This document shows positions 1 to 48,140 of a DNA stretch of 48,140 bases, piece by piece. The stretch is from Bacteroidales bacterium. Its GTDB lineage: Bacteria; Bacteroidota; Bacteroidia; Bacteroidales; UBA932. Made by a program: the position numbers and the translations under genes. The stretch lies in assembly GCA_017617655.1 (NCBI GenBank), contig JAFZVU010000049.1:1-48140 (forward strand), given 5' to 3'. Each line of letters starts with the position of its first letter. The stretch's first letter is position 1. The notes under the pieces were generated by a model that was given only the letters and a program-made list of their open reading frames with translations, ran no database searches and was not told where the DNA came from.

Positions 1-192
1 CCCGCAACCCCCGCCAAGCCGCGCCGCCGCATAAGATGGTGGGCCGTGCTGCTCATCGTGCTCGCGGCCATACTCCTTTTCCTGATATTGTCAGTCATAT
101 TCAAAGACCAGCTCCCGTGGGGCGACGCTGTCGACAACATCATAAACCACATCCTCTATACCGAGGAAGAACTGCGGATCCTTAATTCTTGA
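1..192 (+). CDS. C-terminal end of an unidentified membrane protein (partial)
   Basis: An open frame runs from the window edge to a TGA at 190-192. The visible 63 residues start with a Pro/Ala/Lys/Arg-rich basic stretch, followed by one hydrophobic segment (about residues 13-36) and a short acidic tail ending ELRILNS. The positive-inside rule would put the missing N-terminal part in the cytoplasm and the tail outside. The stop lies 4 bp before the dnaG start, so it is probably in the same operon. I do not recognise the family; a DNA-binding or cell-envelope protein with a C-terminal membrane anchor is possible but nothing visible proves it. Confidence 0.6.
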   Translation, partial: PATPAKPRRRIRWWAVLLIVLAAILLFLILSVIFKDQLPWGDAVDNIINHILYTEEELRILNS

Positions 193-196
193 CGCC

Positions 197-2230
197 ATGA
201 TTGACAGGGCTACGGTCGACAGGATTCTCGACGCGACACGCATCGAAGAGGTGATAGGGGATTTCGTCTCGCTGAAGAGGCGCGGTGCGAACTATCTAGG
301 CTTGTGCCCGTTCCACCAGGACAAGAACCCTTCCCTCAGCGTCTCATCCACAAAGCAGATCTTCAAATGCTTCGCCTGCGGCAAGGCCGGCACGGCCGTG
401 TCGTTCATCATGGAGCACGAGAAACTCTCGTACCCCGAGGCGCTGAAATATCTGGCCAAGAAATACGGCATAGAAGTAGTCGAGAAGGAGCAGACCCCGG
501 AAGAGATAGCCGCCCGCATGAAAGGCGAGAGCCTGCTCATAGTAAACGAGTATGCCCAGAAATATTACCAGCAGCTCCTCTGGGACGCCGGCCGCACCCA
601 CCTCATCGGCCTGAGCTATTTCAAGGAGCGCAAGTTCACCGACGACACCATCCGCAAGTTCGGGCTGGGATTCGCCCCGGCCGGCGGCAAGTCGTTCGCA
701 GCGACTGCCAAAGAAGAAGGCTACAAGGAAGAATACCTCATCGACAGCGGTCTGGTCATCAAGCGTGACGACGGCTCCCTGAGCGACCGCTTCTACGACC
801 GCGTGATGTTCCCCATCCACTCCCTCAGCGGGCGCGTCATAGCCTTCGGCGGCCGTATCCTCACCAGCGACAAGAGCAAGGCCAAGTACATCAACTCCCC
901 GGAGACGGAAGTATACGTCAAGAACCGCTCCCTCTACGGCATCTACTTCGCAAAGACGGCGATAGCCAACAAGGACTGCTGCCTGCTGGTGGAAGGCTAC
1001 ACCGACGTGATTTCGATGCACCAGGCCGGCATCGAGAATGTCGTAGCCTCTTCAGGAACATCCCTTACGGTCGGTCAGATTTCGCTTATAAAACGATTCA
1101 CCGACAAGATAATAGTCATATATGACGGTGACGCCGCCGGCATCAAGGCCTCCATCCGCGGAATCGACATGATCCTGCAGCAGGGCATGAAGGTCGAGGT
1201 TGTGCTGCTGCCGCCCGAGGACGACCCTGACTCTTTCGCAAAGGCTCACAGCCGCGAAGAGATAGAAGAGTTCATCGCCACCAACAAGAGCGACTTCATC
1301 ACCTTCAAGACCAACCTGCTCCTGAAAGAGATTGACAACGACCCGATAAAGAAGGCACAGCTGATAAACGACATAATCGAGTCGGTCTCTGTCATCCCCG
1401 ACCAGATAGAACGCAACGTCTATGTCGGCATGGTCGCAAGCCGCTTCGACATAAAGGAAGACGCAGTATTCCAGAAAGTGCGCCAGCTGCGCGCCCGCCG
1501 CAACTCGCTCGAGCAGTCCCGCAGCCGCATGGACCGTCAGCAGGACGCCCCCGCGCCTCCGGACGGGTACGAGCCGCTTCCGGCCGGCTATGACGAGTAC
1601 GTGCCCGGACCGGAGAGCCCCGACACCCCCGCCCAGCCGTTTACCGATTCGTACCTTGCCGTAAACGAAAAAGAAATAATATACTATCTCCTCAAGTTCG
1701 GAGAGTATCCCCTTCATACCGACGACAGCCTGAAGTACGACAAGTCGGCCGCCCCCGCAGACGTACCAACCGTTGCCGAATATATCCGCAAGTCTCTCCA
1801 GGAAGACGACCTGCAGTTCGAAAACCCGGTGTTCAGGAAGATATTCGATGAGTACTTCGTCCAGCCCCACGAGAAAGGTGCCGATTGCGAGGTGGCGCAG
1901 GGCAAGATAATCCGTTTCTTCTCCACCCACCCCGACCAGTTCGTCAGCAAGACCATGATGGATGTCATCTGCGACAACTATCCCATCACTGTCAAGGTCT
2001 ACCGCGACTCCCTGACCCCCGAGGAGCAGCTGCTGGGAAAGAACGTGCCCCGCGTCGTGACGGCTTACCGCATCAAAGTCATCGAGCGCCTCTGTGCCGC
2101 CACCGTCAAGGAGGTCGACGCCGCCTTCAAGCGAGGCGACGGCGAGGCCTGCAAGGAGAAGATGCGGCTGCTGTCCGCCCTCAATACCGTTAAGAATAAT
2201 TTGCTACATTTGCAGGCATCAAAAAAATAG
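197..2230 (+). CDS. dnaG: DNA primase DnaG
   Basis: Makes RNA primers at the replication fork with the DnaB helicase. The N-terminal CHC2 zinc ribbon shows C37, H40, C58 and C61. The RNA polymerase core follows (about 110-430) with a TOPRIM domain: acidic E266 in [10 protein letters not shown] and the D310-x-D312 pair in IYDGDAAG. A Pro/Asp-rich linker (about 445-480) leads to the C-terminal helicase-interaction region. Its 677 residues are slightly longer than the usual 580-650, because of the linker. The start at 197 sits 4 bp after the preceding stop. The 3' end abuts metG by 4 bp. All key residues are present, so it should be functional. Confidence 0.97.
2205..2212 (+). promoter_or_regulatory. 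Candidate -7 box for an internal metG promoter
   Basis: TACATTTG matches the Bacteroidetes sigma-ABfr -7 consensus TAnnTTTG and lies 22 nt upstream of the metG ATG, inside the AT-rich last codons of dnaG. No good -33 TTTG lies at the usual spacing, so this is a weak call. It could let metG be transcribed apart from dnaG. Confidence 0.3.
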
Positions 2231-2234
2231 AACT

Positions 2235-4286
2235 ATGAGCGATTACAAAAGGATTCTTGTTACCAGCGCGCTGCCGTACGCTAACGGCCCTGTACATATC
2301 GGACACCTTGCAGGAGTGTATGTCCCTGCAGACATCTATGTCAGATATCAGCGAATGCGCGGCCGCGAGGTCCTCTTCGTGTGCGGTTCCGACGAGCACG
2401 GCGTTCCCATCACCATCAAGGCGCGCCAGCAGGGCTGCACTCCGCAGGACATAGTCGACAAATACCACGGCATCATAAAGAAGTCCTTCGCCGATTTCGG
2501 CATCGACTTCGACATATATTCCCGCACCACCAGCAAGATCCACCACGAGACAGCTTCCGAGTTCTTCCGCAAGCTCTACGACGAAGGCAAGTTCATCGAG
2601 AAGGAGAGCGAGCAGTACTATGACGAAGAAGCAAAGACCTTCCTGGCAGACCGTTACATCGTGGGCACCTGCCCGAAATGCGGTGCAGAAGGGGCCTACG
2701 GCGACCAGTGCGAGAAGTGCGGAAGCACCCTCAGCCCGGACGAGCTTATCAACCCGCATTCTGCCATCAGCGGCTCGCCTCTGGTGAAGCGCAAGACCAA
2801 ACACTGGTACCTGCCCCTTGACCGCGACGAGGCCTGGCTGCGCCAGTGGATCCTTGAGGACCACAAGGAGTGGAAGACCAATGTCTACGGCCAGTGCAAG
2901 AGCTGGCTCGACGGAGGTCTGCTGCCCCGCGCCGTTAGCCGCGACCTCGACTGGGGCGTTCCCGTTCCCGTCGAAGGCGCCGAAGGCAAAGTGCTCTACG
3001 TGTGGTTCGACGCCCCCATCGGCTATATCTCCAACACCAAGGAACTGCTTCCGGACAGCTGGGAGAAATGGTGGAAGAGCAAGGACACCAAGCTGGTGCA
3101 CTTCATCGGCAAGGACAACATAGTGTTCCACTGCATAGTGTTCCCGTCTATGCTGAAGGCATACGGCGATTTTATCCTGCCCGACAACGTGCCGGCCAAC
3201 GAATTCCTCAACCTTGAAGGCGACAAAATCTCGACTTCACGCAACTGGGCCGTATGGCTCAACGAATATCTCGAGGACTTCCCCGGGATGCAGGACGTGC
3301 TGCGCTACGTGCTGACAGCAAACGCTCCCGAGACCAAGGACAACGACTTCACATGGAAGGACTTCCAGACCCGCAACAACAGCGAGCTGGTGGCCATCTA
3401 CGGCAACTTCGTGAACCGCGCCGTGGTGCTCACCCATAAATACTTCGAAGGCAAGATTCCCGTGAACGCGAAGCCCGAAGCCGTCGACGCAGAGACTCTG
3501 GCCCAGATCAGGCCGATAAAGGAAGCCATCGAGGATTACCTCGAGCACTACAAGTTCCGCGAGGCGCTGAAAGAGGCCATGAACCTGGCCCGCATAGGCA
3601 ACAAGTATATTTCCGACACGGAGCCCTGGAAGGTGGCAAAGACCGACATGGACCGCACCGCATCGATACTCTACACTTCCCTGCAGATCTGCGCCAACCT
3701 CGCGATAGCTTTCGCGCCGTTCCTGCCGTTCTCTTCAGATAAGCTGCGTCAGATGCTCTGTCTTGACAAGCTCAGCTGGGACGACCTCGGCCGTGCAGAG
3801 ATTCTGCCGTCAGGCCATCAGATCGCTCCCGCACAGCTTATGTTCGCCAAGATAGAGGACGCCCAGATCGACGCCCAGATAGAGAAGCTGAAAGCCAGCA
3901 AGGCCGCCCATGAAGCCGCAGCCAAGGCCGCCGCAGCTGCAGCGCCCGCAGCCCCCAAGGCCGAGTGCGTATTCGAAGATTTCGAGAAGATGGACATCCG
4001 CACCGCCACAGTGCTCGAGGCCGAGAAGGTTCCGAACACCGACAAGCTGCTCCACCTCAAGATAGACACAGGCCTTGACAAGCGCGAGCTGGTCAGCGGC
4101 ATCGCCCAGTATTATACCCCGGAAGAGATGGTCGGCAAGCAGATTTGCATTCTGGCCAACCTCAAGCCCCGCAAGATCAAGGGCATAGTATCCCAGGGCA
4201 TGATCCTGATGGCTCAGCAGCCGGACGGCAAGATGCGCATCGTCACTCCCGAAGAGAGGCTCGAGAACGGAGCAACCATCGGATAA
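2235..4286 (+). CDS. metG: Methionyl-tRNA synthetase with C-terminal tRNA-binding domain
   Basis: Charges tRNA-Met with methionine. The 683-residue protein has the class I HIGH motif at 21-24, a zinc knuckle with C146/C149 and C159/C162, and a KISTS version of the KMSKS loop at 331-335. After an Ala/Lys-rich linker (about 550-575) comes an EMAP-II/Trbp111-like tRNA-binding and dimerisation domain (about 580-683). I chose the ATG at 2235 ([15 protein letters not shown]) because homologous synthetases begin just before this strand; the frame is open further upstream, but that part lies inside dnaG. It sits 4 bp after dnaG and 14 bp before recX. Confidence 0.97.
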
Positions 4287-4300
4287 ACCGCAGCCCTGCC

Positions 4301-4750
4301 ATGACCGAAGAGCAGATATACAACCGTATGATGGCTCTGTGCAGTCGCAGGGAGTATTGCAAGAATGATATTGCAGCCAAGATAGCAGCACTTTCGGAGG
4401 ATGTGGACGCGCAGGCGATGATCGAGCGCCTGATTAAGGAAAGGTTCATTGACGAAAGCCGATATGCCGCCGCCTTCGTGCGGGACAAGAGCCGGCTGGC
4501 GGGCTGGGGCGAGATGAAGATCCGCTACGCTCTGCAGAAGAAGGGTCTGGATAAGGAGACTATAGCCGCCGCGATGGGGGAGATAGACCCGGACGAGCAG
4601 ATGGAGCGGCTGGCAAAGCTGATGCAGGCCAAGGCCCGGACGCTGAAAACCGCCACCCCGGAGGAGAAGCGCGCCAAGCTGATGCGCTTCGCAGTGTCGA
4701 AAGGCTTCACCTTCGCCCAGGCCGACGAGATTTGTAAGAAGATAAAATAG
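4301..4750 (+). CDS. recX: RecX-family regulatory protein
   Basis: RecX proteins bind RecA filaments and limit recombinase activity. The 149-residue product is almost entirely helical, with the typical RecX three-helix repeats: an R-x-Y-C element near the N-terminus (SRREYCKNDI), then IERLIKERFIDESRYAAAFVRD, which is the most characteristic part, and G-W-G-x-x-K-I-R-Y-A-L. Length fits the family. recA itself is not in the window. The ATG at 4301 follows the metG stop by 14 bp, and the stop is 2 bp before the prfB start, so the three genes are probably cotranscribed. The open frame extends upstream into metG, but that part has no RecX similarity. Confidence 0.9.
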   Translation: MTEEQIYNRMMALCSRREYCKNDIAAKIAALSEDVDAQAMIERLIKERFIDESRYAAAFVRDKSRLAGWGEMKIRYALQKKGLDKETIAAAMGEIDPDEQMERLAKLMQAKARTLKTATPEEKRAKLMRFAVSKGFTFAQADEICKKIK

Positions 4751-4752
4751 AT

Positions 4753-5833
4753 ATGGTCACAACTGAACAAATAAAAGACATCAAACAGCGGTTAGAGACG
4801 TTGGGGAGGTGTCTTTGACATCCCTGCCAAACGGACTGAACTCGCAAAGCAGCAGGAGCTGACGCTGGCCCCTGATTTCTGGAACGACCCCAAGGCGGCA
4901 GAAGTCATAGTAAAGAAGATTTCCGCCATCAAATTCTGGGTGGACGGCTATGCAAAGGCCGCAAGCCTTATGGACGACTGCAACACCCTCGTCGAATTCG
5001 GCGAAGATGCCGCGGAAGACCTTGACAAGGCATATTCGGAGCTTCTGGCGCAGGTCGAGAGCCTCGAGATGCGCAATATGCTGAGCGCTGAGGGCGACAA
5101 CCTGGGAGCCATCCTCAAGATCAATTCGGGAGCCGGTGGCACGGAAGCCAACGACTGGAGCTCGATGCTCATGCGCATGTACATGCGCTGGGGCGAGCGG
5201 AACGGCTACAAGGTTGAGGTGAGCGACCTGCTGGAAGGCGATGAGGCGGGCATAAAATCGGTGACCATAGAGTTCGAGGGCGAATATGCCTACGGCTATC
5301 TGAAGGCCGAGAACGGCGTCCACCGTCTGGTGCGCATCTCGCCCTACAACGCGCAGGGCAAGCGCCAGACCACCTTCTCGAGCGTCTTCGTATATCCCCT
5401 GGTGGACGACACCATCCAGATAGAGATCAACCCTGCCGACCTGGAGTGGGACACCTACCGTAGCAGCGGCGCCGGCGGCCAGAACGTCAACAAGGTTGAG
5501 ACCGGAGTGCGCGTCAGGCATATCCCGACAGGCATCGTGGTGGAGAACACCGAGACCCGCAGCCAGCTGGACAACCGCCAGAACGCGCTGAGGATTCTGA
5601 AGTCGCACCTCTACGACCTGGAGCTGAAGAAGCGCCAGGAGAAGCAGGCGGAGCTGGAAGGGCAGAAGAAGAAAATTGAGTGGGGCAGCCAGATCCGCAG
5701 CTACGTGCTGCATCCCTACAAGATGGTCAAGGACCTCCGCACCAACTACGAGACCTCCGATACCCAGGGCGTGCTGGACGGCGACCTGAACGATTTCATG
5801 AAGGTCTATCTGATGAGCAATGGAAACAATTAA
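4753..5833 (+). CDS. prfB: Peptide chain release factor 2, expressed by programmed +1 frameshift
   Basis: Reads UGA and UAA stop codons. The first 21 codons (4753-4815) run into an in-frame TGA at 4816-4818. Shifting +1 at CTT-TGA-C continues with GAC (4817) as DIPAKRTELAKQQ and on to TAA at 5831-5833, giving about 359 residues, the usual RF2 length. The CTTTGAC slip site and the G-rich GGGGAGG at 4803-4809 match the known autoregulatory prfB signal. The peptidyl-hydrolysis GGQ is at 241-243. The stop-recognition tripeptide, SPF in E. coli RF2, reads SPY here (196-198). The gene starts 2 bp after recX and ends 12 bp before fumarase. Confidence 0.95.
4803..4819 (+). promoter_or_regulatory. prfB programmed frameshift signal
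   Basis: Shine-Dalgarno-like GGGGAGG (4803-4809), a 3-nt spacer, then CTT TGA C (4813-4819). When RF2 is scarce the ribosome pauses at UGA and slips forward from CTT; when RF2 is plentiful it terminates. The arrangement is the same as in E. coli (AGGGGG-TAT-CTT-TGA-C). Confidence 0.92.
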
Positions 5834-5845
5834 AATCTAAGCTAT

Positions 5846-7459
5846 ATGGAATATAAATACGCACCTATGTTTCAGCTTGGTCCCGACACCACTGAGTACT
5901 ACTGCCTCACGAAAGAAGGCGTGTCTGTGGGAGAATTCGAGGGCCACAAGATGTTGAAAGTGGCTCCCGAGGCCCTGGAAATGCTGGCCAACGCAGCTTT
6001 CAGAGACGTCAACTTTTTGCTCCGCCGCGCTCACAACGAGCAGGTGGCATCCATCCTCAGCGACCCCGAGGCCAGCGACAATGACAAATACGTTGCCCTG
6101 ACCTTCCTGCGCAACGCCGAAGTTGCTGCGAAGGGCAAGCTTCCTTTCTGCCAGGACACCGGCACCGCCATCATCCACGGCGAGAAGGGCCAGCAGGTCT
6201 GGACCGGCTTCTGCGACGAGGAAGCCCTCTCCCGCGGAGTCTACAAGACCTACACCGAGGAGAATCTGCGCTACAGCCAGAACGCCCCTCTGAACATGTA
6301 TGACGAGATCAACACCAAGTGCAACCTGCCCGCCCAGATCGACATCGAGGCGACGGAAGGAATGGAATACAAATTCCTCTGCGTGGTGAAGGGTGGCGGC
6401 TCGGCCAACAAGACATACCTCTACCAGGAGACCAAGGCCCGCATCCAGAACCCCGGCACGCTGGTGCCTTTCCTCACCGAGAAGATGCGCACTCTCGGCA
6501 CTGCAGCCTGCCCTCCTTACCATATAGCATTCGTTATCGGCGGCACTTCAGCCGAGAAGAACCTGTTGACTGTGAAGCTGGCTTCAACCCATTATTACGA
6601 CGGCCTGCCCACCACAGGTGACGCAAGCGGCCGCGCTTTCCGCGACGTAGAGCTGGAGAAACAGCTGCTCGAAGAAGCTCACAAGATCGGCCTCGGCGCA
6701 CAGTTCGGCGGCAAGGCTTTCGCCCACGACATCCGCGTGGTGCGCCTGCCCCGCCACGGTGCAAGCTGCCCCATCGGCCTCGGCGTGAGCTGCTCAGCCG
6801 ACCGCAATATCAAGGCTAAGATCAACGCCGACGGCGTATGGATTGAGAAGATGGACGACAAGCCGGGCGAGCTGATCCCTGAGGAACTTCGCAACGCAGG
6901 TGAAGGCGGCGGCGTGGTTATAGACCTCAATCAGCCGATGGCAGATATCTGCAAGACCCTCTCTCAGTATCCGGTTTCAACCCGCGTAAGCCTCAACGGC
7001 ACCATCATCGTGGCCCGCGACATCGCCCATGCCAAGCTGAAAGCCCGTCTGGATGCAGGAGAAGACCTTCCGGATTATTTCAAGAACCACCCTGTGCTCT
7101 ACGCCGGCCCGGCCAAGACTCCTGCCGGAATGCCTTGCGGCTCTATGGGTCCCACCACTGCGAACCGCATGGATCCGTATGTAGACGAATTCCAGGATCA
7201 CGGCGGCTCTATGGTGATGATTGCGAAGGGCAACAGGACCAAGGCCGTCACCGACGCCTGCAAGAAGCATGGCGGCTTCTATCTGGGAAGCATCGGCGGC
7301 CCCGCAGCCGTGCTGTCAATGAATTCCATCAAGAGCATCGAGTGCGTGGAATATCCTGAACTCGGAATGGAAGCCATCTGGCGCATCGAGGTCAAAGATT
7401 TCCCCGCCTTCATCCTCGTGGACGACAAAGGCAACGATTTCTTCGCCGGAAAGTTATAA
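5846..7459 (+). CDS. Class I (iron-sulfur) fumarate hydratase
   Basis: Interconverts fumarate and malate in the cytoplasm. The 537-residue protein is the single-chain (alpha plus beta) class I form. The N-terminal half holds PFCQDTGT with C102, TAACPP with C222 and GVSCS with C316. Their spacing (120 and 94 residues) agrees with the three cluster ligands of known class I fumarases. The C-terminal half carries the [11 protein letters not shown] and KGNRT elements typical of the beta part. It is the last gene of the dnaG run, 12 bp after prfB; its link to translation genes looks positional only. FumA/FumB-type is certain to the family level; which paralogue name applies is not. Confidence 0.95.
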
Positions 7460-7477
7460 TTGAAACCCTGGCGTGTC

Positions 7478-7504
7478 ATTCTGAGGGGTGAAACCCCGAA
7501 GAAT
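7478..7504. repeat. Intergenic palindrome, possible bidirectional terminator
   Basis: ATTCT (7478-7482) and GGGG (7485-7488) pair symmetrically with CCCC (7494-7497) and AGAAT (7500-7504) around a TGAAA loop; a 2-bp mismatch separates the two stem blocks. It fills the 50-bp gap between the convergent fumarase and galE genes. The GTCATTCTGAG...GAAGAATCT shape resembles short dispersed intergenic repeats that I know from several bacterial genomes, but no second copy was seen in this window. Confidence 0.6.
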
Positions 7505-7509
7505 CTAGC

Positions 7510-8526
7510 CTATCCAAGGCTCTGCTGCCACTTCCAGGCAGACTTCAGAGTCTCCTCCAAAGGACGCTCGGCTTTCCAGCCGAGCTCTTTGTTTGCATAG
7601 CTGGTATCGGCCCAGACAGCCTCGATGTCGCCTGCCCGGCGGCCTGCGATCTTGTAGTTCAGCTTCAGGTTGTTGACCTTCTCGAAAGTCTTGACGATCT
7701 CGAGAGTAGAAACACCGCGGCCGGTACCTATATTGAATATTTCATAGTCAGCCTTGCTGCGGCCGCCGGTCATGCGGTCCACTGCTACGACGTGAGCCTT
7801 TGCCAGGTCTACTACGTCGATATAGTCGCGGATACAGGTGCCGTCGGGAGTATTGTAGTCGTCGCCGAAGATACTGAGCATGGGCCTTATGCCCGCTGCA
7901 GTCTGGGTTACGAAAGGAATCAGGTTGTTGGGAACGCCGCGGGGCAGCTCGCCTATGAGAGCGCTGGGATGTGCGCCGATCGGGTTGAAGTAGCGCAGGG
8001 CGATGCCCTTGAGCTTGCCGTATGCGGCGATGCTGTCGCGAAGGATGTCTTCGCACATCTGCTTGGTGGCTCCGTAAGGCGCGAGAGCAGGCTTGCGGGG
8101 AGTCTGTTCGGTCACCGGAAGCACGTCGGCCTGGCCGTAGACGGTGCATGAAGACGAGAACACTATGTTCGGCACGTCATACTTCATCATAAGCGTCAGC
8201 AGATTGATCAGCGAGCCGAGGTTGTTGCGGTAGTAGTCCAGCGGGATGTGGACTGATTCTCCGACAGCCTTCAGCGCTGCGAAGTGGATCACTGCTACGA
8301 AATTGTGAGTGCTGAAGATTTTTTCGAGGGCCGGAACGTCGAGACAGTCGACCTTGTTGAAATCTACAGGTTTACCTGTAATCTTCTCGATGCCCCTGAT
8401 TGCATCGATTTCCGAGTTGCTGAGATTGTCTACGACTACCGGTTCATAACCGGCCTGAATCAGTTCTACACACGTGTGGGAGCCAATATATCCGCTTCCT
8501 CCAGTTACTAAGACCTGCTTGCTCAT
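7510..8526 (-). CDS. galE: UDP-glucose 4-epimerase
   Basis: Interconverts UDP-glucose and UDP-galactose for galactose use and glycan synthesis. The 338-residue protein is an extended short-chain dehydrogenase: the NAD-binding glycine motif GGSGYIG is near residue 9, SSS-C-TVYG holds the catalytic serine, and the Y151-x-x-x-K155 pair follows in PYGATK. The GalE-type RYFNPIGAHPSALIGE segment is clear. The start at 8526 is followed by MSKQVLVTGG, the usual N-terminus. It is a single gene, convergent with fumarase and divergent from the secreted protein at 8630. Confidence 0.96.
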   Translation of the reverse strand: MSKQVLVTGGSGYIGSHTCVELIQAGYEPVVVDNLSNSEIDAIRGIEKITGKPVDFNKVDCLDVPALEKIFSTHNFVAVIHFAALKAVGESVHIPLDYYRNNLGSLINLLTLMMKYDVPNIVFSSSCTVYGQADVLPVTEQTPRKPALAPYGATKQMCEDILRDSIAAYGKLKGIALRYFNPIGAHPSALIGELPRGVPNNLIPFVTQTAAGIRPMLSIFGDDYNTPDGTCIRDYIDVVDLAKAHVVAVDRMTGGRSKADYEIFNIGTGRGVSTLEIVKTFEKVNNLKLNYKIAGRRAGDIEAVWADTSYANKELGWKAERPLEETLKSAWKWQQSLG

Positions 8527-8549
8527 AATAAATTTTTAGTTGTCCGCGT

Positions 8550-8557
8550 CAAATTTA
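8550..8557 (-). promoter_or_regulatory. Candidate galE -7 box
   Basis: On the minus strand the sequence reads TAAATTTG, a full match to TAnnTTTG, 23 nt upstream of the galE ATG. A matching -33 TTTG at normal spacing is not evident. Confidence 0.4.
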
Positions 8558-8629
8558 GTCAAAATCTTCAGTTTTGGTAAGGTTTTTGACAATACGTGAA
8601 CTGAAGTTCAACCATAACAAATTACAGTC

Positions 8630-9952
8630 ATGAAAAAGCTTGCACTTATGGCACTTTCCCTCATCATTGTAATGATGTGTGTCAGCCCGACAGAGGTGAT
8701 GGGACAATCAAGAAGGTCAGCTAATCCAGCTTCTTCTACCAGCGTGCATCAGAACTCTCCTGCAAGCGGTTCAAGCAGGTCTACTGCCACCAAGAACACC
8801 GCCGCTGCAAGCAGCCGTACTACTTCAACTTCATCACGTGATACTCGTTCAATAAACAACGGAGCAAGCCACAACACTGCAGCTGCAACCCGCAACGCCA
8901 GCACTGCAACCCGCAACATCAATGCGACCCACAACAATGCAGGCAATGCAAACCGCAACAATGCAGTCCGCAATGACAACGCGAAGACTAATACCGCCGC
9001 TGCAAAGCCTAACACCGGCAACGCAAAGCCCAACAACAGCACTGCGAAGCCCAACACTGGCAACAACGCCGGCCGCAGCGTCGCCAGCAACACTGCAAGG
9101 CACGACAACGTAGCTCCCAGGACCAACACCGCCCCCAAGGCTAACGATGCAATCCGCAACGAAGCTCCCAAAGGCAACAGCGTTGCTCCGAAGAACAATA
9201 ACGTCGCTCCGAAGAACAACAACGTAGCACCCAAAAACAACAATGTAGCTCCCAAGAGCAACAACAATCCTCCGAGGGACAACGGCCGCATCGGCAACGA
9301 GCCTCCCAGGGGTAACAACAATCCTCCGAGGGACAACGGCCGCATCGGCAACGAGCCTCCCAGGGGTAACAACAATCCTCCGAGGGACAACGGCCGCATC
9401 GGCAACGAACCTCCGAGAGGCAACATGAATCCTCCTAGGGACAACGACCGCATGCGCAACGAGCCTCCGAGGCCTCACAGAGAGCCCTACAGGATCTTCG
9501 ATCCGAGACGTCACGAGCCTCGTCCCGCTCCGGCACCCAGACCTCCGAGGGGCAGCCACTACCGCGCTTCAGTGATCGGCGCTCTGATCACCATCGCCCA
9601 CATCAACGCTCTTAACAACGCGATCCACCGCGCAGAGCGCGCAGCAAGACTGGCAAGCCGTTACGCAGTAGTAATCAACACCAGCTACACTCCCCGCACC
9701 TACGCAACCATCGTAGAGACAATGAATGACGACATCGAGTACTACTACAAAGACGGAGTCTTCTACGTCATCGGAGCAGACGGCGACTACTACGTGATCG
9801 AACCCCCTATCGGAGCCCTGGTTGAGGAAATCCCCGCAGACTTCGAAAGAGTTGTAATCGACGACGAGATCCTCTACAAAGTTGACGACACTCTCTACAA
9901 GGTAACGGTAATCGACGGAGTTCCTTACTTCGAGGTAGTTCTGAACTTGTAA
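8630..9952 (+). CDS. Secreted Asn/Pro-rich repeat protein with DUF6515-like C-terminus
   Basis: The 440-residue protein starts with a signal peptide (about residues 1-26, ending VMGQ). Residues 27-190 are Asn/Ala/Thr-rich, 185-212 hold four heptads of the V-A-P-K-N-N-N type, and 211-282 hold four 18-residue units with the core NPPRDNGRIGNEPPRG. A basic Pro/Arg/His region follows, then a Tyr-rich C-terminal domain (about 310-440) with repeated Y-Y/K-D-G-x-x-Y-V/K motifs that resembles DUF6515 beta-repeat proteins. It is probably exported to the periplasm or surface. Function is unknown; low complexity suggests a spacer or a matrix-like role, which is inference only. A strong terminator follows. 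Confidence 0.8.
   Translation: MKKLALMALSLIIVMMCVSPTEVMGQSRRSANPASSTSVHQNSPASGSSRSTATKNTAAASSRTTSTSSRDTRSINNGASHNTAAATRNASTATRNINATHNNAGNANRNNAVRNDNAKTNTAAAKPNTGNAKPNNSTAKPNTGNNAGRSVASNTARHDNVAPRTNTAPKANDAIRNEAPKGNSVAPKNNNVAPKNNNVAPKNNNVAPKSNNNPPRDNGRIGNEPPRGNNNPPRDNGRIGNEPPRGNNNPPRDNGRIGNEPPRGNMNPPRDNDRMRNEPPRPHREPYRIFDPRRHEPRPAPAPRPPRGSHYRASVIGALITIAHINALNNAIHRAERAARLASRYAVVINTSYTPRTYATIVETMNDDIEYYYKDGVFYVIGADGDYYVIEPPIGALVEEIPADFERVVIDDEILYKVDDTLYKVTVIDGVPYFEVVLNL
9182..9265 (+). repeat. Four 21-bp tandem coding repeats
   Basis: In-frame units start at 9182, 9203, 9224 and 9245 and encode V-A-P-K-(N/S)-N-N. Synonymous differences between units (GTT/GTC/GTA, CCG/CCC) show that they are not a very recent duplication. 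Confidence 0.85.
9260..9475 (+). repeat. Four 54-bp tandem coding repeats
   Basis: Units start at 9260, 9314, 9368 and 9422. The first three are almost identical at DNA level and the fourth has diverged (N-M-N start, DRMRN). The high identity of units 1-3 suggests recent slippage, so copy number may vary between strains. Confidence 0.9.
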
Positions 9953-9968
9953 AAGTTTGACATAAATG

Positions 9969-9997
9969 AAAAAAGACGCGCCCCGCGCGTCTTTTTT
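9969..9997. terminator. Bidirectional intrinsic terminator
   Basis: The stem GACGCG/CGCGTC (9975-9980 with 9986-9991) is extended by six A residues before and a T run after, so it can end transcription from both the secreted-protein gene (+) and the GSCFA operon (-). Confidence 0.9.
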
Positions 9998-10885
9998 TTA
10001 TGCCATGTCGCTGCCGTTGTCTTCCCAGAGCGGCCGGTGCTGGCGGCGCCGGTATTCCTTGCGGGCTTGCTGCGCTGCTTCCACGGCTTCGTCGCTGAAA
10101 GCGTATTCCATGAATCTTGCGAAGATCAGCTCCGCTGCCTGGGCCGAAGGGTGGGTCATGTTGTCGGCGTAGAAACGGTAGTCCCTCAGTTCGTCCATCA
10201 TTATCTCGAAAGCAGGGAAGTAATGCACGTTCGGGAAGGTCTGCACAAGCTGCTCCGTGGCCAGGAGCAGGGTGGCTTTGCTCAGCGAGTTGCCGTAGGC
10301 TCCGTCGGCCAGGTGGCGGATCGGACTTACGGTGAAAATCCATTCCTTGCCGGGGCAGGCGCTTATCATGCCGGACAGCAGCGCGGCGGCTTGCTCAACA
10401 GTCAGCCGCTCCCTGCGGAACTCTTTCGCCGGGACTTTGTTGCAGTTGGCTACTATCTGTCCTGATGCGAGGTGGCGGAACACCCATGCCGTCCCAAGCG
10501 TCACAAGGCATACGTCGGCCTTGGCGAAGGCTTCGGAAGCTGTCTGCAGCGCTGCATTTGCGCCGGCCAGGAAACCTTCCGCAGTGGGGCTGGAGAATTT
10601 CGTGTGGTGCCAGAAAGAATTGTAGCGGCCCAGCGGCTCGCTGAAAATCACGTCTTCCTTCGTGAACGGGACGGGGTCGGCCAGTCTTTTCACTGCAGCG
10701 GCGATGGACGCCGGGTTGTAGAGGGTGCCAAACGGATTGAGACAGATGTCAATGCCGCTCTGCTCCAGCCTTTCTCCAATTTCCGCGGCGAAGCATGACC
10801 CCACGGCAAAACATTTCGCAGAGCTGTCGAAACGCTTTGCAAGCGGCGCGGCTTCAACCTCGGTATGGAGTTTCAGTGGATTCAT
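9998..10885 (-). CDS. GSCFA-domain protein (SGNH-like hydrolase)
   Basis: This 295-residue protein carries the family's name motif as VGSCFAAEIG near residue 32, followed by FN-type blocks such as NPFGTLYNP and VTLGTAWVF and a C-terminal NMTHPSAQAAELIF segment, where the His would complete an SGNH/GDSL-type site. No signal peptide is seen. I chose the ATG at 10885 because it overlaps the upstream stop as TGATG and precedes the conserved start; the longer open frame upstream lies within the protease gene. It is last in a minus-strand run. Substrate is unknown; members are often predicted lipases or acyl-esterases. Confidence 0.85.
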   Translation of the reverse strand: MNPLKLHTEVEAAPLAKRFDSSAKCFAVGSCFAAEIGERLEQSGIDICLNPFGTLYNPASIAAAVKRLADPVPFTKEDVIFSEPLGRYNSFWHHTKFSSPTAEGFLAGANAALQTASEAFAKADVCLVTLGTAWVFRHLASGQIVANCNKVPAKEFRRERLTVEQAAALLSGMISACPGKEWIFTVSPIRHLADGAYGNSLSKATLLLATEQLVQTFPNVHYFPAFEIMMDELRDYRFYADNMTHPSAQAAELIFARFMEYAFSDEAVEAAQQARKEYRRRQHRPLWEDNGSDMA

Positions 10886-12483
10886 CAGGGCTGCTGTTCG
10901 CCTGCGGCGATGGAAACCAGTCGGTCGGTGGTCAGATAGATGGGGTAGAAGCCATTGTCTCCCAGAGGTGAATAACGGGCGATGAGAGCCCTGACCTGGG
11001 TGAGGACGAGGTCCCTGGCCCTTTGCCATTCGTCATCCTTCGGGGTGACGCCGTTGGCTGCCGCAAAACTGAGGAAGCCGCTCTCGATGCCCTTGCTGTC
11101 GAGGAAGCTGTTCAGGCTCGCCAGGGTCGTCTGGGCCCTGAGACCTGAGGCGTTGGCGTCGAAGAATTTGTTGGCGTATTTGTTCTGCAGGCCGAGACGG
11201 TTGCATTTTACATAGAATTCATTCGACCCTACTGTGTCCAGGGGCACGAAGACATCGGGGATGATGCCGCCTCCGCCGTAGACTGTCCTGCCGCCCTTGG
11301 TGGTGAACTTGAGGGAGTCGTCGACCTTGATGCTGTCGGCGCTGAACAGCTCGCCGTTGCTGTAGCGGTGGATAATGTCGTAGTCGTAGTCATCGGCATA
11401 CGGCTTCTGGATGCAGCGGCCGGACGGGGTGTAGAAACGCTGGATGGTGAGCCTGATGCCGCTGCCGTCGGTGAAATAGACGGGCTCCTGCACCAGACCT
11501 TTGCCGAACGAACGCACGCCGTAGATTGTGGCGCGGTCGTTGTCCTGCATCGCTCCGGCGAAAATCTCGCTCGAAGAAGCGCTGGACTCGTTTATCAGCA
11601 CAGCCAGGTCTATGTTCTGGCAGCTGCCGTGACCGTCGGCATACATATCCTCGCGTTTGCGGTGCTTGCCTTCCATATATACTATAAGGTCGCCTTTCTG
11701 CAGGAACTCGTTGCTGAGCAGCAGGGCCTGGTCGAGATATCCGCCGGTGTTGTCGCGGAGGTCGAAGATAAGCCTCTTCATGCCCTGCTTGCGCAGTTCG
11801 GCGGCAGCTTCGAGGAATTCCAGGTAGCTGGTGCGGGCGAACTTCGAGAGCTTGATGTAGCCGGTGGTGTCGTTCCACATGAAGGCCACGTCGATGCTGT
11901 TGACGGGAATCTTGTCGCGGATAATGTCGAAGGGTATGAGGTCTGCCTCGCCGGAGCGTTTGACGGAGATTGTGACCTTGGTGCCTTTCGGACCTCTCAT
12001 GAGCTTCACCATGCTGTCCTGGTCCATCTGGACTCCTGCGATCACAGTGTCGTCGACCTTGATGATGCGGTCGCCGGTCAGCAGTCCGGCCTTCTCGGAC
12101 GGGCCGCCAACTATGACGCTGGTGACTATGGCGGTGTCGGCGGGCACGTTGAACTGGATGCCGATGCCGTCGAAGCCTCCCTGCAGGGATTCTTCGGCCT
12201 CCTTGAGGTCAGACGGCGGCAGATAGACGGAGTGCGGGTCGAGCTCCTTCATCAGGGCGGGGAGTATGTCTTCCGTCACTTTCTTGTGGTCGATGTCGTC
12301 CACATAGTTCTCGTCCATGGTTTTGAGGATGACCATGAGCTTCGACCAGTCGCTGTCGATAGAGTTGACGTCGACTTTCTGCCTGCCTTTGATGGCGTTG
12401 GCGATCAGTATTGCTGCAATGAGTATGGTGATGACCCACAGTACGGTCCTGAGGAGTCTGTATTTGTTCTTGTCGTCGGTCAT
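10885..12483 (-). CDS. S41 C-terminal processing peptidase with PDZ domain
   Basis: A 532-residue protease of the Prc/CtpA family. One membrane anchor (about residues 12-30) should place the body in the periplasm. Next come the N-terminal helical part, a PDZ domain (about 100-185) and the S41 core. The serine motif N298-E-S-S-A-S-S-S-E is followed by FAGAMQD, and the general-base lysine sits in SFGKGLVQEP. The family cleaves unfolded or tagged envelope proteins at their C-termini. It is 3 bp downstream of the deaminase gene and overlaps the GSCFA start by 1 bp (TGATG), which suggests translational coupling. Confidence 0.95.
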   Translation of the reverse strand: MTDDKNKYRLLRTVLWVITILIAAILIANAIKGRQKVDVNSIDSDWSKLMVILKTMDENYVDDIDHKKVTEDILPALMKELDPHSVYLPPSDLKEAEESLQGGFDGIGIQFNVPADTAIVTSVIVGGPSEKAGLLTGDRIIKVDDTVIAGVQMDQDSMVKLMRGPKGTKVTISVKRSGEADLIPFDIIRDKIPVNSIDVAFMWNDTTGYIKLSKFARTSYLEFLEAAAELRKQGMKRLIFDLRDNTGGYLDQALLLSNEFLQKGDLIVYMEGKHRKREDMYADGHGSCQNIDLAVLINESSASSSEIFAGAMQDNDRATIYGVRSFGKGLVQEPVYFTDGSGIRLTIQRFYTPSGRCIQKPYADDYDYDIIHRYSNGELFSADSIKVDDSLKFTTKGGRTVYGGGGIIPDVFVPLDTVGSNEFYVKCNRLGLQNKYANKFFDANASGLRAQTTLASLNSFLDSKGIESGFLSFAAANGVTPKDDEWQRARDLVLTQVRALIARYSPLGDNGFYPIYLTTDRLVSIAAGEQQP

Positions 12484-12486
12484 GAT

Positions 12487-12912
12487 TTAGTCTATTGAAT
12501 CGTACTTCACTACTTCGATGCCTGCGCGGCGCAGCAGGTCCAGCCCGTCGGTGATGCGGTATTCGTCGTGGTAAACGACGCGCTTGATGCCGGCCTGGAT
12601 TATCAGCTTCGCACATTCGATGCAGGGCGAGGCGGTGACATAGAGGGTGGAGCCGTCGCTGCTGTTGCTGCTCTTGGCGACTTTGGTGATGGCGTTGGCC
12701 TCGGCGTGCAGAACGTAGGCTTTGGTAACGCCGTTCTCGTCTTCACACACGTTCTCGAAACCTGAGGGCGTGCCGTTATAGCCGTCGGAGATTATCATCT
12801 TGTCCTTGACGAGGATGGCTCCCACCTGCCTGCGGGCGCAATATGAATTTTTAGCCCAAACCGTCGCCATCTGAAGATAGCTCTTGTCGAATTTTGTCTG
12901 TTTGTCTGTCAT
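12487..12912 (-). CDS. dCMP deaminase (ComEB-type cytidine deaminase fold)
   Basis: Deaminates dCMP to dUMP to feed thymidylate synthesis. Its 141 residues have the zinc site H69-A-E71 and P96-C97-I-E-C100, with E71 the proton shuttle. The N-terminal part KFDKSYLQMATVWAKNSYC and DGYNGTPSGFENVCE are typical of the dCMP deaminase branch rather than of tRNA or cytosine deaminases. It lies 12 bp downstream of the ABC exporter gene and 3 bp upstream of the S41 protease, in a minus-strand operon of otherwise envelope-related genes. Confidence 0.93.
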   Translation of the reverse strand: MTDKQTKFDKSYLQMATVWAKNSYCARRQVGAILVKDKMIISDGYNGTPSGFENVCEDENGVTKAYVLHAEANAITKVAKSSNSSDGSTLYVTASPCIECAKLIIQAGIKRVVYHDEYRITDGLDLLRRAGIEVVKYDSID

Positions 12913-12924
12913 GATGCCGTAAAA

Positions 12925-14751
12925 TTACGAAAAATCCTGCAGCTCGCACAAATGGCTGTACAGTCCGCCGGCTTTTATCAGCTGGTCGTGGGTGCCGCGC
13001 TCTGCGATGCGGCCTCTCTGGAGCACTATTATCTCGTCTGCGTGGCGGATGGTGGAGAGCCTGTGGGCTATTACAAGGCAGGTGCGGTTGGACATCAGCT
13101 TGGTCAGGGCGTCCTGCACAAGCCTCTCGCTCTCAGTGTCGAGCGAAGATGTGGCCTCGTCGAGGATGAGGAACGGAGGGTTCTTCAGCACGGCGCGGGC
13201 GATGGCCAGCCTCTGGCGCTGTCCGCCGGACAGCTTGGTGCCTCGGTCGCCTATGTTGGTCTGGAAGCCTTTCTCCATCCGGGCGATGAATTCGTCGGCA
13301 TTGGCGATGGCGGCGGCTTCTTCCACCTGCCGTGCGTTTACATCCTGCATGCCGAACGTTATATTTCCGTATATGCTGTCGTTGAAAAGTATCGGCTCCT
13401 GGGTGACTATTCCCATGATTGAGCGCAGCGAGGCTATGCTGAGGCTGCGGATGTCATGGCCGTCGATGAGGATTTCTCCGCTGCAGCATTCCCAGAAGCG
13501 GGGGATGAGGTCGGCGAGGGTCGATTTGCCGGCCCCGGACGGCCCTACTATGGCCACCGTCTTCCCTTTGGGGATAGTGAGGTTGATGTCTTCCAGCACA
13601 GGCTCGCCGCCATAATTGAAGCTTACGCCCCGGAACTCTATGCTGTCGTTGAAGCCGTCCAGCTCGAGCGGCTTCTCACTCTCTTTTATGTCGTTCTCAG
13701 CGTCGAGGATATCGAATATCCTGCCTGCGGACACGAGGCCTTTCTGGATTGCGGCGTATGAAGCGGCCATGGCCTTGGCGGGCTCCAGGACCCTCCAGTA
13801 GAAGCCGATGTAGACCACGAAGGCGGCCCAGCTCATGCCCAGCTGGCCGCGGTAGTTCAGCCACCCGCCGTAGAGCAGCACTATGGCGGCTACAGTCACG
13901 CCGAGGAACTCTGACACCGGGGAGGCCAGCTCCTGCCTGTTTGAGACGGCGAGGCTGATGCGGCGGTGGGCTTCGTTGTCCTTGTCGAACTGTCCTTCGA
14001 CATATTTCTGGGCGTTGAAGGCCTTGATGATGCGGGAGCCTGAGATGGCCTCTTCGAAGTGGCTCAGGATCCTGCCCATGAGAGTCTGGGTCTCAACCGC
14101 ATCCCTGCGCAGCCTTCCGGTAATCCTGCTGATCACTATGGCCGACACGGGCAGTGCTACCAGCGAAACCAGGGTCAGCCTGGGCGACATGAAGAACAGG
14201 GCGGCGAGGAAGCCGAGCACCAGCAGAGGCTCCCTGAAGAATATGTGGAAGCTTCCGGCTATGGAGTTCTGCACTTCGGCCACGTCGTTAGAGATGCTGG
14301 AGAGGATGTCTCCCTTGCGGCGGTTGTTGAAATAACCTACGTCCAGAGATGCAACCTTGCTGAAAAGGTCGCTGCGCAGGTTGTACATTAGCTTTGTCTT
14401 CATGCTCACCAGTATCCTCTGGGAGAGATACCGGCAGATGTTGGAAAGCAGGGTGGCGGCCACGAGGGCGAGGCATACGAACAGCAGCCCTTTCAGAAAA
14501 CCGCTGCCGCTTATTATCCCGTACAGGATGTGGTTGCAGGCCTGCTCCACATACTCCAGCGAGAAACTGCCCTGGGGCGCTGCCGCAGCAGAGGCGGCCT
14601 TGCCCGGCTCGAAGAGCATCGACAGCACGGGGCCGATAAGGGCGTAGTTCGCGACGCCGAAGATTACGGAGAGTATGGATAATAAAAGATACGGCGGCCA
14701 GTATTTACCCAGAGGCTTTGCATAAGACAATATCCTCTTGTAGGTTTCCAT
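12925..14751 (-). CDS. ABC exporter, MsbA/lipid-exporter-like half transporter
   Basis: A 608-residue fused permease-ATPase that works as a homodimer in the inner membrane. Six hydrophobic segments fill about residues 15-330. The ATPase has Walker A GPSGAGKST (about 403-411), the signature LSGGQRQRL (about 506), Walker B FLILDEATS and the switch H in IAHRLST. Homologues include MsbA, the lipid A-core flippase, and multidrug exporters; sequence alone does not settle the substrate. Its place between an FKBP isomerase and envelope protease/GSCFA genes favours an envelope role. It starts 34 bp after the FKBP gene. Confidence 0.9.
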   Translation of the reverse strand: METYKRILSYAKPLGKYWPPYLLLSILSVIFGVANYALIGPVLSMLFEPGKAASAAAAPQGSFSLEYVEQACNHILYGIISGSGFLKGLLFVCLALVAATLLSNICRYLSQRILVSMKTKLMYNLRSDLFSKVASLDVGYFNNRRKGDILSSISNDVAEVQNSIAGSFHIFFREPLLVLGFLAALFFMSPRLTLVSLVALPVSAIVISRITGRLRRDAVETQTLMGRILSHFEEAISGSRIIKAFNAQKYVEGQFDKDNEAHRRISLAVSNRQELASPVSEFLGVTVAAIVLLYGGWLNYRGQLGMSWAAFVVYIGFYWRVLEPAKAMAASYAAIQKGLVSAGRIFDILDAENDIKESEKPLELDGFNDSIEFRGVSFNYGGEPVLEDINLTIPKGKTVAIVGPSGAGKSTLADLIPRFWECCSGEILIDGHDIRSLSIASLRSIMGIVTQEPILFNDSIYGNITFGMQDVNARQVEEAAAIANADEFIARMEKGFQTNIGDRGTKLSGGQRQRLAIARAVLKNPPFLILDEATSSLDTESERLVQDALTKLMSNRTCLVIAHRLSTIRHADEIIVLQRGRIAERGTHDQLIKAGGLYSHLCELQDFS

Positions 14752-14785
14752 ACCGGCCGCTGAATCGTATTTGCCTTACGGCAGA

Positions 14786-15490
14786 TTATTCTTCACTGGC
14801 GTGTTTTACCTCGAGAAGGTCGATTTCGAAGACGAGAGTCTCGTTGGCGCCGTTGGGGCCGTTCTCGCCGTATGCAAGGTCGCTCGGGATATAGAGCATG
14901 ATCTTGCCGCCTTCATCGATGAGCTGCATACCTTCGGTCCAGCCTCTGATGACGCCTGAAAGAGGGAAGGTGATAGGCTCGCCCATGTCGAGAGAAGATT
15001 CGATCTTCTCGCCGTCAACTGAGGTAAGGGTGTAGTTGACAGTAACTGTGTCGAGAGCTGAAGTGGGGAATACGCCGTTACCGCTGTTGATGATCTTGTA
15101 CATAAGACCGCTGTCAGTGGTGACAACGCCGTCTTCCTTAGCCATCTTGGCGAGGAAAGCTTCGCCTTTCTCTTTGTTTTCCTTTCCGACAGCTTCCCTT
15201 CTCTTACCCATGAAGTTGTTCATCCTGTCGTTTACAAAATACTGGTCGAACTGGTCTGCGTCCTTCAGGTAATCTCTGTAACCTTTGAGAATCTGGCTGA
15301 GATTCATGTCGCCGAGGTTGTTCATCTTGATCATCTGGGCCATGTATACGCCGAAAGCGTAGCTGGCGCTGTCAACGTCGGCTTTGGTTATTGATTTGGG
15401 CTGAGGGTCGACTTTGGGTGAAGAGACACCGCAAGCAGTGAGCATGAGGGCTGCCAGAGCTGCTGCTGAGAGTAATTTGATGTATTTCAT
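14786..15490 (-). CDS. FKBP-type peptidyl-prolyl isomerase lipoprotein
   Basis: Speeds proline cis-trans isomerisation in exported proteins. The signal peptide ends in the lipobox L-T-A-C20. Residues about 35-115 form the helical N-terminal dimerisation part seen in FkpA/Mip proteins. The FKBP domain occupies about 120-230, with VTVNYT, the G-W-T-E-G-M-Q-L active-site loop and the M-L-Y-I-P-S-D-L-A-Y-G segment. It is the first gene of a minus-strand run that continues with the ABC exporter gene. The 234-residue length fits the family. Confidence 0.95.
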   Translation of the reverse strand: MKYIKLLSAAALAALMLTACGVSSPKVDPQPKSITKADVDSASYAFGVYMAQMIKMNNLGDMNLSQILKGYRDYLKDADQFDQYFVNDRMNNFMGKRREAVGKENKEKGEAFLAKMAKEDGVVTTDSGLMYKIINSGNGVFPTSALDTVTVNYTLTSVDGEKIESSLDMGEPITFPLSGVIRGWTEGMQLIDEGGKIMLYIPSDLAYGENGPNGANETLVFEIDLLEVKHASEE

Positions 15491-15525
15491 TTCTTTAAAT
15501 TTTGATTAGCCGATTTTTTATCACG

Positions 15526-15533
15526 CAAAAGTA
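15526..15533 (-). promoter_or_regulatory. Candidate -7 box for the FKBP operon
   Basis: The minus strand reads TACTTTTG, a full TAnnTTTG match, 35 nt upstream of the FKBP ATG in an AT-rich divergent intergenic region. Confidence 0.45.
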
Positions 15534-15552
15534 TGAAATTTTATCGAATTCT

Positions 15553-15584
15553 TTTGTTACTGAACTGTAGTTTTAGTATATTTA
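15553..15584 (+). promoter_or_regulatory. Candidate recQ promoter
   Basis: TTTG at 15553-15556, a 20-nt spacer, and TATATTTA at 15577-15584 (7 of 8 to TAnnTTTG) fit the sigma-ABfr layout. The box lies 22 nt before the recQ ATG. Confidence 0.5.
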
Positions 15585-15606
15585 TGTTTACAATCGGTCA
15601 CTGTCG

Positions 15607-17791
<2,185 letters not shown>

Positions 17792-17814
<23 letters not shown>

Positions 17815-19108
17815 TCCTTGCCACCCTTTTTGTTTTTGATGTTACCCTGTATCGGTCGTCTATACGAAGGCCGGCGATGCAGACTATCTGCTCGTTGCCC
17901 TCGGCGTCGGTCGTGACGACTACGCTCTGGCGCTGCTTCTGCTCCAGGTCGAGCTTCAGGTCGGTGAAAAAGTCGCTGAGCTTGCGCCAACCCTTCATCC
18001 CGAACGGCCTGAAACGGTCGGCGGCCTGCCAGCGGCGGCAGGTAAGAGGCAGGCTGACCTTGTCGGCGTCGACGTAGAGCACGCTGCCGTCTTCGCTGCG
18101 GGGGTTGAAGCCTTCCCAGATGTCGAGGATTTCTATGTCGACCTGTACCGGGCCGTTGCCGGCGAGGGGGTAGACCTTAAGGAACTGCCGGTCGCGGATG
18201 ACCTTGTGGCTGTCGCTGCAGAAGGTCTTGCCGCTCTGTCCATCGAGGGAGTCCTCTATGTTTGAAATCAAATCTTCGTTGAAGCCGAAGGGCTGCAGCA
18301 GGCGGAACAGCCAGTAGCCCGGCTGGCTCTCGGCGGCCAGACGCTCTATGTCGATGCAGAAGGCGTCCCCGTCGCGGGATGTCAGCTGCGCCTTTTTCTG
18401 TTCGAGAAGCTCGTCCAGGATATCCTCGATCTGGGCGAAGTGCGCCATCTCGCGGCTGGAAGTCTCGAGGAACGAGGGGTTGATCTGGGCGAACTGGGGG
18501 AAGACCTCGCAGCGGATGCGGTTGCGGGCGAAGCTAATGTCGCTGTTGGTGGCGTCCACACGGTGGGCGATGCCGTTCTCGCGGGCGAAATCTTCGATCC
18601 GCTGCCTCGGGAAGGCCAGCAGCGGCCGCATGGTAGTGCCGCTTATCTCCTTCATGCCAGCGATGCCGCGTATGCCGGTGCCGCGCAGCAGGTTGAGATA
18701 CATGGTCTCAGCTGCGTCGTTGAGGTTGTGGGCGACGGCCAGCCAGTCGAAGCCGTGCTGAGCGAGCAGCTCGGCGAACCAGCCGTAGCGCAGCTCGCGG
18801 GCTGCCATCTCGATGGAGATGCCCTTGCCGGCTGCGTATTCGCGGGTGTCGAAGCGTTTAGTGAAGAATTCGACGCCGGCGGCTGTGGCCCAGTCCCTTA
18901 CGAAGGCTTCGTCGCCGTCGCTGTCTTCTCCCCGGAGGGAAAAGTTCACGTGCGCAATGGAGAATGAGGGCTTAAGCCTGCTGCGCCTGAAGAGCTCGGC
19001 CATGCATATCGAGTCGACGCCTCCGCTGACTCCCAGCAGAAAACGGCCGCCTTCCGGCGCAAGGCGCTGGAGGGTCCTGTCAAAATCTCCCTGAAGGGAA
19101 CGGGACAT
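17792..19108 (-). CDS. tilS: tRNA(Ile)-lysidine synthetase TilS
   Basis: Modifies C34 of the tRNA-Ile CAU anticodon to lysidine so that it reads AUA. The PP-loop ATP site is SGGVDS at 28-33. The catalytic core includes IAHVNFSLRGEDSDGDE and the NLLRGTGIRGIAGM block with RPLLAF following, typical of TilS. The C-terminal half carries the tRNA-binding domains (GMKGWRKLSDFFTDLK and a final substrate-binding domain). The ATG at 19108 overlaps the DUF3078 stop as TGATG, so translation is probably coupled. The gene converges on recQ with a 23-bp overlap. Confidence 0.94.
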
Positions 19109-20031
19109 CAGAAGGTGTATGTGAAGCTAAGACCAGAAATCTCCTTGAACTGCACGCCCGGTATCTTTATGACTTTGCCATCTTCGCCGTAGACGGGATT
19201 GCCGTTCTTGTCAGTCTTGTCGATGTGCTTGATGGTGTCGTCATAGATGAGGTAGGTCCTGAGCGTTACGCCGAGGAACTTGGTCAGCTGCGCGGTAATG
19301 TTGACATCCCAGTTGACCTTGATGTTCAGCGGCTTGTTGAGGTAGTCGGAGAAGAGGGTGAGGGTGGTGTTCGCCTTGAAATCCTGCAGTGTGACAGAGG
19401 CGTCGACCTTAACCTGGGCGCCGAGCTCATACCTTACATACTGGTCTTCGGCGTTGCCGTAGAGCTTCCTCAGCTCGGGATCCTGGACGATGACCAGTTT
19501 GCTGGTCAGGGGCGCGAAGTTGATGGACAGGTTGGGGGTAGGGGTGTAGTTTATACCGAAACCGAGGGAGGTGTAACCCGGAGCCATGAAATTGGACACT
19601 ACCGGGCTGCCCTTCTTGTCCTTATATCCAACCGTGAACTGAGTGCGGAAGTTGTAGATCACAGAGAGATACAGCTTCTCGGCAGCCTTGTATCCGTACT
19701 TGCTGTCGAGGATGATGCGGTCGTCGCTCTTCTTGAAACCTTCTCCCATGCTCTGGATGAAACCGTAGCCGAACTGTGCGCGGTTCTCCCAGATGCTCTT
19801 GTCCTTGCCGTAATTGGCTTTGAAGTCAAGGTATGAATTCAATGAAACAGATCCGTAACCGCCGGCAGCCCAGTCCATGAGGGACACCTGCGAGAAACCG
19901 AGCTGGGTGAGCAGCGAAGTCTTCCAGTATTTGGGATTCTCGATAGCAGCGCCTTCTTCGGCGGGCTTCTCCTGCGCATACATCGCGGTGGCGCAGAGCA
20001 GGATCATTACAGTAGCCAGAATCTTTTTCAT
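19108..20031 (-). CDS. DUF3078 family outer-membrane-like protein
   Basis: A 307-residue exported protein: signal peptide about 1-20 (ending MYAQ), then alternating amphipathic strands rich in Tyr, Asn and Gly, and a terminal Phe (SGLSFTYTF), all signs of an outer-membrane beta-barrel. The N-terminal LTQLGFSQVSLMDWAAGGYGSVSLNSY block is the hallmark of DUF3078 proteins common in Bacteroidetes. Function is unknown. It lies 12 bp after proS and overlaps the tilS start by one base, an operon placement that says little about its task. Confidence 0.88.
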   Translation of the reverse strand: MKKILATVMILLCATAMYAQEKPAEEGAAIENPKYWKTSLLTQLGFSQVSLMDWAAGGYGSVSLNSYLDFKANYGKDKSIWENRAQFGYGFIQSMGEGFKKSDDRIILDSKYGYKAAEKLYLSVIYNFRTQFTVGYKDKKGSPVVSNFMAPGYTSLGFGINYTPTPNLSINFAPLTSKLVIVQDPELRKLYGNAEDQYVRYELGAQVKVDASVTLQDFKANTTLTLFSDYLNKPLNIKVNWDVNITAQLTKFLGVTLRTYLIYDDTIKHIDKTDKNGNPVYGEDGKVIKIPGVQFKEISGLSFTYTF

Positions 20032-20043
20032 AGCGGTATGTTT

Positions 20044-21522
20044 TTAATATGCTTTGGCGAATACAACGCGGCGTGCGCTCGGCTTGCCCGAGTAGACGCA
20101 CTTGCCCGGCTCTTCGCATACGAAGCTGTCTGAAGGGATGCAGCGGATGGTTGCTTTGGTCTCTTCCTGGATCTTGAGCTCGGTCTCGGTGGTGCCGTCC
20201 CAGTGGCAGAGGAGGAAATATCCCTGCTCGATCTTCTCCTTGAATTCGTCCCAGCTGTCGACCTTGATGGTGTGGGCCTCGCGGAAATCGAGAGCCTTCT
20301 TGTAGATGTTGTCCTGGATGTCGTCCATGAGCTTGAGGACGTAGTCGGTGATGCCTTCCTGCGGCACTGAGTCCTTGGTGAGGGTGTCGCGGCGGGCGAG
20401 CTCGACTGTTCCGGCGGCGAGGTCGCGGGGTCCCATGGCGATGCGGCACGGCACGCCCTTGAGCTCCCATTCGGCGAATTTGAAGCCGGGACGCAGATTG
20501 TCGCGGTCGTCGATGGTTACGCTGAGCCCTTTGGCTTCCATGTCGGCCTTGATGGCCTCCATCTTCTCAACGAGGGCGGCATGCTCCTCGGGGGTCTTGA
20601 AGATAGGTACCATCACCACATGGATAGGAGCGAGCTTCGGAGGCAGCACGAGGCCGTTGTCATCGCTGTGAGCCATGATCAGGGCTCCCATCAGACGGGT
20701 TGAAACGCCCCATGAAGTGGCCCATACGTATTCGAGGTTGCCCTCTTTGTTGGCGTACTGGACGTCGAAAGCCTTCGCGAAGTTCTGGCCCAGGAAGTGG
20801 GAGGTTCCGGCCTGCAGAGCCTTGCCGTCCTGCATCATAGCTTCGATGCAGTAGGTGTCGATGGCTCCTGCGAAACGTTCGCTCTCTGACTTGTGGCCGA
20901 CTATTACAGGCACGGCCATGAACTCCCTCGCGAATTTGGCGTATACGCCCACCATCTTCTCGGCCTCGGCGATAGCTTCAGCCGCAGTGGCATGGGCGGT
21001 GTGGCCTTCCTGCCAGAGGAATTCGGCGGTACGCAGGAAGAGGCGGGTGCGCATCTCCCAGCGGACTACGTTGGCCCACTGGTTGATCAGAAGGGGAAGG
21101 TCTCTCCACGATTTGATCCAGTTTTTATATGTATTCCAGATGATGGTCTCCGAAGTGGGGCGGATGATGAGCTCTTCCTCGAGCTTTGCTGCAGGGTCTA
21201 CTACGACTCCGCTGCCGTCAGGGTTGTTCATAAGCCTGTGGTGGGTCACCACGGCGCACTCCTTCGCGAAGCCTTCTACATGCTCGGCTTCTTTGCTGAG
21301 GAAAGACTTGGGGATGAAGAGCGGGAAGTATGCGTTGCTGTGTCCGGTGTCCTTGAACATCTTGTCGAGCGTGTGCTGCATCTTCTCCCAGATCGCATAT
21401 CCGTAAGGCTTGATTACCATGCAGCCTCTGACTGCTGAGTTCTCCGCAAGGTCGGCCTTCACTACGAGGTCGTTGTACCACTGAGAATAATTGTCATTCC
21501 GGCTGGTCAGTTCTTTTGCCAT
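20044..21522 (-). CDS. proS: Prolyl-tRNA synthetase, short (eukaryote/archaeal-like, type 3) form
   Basis: Charges tRNA-Pro. The 492-residue protein lacks the bacterial editing insertion and ends in a cysteine-containing C-terminal domain finishing in Tyr, as in the archaeal/eukaryotic branch that Bacteroidetes use. Class II motifs are visible: motif 2 around [20 protein letters not shown] and the Pro-site block [17 protein letters not shown] took the ATG at 21522 ([20 protein letters not shown]), the conserved N-terminus; 28 extra upstream codons read as AT-rich leader. It is first in the proS-DUF3078-tilS run. Confidence 0.95.
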
Positions 21523-21550
21523 GCTGTTTTTATTTTGGTATAAATTTTGA

Positions 21551-21558
21551 TAATTTTG
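21551..21558 (+). promoter_or_regulatory. Candidate -7 box for the Ser-rich lipoprotein gene
   Basis: TAATTTTG is a full TAnnTTTG match 82 nt upstream of the ATG at 21640. TTTG at 21534-21537 is too close to serve as a normal -33, so support is partial. Confidence 0.35.
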
Positions 21559-21628
21559 CTCTGCAAACCGATTTAAGGCATTTTTATGCAGTTTTAACGG
21601 GAGCAAAAGTAATAAAAATAACTAACAT

Positions 21629-21635
21629 AGGAGGT
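21629..21635 (+). promoter_or_regulatory. Unusually strong Shine-Dalgarno sequence
   Basis: AGGAGGT lies 4 nt before the ATG at 21640. Almost every other start in this window lacks such a motif, as expected for Bacteroidetes. Confidence 0.7.
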
Positions 21636-21639
21636 AACC

Positions 21640-23136
21640 ATGAAAAACAGAATGATCTTACTGCTGCTGGCTGTGCTGGTGCTCAGCTCCTGCGGCTCTT
21701 ATGGCTACTATTCTTCTTCGTTGTATGACGACGGTATCTACTACAAGCCCGACAGGGTCAGGATGATGACTGCCAGTCAGGCCGCAGCTGAGAAGGCCGC
21801 CGTTAAGAACGATGATGTCTACACTGCCCGTGAGGCAGCCAAAGATACAGAGAGGTATACGGTCCATATCGACAAGATCTACTCAGACAATTCCTCGATC
21901 TATGATCTCGACGACGACGAGACCTACGAGAGCCGTCTGCGCAAGTTCGACGACACGGACATCACCCTTACTGTGAACATAATCGATTACGACGACTTGT
22001 GGAGCCGTCCCTGGTACAATCCCTGGTGGGGCACATACCGCTATTCATGGTATTACCGTCCCTGGAGGGTTGCATGGTACGACCCCTTCTGGTACGATCC
22101 GTTCTTCTATGACCCCTGGTATTATGATCCCTGGTACAGCGGCATCTACTGGTATTCTTCATACTGGACTTCTCCGTTCTACTATGATTCATGGTATCAC
22201 CGTCACCACTACTGGGCTTACGGTCCGAACTTCTACGGCCCTTACTACGGCTACGGTTACGGCGGATTCTACGGCCCCGGCGGAAACTTCAATGACGGCA
22301 TAGGCCGCAGAGACCGCGACGTGGTTTACGGCCGCAGAGGCGGTGCAGCCATCGCTGGCGGTGCAGGCGCTACAGTCGCCACCTCCCGTGCCTCAGGTTC
22401 TTTCTCAACCAACGGCTCACGCAGGGTTGACGGCGTTACGGCAGCTGTCCGCAGCGCTTCTTCAAGAGAAGTCGCCGAAGTTGCAGGCCTCAGCAACGGT
22501 TCTACCAGGGCTGTAGGCTCAAGGGATGCATCAGCCGGTCTCACCCGCACCGATGCAGGCGCTTCATCAAGGTCAGTAAGCTCACGCTCAGTAAGCGGTT
22601 CAAGCTCAACCAGGTCAGGCTCAAGCACTGCTACCTCTTCAGGTTCACGCAGGGCAGGCGATGCAGTCAGCAGCGGATCAACCCGCTCAGCAGGTTCAGT
22701 TTCCGGTTCAACCGGTTCAACCCGCTCTTCAGGTTCAGTATCTTCAGGTTCTGGCAGCAGCCGCTCAACCGGTTCAAGCAGCCGCTCAGGCTCTGTTTCA
22801 TCAGGCTCAAGCAGCAACCGCTCTTCTGGTTCAGTGTCACGCTCATCAGGTAACTCAAGCACTCGTTCCTCAGGATCAGTGTCATCAGGTTCAAGCAGCC
22901 GCTCATCAGGCTCAGCTTCCCGTTCATCTGGTTCTTCAAGCACCAGGTCTTCTAGCAGCGGAAGCTACAGCTCAGGTTCAAGCACCCGCTCAAGCGGCGG
23001 TGGCTACTCAGGCGGCGGCGGATTCTCAGGTGGTGGTTCAAGCCGTTCTAGCGGCGGCGGTGGCGGCGGATTCTCCGGCGGCTCAAGCAGCGGCGGAGGT
23101 GGCCGTGCCGGCGGCGGTGGCGGCGGAAGGCGCTAA
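21640..23136 (+). CDS. Ser/Gly-rich surface lipoprotein with Trp/Tyr/Asp-rich middle
   Basis: The signal peptide ends in the lipobox L-S-S-C18. Residues about 60-115 are charged. Residues 120-215 are packed with W-Y-D-P-F/W motifs (for example YDPWYYDPWYSG). From about 235 to 498 the protein is low-complexity Ser/Gly/Arg, with many SSGS and RSSG units and a final run of Gly and Arg; Ser codons here are mostly TCA. It is 498 residues and must be exported. No function is recognised; adhesive or extracellular-matrix roles are only a guess from composition. It precedes the barrel gene by 59 bp. Confidence 0.8.
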   Translation: MKNRMILLLLAVLVLSSCGSYGYYSSSLYDDGIYYKPDRVRMMTASQAAAEKAAVKNDDVYTAREAAKDTERYTVHIDKIYSDNSSIYDLDDDETYESRLRKFDDTDITLTVNIIDYDDLWSRPWYNPWWGTYRYSWYYRPWRVAWYDPFWYDPFFYDPWYYDPWYSGIYWYSSYWTSPFYYDSWYHRHHYWAYGPNFYGPYYGYGYGGFYGPGGNFNDGIGRRDRDVVYGRRGGAAIAGGAGATVATSRASGSFSTNGSRRVDGVTAAVRSASSREVAEVAGLSNGSTRAVGSRDASAGLTRTDAGASSRSVSSRSVSGSSSTRSGSSTATSSGSRRAGDAVSSGSTRSAGSVSGSTGSTRSSGSVSSGSGSSRSTGSSSRSGSVSSGSSSNRSSGSVSRSSGNSSTRSSGSVSSGSSSRSSGSASRSSGSSSTRSSSSGSYSSGSSTRSSGGGYSGGGGFSGGGSSRSSGGGGGGFSGGSSSGGGGRAGGGGGGRR

Positions 23137-23195
23137 GCCGAGGCACCACAATGCTTACAACTAACTTTTCCAAAACATTATTAGAATTTACGGTG

Positions 23196-24725
23196 ATGAA
23201 AACAATTAATAAAGCAGCATTGACGGTATTGTTGTTGTCACTCTCCTGGGCCGGCTTTGCTCAGGATGCAGACCAGGCATACAACTTCTCAGAGAATCTG
23301 TACATAGGTACTGCCCGTACCCTTGCTATGGGTAATGCATTCACTGCTGTGGGTGGAGACCTCGGTGCTCTCAGCATCAACCCTGCCAGCAGCGGAGTTC
23401 TCAGGATGTCGGAGTTCGAGATATCACCGTCTCTGATAACAGCGGTGGGTAAGGCCGAGTATCTCAATTCATACGATGCCTCTGACTTCACTAAGTTCTC
23501 ACTTCCCAGCTTCGCCTACAGCCAGAATCTGTCGACCGGCAGAGTCTCAGGCCTCGTAAGCTTCAACTTCGGTTTCGCTTTCAACCGCGTAAAGAGCTTC
23601 AATACCATTATAAACACGGGCGGCACGATGAAGGCCGGAAGAGGCAACCAGTCGTCTACCTGGCTCGGAGACAAGGTAATGACCCTGCTCAATTACGATC
23701 CTGCCGACTACGGCGACTACTATTCAGACATTCCCTGGTCAGCACAGCTCGCATGGGATGCATGGCTGATAGAGGAGGTTGACGGCAATATGCTGGGCGT
23801 AACTGAAGATTTCGACTACGACTCCAACACTGCCTTCCTTGCAGGTGATACCTACCAGAACATCTACCGCAAGGTTACCGGCGGCATCGACGAGTTCTCA
23901 GTCAACTGGGCCGGCAACTGGAACGACAACTTCTATTTCGGAGTCAACATCAATATTTACGATGTCGACTACAGGATAAACGACGTCTATTCAGAGAAGG
24001 CTGTAAGCTCTATGGATTTCGAGTCTGGCTTCCAGAATTTCACATATACCTACTGGCAGAAGACTGTCGGTACAGGTATCGGGCTCAAGGCCGGTATCAT
24101 CTACCTGCCCACTGAGCATCTCCGCATCGGCGCTACCATCTCTACTCCGACCAGATATATCCTTACCGATTACTGGGGCGGCAATATGAGCGGCAGCTTC
24201 GACAACGGCAACAAGAACAATGTGGACAGCCCTGAAGGAGCTTACGACTACAAGATGACTTCTCCGATGAGATATTCTGTCGGCCTCGCCTACACTCTCG
24301 GAACGTTCGGTCTGCTCAGCTTCGACTATGAAGGTGTCAATTACTCGAAGATCACCCTGAAAGATTATAACGGAGGCACCGCAATCTTCAAGGATGACAA
24401 CAACTACATCGCTCGGAACTACAAGCGCAACGCGAACATCTTCCGTGCCGGTGCAGAGTTCAACCTGACTCCTGCTTTCGCTCTCCGCGGCGGTTATGCT
24501 TACTACGATGACGGCCGTCCCAACTATCTCGGCAACCAGTTCGTTTCTGCAGGTATCGGCTTCAAGCTGTCAAAGGGCTGCAACCTCGACTTCGCATGGC
24601 AGGGCCAGCTGAAGAACGACGTAGGCTTCACCCTCTACGACGACTACGACGGTTACAAGGCTCCCGTAGGATATGTGAGCAATTCAAACAACAAGATCCT
24701 CGCTACACTCAGATTCAAATTCTAA
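23196..24725 (+). CDS. OMPP1/FadL/TodX-type outer-membrane protein
   Basis: A 509-residue beta-barrel: signal peptide about 1-22 (ending GFAQ), then the conserved N-terminal block YIGTARTLAMGNAFTAVGGDLGALSINPAS, which is the hallmark of the FadL-like family often labelled hemin receptor in Bacteroidetes, and a C-terminal Phe (ATLRFKF). Members carry hydrophobic compounds across the outer membrane; the substrate is not visible. I chose the ATG at 23196 over an upstream ATG because it starts the signal peptide. A strong terminator follows the stop. Confidence 0.9.
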   Translation: MKTINKAALTVLLLSLSWAGFAQDADQAYNFSENLYIGTARTLAMGNAFTAVGGDLGALSINPASSGVLRMSEFEISPSLITAVGKAEYLNSYDASDFTKFSLPSFAYSQNLSTGRVSGLVSFNFGFAFNRVKSFNTIINTGGTMKAGRGNQSSTWLGDKVMTLLNYDPADYGDYYSDIPWSAQLAWDAWLIEEVDGNMLGVTEDFDYDSNTAFLAGDTYQNIYRKVTGGIDEFSVNWAGNWNDNFYFGVNINIYDVDYRINDVYSEKAVSSMDFESGFQNFTYTYWQKTVGTGIGLKAGIIYLPTEHLRIGATISTPTRYILTDYWGGNMSGSFDNGNKNNVDSPEGAYDYKMTSPMRYSVGLAYTLGTFGLLSFDYEGVNYSKITLKDYNGGTAIFKDDNNYIARNYKRNANIFRAGAEFNLTPAFALRGGYAYYDDGRPNYLGNQFVSAGIGFKLSKGCNLDFAWQGQLKNDVGFTLYDDYDGYKAPVGYVSNSNNKILATLRFKF

Positions 24726-24751
24726 GATTTTTAACAGGAACTGACTTCAAT

Positions 24752-24786
24752 AAAAAAGGCTGCCCCGCGGGGCAGCCTTCTTTTTT
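24752..24786. terminator. Bidirectional intrinsic terminator
   Basis: Perfect stem GGCTGCCCC/GGGGCAGCC (24758-24766 with 24769-24777) flanked by six A residues and a T run. It separates the convergent barrel gene and sppA. Confidence 0.93.
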
Positions 24787-24799
24787 ATGTCTGTAAGGA

Positions 24800-26557
24800 T
24801 CAGAACTCGTAGAAGTACGGCATCCTTGCGTAGATCATCTGAGGGTCGTCGAGGATGTCCAGCAGCTGGTCTACCTGCTTGACTCCTGTCTTGACGGTGA
24901 TTTCGTCTTCATCGTCGCCGCCCATCATCTGAGACATCATCTGCTGGAACATGCTCTTGTGCTCAGGAACGACAAGCAGGTTGTATTTCTCGAGTCCTGC
25001 AACTTGAGCAGCGTAGTTGATGGCGTCCATCAGGCTGCCCTTCTGGTCGGCGAGGCCGATTGCAAGAGCGTCGCGTCCTGTCCATACGCGGCCCTGGCCG
25101 ATTTCGTCAACCTGCTCAACGGTCATGTGCCTGCCGCGTGAAACCAGCGAGGTGAACTCGGTGTAGATATGCTCTACCATCTTCTGCATGTATGCGACCT
25201 CGGCGTCGTCGAGCTTGCGCATGCCGTTCATCATGTCGCTGTGCTTGTTGGAACTTACGTTGCCGGTCTTGATGTACAGGGTCTTCTCGAGACCGCCGCC
25301 GATGTTGGGAACCAGCGAGAATACGCCGATAGAGCCGGTGAGGCAGGTGTTGTCGGTGATAATATAGTCTGCGTTGGAGCTGATCCAGTATCCGCCTGAA
25401 GCTGCGTATCCGCCGTAGCTGGCGATAACGGGCTTGTACTGCTTGAGATTCAGCATGGCGTGGTTGATGATTTCAGCTGCCTGGGCGCTTCCGCCGGGAG
25501 AGTTGACCCTGAATACCACAGCCTTCACTGATGAATCCTGCTGGAGCTTCTTGAACTTGCGGGCGAGGTCGTCGCCTACTATGTTGCTGTCGGCGTTGCC
25601 GTCCATCACGATTTCTCCGTCGGCATAGAGGACTGCGATCTTGTCCTTGACTTTGCTGTCGTCCTTGACTTTGGCTATGGCGTAGCTGTTAAGGTCTGCG
25701 AACTTGAGGTCCTTGGCTTCCTTCACGTCGAAGAGGGTGCAGAGGTAGTTCTCGAGTTCATCTTTGTACCATGCCTGGTCGATGATACCCCTGTCAAGCA
25801 GAGTCTGGGCGTCCAGAAGCTCGAGGTTGTCGATCCAGCTGTTGAGTTCTTCTGCGCTGAAGTCGCGGCTGGCGGCAATCTCTTCGCAGAAAGTAGCCCA
25901 GATGCTGTTGATGAGAACCTGGTTCTGCTCGCGGTTCTCAGGAGTGAGGTGGTTCTGGGTGAACTGCTCGCCGGCAGCTTTGTATTTGCCGTGGCGGATA
26001 AGCTGGATGTCTACGCCGAGCTTGTCGAGAAGGTCCTTGAAGAAGGTGATGTTGGTGCCGATACCTGTCAGCACGGCCTCTCCGTAAGAGTTGATGATGA
26101 CCTTGTCTGCTACTGACGCGAGGTAGTAGCTGAGGTTGTCGTATGTATTGGCGTAAGCGATGACGGGCTTGCCGCTCTCGCGGAAATTGGCGAGTGCCTG
26201 GCGCAGCTCTTCGGCGCAGCTCATGGTCAGCGCCATCTTGTCGGTGTTGAGGTATATGAATTTTACTCCGGGATCCTCAGCGGCATTGTTGATGGCACGT
26301 ACTGCGGTGAGCAGAGGCATTCCTTCTTCCATTGAGATGTTGGAGATGTTCTGGAGAGAGAAGTCGCTCTGGCCACGCTCGCTGATCGGGGTTGAGAAGT
26401 CGATTTTAAGGATTGACTGCGGGGGGACAATCGCTGTCTTTGAAGCACCGCCGGCTATGGCGGCACCTAAGCTGCCCATCATGATGAAGAAAAAGAGCCC
26501 GAAAGCTACGAGACATGCCAGAAGGGCGGCAAGGAAGATTTTCCAAAAGTTGTTCAT
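24800..26557 (-). CDS. sppA: Signal peptide peptidase SppA, 67K type
   Basis: Degrades leftover signal peptides at the inner membrane. The 585 residues form the duplicated S49 fold of the long E. coli-type SppA: one N-terminal membrane anchor (about 7-28), the general-base Lys in the N-terminal half (K193 in HGKYKAAGEQF) and the nucleophile in the C-terminal half (S387 in GGYAASGGYW). The FRVNSPGGSAQAAE block is typical. It is a single gene, divergent from hisS. Confidence 0.95.
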   Translation of the reverse strand: MNNFWKIFLAALLACLVAFGLFFFIMMGSLGAAIAGGASKTAIVPPQSILKIDFSTPISERGQSDFSLQNISNISMEEGMPLLTAVRAINNAAEDPGVKFIYLNTDKMALTMSCAEELRQALANFRESGKPVIAYANTYDNLSYYLASVADKVIINSYGEAVLTGIGTNITFFKDLLDKLGVDIQLIRHGKYKAAGEQFTQNHLTPENREQNQVLINSIWATFCEEIAASRDFSAEELNSWIDNLELLDAQTLLDRGIIDQAWYKDELENYLCTLFDVKEAKDLKFADLNSYAIAKVKDDSKVKDKIAVLYADGEIVMDGNADSNIVGDDLARKFKKLQQDSSVKAVVFRVNSPGGSAQAAEIINHAMLNLKQYKPVIASYGGYAASGGYWISSNADYIITDNTCLTGSIGVFSLVPNIGGGLEKTLYIKTGNVSSNKHSDMMNGMRKLDDAEVAYMQKMVEHIYTEFTSLVSRGRHMTVEQVDEIGQGRVWTGRDALAIGLADQKGSLMDAINYAAQVAGLEKYNLLVVPEHKSMFQQMMSQMMGGDDEDEITVKTGVKQVDQLLDILDDPQMIYARMPYFYEF

Positions 26558-26582
26558 TAGTACTATTGATTATAATTGGCTG

Positions 26583-26590
26583 CAAAATTA
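26583..26590 (-). promoter_or_regulatory. Candidate sppA -7 box
   Basis: The minus strand reads TAATTTTG, a full TAnnTTTG match, 25 nt upstream of the sppA ATG. Confidence 0.45.
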
Positions 26591-26601
26591 ATCATTTTCT
26601 T

Positions 26602-26609
26602 TATTTTTG
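26602..26609 (+). promoter_or_regulatory. Candidate hisS -7 box
   Basis: TATTTTTG is a full TAnnTTTG match 28 nt upstream of the hisS ATG and divergent from the sppA box 11 nt away. Confidence 0.45.
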
Positions 26610-26637
26610 CCCTTGATTATAGATAACCGGCTACAAT

Positions 26638-28005
26638 ATGGCACAAAAACCTTCCATACCCAAGGGTACACGCGATTTCGGACCGGTCGAGATGGCCCGT
26701 CGCAATTATATATTCTCAACCATCAGCGATGTCTTCCATCTGTTCGGCTATGCGCAGATAGAGACTCCCGCCATGGAGAATCTCAGCACCCTGCTGGGCA
26801 AGTATGGCGACGAAGGCGACAAGCTGCTGTTCAAGATCCTGAACTCCGGCGACGCTTTCGCAGGCGTGACCCCGGACATGCTGGAGAACAGCAACGCAGT
26901 AGCCATGAAGGTTTGCGAGAAGGGTCTGCGCTATGACCTGACAGTGCCGTTCGCCCGTTTCGTGGTACAGCACCAGAACGATATCCACTTCCCGTTCAAG
27001 CGCTACCAGATCCAGCCGGTATGGCGCGCCGACCGTCCGCAGAAGGGCCGCTACCGCGAGTTCTACCAGTGCGACGTCGACGTGGTGGGCAGCCAGTCGC
27101 TGCTCTATGAGCTGGAGCTGGTGCAGATAGTGGACCTCGTGTTCGCGAAGCTGGGCATCAATGTCTGCATCAAGATAAACAACCGCAAGCTTCTGGCCGG
27201 TCTCGCAGAGGTAGCCGGGGCTGCCGACAAGATGGTCGACATCACGGTTGCTATAGACAAAATTGACAAGATAGGTCTCGATGCAGTGAAGGAGGAGCTC
27301 CGGGAGAAGGGCCTCAGCGAGGAAGCCATCGCCGTAATCGAGCCGGTGCTGCTCCTGCAGGGCGATAACGAAGCCAAGATAGAGCAGATGAGCCGCATCC
27401 TTGCATCTTCAGAGGTCGGAATGAAGGGCATCGCGGAGATCCGCGAGCTGTTCAGCCTCATCGTTTCCGCCGGCATCCTCCAGAAGGTTGAGCTCGATCT
27501 GTCGCTGGCCCGCGGTCTGAACTATTACACCGGAGCAATCTTCGAGGTGAAGGCGCTTGACTATGAGATAGGCAGCATCTGCGGTGGCGGCCGCTACGAC
27601 GACCTGACCGGCATCTTCGGCCTGAAGAACGTTTCGGGAGTGGGAATCTCCTTCGGGGCCGACCGTATCTACGACGTGCTGCTTGGTCTCGACAAGTATC
27701 CCGCTGCGCTGGGAAGCGCTCCGGATGTGCTCTTTGCCAATATGGGCAGGGAGGCTGTGAACTACGTGATGCCTGTTTGCGCCGCGCTTCGCGAGAGGGG
27801 TTTCTCAGTAGTGGTCTTCCCGGATGAGAGCAAGCTGGGCAAGCAGTTCGACTACGCCACCCGCAGCGGCATCCCGTTCATATCGATAAATGCCGACAGC
27901 GAAGCCGCCGCCGGCACTGTCAATCTCAAGAACCTCGCAGAAGGCAAGCAGCAGACATTCGCAAAGGACGATGTCGACGCTATGGTAGCCTTCCTGAGGC
28001 AGTAG
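26638..28005 (+). CDS. hisS: Histidyl-tRNA synthetase
   Basis: Charges tRNA-His. The 455-residue protein starts with [18 protein letters not shown], has class II motif 2 in [27 protein letters not shown], and the His-specific blocks [14 protein letters not shown] and GGGRYDDL. The C-terminal anticodon-binding domain spans about 360-455. It is slightly longer than E. coli HisRS, as usual for this phylum. It is followed 21 bp later by an oxidoreductase gene, possibly cotranscribed. Confidence 0.97.
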
Positions 28006-28026
28006 CTGACAATCAACACTTCAGAT

Positions 28027-29004
28027 ATGAAAATAGGTATCATCGGAGCCGGCTGGATAGCCGGCAAAATGGGGGAGACTCTCTCCGGACTGCCCGCTGA
28101 GAAGGGGCTGGAGAAGTATGCCATCGCATCCCGCGACATCGTGAAGGCCCGCGGATTCGCGCAGACTTACGGTTTCGAGAAGGCCTACGGCTCCTACAAG
28201 GAACTTGTGGACGACCCCGAGGTCGACCTGGTGTACATCGCTACGCCCCATTCGCACCACTATGCTCATTCTAAGCTTGCCCTCGAGGCCGGCAAGCCGG
28301 TGCTCTGCGAGAAGGCTTTCATGGCCAATGCCCGCGAGGCTGAGGAAATCCTGGATCTGGCCCACAAGAAGGGCATCTTCATCACCGAGGCTATCTGGAC
28401 AAGGTATATGCCGCTGTCCCTGAAAGTAAAGGAACTGCTCGATGCGGGCGAAATAGGAGAGCCGCGGATCGTAAACGCCAGTCTCTGCTACTACATGGAC
28501 CACAAGGAGCGCATCCTGCGGCCCGAGCTCTGCGGTGGCGCGCTGCTCGACCTCGGAGTCTACAGCATCAACTTCGCAAGGATGTATTTCGGGTCGGATT
28601 TTGCGTCGTGCGTTTCGTCCTGCACCCGATTCAGCACAGGCACCGACAGGCACAACCACATTATCCTTACCTACAAGGACGGCCGCGTAGCCAACCTTCA
28701 GGCCAGCGCAGGCGGCCTGAGCAACCGCGAAGGCCAGATTATCGGTGAAACAGGCTATATCGTGGTCGAGAACATCAACTGTCCTGAAAGGGTGACCGTA
28801 TGGCACAACTATAAGAAGACGGCTGAGTTCCTTCCGCCTGCAGACCAGGTGACAGGTTACGAGCACCAGGTGTTCGCTTCCAGAGACGCCATCGAGAAAG
28901 GGCTCATCGAGTCACCATATATGCCGCATCAGGAAACTCTGGACATAATGCGTCAGATGGATGCCCTCCGCAAAGAGTGGGGGATAAGGTATCCGATGGA
29001 CTGA
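28027..29004 (+). CDS. Gfo/Idh/MocA-family NAD(P)-dependent oxidoreductase
   Basis: A 325-residue cytoplasmic dehydrogenase of sugars or related compounds. The Rossmann glycine motif is G-A-G-W-I-A near residue 7. The EKAF element (family EKP) is in LCEKAFMANAREAEE and the substrate domain follows with GGGALLDLGVYSINFARMYF-type sequence (GGALLDLGVY here). Homologues include dimeric dihydrodiol and trans-1,2-dihydrobenzene-diol dehydrogenases and xylose dehydrogenases; the substrate cannot be read from the sequence. It lies 21 bp after hisS and ends in a terminator. Confidence 0.9.
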   Translation: MKIGIIGAGWIAGKMGETLSGLPAEKGLEKYAIASRDIVKARGFAQTYGFEKAYGSYKELVDDPEVDLVYIATPHSHHYAHSKLALEAGKPVLCEKAFMANAREAEEILDLAHKKGIFITEAIWTRYMPLSLKVKELLDAGEIGEPRIVNASLCYYMDHKERILRPELCGGALLDLGVYSINFARMYFGSDFASCVSSCTRFSTGTDRHNHIILTYKDGRVANLQASAGGLSNREGQIIGETGYIVVENINCPERVTVWHNYKKTAEFLPPADQVTGYEHQVFASRDAIEKGLIESPYMPHQETLDIMRQMDALRKEWGIRYPMD

Positions 29005-29021
29005 CGTCGGTAATGCCCATT

Positions 29022-29053
29022 AAAAAAGGCTCACTGTTGAGGTGAGCCTTTTT
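29022..29053. terminator. Bidirectional intrinsic terminator
   Basis: AAAAAGGCTCAC (29023-29034) pairs with GTGAGCCTTTTT (29042-29053) over a 7-nt loop. It ends both the hisS-oxidoreductase unit and the convergent OmpA-family gene. Confidence 0.93.
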
Positions 29054-29071
29054 CGTATGTGTTGGTTGAGA

Positions 29072-30421
29072 TTATTTCTTGATGAACTCTACGCGGCGGT
29101 TCTTTGCACGGCCTTCTTCGGTGCTGTTGTCAGCAACGGGCTCGTGGCTGCCCTTTCCAACGGGACGGAGGTTGAAAGGATCCACGCCTTCTTTCTCAAG
29201 AGCTGCAACTACTGCCTCGGCGCGCTGCTGGCTGAGCGGGTCGTTAACTGCATCGCTGCCCTGGTTGTCGGTATGGCCCTGCACTTCGAAGCGAGCGGTA
29301 GGGTTGGCCTTCATATATTCAGCAACCTTCTGGATCTCCGGCATTGACTCAGCTTTGAGAGTAGCCTTGCCCGTATCGAAGAGAATATTGTTGGTTACGA
29401 ACTTGCCGGTTTCGGCGATGGATTTCTCCACTGCGGCAGCTGCTTCGGAAAGCTTAGACTCGATGTCGGTTGCATTTCTCTCATAGAGATCAACGGCACC
29501 CTGGGCGATAACTACGTTCTTGATATAGGTAGGACGGTCATCCTTACCTCCCGACCAGAACGTCAGCCAGCCTGCGCCGGCCTTGGCGTTCGGAACATTG
29601 ATGACACGCTTGCCGTCGACATAGAACTTGATCGCGCGCTTGTTGAACGAGAGGGCGAAGTTATGCCAGCGGCCGTCGTTGATAACACATACGTCATGGG
29701 CAGTGGCACTCCCTTCCTTAGTGTGATAATTCTCCTCCGTCGGACGGACATAATTACAATCTATAGTTTGCTTGTCATAGGCCATGCTGTAATGTATGGT
29801 GAACAGCTCCCAGTCATGCCTTTCGTGCTCGTTCATAATATCCAGCTCAATACTGGGCGCACCATCCTTAGGACGGTCGTCGAAGAGCATGTCGTACTCA
29901 ACGGTGAACACATCACCCAGATAATTCTTGACGCCTCCCTTGACAAGCGGCGTAATCCATCCGTCGCCGTCTATGAGTGCGATACACTTCTGACCATTGA
30001 CGACGGCAATTTCAGCGTTACCGCGTACGAGGTCCCATTTGCTGGGGAACTCGCCTACCTGCTCGTCTTTCATGTCGTCCTCGAACATAATGAGGCTGCC
30101 GCGGACGAAGTCACTTTTAGCATCTTGAGCCACTAAATTGTAATCATCAGCGTTACCCGCAATATCATCCTCCTCATTATCCGCGTTATTCCTGTTGCTC
30201 TTCCTATTAGCATTGTCATTGTCATTGTCATTGCCCTTATCCTTGTTCTTTCCACCAAGGACACCGTCCAGGGCTTTGTTGACACCGTCTTCAACCTTGT
30301 TGCCAAGATTGTTTTCAACAGCATTCTTGGCCCTTTCGCCAAGATTCTTGAGAAGTCCCTGCGCACTGGCAGTGCCACAGACCAGAAGGAGGCTCACAAG
30401 GAGCAAAAGAATCTTTTTCAT
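29072..30421 (-). CDS. OmpA-family protein with LamG-like middle domain
   Basis: A 449-residue exported protein: signal peptide about 1-20 (ASAQ), a helical region, an Asn/Asp/Lys-rich low-complexity stretch (about 58-90), a jellyroll-like middle (about 110-310) with GRWHNFALSFNKRAIKFYVDGKRV resembling LamG/concanavalin lectin strands, and a C-terminal OmpA domain (about 330-449). In that domain NILFDTGKATL and the peptidoglycan-binding VQGHTDNQG plus LSQQRAEAVV with the conserved Arg are clear. It probably anchors to peptidoglycan while the middle binds a glycan or is structural; the ligand is unknown. Confidence 0.88.
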   Translation of the reverse strand: MKKILLLLVSLLLVCGTASAQGLLKNLGERAKNAVENNLGNKVEDGVNKALDGVLGGKNKDKGNDNDNDNANRKSNRNNADNEEDDIAGNADDYNLVAQDAKSDFVRGSLIMFEDDMKDEQVGEFPSKWDLVRGNAEIAVVNGQKCIALIDGDGWITPLVKGGVKNYLGDVFTVEYDMLFDDRPKDGAPSIELDIMNEHERHDWELFTIHYSMAYDKQTIDCNYVRPTEENYHTKEGSATAHDVCVINDGRWHNFALSFNKRAIKFYVDGKRVINVPNAKAGAGWLTFWSGGKDDRPTYIKNVVIAQGAVDLYERNATDIESKLSEAAAAVEKSIAETGKFVTNNILFDTGKATLKAESMPEIQKVAEYMKANPTARFEVQGHTDNQGSDAVNDPLSQQRAEAVVAALEKEGVDPFNLRPVGKGSHEPVADNSTEEGRAKNRRVEFIKK

Positions 30422-30463
30422 TATCGATAGTGTTTTAATTAATATTCAGAGGCTTGTCTTATA

Positions 30464-30471
30464 CAAATGTA
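30464..30471 (-). promoter_or_regulatory. Candidate -7 box for the OmpA-family gene
   Basis: The minus strand reads TACATTTG, a full TAnnTTTG match, 42 nt upstream of the ATG at 30421. Confidence 0.45.
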
Positions 30472-30495
30472 ATACCCAATCTTCAGAAAATGAAA

Positions 30496-32787
30496 CTAAT
30501 CGCTTAGTTTTTTTGCCAAAGGGCTGTCTTGCACGAACACCGGGATGGCCGTGATGTCGGCCGGAACGTCGACGTAGCGGCCTCCCTCATACTTCTCGCC
30601 GGTGCGGAAATCGGTCCATCCGCCTTCGTTCTTCGGGAGGTAGACTCTCCAGTTGCTGACGCCTGCCTCGGTTATGGGGCATACCAGCAGCGACGGTCCG
30701 AACATGAATTCGCAGTCCTGCTTCAGGGCTTCGCTGTCGGCTGGAAAGTCGAAGACCAGCGGGCGCATCATGGTGTAACCCTCCTGCGAAACTTTGGCCG
30801 CGCACTCAAGGATGTAAGGCTGCAGCTTCTCGCGCAGCTTCATCGCATCGGCTATAAGGTTGTACGTCAGCTCGCTGTAGCGCCAGGGTTCTGTCTGGCT
30901 CATATAGCCGTGCACCCTCATGAAGGGCAGGAACACTGCGGTCTGCACCCAGCGAACGAGCCGCTCCTGATATTCCGCCGAAGTGTACTGGTCGCCGGGG
31001 CGGAAGAATCCGCCGGCATCGTAGGTCCACCAGGGCAGTCCGGCCGCCATCTGGCCCAGGCCTCCGGCAATCTGGCGGCGCAGAGTGCCGAAGTCGTTGC
31101 CAACGTCGCCGCTCCAGGTCACCACGCCGTAGCGCTGGATTCCCGTGAAGGCGCTGCGGGTGAGGATGACGGGTTCGTGGTCAGTTATATCTTTCAGACC
31201 CTCGTACATGGTGCGGTTCACCATAAGAGGGTAGACGTTGCGGTAAAGCTCGCCCGGCACCTGGTCCGGACCTACGAGCCTGCCTTCCAGGTCGTCGTTC
31301 TCCGGCTCAGTGGCGTCGAACCACCACGCGTCGATGCCGTAGGGGATGGCAAGGCTGTCGCGGAAGCTCTGTACATAGAATGCCGCTGCGTCAGGCTTGA
31401 AGAAGTCGATCCAGTCCGTGCCGTCGATGTAGTAGCCGCGTTCGTCCAGCTTCTTGCCAAGGGCGGAGTTACGGTCGACCTTAGACCATACTGAAATCAT
31501 GAAGTGTGCTCCCATGTCGTGCAGGGCGCTTGTCAGCGCAGCCGGGTCGGGGTAATGCTCGCGGTCGAACTCCATCGAGTTCCAGCCCGTGTCGCCCCAC
31601 CACTGCCAGTCCTGCACTATTACGTCCAGAGGCAGGCCGCGCTCCTTGAAGCCGGCGGCGTTCTCCAATATCTCGTCCTGGGAATGGTAGCGCTCGCGGC
31701 AGTGGATATATCCGAACATCCAGTCCGCCATTTGCGGCACTGGGCCGGTCAGAGTGCGGTAGGTCGATATCACTTCGTCGGCGCTGCCCGCGAAGACGGT
31801 GTAGTCCAGCGCTGCTGCGACGGGAGAGGCCAGGGTGGTCTCGTCAGAGGCTTTGCGCCAGAACACCTGCGGGTTGTCGCCGCGCACGCCCTCGACGCTC
31901 AGTTCGTGGACTCCGGCGGGCAAGGTGACTATTACAGACGAGGTGGGAGGGAGCCAGGTGTTGGAAACGTCTATTACCGGCTCGCCGTCTATTGCAAGAT
32001 AATGCCTGCGGGCCATCTTCTGCCCCACGTCCAGCAGGAGGGCATATTCTCCTCCTTCAGGTACTTTAAGCGTGCCTTTGAAAGTCCTTGTGAAGCGCAT
32101 CTCACGGCGGTTGCCAGAAGTGCCGGTGGCATTGACGGTCTGACCGGCGCCTTCCTCGGCCGGCTCGAGGCTTATGCTGTTCTCCGCAGGGTTGTAGTCG
32201 GTCAGGCCGTAGTTGTTCCAGAGCAGGCCGTAGCCTTTGCTAGAAAGCACGAAGGGTATCGCAATCTGGGTGTTTACCTGCGTCAGGCGGCGTGTCAGGC
32301 CGCGGATGTCCAGATAGCCGTCCTGGAACTGCCCCGTGCCGTACAGATGCTCGTCCGCAGGCGATGCGAAAGTCTGCGAGACGGCGTACACCGGCACGCC
32401 CTGTACCTCCGAGGGCTTCAGTGAGCGGCCTTTTGGTTTCTCGCTCAGCAGGATGTTGCCCGCAGCGTCAAGGAATGTCAGAGTGCCGTCTTCGCGTGAG
32501 TAGCGCACCGTCATTGCGGCAGTGCTCATCGCTACGCTCTCCGCGTCCTTGCTGACTTTGAATTTCGGGGCGGCCACCTTCTCGGTGTAGACCAGCTCTT
32601 CCGGCAGGGTCTGCCCGCTGGGGATTACCTGCACGCGGACTGCATTGTCATAAAGGGGCTTGAGGACCAGCGTGCCGTCGGCCGTCTTGATGCGGACTGA
32701 ATGGCTCTGGCACGAGCTGAAGGTCAGAGCCGCGGCGCAAAGGGCCAGAGCTGCTGACAGGATGGGCTTGAGGACTGTTGCTTTCAT
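30496..32787 (-). CDS. GH31 glycosidase lipoprotein, probable alpha-xylosidase
   Basis: A 763-residue exported retaining glycosidase. The signal peptide ends in the lipobox F-S-S-C26, so it is membrane-anchored. A PA14-like beta insertion (about 229-312) sits before the TIM barrel, as in the xyloglucan alpha-xylosidase of Bacteroides ovatus. The nucleophile is D491 in AWWFDATEPE and the acid/base D561 in VTWSGD. Alpha-xylosidase is inferred from the PA14 insertion and the AWWFDATEP motif; alpha-glucosidase remains possible. It is divergent from an esterase gene, with the GH2 and GH9 genes further to the right. Confidence 0.85.
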   Translation of the reverse strand: MKATVLKPILSAALALCAAALTFSSCQSHSVRIKTADGTLVLKPLYDNAVRVQVIPSGQTLPEELVYTEKVAAPKFKVSKDAESVAMSTAAMTVRYSREDGTLTFLDAAGNILLSEKPKGRSLKPSEVQGVPVYAVSQTFASPADEHLYGTGQFQDGYLDIRGLTRRLTQVNTQIAIPFVLSSKGYGLLWNNYGLTDYNPAENSISLEPAEEGAGQTVNATGTSGNRREMRFTRTFKGTLKVPEGGEYALLLDVGQKMARRHYLAIDGEPVIDVSNTWLPPTSSVIVTLPAGVHELSVEGVRGDNPQVFWRKASDETTLASPVAAALDYTVFAGSADEVISTYRTLTGPVPQMADWMFGYIHCRERYHSQDEILENAAGFKERGLPLDVIVQDWQWWGDTGWNSMEFDREHYPDPAALTSALHDMGAHFMISVWSKVDRNSALGKKLDERGYYIDGTDWIDFFKPDAAAFYVQSFRDSLAIPYGIDAWWFDATEPENDDLEGRLVGPDQVPGELYRNVYPLMVNRTMYEGLKDITDHEPVILTRSAFTGIQRYGVVTWSGDVGNDFGTLRRQIAGGLGQMAAGLPWWTYDAGGFFRPGDQYTSAEYQERLVRWVQTAVFLPFMRVHGYMSQTEPWRYSELTYNLIADAMKLREKLQPYILECAAKVSQEGYTMMRPLVFDFPADSEALKQDCEFMFGPSLLVCPITEAGVSNWRVYLPKNEGGWTDFRTGEKYEGGRYVDVPADITAIPVFVQDSPLAKKLSD

Positions 32788-32830
32788 GGATGTAAATTTA
32801 CAAAAAAGTGCAAATCACGCTCTCCATGTT

Positions 32831-32838
32831 TATATTTG
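32831..32838 (+). promoter_or_regulatory. Candidate -7 box for the esterase-phosphatase unit
   Basis: TATATTTG is a full TAnnTTTG match 15 nt upstream of the ATG at 32854. It implies a very short leader. Confidence 0.45.
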
Positions 32839-32853
32839 TAGAAAAAAAAGACT

Positions 32854-33753
32854 ATGAACAGTTTCAAGAAAATTCTCCCGGCGCTGGCAGTGCTGCTGCT
32901 CGGCACCGTGCTGACTCTGGCTCAGAATACCCCCCAGACCCCCGTCTACAATTTTCCCAAGCCCGACGTGATGTTCGACCTCTGGCCGGACGGCACTCCG
33001 ACCGATAACGGCCTCACCGGAGAGGAAAAGGACTACGGCAACCACGTCTCGAATGTCACCAAGCCCACTCTGGCCGTGTTCCTGCCTGAGAAGCCCAACG
33101 GCCTGGCTGTGCTCATCTGCCCAGGCGGCGGATATGTCGACGTGTGGGACAAGACCGAGGGTTACGCCAATGCCAGATGGTACACCGACCGCGGCATAGT
33201 CTACGCCGTTGTTAAATACCGCCTCCCCAACAGTCATTACGAAGTGCCGCTGGATGATGTCCACGAGGCAATGCGTGTGCTCTGGGCTCACGCTGACGAG
33301 TATGGCTTCACGAAGCTAGGCATCGGCGGCTGCTCTGCCGGTGGCCACCTCGCCTCGACTGCCGCCACCCACTTCAGCAAGCCCGAGGAACGCCCGGATT
33401 TCCAGATCCTGTTCTATCCTGTAATCTCCATGGACCCTGCCATCACCCATGCCGGCTCTTCGCACTATCTGCTCGGCGACAATCCTCCCAAGGTTCTTCT
33501 TGAGAGCTACAGCAACGAGAAGCAGGTGACCGGCGACACTCCGCCCGCATTCATCATGGCCAATTCTGACGACAGGGTTGTGCCCTGCGAGAACAGCATC
33601 CGCTACTACGAGGCTCTCCGTGCGCACCGCGTTCCCGCCGCCCTCCACATCTATCCCGTCGGTGGCCACGGCTGGGCCGACAACCTTGCCTTCCCTTACC
33701 GCGAAGCCTGGCTCACAGACCTCGGCGTATGGCTCGACAGTTTCGTAGAGTAG
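32854..33753 (+). CDS. Secreted alpha/beta-hydrolase, probable carbohydrate esterase
   Basis: A 299-residue protein with a signal peptide (about 1-23, ending LAQ). Its FDLWPDGTP start and VLICPGGGY oxyanion region are shared with the gene at 41370. The likely triad is S161 in GGCSAGGH, D240 in NSDDRVVP and H272 in GGHGW. Related proteins in polysaccharide loci are acetyl-xylan or acetyl-sugar esterases, so it may remove acetyl groups from a plant polysaccharide; this is inference. It is divergent from the GH31 gene and 11 bp upstream of the phosphatase gene. Confidence 0.85.
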   Translation: MNSFKKILPALAVLLLGTVLTLAQNTPQTPVYNFPKPDVMFDLWPDGTPTDNGLTGEEKDYGNHVSNVTKPTLAVFLPEKPNGLAVLICPGGGYVDVWDKTEGYANARWYTDRGIVYAVVKYRLPNSHYEVPLDDVHEAMRVLWAHADEYGFTKLGIGGCSAGGHLASTAATHFSKPEERPDFQILFYPVISMDPAITHAGSSHYLLGDNPPKVLLESYSNEKQVTGDTPPAFIMANSDDRVVPCENSIRYYEALRAHRVPAALHIYPVGGHGWADNLAFPYREAWLTDLGVWLDSFVE

Positions 33754-33764
33754 TATAGCTGACC

Positions 33765-35819
33765 ATGAAGAAGTTCCCCGTAATAATAGCGCTGGGCGTC
33801 ATAGCGCTTTCCCTGTTGGCAGGCTGCAGGGAGAAGAAGCTATCTATTGACAGAGATGAAGCTACGATCCGTTTCGAGCAGTATCAGGATGCGAGAGACA
33901 TGGACGCATGCTGGGCGCTGATAGATTCTGTCGAACAGGCCGGCATCTGGCCGCCGGAAATGGTCCATTATCATCGCAGCATCGTCTACTACAACTGGGA
34001 CGACCCTGCTGCCGTCGAGGAGGAGCTCCGCAAAGGAATCGAGGCGGGCAAGAAGAACCTTGTCAGCCATTCCTACTTCATCGCCAACTATATGCAGCTT
34101 GCTTCCGACCTGAGGAGCAATGGCGACTATGAAGAAGCCATGAATCTGGCCGGCGAGGCTCTGGACTACATAGAGACATGGAACAAAGAGGGCGTCGACA
34201 CTCACCTCGACCCTACCACCATCCTTTCCCTCAAGCTGACCATCGGCCAGACGCAGGCCAGGATGGGAAATATCGAAGGGGCGAGGAAGACTTTCGAAGA
34301 AGTATGGGAAATGCAGCAGGATCTGATGAAGAAAGTGCCCATAGAGGACTATAATTATTTCTTCACGGAAATATCGCTGGGCATACTGTCGTCCTGTTCA
34401 GATTGTGAATACTATGAAGACTTGCTCCAATGGCTCGATCCGTTCGACCAGGTTTTTGCGCAATGCTCCCAGTACATGGACGAGCTGGGTGTAACCTATT
34501 ATGAACCCATACGTCTCATCTACGAAGTAATCGCTCTGGCCAATACCGGGCATGTGCAGCAGGCCGACGCCTTGTACAGCAAGTTCGCTGATTTGCCGAG
34601 AAGCAGTGATCCCGGGAACATGGGGTATCGTATCAAAGCCCTCCGCAGCCTCGGACGCTATAATGAGGCCGCCCGGTATTTTGAAACGTATATGGACAGT
34701 ATGAAGGATTTGCTGGCGGACGTCAGCCCCGACCTTCTCGTCCACAACTATGCTGTCGGCTATACTTTATTCCGTAAGTCGGGAGAGGATGCCAAAGCTT
34801 TTGCCATGGGTGATTCGCTCGCCGCATATACCGACGTTGCGCTGGATTTCATCCGTGAAAGCAATTCGGCCGAACTGGCCACCATCTATGATACGAAGGG
34901 CAAGGAGACCCAGATTGCTCTGCAGAAAGCCGAGCTGTCGCAGCAGCGGCTCATCGGCACCGGCATCGCTCTGGTGCTGCTGACCGCCTTCTTCCTTGTA
35001 TACACCTGGTATCGCCGCCGCGCCCAGCGCCGTCTGGCCGTCGCCCACACGAAGTTGCAGGAGGCTTACGACCAGCTGGAGGAGACCACTGCGGCCAAGG
35101 AGCGCATAGAGAGCGAGCTGCGCATCGCGCGTGACATCCAGATGTCCATGGTGCCGGGGATCTTCCCGGAGCATGACGGGCTGGACATGTATGCCGAGAT
35201 GACTCCCGCCAAGGAGGTGGGTGGCGACCTGTACGGTTATGTGCTGCAGGGCGACAACCTTTACTTCTGCGTAGGTGACGTAAGCGGAAAAGGTGTGCCC
35301 GCTTCGCTTTTCATGGCCCAGAGCTCGCGCCTCTTCCGCACCCTCGCGGCCGAAAACCTCATGCCCGCCGACATCTCCGTGCGCATGAACAACGCCCTGG
35401 CCGAGAACAATGAGCAGAATATGTTCGTGACCATGTTCATCGGCCTGCTCCACCTGGATTCAGGCCGTCTGGACTTCTGCAACTGCGGCCACAACGCGCC
35501 TGTGCTCGACGGTCAGTTCCTCGGGATGCAGTTCATAAACCAGCCTCTGGGAATCATGGAGGGTCTTCCCTTCATGGGCGAGTCTATCTCCGACATCCGG
35601 GGTAGCCAGCTGCTCGTATACACTGACGGTCTGAACGAGGCCGAGAATACCCGCAACGAGCTCCTGGGCAATGACCGCCTCCTCGAGCTTATGTCCTCAG
35701 CCGCGGCTCTGAACTCGCGCGAAACTATCGCCATGCTGAAGACCGCCGTCGAGAAGCACCGCTCCGGCGCCGACCCCAACGACGACCTCACCCTGATGTG
35801 CCTGCGGCTCGCAAGGTAG
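33765..35819 (+). CDS. Lipoprotein/TPR sensor with cytoplasmic SpoIIE-type PP2C phosphatase
   Basis: A 684-residue signalling protein. The signal peptide ends in the lipobox L-A-G-C21. Residues about 30-380 are helical TPR-like repeats, one membrane segment covers about 396-415, a coiled coil spans 420-455, and a SpoIIE phosphatase domain follows (about 460-684). Metal-binding D488 (VGGDLYG) and D505 (VGDVSGKG) are present, as is the C-terminal DPNDDLTLM. If lipidated at the inner membrane the TPR part faces the periplasm and the phosphatase the cytoplasm. It would dephosphorylate a Ser/Thr target such as an anti-sigma antagonist; none is nearby. It follows the esterase by 11 bp. Confidence 0.88.
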   Translation: MKKFPVIIALGVIALSLLAGCREKKLSIDRDEATIRFEQYQDARDMDACWALIDSVEQAGIWPPEMVHYHRSIVYYNWDDPAAVEEELRKGIEAGKKNLVSHSYFIANYMQLASDLRSNGDYEEAMNLAGEALDYIETWNKEGVDTHLDPTTILSLKLTIGQTQARMGNIEGARKTFEEVWEMQQDLMKKVPIEDYNYFFTEISLGILSSCSDCEYYEDLLQWLDPFDQVFAQCSQYMDELGVTYYEPIRLIYEVIALANTGHVQQADALYSKFADLPRSSDPGNMGYRIKALRSLGRYNEAARYFETYMDSMKDLLADVSPDLLVHNYAVGYTLFRKSGEDAKAFAMGDSLAAYTDVALDFIRESNSAELATIYDTKGKETQIALQKAELSQQRLIGTGIALVLLTAFFLVYTWYRRRAQRRLAVAHTKLQEAYDQLEETTAAKERIESELRIARDIQMSMVPGIFPEHDGLDMYAEMTPAKEVGGDLYGYVLQGDNLYFCVGDVSGKGVPASLFMAQSSRLFRTLAAENLMPADISVRMNNALAENNEQNMFVTMFIGLLHLDSGRLDFCNCGHNAPVLDGQFLGMQFINQPLGIMEGLPFMGESISDIRGSQLLVYTDGLNEAENTRNELLGNDRLLELMSSAAALNSRETIAMLKTAVEKHRSGADPNDDLTLMCLRLAR

Positions 35820-35860
35820 CAGCTTGGCTGGCTGGCTTGTTGTCCGTCTGGCTGGCTATC

Positions 35861-35977
35861 GCCCGTGATTTGCAACTAGCTGACTGCCAGTGCAAAAAAC
35901 ATAAGTCCTACCCTTTGTATCGAGGGGTAGGACTTTACGTTTTTTAATTGGTAGTCAGTTGGTTACGCATCACGCGC
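35861..35977 (+). repeat. MITE-like element, copy 1 (with terminator-like hairpin)
   Basis: Begins GCCCGTGATTTGCAACT (35861-35877), contains the 11-bp stem AAGTCCTACCC/GGGTAGGACTT (35903-35913 with 35925-35935) and ends TTACGCATCACGCGC (35963-35977). A reverse-oriented copy lies at 44893-45007. The ends pair imperfectly as GCCCGTGAT and GCGCGTGAT. The hairpin followed by a T run (35941-35945) could also end the phosphatase transcript. It fills most of the 229-bp gap before ogt; upstream of it is only a TGGC-rich stretch (35821-35856). Confidence 0.75.
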
Positions 35978-36048
35978 AATGTCTGGAATACGGCGCTTGA
36001 TTATCTTCACTCAAACTTGTACCTTTATGCCAGTATCTCGTATGGTTT

Positions 36049-36552
36049 ATGGATTATACCTGGCATTACGATTCTCCTCAGGGCGGAATCACTCTGGCGA
36101 GTGACGGCGAGGCTCTAGTCGGGCTTTGGTTCGACGGTCAGAAATACTTTGCAGGTACGCTGGAAGAGGAGCATGAGGAGAGGTCCCTTCCTGTTTTTGA
36201 CGATGCCTGCCGGTGGCTCGACATCTATTTCAGCGGCACTGCTCCGGATTTCACTCCCCGGCTGAAAATGCGCGTATCGCCATTCCGGAAACGGGTCCTG
36301 GAGATTCTGCTAACGATACCTTTCGGTCACACCATGACCTATGGCGAGATAGCAGCTATGATAGCCAGTGAGAATGGACAGAAACAGATGTCGGCCCAAG
36401 CCGTCGGGGGCGCTGTCGGGCACAATCCCATCGCGCTCATCATCCCTTGTCATCGCGTAGCGGGAGCCGGCGGCAGCCTCACAGGTTATGCCGGAGGAAT
36501 AGACAAGAAAATGCACCTCCTGCAGATGGAGCGCCAGCATTCCGCCACCTAG
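36049..36552 (+). CDS. Methylated-DNA--[protein]-cysteine S-methyltransferase (Ogt-type)
   Basis: Removes alkyl groups from O6-alkylguanine by suicidal transfer. The 167-residue protein has the N-terminal RNase-H-like domain and a C-terminal winged helix with FGHTMTYGEIA and the active-site IIPCHRV, C134 being the acceptor. GSLTGYAGG follows as in the family. The ATG at 36049 gives the usual short N-terminus; another ATG 7 bp upstream is out of frame. It stands alone on the plus strand between two repeat-bearing gaps. Confidence 0.95.
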   Translation: MDYTWHYDSPQGGITLASDGEALVGLWFDGQKYFAGTLEEEHEERSLPVFDDACRWLDIYFSGTAPDFTPRLKMRVSPFRKRVLEILLTIPFGHTMTYGEIAAMIASENGQKQMSAQAVGGAVGHNPIALIIPCHRVAGAGGSLTGYAGGIDKKMHLLQMERQHSAT

Positions 36553-36596
36553 CGCGCCCGGTCCCGGAACAAAATACATCAAGTATCGCTTCAGGT

Positions 36597-36633
36597 GTAC
36601 AAGGTCTGCAAAATTGCGACAGGCCTTGCACGC
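36597..36633. repeat. 37-nt palindromic repeat, unit A
   Basis: Starts GTACAAGGTCTGCA and ends CAGGCCTTGCACGC, giving an imperfect hairpin. Unit B at 36681-36717 has the same length and design. Confidence 0.8.
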
Positions 36634-36680
36634 GGTCTATTTGCAAGCGGTTGAATATTAGCGATTTATGTTTTGGGGCC

Positions 36681-36717
36681 GTACAAGGCCTGCATCATTT
36701 CAGCAGACCTTGTACGC
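36681..36717. repeat. 37-nt palindromic repeat, unit B
   Basis: Starts GTACAAGGCCTGCA and ends CAGACCTTGTACGC. It starts exactly 84 bp after unit A starts. Arms of A and B also pair with each other: GTACAAGGTCTGC of A is the exact complement of GCAGACCTTGTAC of B. The rest of the 224-bp gap (36553-36776) holds nothing else that I recognise. Confidence 0.8.
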
Positions 36718-36776
36718 ATCACAACATACCTTGCCTGCTGAGTGTGATGATAACCCGGAACAGATATCGCTGTCGT

Positions 36777-38567
36777 TTATTGGGAAATAGTCTGGGCGAG
36801 CTTCTCGATGTTGAGGCTACGTGCGGAGGCGTCGACTATGTCCTTATAGACGCCGCCCTTGCGGTAGAGCTCGTCGGGATTGCCGCTCTGCTCGAGATGG
36901 CCTTCCTGCAGGGCATATACCATCTCGCTGTCGATAATCTGGGAGATGGAGTGGGATATGATGATGACGGTGCGGTCTTTCTTGATGGCGTCGATGGCAG
37001 ACTTGATCTGCTCGGTGGCGATGGCATCCAGCGAAGCCGTGGGCTCGTCCAGGAAGATTATCGGAGGGTCCTTGAGGAACATTCTCGCCAGGGCGATGCG
37101 CTGCTGCTGTCCTCCGGAAAGATGGGTGGCAGCTGTCTCGAAGCCTTTCGGCAGAGCCACGATCTGGTCGTAGACACTAGCTTTGCGGGCAGCCTCTTCA
37201 ACTTCCTCGAAGGTCGCATCGGGTTTGCCGTAGCGGATGTTCTCCTCGATACTGCCGTCGAATATATGGTTCTTCTGGAGCACCAGGCCTATGTTCTCCC
37301 TGAGGAAACGGGTATCCCATTCGCGAAGGTCCACCCCGTCCAGGGTGATGCTGCCGCAGTCCGGCTCGTAGAATTTGTCCAGCAGGTTCACGATGGTCGA
37401 CTTGCCGGCGCCGCTCAGCCCTACCAGAGCCGTAATCTTGCCGCTCTCCACCTTCAGTGAAATGTCATACAGAGCCTTTGTTCCGTTGGGGTAGGTGAAG
37501 TCCACTCCCTTCATCTCGAAGTTCCCCTGAACCTTCTCCGGCCGGTAGCTGCCGGTCGGCTCAAGCTCCTCGTCCGCATCCACTATGTCGAAGTAACCTT
37601 CAGCATAGACCAAGGCGTCGTTCAGGTCGTCGAAGATGCGCTGCAGCGAAGTGATCGGGGCCGTGACGTTGGAGAACAGCATGATGTGGTACATTATCTT
37701 ACCGATTGTCATCCCGGGATAGCCGATTAGCACCAGATAAGATGTCAGGATTATGATAAGGACCGTCCCTGTCTGGCTGACGAAGCTTTTCAGAGCGTCG
37801 AACCCGAAAGATGCCCGCCGGATGTTCAGCTGATTGCCGTAGTAGCCTTGCTGTAGTTCGGTCTGCTTGCCCAGTTCAATCTCTTCGCGGTTGAAGGACT
37901 TCACTACGTTCATGCTCTCCAGGATGCTCATGATGCTGCCGCTGCGCCTTTCGTTGAACCCGCGCATATTCTTGCGGGAGCTTTTCAGCTTGCGCCCCTG
38001 AAGCGAGGTAATCCAGAAATAGATGGGCACGATGGCCAGAGCTGTCAGGCCCACATAGATGTTTGCCGCGAAGATGAGCACCAGCGCCAGCACAGAACTG
38101 ACTATCATCGGCAGCAGATTGATGAAGAAATTCTGGATTGTGCGGGAGATGCTGCTGGCACCCTGGTCGATACGGGCCTGAAGCATGCCGGGCGCATTGT
38201 CGCTGCGGGCGAAGAAGGCCATCCGGTATTGGAGGATCCGCTCCACCACCCCAAGGGAAAGCCGCTGGGAGATGTTGATGCGCAGCTTTTCGCCGAAGAT
38301 GCTCTGGCCGAACGAGATGCCGGAGCGCAGGATTTCCTTCCCCAGAAGGACTATGCTGACGATAGTGAGGATCCGCGCGGCCTTGGCCCATGTGAAGTCG
38401 GACGAGCCGACAAGGGCGTTGATAGCATCGACAGTCCGGTCCAGCACGACGGCATTTACCTGGGCGAGCAGGGAGCCGACGAGAGTGAGGGACAGGGTGG
38501 CGACCAGCAGGAGACGGTAGGGTTTGATATACGGAACTATCCTACGGAATAATTGGGCTAAGGTCAT
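36777..38567 (-). CDS. ABC exporter half transporter (MsbA/multidrug-like)
   Basis: A 596-residue permease-ATPase fusion. Six hydrophobic segments lie in about residues 15-310. The ATPase shows Walker A GLSGAGKST (about 381), the signature LSGGQQQRIA (about 481), Walker B IIFLDEPTASLD and the switch His in IISHSIS. Substrate is unknown. It lies 26 bp downstream of a small DUF3784-like protein gene that is itself 13 bp after another small membrane protein gene, so the three are probably one operon. It is only distantly like the exporter at 12925. Confidence 0.9.
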   Translation of the reverse strand: MTLAQLFRRIVPYIKPYRLLLVATLSLTLVGSLLAQVNAVVLDRTVDAINALVGSSDFTWAKAARILTIVSIVLLGKEILRSGISFGQSIFGEKLRINISQRLSLGVVERILQYRMAFFARSDNAPGMLQARIDQGASSISRTIQNFFINLLPMIVSSVLALVLIFAANIYVGLTALAIVPIYFWITSLQGRKLKSSRKNMRGFNERRSGSIMSILESMNVVKSFNREEIELGKQTELQQGYYGNQLNIRRASFGFDALKSFVSQTGTVLIIILTSYLVLIGYPGMTIGKIMYHIMLFSNVTAPITSLQRIFDDLNDALVYAEGYFDIVDADEELEPTGSYRPEKVQGNFEMKGVDFTYPNGTKALYDISLKVESGKITALVGLSGAGKSTIVNLLDKFYEPDCGSITLDGVDLREWDTRFLRENIGLVLQKNHIFDGSIEENIRYGKPDATFEEVEEAARKASVYDQIVALPKGFETAATHLSGGQQQRIALARMFLKDPPIIFLDEPTASLDAIATEQIKSAIDAIKKDRTVIIISHSISQIIDSEMVYALQEGHLEQSGNPDELYRKGGVYKDIVDASARSLNIEKLAQTISQ

Positions 38568-38593
38568 CGGTACACTTAATTGCGGTTTATACC

Positions 38594-38890
38594 CTACTTT
38601 TTCTTGGCCCAGGTGTTACCGAGGAGGATTGCCACGAAGGCCAGAAGGACAGTTATCACGATGAAAGAGACCAGCCCGCTTGTATAATCTTTATAGTTCA
38701 GCAGGAAGCAGGCCGGGGCGAGGAGTATCAGCATCAGTCCGAAGACCAGCCTCAGACGCTTTACGTTGTATTTCTCTTTATCTTTCTTTGATGCGGTGTT
38801 ATAGCCGGCAATCAGATTGTCTCCCTTTCCGGAAAGGATTATTATGCCGAGGACGAGCAGCAGGGCTGCGACGATGATGATGGCTGCCAT
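38594..38890 (-). CDS. Small membrane protein, DUF3784-like
   Basis: A 98-residue protein with three hydrophobic segments (about 3-20, 48-64 and 70-90) and a basic loop between the first two (TASKKDKEKYNVKRLRL). The GYNTASKKDKEKYN motif is typical of DUF3784 proteins, which are common beside ABC transporters in gut bacteria. It is in the middle of a three-gene minus-strand run. Function unknown; it may be an accessory subunit of the exporter, which is inference from position. Confidence 0.75.
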   Translation of the reverse strand: MAAIIIVAALLLVLGIIILSGKGDNLIAGYNTASKKDKEKYNVKRLRLVFGLMLILLAPACFLLNYKDYTSGLVSFIVITVLLAFVAILLGNTWAKKK

Positions 38891-38903
38891 GATGATAATG
38901 TTG

Positions 38904-39233
38904 TTAAGTTAAAACGGCTACGAGGATGAAAGCTATGAGGAATCCCAGGGTTATGATGCCGAACACGATGCCGGCGCCTTTCGCTCCCTCCTTGAATGAT
39001 TTGGTGAGCTGCTCGTCGAGCTGCACATCTTCAATACGATGGCGCTTGAGCATAACGGTGTAGTACACTATAAGCGAGATGGTCAGGGCGAGAAAAGCGG
39101 CGCCCATTATCCACATGAACTTGCTCCCCTCGCTGATGCCCACTATCAGCCAGTTGACGCTCATTGCAATATACAGGGCCATGGGGGCTATCTGGATCCA
39201 GAACTGCCGCCTGGTAATACCTTTCTGTTTCAT
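38904..39233 (-). CDS. Small membrane protein of unknown function
   Basis: A 109-residue protein with three hydrophobic segments (about 13-33, 38-60 and 85-108) and a charged loop KRHRIEDVQLDEQLTKSF. No family was recognised. First gene of the run that leads to the ABC exporter gene; a weak -7-like TATCTTTA lies on the minus strand at 39264-39271. Confidence 0.65.
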   Translation of the reverse strand: MKQKGITRRQFWIQIAPMALYIAMSVNWLIVGISEGSKFMWIMGAAFLALTISLIVYYTVMLKRHRIEDVQLDEQLTKSFKEGAKGAGIVFGIITLGFLIAFILVAVLT

Positions 39234-39293
39234 GATACTTCAGGGAATGCTGTTTACTGAATGTAAAGATACGTGTTTTGAGTGGTTTTTTTG

Positions 39294-39301
39294 TATATTT
39301 G
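39294..39301 (+). promoter_or_regulatory. Candidate -7 box for the GH2-esterase-GH9 operon
   Basis: TATATTTG is a full TAnnTTTG match 30 nt upstream of the GH2 ATG. TTTG motifs lie upstream but at shorter spacing than usual. Confidence 0.45.
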
Positions 39302-39331
39302 ACAATTGTTAAAATGCGCAATACTTACTAT

Positions 39332-41368
39332 ATGAAAAGAATTATATTTCTGGCGGGTCTTTGTGCGGCCCTGCTGCTTTCTGCCTCGGTGGATGCACGC
39401 GAGGTAATCTCCATGAATGAAGCGTGGAACTTCACTCCCACCCGCTCGACAGGCGCCGGACGAGGCGGCTGGGGCGGCTTCGGTCGCGGCGGCGGCCAGC
39501 AGCAGGTGGTAAACCTGCCTCACACCTGGAATGCTGAGGACTTTATGAATGACGGCGGATACCGTCGCGGCTACGGCACCTACTCAAAGCAGTTCGACGT
39601 TCCTGACGAGTACCGCGGCAAACGCGTCTTCCTCCAGTTCGAAGGAGCCGGCTCCATGGCAACCGTCATGGTAAACGGCAGGATCATCGGCGAGCACCGC
39701 GGCCCGTACAATACTTTCACGTTCGAGATTACGAATGACCTTCGCATCGGCACCGTCAACAGCCTGACCGTCATCTGCAACAACGAGCAGACCTTCGACA
39801 TCGCCCCGACTGCCGGCGACTTCAACGTATACGGCGGCCTCTACCGCGACGTCTGGATGATAGTGACCGATGAAGCCTGCATAAGCCCTCTCTACTTCGG
39901 TTCCAACGGCGTGCTGATCTATCAGCCTGTCGTTACGGAGAAGTATGCTGAGGTCCGCGCTGAGATCCACCTTTCCACCGCAACCGACTACAACGGCTGC
40001 GAAGTGTATTTCGCCATTGAAGACGCCGCCGGCAAGGTAGTGGCAGAGCGTGCCTCGACCCTCATCAACAACGACCTCGCAATCTGCGGCCTGGGCGTCG
40101 AGAACCCTCACCTGTGGAACGGCAAGGAAGACCCTTATCTCTATAAGGCAGTTACCGTACTGAAGAAAGACGGCAAGGAGATCGACCGCATAGAGGAGAA
40201 CATCGGCTTCCGCTATTTCTGGGTGGACAAGGACAAAGGCTTCTTCCTCAACGGCAAGCACATCAAGCTCCACGGCGTATGCCGCCACCAGGACTGGGCA
40301 GTTATCGCATCGGCCCTCACCGAGGCTAACCACCTGGCCGACTACGACCTCTTCGACGAGATCGGAGCGAACGCCCTGCGACTGGCCCACTACCCGCAGG
40401 CCCACTTCATGTTCCGCGAAGCTGACCGCAGAGGCTATCTGGTATGGGAGGAAATACCCTTCGTCGCAGGCTATGTGAACTACGAAGGCTTCCGCGACAA
40501 CCTCCGCCTGCAGTTGCGTGAAATGATCATACAGAACTTCAACCACCCCTCTATCGTATTCTGGGGCCTGTTCAATGAAGTTCACGACAATATCGATGCA
40601 ATCGTGGCTGACCTCAACGCCATAGCCCACGAGCTGGATCCCGGCCGTCTGACCACCTGCGCCACCGACCAGGAGCACACCTACATCACCACTACCGACG
40701 GCACCGGCTGGAACAAGTACTTCGGCTGGTACTACGACACCGTGGCCGACTTCGGCCCGTTCCTCGACGACTGGCACGCACGCTTCCCGAACGCCCTGAT
40801 CAGCATCAGCGAGTACGGCGGAGGCGCAGCCCTGTCTGTCCATGTGCCCAAGTACGGCCCGGAGGACGAAGTGGACGTGCGCTCGGTATCCCGCGGCCAC
40901 TGGCACCCTGAGGAGAAGCAGACCTACATCCACATCAACAACTGGAAGACCATCGACGAGCGCGACTATGTATGGGGCTCGTTCCTCTGGAACATGTTCG
41001 ACTTCGGAAGCGGCATGCGTCAGGAAGGCGACACCAACAACCTCAACAACAAAGGCCTCGTGACCCACGACCGCCAGACGAAGAAAGATGCATTCTTCTT
41101 CTACAAGGCCAACTGGAACAAAGCGGCCCAGACCGTGCACCTCTGCTCTAAGCGCTACACCGACCGCGAAGAGGACACCACCGACGTAATAGTGTTCACC
41201 ACCGCCCCGTCAGCCAAGCTGTACATCAACGGCAAGCTGGTCGGCAACGCCAAGACCGACGCATACGCTACTGTCCGCTGGCCTGACGTCAAGCTGAACA
41301 AAGGCGTGAACAACGTAGTCGTAAAGACTGCCCACGGAGAAGATTCAACTGTTTGGAACGTTAAATAA
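39332..41368 (+). CDS. Secreted GH2 glycosidase, probable beta-galactosidase
   Basis: A 678-residue exported enzyme: signal peptide about 1-22, a Gly/Arg-rich insert (about 35-55), the GH2 sugar-binding jellyroll (about 60-200), the Ig-like domain and a TIM barrel from about 300. The acid/base is E416 in WGLFNEVHD and the nucleophile E494 in ISISEYGGG. A C-terminal beta domain covers about 600-678. I took the ATG at 39332, which starts the signal peptide; the frame is open 54 bp upstream. Beta-galactosidase is the usual activity, but beta-glucuronidase or mannosidase cannot be excluded. It ends 1 bp before the esterase gene. Confidence 0.88.
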   Translation: MKRIIFLAGLCAALLLSASVDAREVISMNEAWNFTPTRSTGAGRGGWGGFGRGGGQQQVVNLPHTWNAEDFMNDGGYRRGYGTYSKQFDVPDEYRGKRVFLQFEGAGSMATVMVNGRIIGEHRGPYNTFTFEITNDLRIGTVNSLTVICNNEQTFDIAPTAGDFNVYGGLYRDVWMIVTDEACISPLYFGSNGVLIYQPVVTEKYAEVRAEIHLSTATDYNGCEVYFAIEDAAGKVVAERASTLINNDLAICGLGVENPHLWNGKEDPYLYKAVTVLKKDGKEIDRIEENIGFRYFWVDKDKGFFLNGKHIKLHGVCRHQDWAVIASALTEANHLADYDLFDEIGANALRLAHYPQAHFMFREADRRGYLVWEEIPFVAGYVNYEGFRDNLRLQLREMIIQNFNHPSIVFWGLFNEVHDNIDAIVADLNAIAHELDPGRLTTCATDQEHTYITTTDGTGWNKYFGWYYDTVADFGPFLDDWHARFPNALISISEYGGGAALSVHVPKYGPEDEVDVRSVSRGHWHPEEKQTYIHINNWKTIDERDYVWGSFLWNMFDFGSGMRQEGDTNNLNNKGLVTHDRQTKKDAFFFYKANWNKAAQTVHLCSKRYTDREEDTTDVIVFTTAPSAKLYINGKLVGNAKTDAYATVRWPDVKLNKGVNNVVVKTAHGEDSTVWNVK

Positions 41369-41369
41369 G

Positions 41370-42212
41370 ATGAAAAAGACATTAATCATCACAGCCATGC
41401 TCCTGATGTCAGTAATCGCATCCGGGCAGCAGGTCATCAAGCTCTGGCCCGACGGCGCTCCTAATTCCAACGGCCTGTCCGGCCCCGAGAACGAGATGGA
41501 AGGCGGCCGCATCGGCAACATCAGCGACCCCGAACTGCTGGTATTTCCGGCTGCAGAGCCGAACGGGCTGGCAGTAATAATGTGCCCCGGCGGCGGCTAC
41601 AACTATGTGGCGGCCAAACATGAGGGCACCGATATGGCCGAATGGTTCAACGCCCAGGGCGTCACCTTCGCCGTGCTGAAATACCGCATGCCCAACGGCC
41701 ATGCCGACGTGCCCATCACAGATGCACAGAGAGCCATCACCCTGATGCGCTCCCGTGCCGACGAGTGGGGCATCAAGAAGCTCGGCATCATGGGCGGCTC
41801 TGCCGGCGGCCACCTCGCCGCTACGGCGTCTGTCCACTTCACCTCCCGTACGAGGCCCGACTTCCAGATACTGCTGTATCCTGTGATAACCTTCGAGGGC
41901 CGCGTTACTCCCGGCGGCAAGAACATGCTGTTCGACATGTATCCCGATGAAGAAGAAGTTTATTACTACTGCTGCGAAGAGTTCGTGGCTCCGAACTGCC
42001 CGCCCGCCTTCATCGTGCATAACGAAGACGACAAGACCGTTCCCGTCAGCGACAGCAAGACTTACGCTGAGCGTCTGGAACAATGCGGCGTGCCGGTGAA
42101 ACTCCTCATCTTCCCTGACGGAGGCCACGGATTCGGCTTCCGCGACAGCTATGCCCACAAGGAGGAATGGACTTCCGCCCTCGCCGAGTGGCTCAAGCAG
42201 TTCACTGAATAA
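41370..42212 (+). CDS. Secreted alpha/beta-hydrolase, probable carbohydrate esterase (second copy)
   Basis: A 280-residue paralogue of the esterase at 32854, with a signal peptide (about 1-19) and the same order of motifs: KLWPDGAP, VIMCPGGGYN, then the probable triad S144 (GGSAGGH), D221 (NEDDKTVP) and H253 (GGHGF). It is placed 1 bp after the GH2 gene and 26 bp before the GH9 gene, so it is very likely made together with them. This context fits deacetylation of the polysaccharide that the glycosidases cut. Exact substrate unknown. Confidence 0.87.
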   Translation: MKKTLIITAMLLMSVIASGQQVIKLWPDGAPNSNGLSGPENEMEGGRIGNISDPELLVFPAAEPNGLAVIMCPGGGYNYVAAKHEGTDMAEWFNAQGVTFAVLKYRMPNGHADVPITDAQRAITLMRSRADEWGIKKLGIMGGSAGGHLAATASVHFTSRTRPDFQILLYPVITFEGRVTPGGKNMLFDMYPDEEEVYYYCCEEFVAPNCPPAFIVHNEDDKTVPVSDSKTYAERLEQCGVPVKLLIFPDGGHGFGFRDSYAHKEEWTSALAEWLKQFTE

Positions 42213-42238
42213 CGACAACTATTAATAACTTAACCTAT

Positions 42239-44860
42239 ATGAAACGTCTGTCAATTATGATCATTGCGGTTGTTGCAGCCGCATTGTCTTTTGTAGCCAA
42301 CGCACAGAGCATGAAACTCAACGACCTCGGTTATTACGAGGCCCGTGGCACAAATGTGCTTATGTACAACAACATTTACAACGGTGGTTTTTACGATGAG
42401 AAATTCGCCGGTCTGGAAATCATCCAGCGCGGAGTCCGCATCGCCACCGGCGGCGGCGTCCGTCTGATGAACACCCCCGAGCAGTGGGATATCTTCGGAA
42501 CTGTAAGCCCCCGCAGGATTGATGAAGCCGAGAGCAGCGTCGAAGTGACGCTCGACTATGCCGATTACGGTTTTGCACCCAGGCTCAGGACTGTTCCCAA
42601 GGACAAAGGTATCCTGGTGCAGGTATGGCTTGACAAGCCGGTTCCCGCAGAGCTGGTAGGCAAGGCTGGAATGAACCTAGAGTTCTTCCCCGCAACCTAT
42701 TTCGGACACAACTACCTGGTGGACGGCAAGGGCCGCATCCTTCCCAAATACCCGATGCACGACACTGAAATGCACCCGGTATCCGAGAAAATCACCCAGT
42801 ATTTCGGCGAATCAACTTTCGATGACCGCGGACGCGGTGACTTCCCCGTTGCTCTGCCGATGTCTACCGGACATCAGATCGTAATGGCCCCGGAAGATGA
42901 TGCACTGCGCGTAGGTATTACCTCAGACCTCGAAATCAGCATCTATGACGGCCGCCATCTGGCCCAGAACGGTATGTTCGTGCTCCGCTCTCTCCTTCCG
43001 GCCGGCAAGACCGGCAAGGTGCTGGAGTGGTATATGGAGACCAGCATCTCCAAGGACTGGATCCGTCCCGCCAACATCGGCTTCTCTCAGGTCGGCTATT
43101 CTCCCGCCCAGAAGAAGGTGGCCGTTGCCGAGCTTGACAAGAACGACACTCCCGCCGCTACCGCAAGGCTTCTGAAGGTCAACCCGGACGGCAGCAAGAG
43201 CGTGGCCAAGGTAATCCCCGCCAAGATCTGGGGAGAATATCACCGCCGCTACAACTATGTACAGCTTGATTTCTCTGACGTACGCGAGCCCGGCCTCTAC
43301 GCCATAGACTATCAGGGAGTCGAGACAAACGCATTCCCCATCGATGTCAATATCTACAGCGACAAGTGGCATCCTTCAATGGACATCTCGCTGGTGGTCA
43401 ACATGGACCACATGGAGGTGAACGAGGCCTACCGCATCTGGCACGGCCGCGCCAACATGGATGACGCCCTCCAGGCTCCCGCCAATGTCCGCCTGCACGA
43501 CGGCTACTATCAGGGCGACGAGACCAACGACCAATGGCAGCCCATGCAGCACATCCCCGGCCTGGCAATCGGCGGCTGGGTTGACGCAGGTGACTATGAC
43601 ATCCAGGCCAACTCAGTGCTCACCACAACTCAGGACCTCGCCTACATCTGGCGCGAGTTCCAGCCTATGCGCGACCAGACCCTGATCGACGAGGTGACAC
43701 AGTATGCCGACATCCACGTTCCTGACGGAGTTCCTGACAACGTACAGCTTATCATGCACGGAACTCTCAACATCAACGCCCAGATAGAGAACATAGGTTT
43801 CGTGGCTCAGGTTATCGGCCAGCCCGACATGCACCACTACCACCACCTCGGCGACGCCATGACCCTGACCGACGGCAAGATCTATGACCCGACGCTGAAA
43901 CCCTATGAGGTACGCGGCGACCGCTCAGGCACCCTGGACGACCGTTTCGTCTTCACAAGCCGTTTCAGCCCCGCAGGCACCATGTCGGACATCGTATCTC
44001 TGGCTGCTGCTTACCCGGCACTGAAGGAATACTATCCTGAGGAGGCCGAGCGCTCGCTTAAGAATGCGATAATGCTTTGGGACAAATATTTCGAGGCAGC
44101 AGCTCCGCAGGCTAACGCCAACGCCTTCGGAAACTTCGGTGGCGGCGGACGCCGTATGGGTGGCGGAGACCCGCGCATCAATGCAGCTATCGAGCTCTGG
44201 ATCGCTACAGGCGACAAGAAGTACAAAGACTTCTTCCTCCCGCTTATCGAGGAACAGCTGAATGCCCAGCCAGAAGAAATTCGCGCTAACCCGAACGTTT
44301 CCAACGGAATGTTCATGAGCGCATTCATGGGCGGCCCGAACCTCACCAACGCCCTGAAGATTTATCCTTACATGGACAAGAAATTCCAGGACAAGGTGAA
44401 ATCTCTGGTTCCGGCCTATGTCGACATGATCACCCGCGCCGGCAAAGACAATCCTTACGGCGTAGCCATCACCGGTTCAAGCTGGGCCGGCAATGCATCT
44501 GTGATCAACAGCGCATACAACTGCTACAAGATCTGGAAGTACTTCCCGGATATGATCGACCCTGAGTATGTCCTCGCCGGCCTGAACTACATCTTCGGCT
44601 GCCACCCGGACAGCAACGTATCGTTCGTTACCGGTGTGGGTGTCAACACCAAGAAGGTGGCCTACAGCGCCAACCGCGCCGACTACTCTACCATCCCCGG
44701 CGGTATCGTTCCCGGCCTGCTGGTTAAGGAAGATTTCTTCGAGAACAAAGACGACTATCCGTTCCACTGGGGCGAGAACGAGTGCTGCATCAACACCGCT
44801 CCGCAGTACGTTCTCCTCTGCCTCGCCTGCGACGAGGTCGCCCGCGCCATCAACAAATAG
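42239..44860 (+). CDS. Secreted GH9 glycoside hydrolase (endoglucanase-like)
   Basis: An 873-residue exported enzyme: signal peptide about 1-22 (ANAQ), an N-terminal beta region (about 25-280), an Ig-like CelD-N domain (about 285-380) and an (alpha/alpha)6 barrel. The catalytic-base aspartates are in GWVDAGDYD (D449 and D452), and the acid in ENECCINTAPQY (E848). A Gly/Arg-rich loop with GGGGRRMGGG lies about 628-642. GH9 enzymes cut beta-1,4-glucans such as cellulose or xyloglucan. The extra N-terminal domain makes it longer than most. It is the last gene of the GH2-esterase-GH9 unit. Confidence 0.87.
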   Translation: MKRLSIMIIAVVAAALSFVANAQSMKLNDLGYYEARGTNVLMYNNIYNGGFYDEKFAGLEIIQRGVRIATGGGVRLMNTPEQWDIFGTVSPRRIDEAESSVEVTLDYADYGFAPRLRTVPKDKGILVQVWLDKPVPAELVGKAGMNLEFFPATYFGHNYLVDGKGRILPKYPMHDTEMHPVSEKITQYFGESTFDDRGRGDFPVALPMSTGHQIVMAPEDDALRVGITSDLEISIYDGRHLAQNGMFVLRSLLPAGKTGKVLEWYMETSISKDWIRPANIGFSQVGYSPAQKKVAVAELDKNDTPAATARLLKVNPDGSKSVAKVIPAKIWGEYHRRYNYVQLDFSDVREPGLYAIDYQGVETNAFPIDVNIYSDKWHPSMDISLVVNMDHMEVNEAYRIWHGRANMDDALQAPANVRLHDGYYQGDETNDQWQPMQHIPGLAIGGWVDAGDYDIQANSVLTTTQDLAYIWREFQPMRDQTLIDEVTQYADIHVPDGVPDNVQLIMHGTLNINAQIENIGFVAQVIGQPDMHHYHHLGDAMTLTDGKIYDPTLKPYEVRGDRSGTLDDRFVFTSRFSPAGTMSDIVSLAAAYPALKEYYPEEAERSLKNAIMLWDKYFEAAAPQANANAFGNFGGGGRRMGGGDPRINAAIELWIATGDKKYKDFFLPLIEEQLNAQPEEIRANPNVSNGMFMSAFMGGPNLTNALKIYPYMDKKFQDKVKSLVPAYVDMITRAGKDNPYGVAITGSSWAGNASVINSAYNCYKIWKYFPDMIDPEYVLAGLNYIFGCHPDSNVSFVTGVGVNTKKVAYSANRADYSTIPGGIVPGLLVKEDFFENKDDYPFHWGENECCINTAPQYVLLCLACDEVARAINK

Positions 44861-44892
44861 GTGCGCCCCGTGCGCGCCCTGAGCGTGTGCGC

Positions 44893-45007
44893 GTGCGTGA
44901 TTCATAAGGCGCTGAATATAAGCGCTTAATAGCAAGTCCTACCCTTCATGTCGAGGGGTAGGACTTTGCTTATTTATCAGGAATTAAGCGAGTTGCAAAT
45001 CACGGGC
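44893..45007 (-). repeat. MITE-like element, copy 2 (inverted)
   Basis: Reverse copy of the element at 35861-35977: the minus strand starts with the same 17 bases (45007 back to 44991), then the same 11-bp stem (44934-44944 with 44956-44966), and ends TTATGAATCACGCAC (44907-44893). It follows the GH9 gene and fills the core of the 241-bp gap before the nitroreductase gene. The hairpin may end the GH9 transcript. Confidence 0.75.
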
Positions 45008-45051
45008 AGGAGGGCAGGATAATCTAGAGTTGATATCGTGCCAAAAACCAT

Positions 45052-45059
45052 TAACTTTA
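45052..45059 (+). promoter_or_regulatory. Candidate -7 box for the nitroreductase gene
   Basis: TAACTTTA matches 7 of 8 positions of TAnnTTTG, 42 nt before the ATG, with TTGA at 45030-45033 as a poor -33. Confidence 0.3.
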
Positions 45060-45101
45060 CGGAAACGCCGGGCAAAGAAAACGACAATAATATCAGATAC
45101 C

Positions 45102-45710
45102 ATGAAACAAACCGCTATCCTTTATGCAGTCATCGCGCTGCTGGTGCTGTCCGGATGCTCAGGCAGCACCAACTCATCCGCAACCCTTGACGAGCTGTTC
45201 CAGACAAGACGAAGTATCAGGGCATATCTTCCCGACAAGACTATCAGCGAAGACCAGGTGCGCGAACTCCTGGCCGCCACCCAGAACGCTCCCTCATGGG
45301 CAAACTACCAGCCCAGCAAATACTATGTCGCCATCAGCAAGGAAGCCCATGATGCCGTCTGTGAATATGTCGGCTTCAACAAGGAGCGAGTTGCGAATGC
45401 TCCCGTGCTACTGGTTTCTACCTATGAGCGTGGCAAGTCGGGCTATCTCCAGGGGCAGCAGACCAACGAGCTGTCTGACGAGTGGGGCGCCCATGACAAC
45501 GGCCTGAGCGACGCCTACCTGATCCTAAAGGCCCGTGACATGGGGTTTGATACGCTTATTATGGGCACACGCGACAGCGACGGCCTGCGCGAACTCTTCG
45601 ACATCCCTGAGAATGAGACCGTCATGGCCGTCATCGCCCTCGGCTACAGGGCCGAAGAGCCCCGCATGCCCGGCCACAAGCCGCTGGATGAATTCGCCAG
45701 ATTCTTCTGA
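45102..45710 (+). CDS. Nitroreductase-family lipoprotein
   Basis: A 202-residue FMN-type oxidoreductase with an export signal ending in the lipobox L-S-G-C19. The nitroreductase domain starts at TRRSIRAY (the FMN phosphate-binding arginines), has AATQNAPSWANYQP, and ends with ETVMAVIALGYRAEEPRMPGH-type sequence (IALGYRAEEP here). The ATG at 45102 starts the signal peptide; 24 further codons upstream look like leader. An FMN enzyme on the membrane outside the cytoplasm would need exported cofactor. Substrate unknown. It stands alone after the inverted repeat element. Confidence 0.88.
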   Translation: MKQTAILYAVIALLVLSGCSGSTNSSATLDELFQTRRSIRAYLPDKTISEDQVRELLAATQNAPSWANYQPSKYYVAISKEAHDAVCEYVGFNKERVANAPVLLVSTYERGKSGYLQGQQTNELSDEWGAHDNGLSDAYLILKARDMGFDTLIMGTRDSDGLRELFDIPENETVMAVIALGYRAEEPRMPGHKPLDEFARFF

Positions 45711-45755
45711 ACAACGTCATTGCTTCCTCACAGGAAGCCCATGTGTACTAATGGC

Positions 45756-46637
45756 CTATTTCCTCCAGCGTTTAAGCATGGGGAAATAGCCGCGCATCAT
45801 CTGTTTGTATTCATCCGCCGACATGGGCTTCGGCATCATCTTGTTGACCTCGTCGACGAACTGGGCGCAGTGGTCGATCATCTCCTCCATGCTGCATTCC
45901 TGCAGGAACTTGCCATCCTGGAAGCAGTACTGGCAGTAGTCGAAATTGATGCTTCCGTCGGCATTGCGGCCGCAGTCCTCGTCTTTCGTAAGGGGCATGC
46001 CGCAGCTCTGGCAGAATTGAGGTAATTGTCCGGGAACCAGGTGCTTCTCCCTGGGCGGGAAGCCGGCCTCATAGGCCTCGAAGGCTTCCGGCTGCGCCTC
46101 GGCCACAAAGTAGCCGGAGGGCGGGCAGTAGGTGCCCTCGCGGTCTCCCCAATAGCCGGGAATCAGCTCCTGGGCCAGGAAGTACGGCACTTCGCTTTCG
46201 GCCGGTTCGCCATGGTAATGGATCTTCATCTTGCTGGCCAGGTCAAAGCCGGCATGCTTGTAGAAATCGATATTGCCTTCCATCTGCAGCAGGCCTATAC
46301 CCATCTCTCTGGCTTTTCCCAGCGCATACTGAAGAAGCTTGAGGCCATAGCCCTTGCGCTTGTAGTCCGGATGGATGCTGATGGGCCCGAAGGTCCATGA
46401 AGGGAAGGTCGATCCGTCGGTCAGTGTAATTTCGGCCCTGGAGAACATAATGTGGCCGATGATGCGGCAGTCCTCCTCCATTACGAAGTCCAGCTCCGGA
46501 ATGAAAAAGGGATCCTTCCTGAATTGATTCAGCACAAAGTGCTCCTGGCACCCGGGGCGGTACACGTTCCAGAATGCCTCCCGTGTCAGGTTCTCCACCT
46601 GACGCCAGTCTTCAGGTTGTTCTAATCGTATATTCAT
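45756..46637 (-). CDS. GNAT acetyltransferase fused to a zinc ribbon
   Basis: A 293-residue protein with two parts. Residues about 1-165 are a GNAT domain with the acetyl-CoA motif HPDYKRKGYGLKLL and MEGNIDFYKHAGF. Residues about 205-245 form a zinc ribbon with C209-x-x-C212 (CQSCGMPL) and C235-x-x-C238 (YCQYC), followed by a helical tail (MEEMIDHCAQFVDEVNKMM). The same ribbon-plus-tail occurs as a stand-alone domain in other bacteria. The ATG at 46637 starts the GNAT fold. The preceding DUF6512-like gene ends 8 bp upstream, so they are probably one operon. Target of acetylation is unknown. Confidence 0.88.
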   Translation of the reverse strand: MNIRLEQPEDWRQVENLTREAFWNVYRPGCQEHFVLNQFRKDPFFIPELDFVMEEDCRIIGHIMFSRAEITLTDGSTFPSWTFGPISIHPDYKRKGYGLKLLQYALGKAREMGIGLLQMEGNIDFYKHAGFDLASKMKIHYHGEPAESEVPYFLAQELIPGYWGDREGTYCPPSGYFVAEAQPEAFEAYEAGFPPREKHLVPGQLPQFCQSCGMPLTKDEDCGRNADGSINFDYCQYCFQDGKFLQECSMEEMIDHCAQFVDEVNKMMPKPMSADEYKQMMRGYFPMLKRWRK

Positions 46638-46645
46638 GAGTGGTA

Positions 46646-47161
46646 TTATCCCAGATCTGCAAAGATAATCCAATCCGGTGAGTTATATGTCAAGAAACCG
46701 GTAAGAAAGACTACAATCAGGATCAAGACTATCCAGAGCGGCCAGTTTTTACGGACGAAGTCGCTTTTCCTCCAGCGCCTGGCCAGCAATACGGCGCCCA
46801 CGACGGAAGCAATGTAAATGACGATGTCCAGGGCCATCAGCTCGTGGCGCACAAATACCCAGTAGGCGAAGAAAACAGCTACGATTGCGGGCATCACTGC
46901 CAGCGAGGCCAGGACCGGTGCTCCAATCTCCCGTATGTCTCTACGGCTTATGGCCAGATAGAGGCTCAGCAGCAACATAGGGTAAAACACCATTTTCATG
47001 TGCGCCATCACGCTTTCCTTCACTGGAAAGATATAACCCAGGAAATGGTTGAAAAACGGCAGATGATGCACGAAATGCATGCTTGTGCCTATGATAACAA
47101 GCAAGATGGTTGCAACGACGGTTTCTTTGCGGGACATATCTTTCATAAGATCAGTTTTCAC
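46646..47161 (-). CDS. DUF6512-like integral membrane protein
   Basis: A 171-residue protein with five hydrophobic segments (about 14-31, 46-67, 78-101, 107-127 and 141-161). The HFLGYIFPVKESVMAHMK segment, a polar pattern between the first two, resembles DUF6512 proteins. No enzymatic motif is seen. A perfect dyad lies 20 nt upstream of its ATG and could be its operator. It is followed 8 bp later by the GNAT/zinc-ribbon gene. Confidence 0.75.
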   Translation of the reverse strand: MKTDLMKDMSRKETVVATILLVIIGTSMHFVHHLPFFNHFLGYIFPVKESVMAHMKMVFYPMLLLSLYLAISRRDIREIGAPVLASLAVMPAIVAVFFAYWVFVRHELMALDIVIYIASVVGAVLLARRWRKSDFVRKNWPLWIVLILIVVFLTGFLTYNSPDWIIFADLG

Positions 47162-47180
47162 AAAGAAAACGTATTATTTA

Positions 47181-47195
47181 TGCAACTGAGTTGCA
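47181..47195. promoter_or_regulatory. Perfect 7-1-7 dyad, candidate operator
   Basis: TGCAACT-G-AGTTGCA lies in the 126-bp gap upstream of the DUF6512-like gene and downstream of the CDF gene. The 7-1-7 geometry is that of Fur-family (Fur, Zur, PerR) boxes, though the bases differ from their known consensus. Nothing else was recognised in the gap. Confidence 0.45.
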
Positions 47196-47287
47196 AATGC
47201 TATGTCCAACTCATTTCTGTTCCACGATATGGATGTGGGAGTATGGGGCTCATATTAACGCCACTTTTGCCGCGAAAACAGTGACAG

Positions 47288-48140
47288 CTATTCACTGTAA
47301 TTGTGGTCGATGATGATACTCGCTGGAACGCCGGGAACCGCTGCGGCTAATTGCTCTTGTAGCAGGCGGATGAACGCCTCGTCATCGGTTACGCTACGGT
47401 CAGGAACTACATCAACGGACAGGGTGCCTGTGGCCTCGTCGTAGTAGAACCCATGGACCTGAAGGATATGTTCCTGGCGGGCAAGTGTTTGGATGACAAC
47501 CTTCTTCAACTGGGCGTTTTTATTATCCCCGGTGGCATTGGCATAGACTCCAACTGTCATAATGATGCCGTGACGGGCTATCATCATCTCAGAAATCTTC
47601 CGGGTGAGTCCGTGAATCTGGTGCGCTGTCATGGTATCCGGCACGCCGATATGCAACGAGCCGATGGACAGGTTAGGGCCGTAGCCATGCAGAATGATAT
47701 CAAAAACGCCCTGTACCCCATCCAGAGCAGAGATTTCAGATTTGATTTGGTGAATCAGATCCGGCGGCGCCTGGGCCCCCAGCAGTTGATTGATGGGCGA
47801 AGCGAGCATCTCGATACCAGCCTTGATGATGACCAGCGAGATAAGCGCACCCAGATAGCCGTCCAGCGAGACGTTCCATATGAGCATAACTCCGGCGGAG
47901 ATGAGCGTTGCCAGGGTGATGACGGCATCAAAGAGCGCATCTGAACCCGAAGCAATCAGGGCGTCGCTGTCCAGCTTTTTCCCTTGTCTGCGCACATACC
48001 ACCCCAAAACCAGTTTGGTCACAATGGCCGCAATGATCACAATCAGGGTTACCGTAGTATAATCCGGCTCCGTGGGGTTGATGATCTTCTTGACGGATTC
48101 CACCAGCGAAGTAGCACCCGTGGTGAGCACGATGACGGCA
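47288..48140 (-). CDS. Cation diffusion facilitator (CDF) transporter, 5' end cut by window
   Basis: The frame is open through the window edge, so the N-terminal membrane segments are missing; a GTG at 48130 is not a believable start. Visible are a segment with TTVTLIVIIAAIVTKLVLGW, then one with SDALFDAVITLATLISAGV, another hydrophobic segment, the cytoplasmic CDF domain (GVQGVFDIILHGYGPNLSIGSLHI) and an extra C-terminal domain of about 80 residues. The D-A-L-F-D pair (codons at 47939 and 47927) is a DxxxD site where zinc exporters usually have HxxxD; this pattern is linked to manganese exporters. It exports divalent metal from the cytoplasm. Confidence 0.85.
   Translation of the reverse strand, partial: AVIVLTTGATSLVESVKKIINPTEPDYTTVTLIVIIAAIVTKLVLGWYVRRQGKKLDSDALIASGSDALFDAVITLATLISAGVMLIWNVSLDGYLGALISLVIIKAGIEMLASPINQLLGAQAPPDLIHQIKSEISALDGVQGVFDIILHGYGPNLSIGSLHIGVPDTMTAHQIHGLTRKISEMMIARHGIIMTVGVYANATGDNKNAQLKKVVIQTLARQEHILQVHGFYYDEATGTLSVDVVPDRSVTDDEAFIRLLQEQLAAAVPGVPASIIIDHNYSE

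Follow-up and report, generated by a model that had tools for sequence, protein, structure and literature searches.

Hairpin blocks in a Bacteroidales genome are probably non-autonomous repeats that work like the REPINs of a RAYT transposase

Background

The closest described systems are REPtrons and REPINs, in which a RAYT (REP-associated tyrosine transposase, or TnpA-REP) is associated with REP doublets (PMC2817692, PMC3116915, PMC6006769, PMC8266576). According to the part of PMC3733652 that deals with them, GTAG-type RAYT repeats have been described mainly from gamma-Proteobacteria, and the same account states that some TIRtron repeats are self-complementary and form moderately abundant families. 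The passages on TnpA-Y1 subclasses in Quentin 2018 (PMC6006769) assign a C-terminal HTH-like domain to subclass 2.1, record subclasses 2.4 and 2.6 in Bacteroidetes, and describe 2.6 genes as bordered by atypical structures with genomic copies. The motifs and median lengths listed there are NHVH/YIELNP and 238 aa for 2.1, NH[IFV]H/YIxNNP and 194 aa for 2.4, and NH[LIV]H/YIH[QN]NP and 179 aa for 2.6.

Here we describe two hairpin blocks in a 48,140-nucleotide stretch of a Bacteroidales genome (contig JAFZVU010000049.1; hereafter the window). Judged from sequence comparison, they are very probably non-autonomous repeats that work like the REPINs of a Bacteroidales RAYT, a Y1 (HUH) single-strand transposase.

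Results

Both hairpin copies were found where an earlier note on this DNA had placed them. With their boundaries trimmed to the symmetrical ends CGTGAT...ATCACG, copy 1 is a dyad element of 111 bp (35864..35974, plus strand) neighboured by a SpoIIE-type phosphatase gene and ogt, and copy 2 is one of 109 bp (44896..45004, minus strand) neighboured by the GH9 and nitroreductase genes. The interval between them (35975..44895) contains ogt, an ABC transporter, two small ORFs, GH2, an alpha/beta hydrolase and GH9. The left outer end of copy 1 (CGTGATTTGCAA, 35864..35875, plus strand) faces the right outer end (35963..35974, minus strand). The central stem-loop lies at 35903..35935 in copy 1 (plus strand; arms 35903-35913 and 35925-35935) and at 44934..44966 in copy 2 (minus strand; arms 44934-44944 and 44956-44966), and its 11-bp arms, AAGTCCTACCC/GGGTAGGACTT, are identical in the two. 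They also have in common a 17-base end, GCCCGTGATTTGCAACT, at 35861-35877 on the plus strand and from 45007 downwards on the minus strand, as the earlier note had it. The copies had further been called inverted, which agrees with the 17-base end and with the covariance-model scores (copy 1, 93.7 bits on the plus and 87.6 on the minus strand; copy 2, 107.6 bits on the minus and 91.4 on the plus strand), scores that are high by construction since both copies belonged to the training set. This orientation is weakly defined, the copies being near-symmetrical: when whole half-elements were compared, the inverted reading was ahead by just 58 versus 54 of 100, and the loops of the two central hairpins run in the same direction on the plus strand.

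The two blocks belong to a larger family. The earlier note had staked its proposal on further copies in the host genome; that genome has 15 copies in all, 13 of them 109 bp long and the others 110 and 111 bp. The covariance-model search of relatives that it had called for detected the architecture in 17 of 26 congeneric genomes. The core hairpin pattern had seven exact sites in the genome, compared with none for a reversed control, and it had no match in the viral contigs searched. Copy 1 with its flanks retrieved more copies by blastn from the window's genome and from the relatives G187 and G202, and copy 1 had no match in the plasmids searched. Among genome contigs, 11 of 17 candidate stretches were judged to have the architecture and six to be chance hairpins. 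The layout is a mirror image with constant distances, built from a self-complementary outer end, a CTGATTATCAG-like arm motif and a central stem. Each element thus consists of two mirrored half-sites of about 50 nt, each made up of a species-specific end, TAA, the arm motif and half of the central stem, and the whole measures about 109 bp (108-109 bp, nearly invariant). Mean pairwise identity among the 30 half-elements of the window's genome was 0.80 for the end and 0.77 for the central stem. The spacers reached 0.31 and 0.38 and the arm motif 0.52, so the earlier remark that sequence between the blocks is hardly conserved mostly stands. We regard the window hairpins as old copies of a mobile repeat of nearly fixed length.

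With regard to pairing, the outer and central stems differ in sequence between species yet remain paired. Double changes were seen in 21 of 23 pairs across 33 elements, with 191 double-change cells compared with 59.6 after shuffling and 32-42 after sliding, in a set that is biased towards pairing because its members were either matches of a model already containing these pairs or picks of a dyad scan. Pairing of arm with arm was at the level of shuffled sequences (54.1% versus 54.4%) and showed no covariation. A four-helix cloverleaf was also rejected, the CTGA/TCAG mini-hairpins on their own being without covariation (61.8% paired versus 64.4% shuffled). The arm motif is therefore a conserved sequence and not a demonstrated helix. 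The covariation of the dyad would fit folding of single-stranded DNA and an inverted repeat bound by a dimer alike.

In relatives, the repeats flank one RAYT (Y1/HUH) class. They were detected on 40 of 69 gene sides, as opposed to 2 of 38 sides of paralogous Y1 genes (Fisher 2e-8) and 2 of 360 random windows, at a score cut-off of 16 chosen after earlier scans and with many of the tested loci having already served to define the architecture. Counted per locus (n=35), a repeat was present on both sides in 12, on one side in 16 and on neither in seven. One well-scored class member, L193 of G175, passed on neither side and had a weak model match (E 0.01). Where bracketing pairs were compared, the two flanking copies had the same orientation in six of seven, including the RUG11933 RAYT. 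The class carries the motifs DH[IL]H and Y[LI][YF]NNP in a protein of about 310 aa. Pfam Y1_Tnp and NCBIfam REP_Tyr_transpos were each found in 10 of 10 scanned members, the member displayed in full having an NCBIfam score of 48.8, under the cut-off of 80. Of 179 family genomes, 21 contain the class at E<=1e-40, as do 5 of the 25 genera, and its flanking dyads extend beyond the window's genus as well. A search for a full-length cognate RAYT found none in the window's genome (84% complete), G187 or G202, all of which carry elements. The copies in the window's genome consequently look orphaned; gaps in these MAGs may account for the missing gene, and the copies in the window's lineage are probably relics.

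The earlier note had also offered a structured RNA or terminator family, here taken as a structured RNA or a bidirectional terminator. Such a family would explain why both window copies fold strongly (z-scores as RNA, -10.98 for copy 1 and -4.85 for copy 2; as DNA, -8.07 and -6.25), why stem changes are compensatory, and why both are found 3' of plus-strand genes and are picked up by a lax terminator scan. However, the window had no Rfam match at the gathering score, a T-run of at least five beside the central stem occurred on just 5 of the 30 strands of the 15 host copies, one G202 copy sits between divergent genes, within their promoter region, one G169 copy lies (by eye) beyond a separate terminator-like hairpin, and copies flank transposase genes. 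A structured-RNA or terminator family is thus unlikely as the main identity, and we give it little probability. At a relaxed E-value, Rfam returned five sub-threshold matches, the best being mir-4041 at 0.02 and 0.03 on the two strands, which were set aside.

Gene order around the elements varies among related gut bacteria. When the 8.9-kb interval was flipped in silico, the order GH31-est1-GH9-est2-GH2-ABC of G153 and G014 was recovered. The suggestion that the segment could flip is thereby backed by comparison with the core order of two relatives, and an inversion of the interval is likely. An element-end remnant (GAGCGTGATTTGCA, 32809..32822, minus strand) lies between est1 and GH31; in G202 the orthologous position is occupied by a complete 109-bp copy. 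This gap was rejected as an empty site, since an element end survives in it and it resembles the remnant of a deletion. At one colinear locus the element is present in G169 and G205 and absent in G113 and G091, where the spacer difference is larger than the element itself. The search for empty sites, another proposal of the earlier note, thus yielded presence and absence at one locus and no clean empty site. For the G169:C57 copy, the left flank matches G113 to about 10 nt inside the element, and G091 partly; a right flank was sought as well but not located. The RAYT units G169:C57 and G205:C26 are 97% identical over 1523 bp and have different flanks. Clean transposition of this unit was discarded, as homology does not stop at the elements but continues for about 20 bp outside one and about 170 bp outside the other.

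Moreover, breakpoints fell at elements in 4 of 10 cases compared with 0.78 expected (binomial P 0.005), an enrichment that is suggestive only, the counts and lengths having been read by hand on contigs chosen because they bear elements. The element next to the region upstream of ogt adjoins a different partner in each of three genomes, the window's, G187 and G202. Elements can occupy places of shuffled gene order, and near-palindromic copies could promote rearrangement.

Discussion

The most probable explanation is that the window blocks are repeats of the REPIN kind served by the RAYT class. Whenever the DNA is single-stranded in vivo, as on the lagging strand, outer ends and central stem would fold, and the cognate RAYT would recognise the folded element, cut at its ends and spread copies. 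Coevolution of enzyme and element would be expected to leave the pattern seen here, in which ends and stems change in sequence from species to species and the arm motif and spacing are kept.

The term MITE-type, used in the earlier note, is apt as far as a non-autonomous mobile element is meant, given the genus-wide dispersal, the RAYT flanking and the presence/absence locus. In its classical sense, it would denote a derivative of a DDE transposon with terminal inverted repeats that are cleaved in the duplex, giving a target-site duplication, the internal hairpin being incidental. Such an origin is very improbable. Self-complementary ends and dispersed copies would suit it, but the flanking enzyme is Y1/HUH rather than DDE, the central stem is constrained about as much as the ends, and inspection by eye of the flanks of seven RAYT units revealed no target-site duplication. 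A double-stranded site for a dimeric host protein (a nucleoid, recombination or replication factor), with the RAYT a mere hitchhiker, is hardly credible, for although diverged copies retain the dyad spacing and the palindromic arm motif is kept genus-wide without covariation, ends and stems are recoded among congeners, an unusual pattern for a host factor, and the elements accompany one RAYT class but hardly its paralogues.

Building on the RAYT explanation, one may ask whether these elements actively drive the shuffling of gene order, and whether their recoded ends and stems form a readable code of transposase specificity. The enzyme would then cut element ends and join them to other sites, so that an element keeps one neighbour and swaps the other, and its action might have caused the inversions. 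We consider this rather doubtful.

What the data do bring out is one Bacteroidales RAYT class, with several members from ruminants, accompanied by an unusually rigid element: length and motif positions are nearly fixed and the stems are rewritten from species to species. This natural series of stems makes the reading of a repeat by a single-strand transposase directly testable, and the elements are a possible cause of local gene-order instability in these genomes.

Compared with known systems, the RAYT described here is set apart by motifs and length from TnpA-Y1 2.1, 2.4 and 2.6 as they are listed in PMC6006769, though it may be identical with a member outside that list. TIRtrons (TIRYT; Di Nocera 2013, PMC3733652) are similar in that tyrosine transposase genes are bordered by long repeats. 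Those are presented as long inverted repeats; here both flanks carry the repeat at 12/35 loci, but the flanking copies are mostly same-orientation dyads. GGGGWSAS, which that account gives as common to some TIRs and not as required, occurred in 0/33 and 0/36 of our elements, and its treatment of TIRtrons contains no description of a fixed-length, recoded double dyad. REPtrons and REPINs share with the present system a Y1/HUH RAYT gene bordered by palindromic repeats that are also dispersed in the genome, and a sequence pattern consistent with coevolution of enzyme and repeat. Their REPs measure 20-40 bp; here half-elements are about 50 nt, and a single, nearly invariant double dyad of 108-109 bp takes the place of such REPs. 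The CTGATTATCAG-like arm motif, the RAYT of about 310 aa and the predominance of same-orientation flanking pairs (6/7) differ from them as well. The canonical REP foot GT[AG]G is missing in the window's genome, where ends are mostly CGTGA or CGTGT; some congeners have GTGG. For this reason we say that the element probably works like a REPIN and do not class it as a canonical REP.

Copies of the element and their anatomy

The two blocks reported around the ogt-to-GH9 interval are present (copy 1 at 35864–35974, plus strand; copy 2 at 44896–45004, minus strand), and folding gives a strong dyad in each. The window corresponds to contig C4 of an assembly, G000, which is 84% complete and totals 2.2 Mb over 88 contigs. 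A pattern search placed the exact core hairpin at 7 places in this genome against 0 for the reversed control. As the earlier note's reading required, the host genome holds further copies: a covariance model trained on 21 copies, both window copies included, gave 30 rows, representing 15 places each found on both strands. Thirteen of these copies are 109 bp long, one is 110 bp and one, copy 1, is 111 bp. Conservation between the blocks is indeed weak, with spacer identities of 0.31 and 0.38 among the G000 half-elements, and since only 2 of 15 diverged copies deviate from 109 bp despite this, the results suggest that the spacing is under selection. The element is nearly symmetrical and the strand of a copy is therefore weakly defined; the window pair scores 58 of 100 when read as inverted versus 54 in the same orientation, and the 17-base end and the model score favour inverted copies.

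Each half-element comprises, in order, an end of 9–12 nt, TAA, 3 nt, a CTGATTATCAG-like motif, a spacer that often includes TTA, and half of the central stem. Ends and stems are species-specific, yet mostly paired inside each copy, as exemplified by CGTGATTTGTAA/AAGTCCTACCC in G000 and by CGTGGCACC/GTCCCTTGCG and GCTGAAATGTAA/AAGTCACCCT in the compared genomes G169 and G014. Outer and central stems were 89.6% paired against 62.6% after shuffling, with 191 double-change cells against 59.6, in 33 chosen elements (set A5) that are biased towards paired ones, the majority having come via a model already containing those pairs. The arms showed no covariation with each other, nor did their mini-palindromes covary internally.

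Judged by eye, the loop of the central hairpin has a kept direction that does not always match the adjacent arm type (window 35913–35925 and 44944–44956, and other G000 copies), as if this hairpin could turn independently. Two elements about 2.2 kb apart on G000 contig C27 (L099:10607–10715 and 12798–12906) are nearly identical in one half and in the central hairpin but differ in the other half, which suggests half-element exchange or conversion. A second dispersed repeat, with matches spanning about 70–160 bp (78–94% identity), lies at most a few hundred bases from several elements, namely at L168 (C1), L166 (C23) and L169 (C30) of G000 and at L179 (C97) of G202.

Spread among relatives and association with RAYT genes

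The exact core is rare, occurring in 2 of 199 family genomes, and the covariance model recovered the architecture from 17 of the 26 genomes of the genus, with G000 counted in both. G102 alone gave at least 44 rows, or at least about 22 places. Among the named carriers, RGIG7559, RGIG7857 and RGIG7615 are Bacteroidales MAGs recovered from the omasum or reticulum of water buffalo, and RGIG3539 is one from goat rumen; RUG11933 and RUG11957 are further carriers. Because the model favours G000-like ends, a genome without a match may still hold the element; G200, for instance, is model-negative, yet has a flanking dyad in the dyad count beside genes for REP-associated tyrosine transposases (RAYTs).

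In RUG11933 a 312-aa ORF (L014:868–1806, minus strand; Pfam Y1_Tnp, 6.8e-10) lies between two element copies, and such bracketing recurs in congeners at L137, L140, L141, L159, L163 and L146, of which L141 and L159 are one unit found in two genomes. The pairs have the same orientation at six of these seven loci, L140 having no clear orientation. Members of this RAYT class carry DH[IL]H (NHIH in one) and Y[LI][YF]NNP motifs, all 10 scanned matched both Y1_Tnp and NCBIfam REP_Tyr_transpos, and the class profile matches solved IS200-type transposase structures, best 2xm3 (3e-4), which we take to be ISDra2 TnpA. At E<=1e-40 the class was detected in 21 of the 179 family genomes sampled and in 5 of 25 genera. 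Outside the window's genus, too, it is flanked by dyads of comparable length. With a dyad cut-off chosen by the analyst after earlier scans, dyads were found near gene ends on 40 of 69 sides (35 loci: both sides 12, one side 16, neither 7), compared with 2 of 38 sides of paralogous Y1 genes (21 loci) and 2 of 360 random windows (from six loci). We consider it likely that the element is a non-autonomous repeat family working like the REPINs of a RAYT. The proposed non-autonomous character is supported; the REPIN-like reading is favoured over a MITE-type element and over a structured RNA or terminator, given the RAYT genes beside the element in relatives.

No full-length member of this RAYT class was found in G000, G187 or G202, whose best matches (5.1e-11, 5.4e-11 and 1.8e-6) are in the paralogue range, and around the first four of G000's Y1 genes there are only single element words (one GTCCTACC, three end words). 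The G000 copies are therefore probably relics, or else the RAYT gene belongs to the portion of the genome that the assembly lacks. G000 retains other Y1/RAYT-like genes (L108, L109, L110, L111 and L103:4033–5013); at L110 one side was barely above the dyad cut-off. Close reading of four of them showed motifs such as YVIMNP, YVQMNC, YVVRNA and YTVKNA, with no clear pair of elements on either side, and some of these genes may be domesticated.

Gene order, mobility and loss

The window reads GH31(-) est1(+) SpoIIE(+) copy 1 ogt(+) ABC(-) two small ORFs(-) GH2(+) est2(+) GH9(+) copy 2 nitroreductase(+), and G153 and G014 read GH31(-) est1(+) GH9(-) est2(-) GH2(-) ABC(+), with nitroreductase between GH2 and ABC in G014; the stretches examined in both gave no covariance-model match. 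The suggestion that the segment could flip gains support, as inverting the interval between the copies (35975–44895) restores the core order of G153 and G014, and such an inversion is likely past history. G134 and G181 have still other orders, which leaves the ancestral one unsettled. In RGIG7615 the ogt-to-est1 interval, likewise between two copies, is opposite to that of the window, with the copy pair equal in both relative orientations (48 versus 48 of 82) and its orientation thus undefined. G000 has SpoIIE next to the element by the ogt upstream region, whereas G187 has nitroreductase there and G202 has GH9; on the G202 contig 79 bp alone of that upstream region matched, and ogt itself was not found. 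Between G000 contig C82 and G187 contig C34 the whole element is retained and the DNA past one end is switched. Against a strong link with breakpoints, the elements C27a, C27b, C82 (with G202) and C87 are colinear between species, the C15 element sits in an inverted block whose breakpoints are at other places, and many of the breakpoints in this region are without an element. The GH31/GH2/GH9/hydrolase block (window 30496–45710) is scrambled among congeners far beyond the element sites.

Presence and absence of a copy at one locus were seen among relatives: the L123 copy of G169, adjoining what is presumably groEL, is absent at the colinear site in G113 and G091, but the remaining spacer differs too; G205 has a counterpart with 2.6 kb extra on one side. 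Also in G169, a RAYT-flanking element has a 95% identical copy about 5 kb off. The est1/GH31 gap of the window retains an element end (32809–32822) where G202 has a whole copy, suggesting loss by deletion. Near its element, L123 also contains further short dispersed repeats (about 1684–1788 and 766–806) with many matches in G091, G113, G169 and G205.

Comparison with known systems

A canonical REP hairpin has a GT[AG]G foot, which is missing in G000, and we therefore do not class the element as one. Among the openly available papers listed in the literature searches, no title or abstract opening described the 109-bp element. In the parts of the papers considered here, RAYT genes with long inverted flanking repeats, some self-complementary and repeated, are described (Di Nocera 2013, PMC3733652), as are Bacteroidetes subclasses with atypical structures (Quentin 2018, PMC6006769) and the in vitro processing of single-stranded REPs by TnpA-REP, with which they coevolved (Corneloup 2021, PMC8266576). 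The kind is already known, and the variant appears new within the reach of the literature search.
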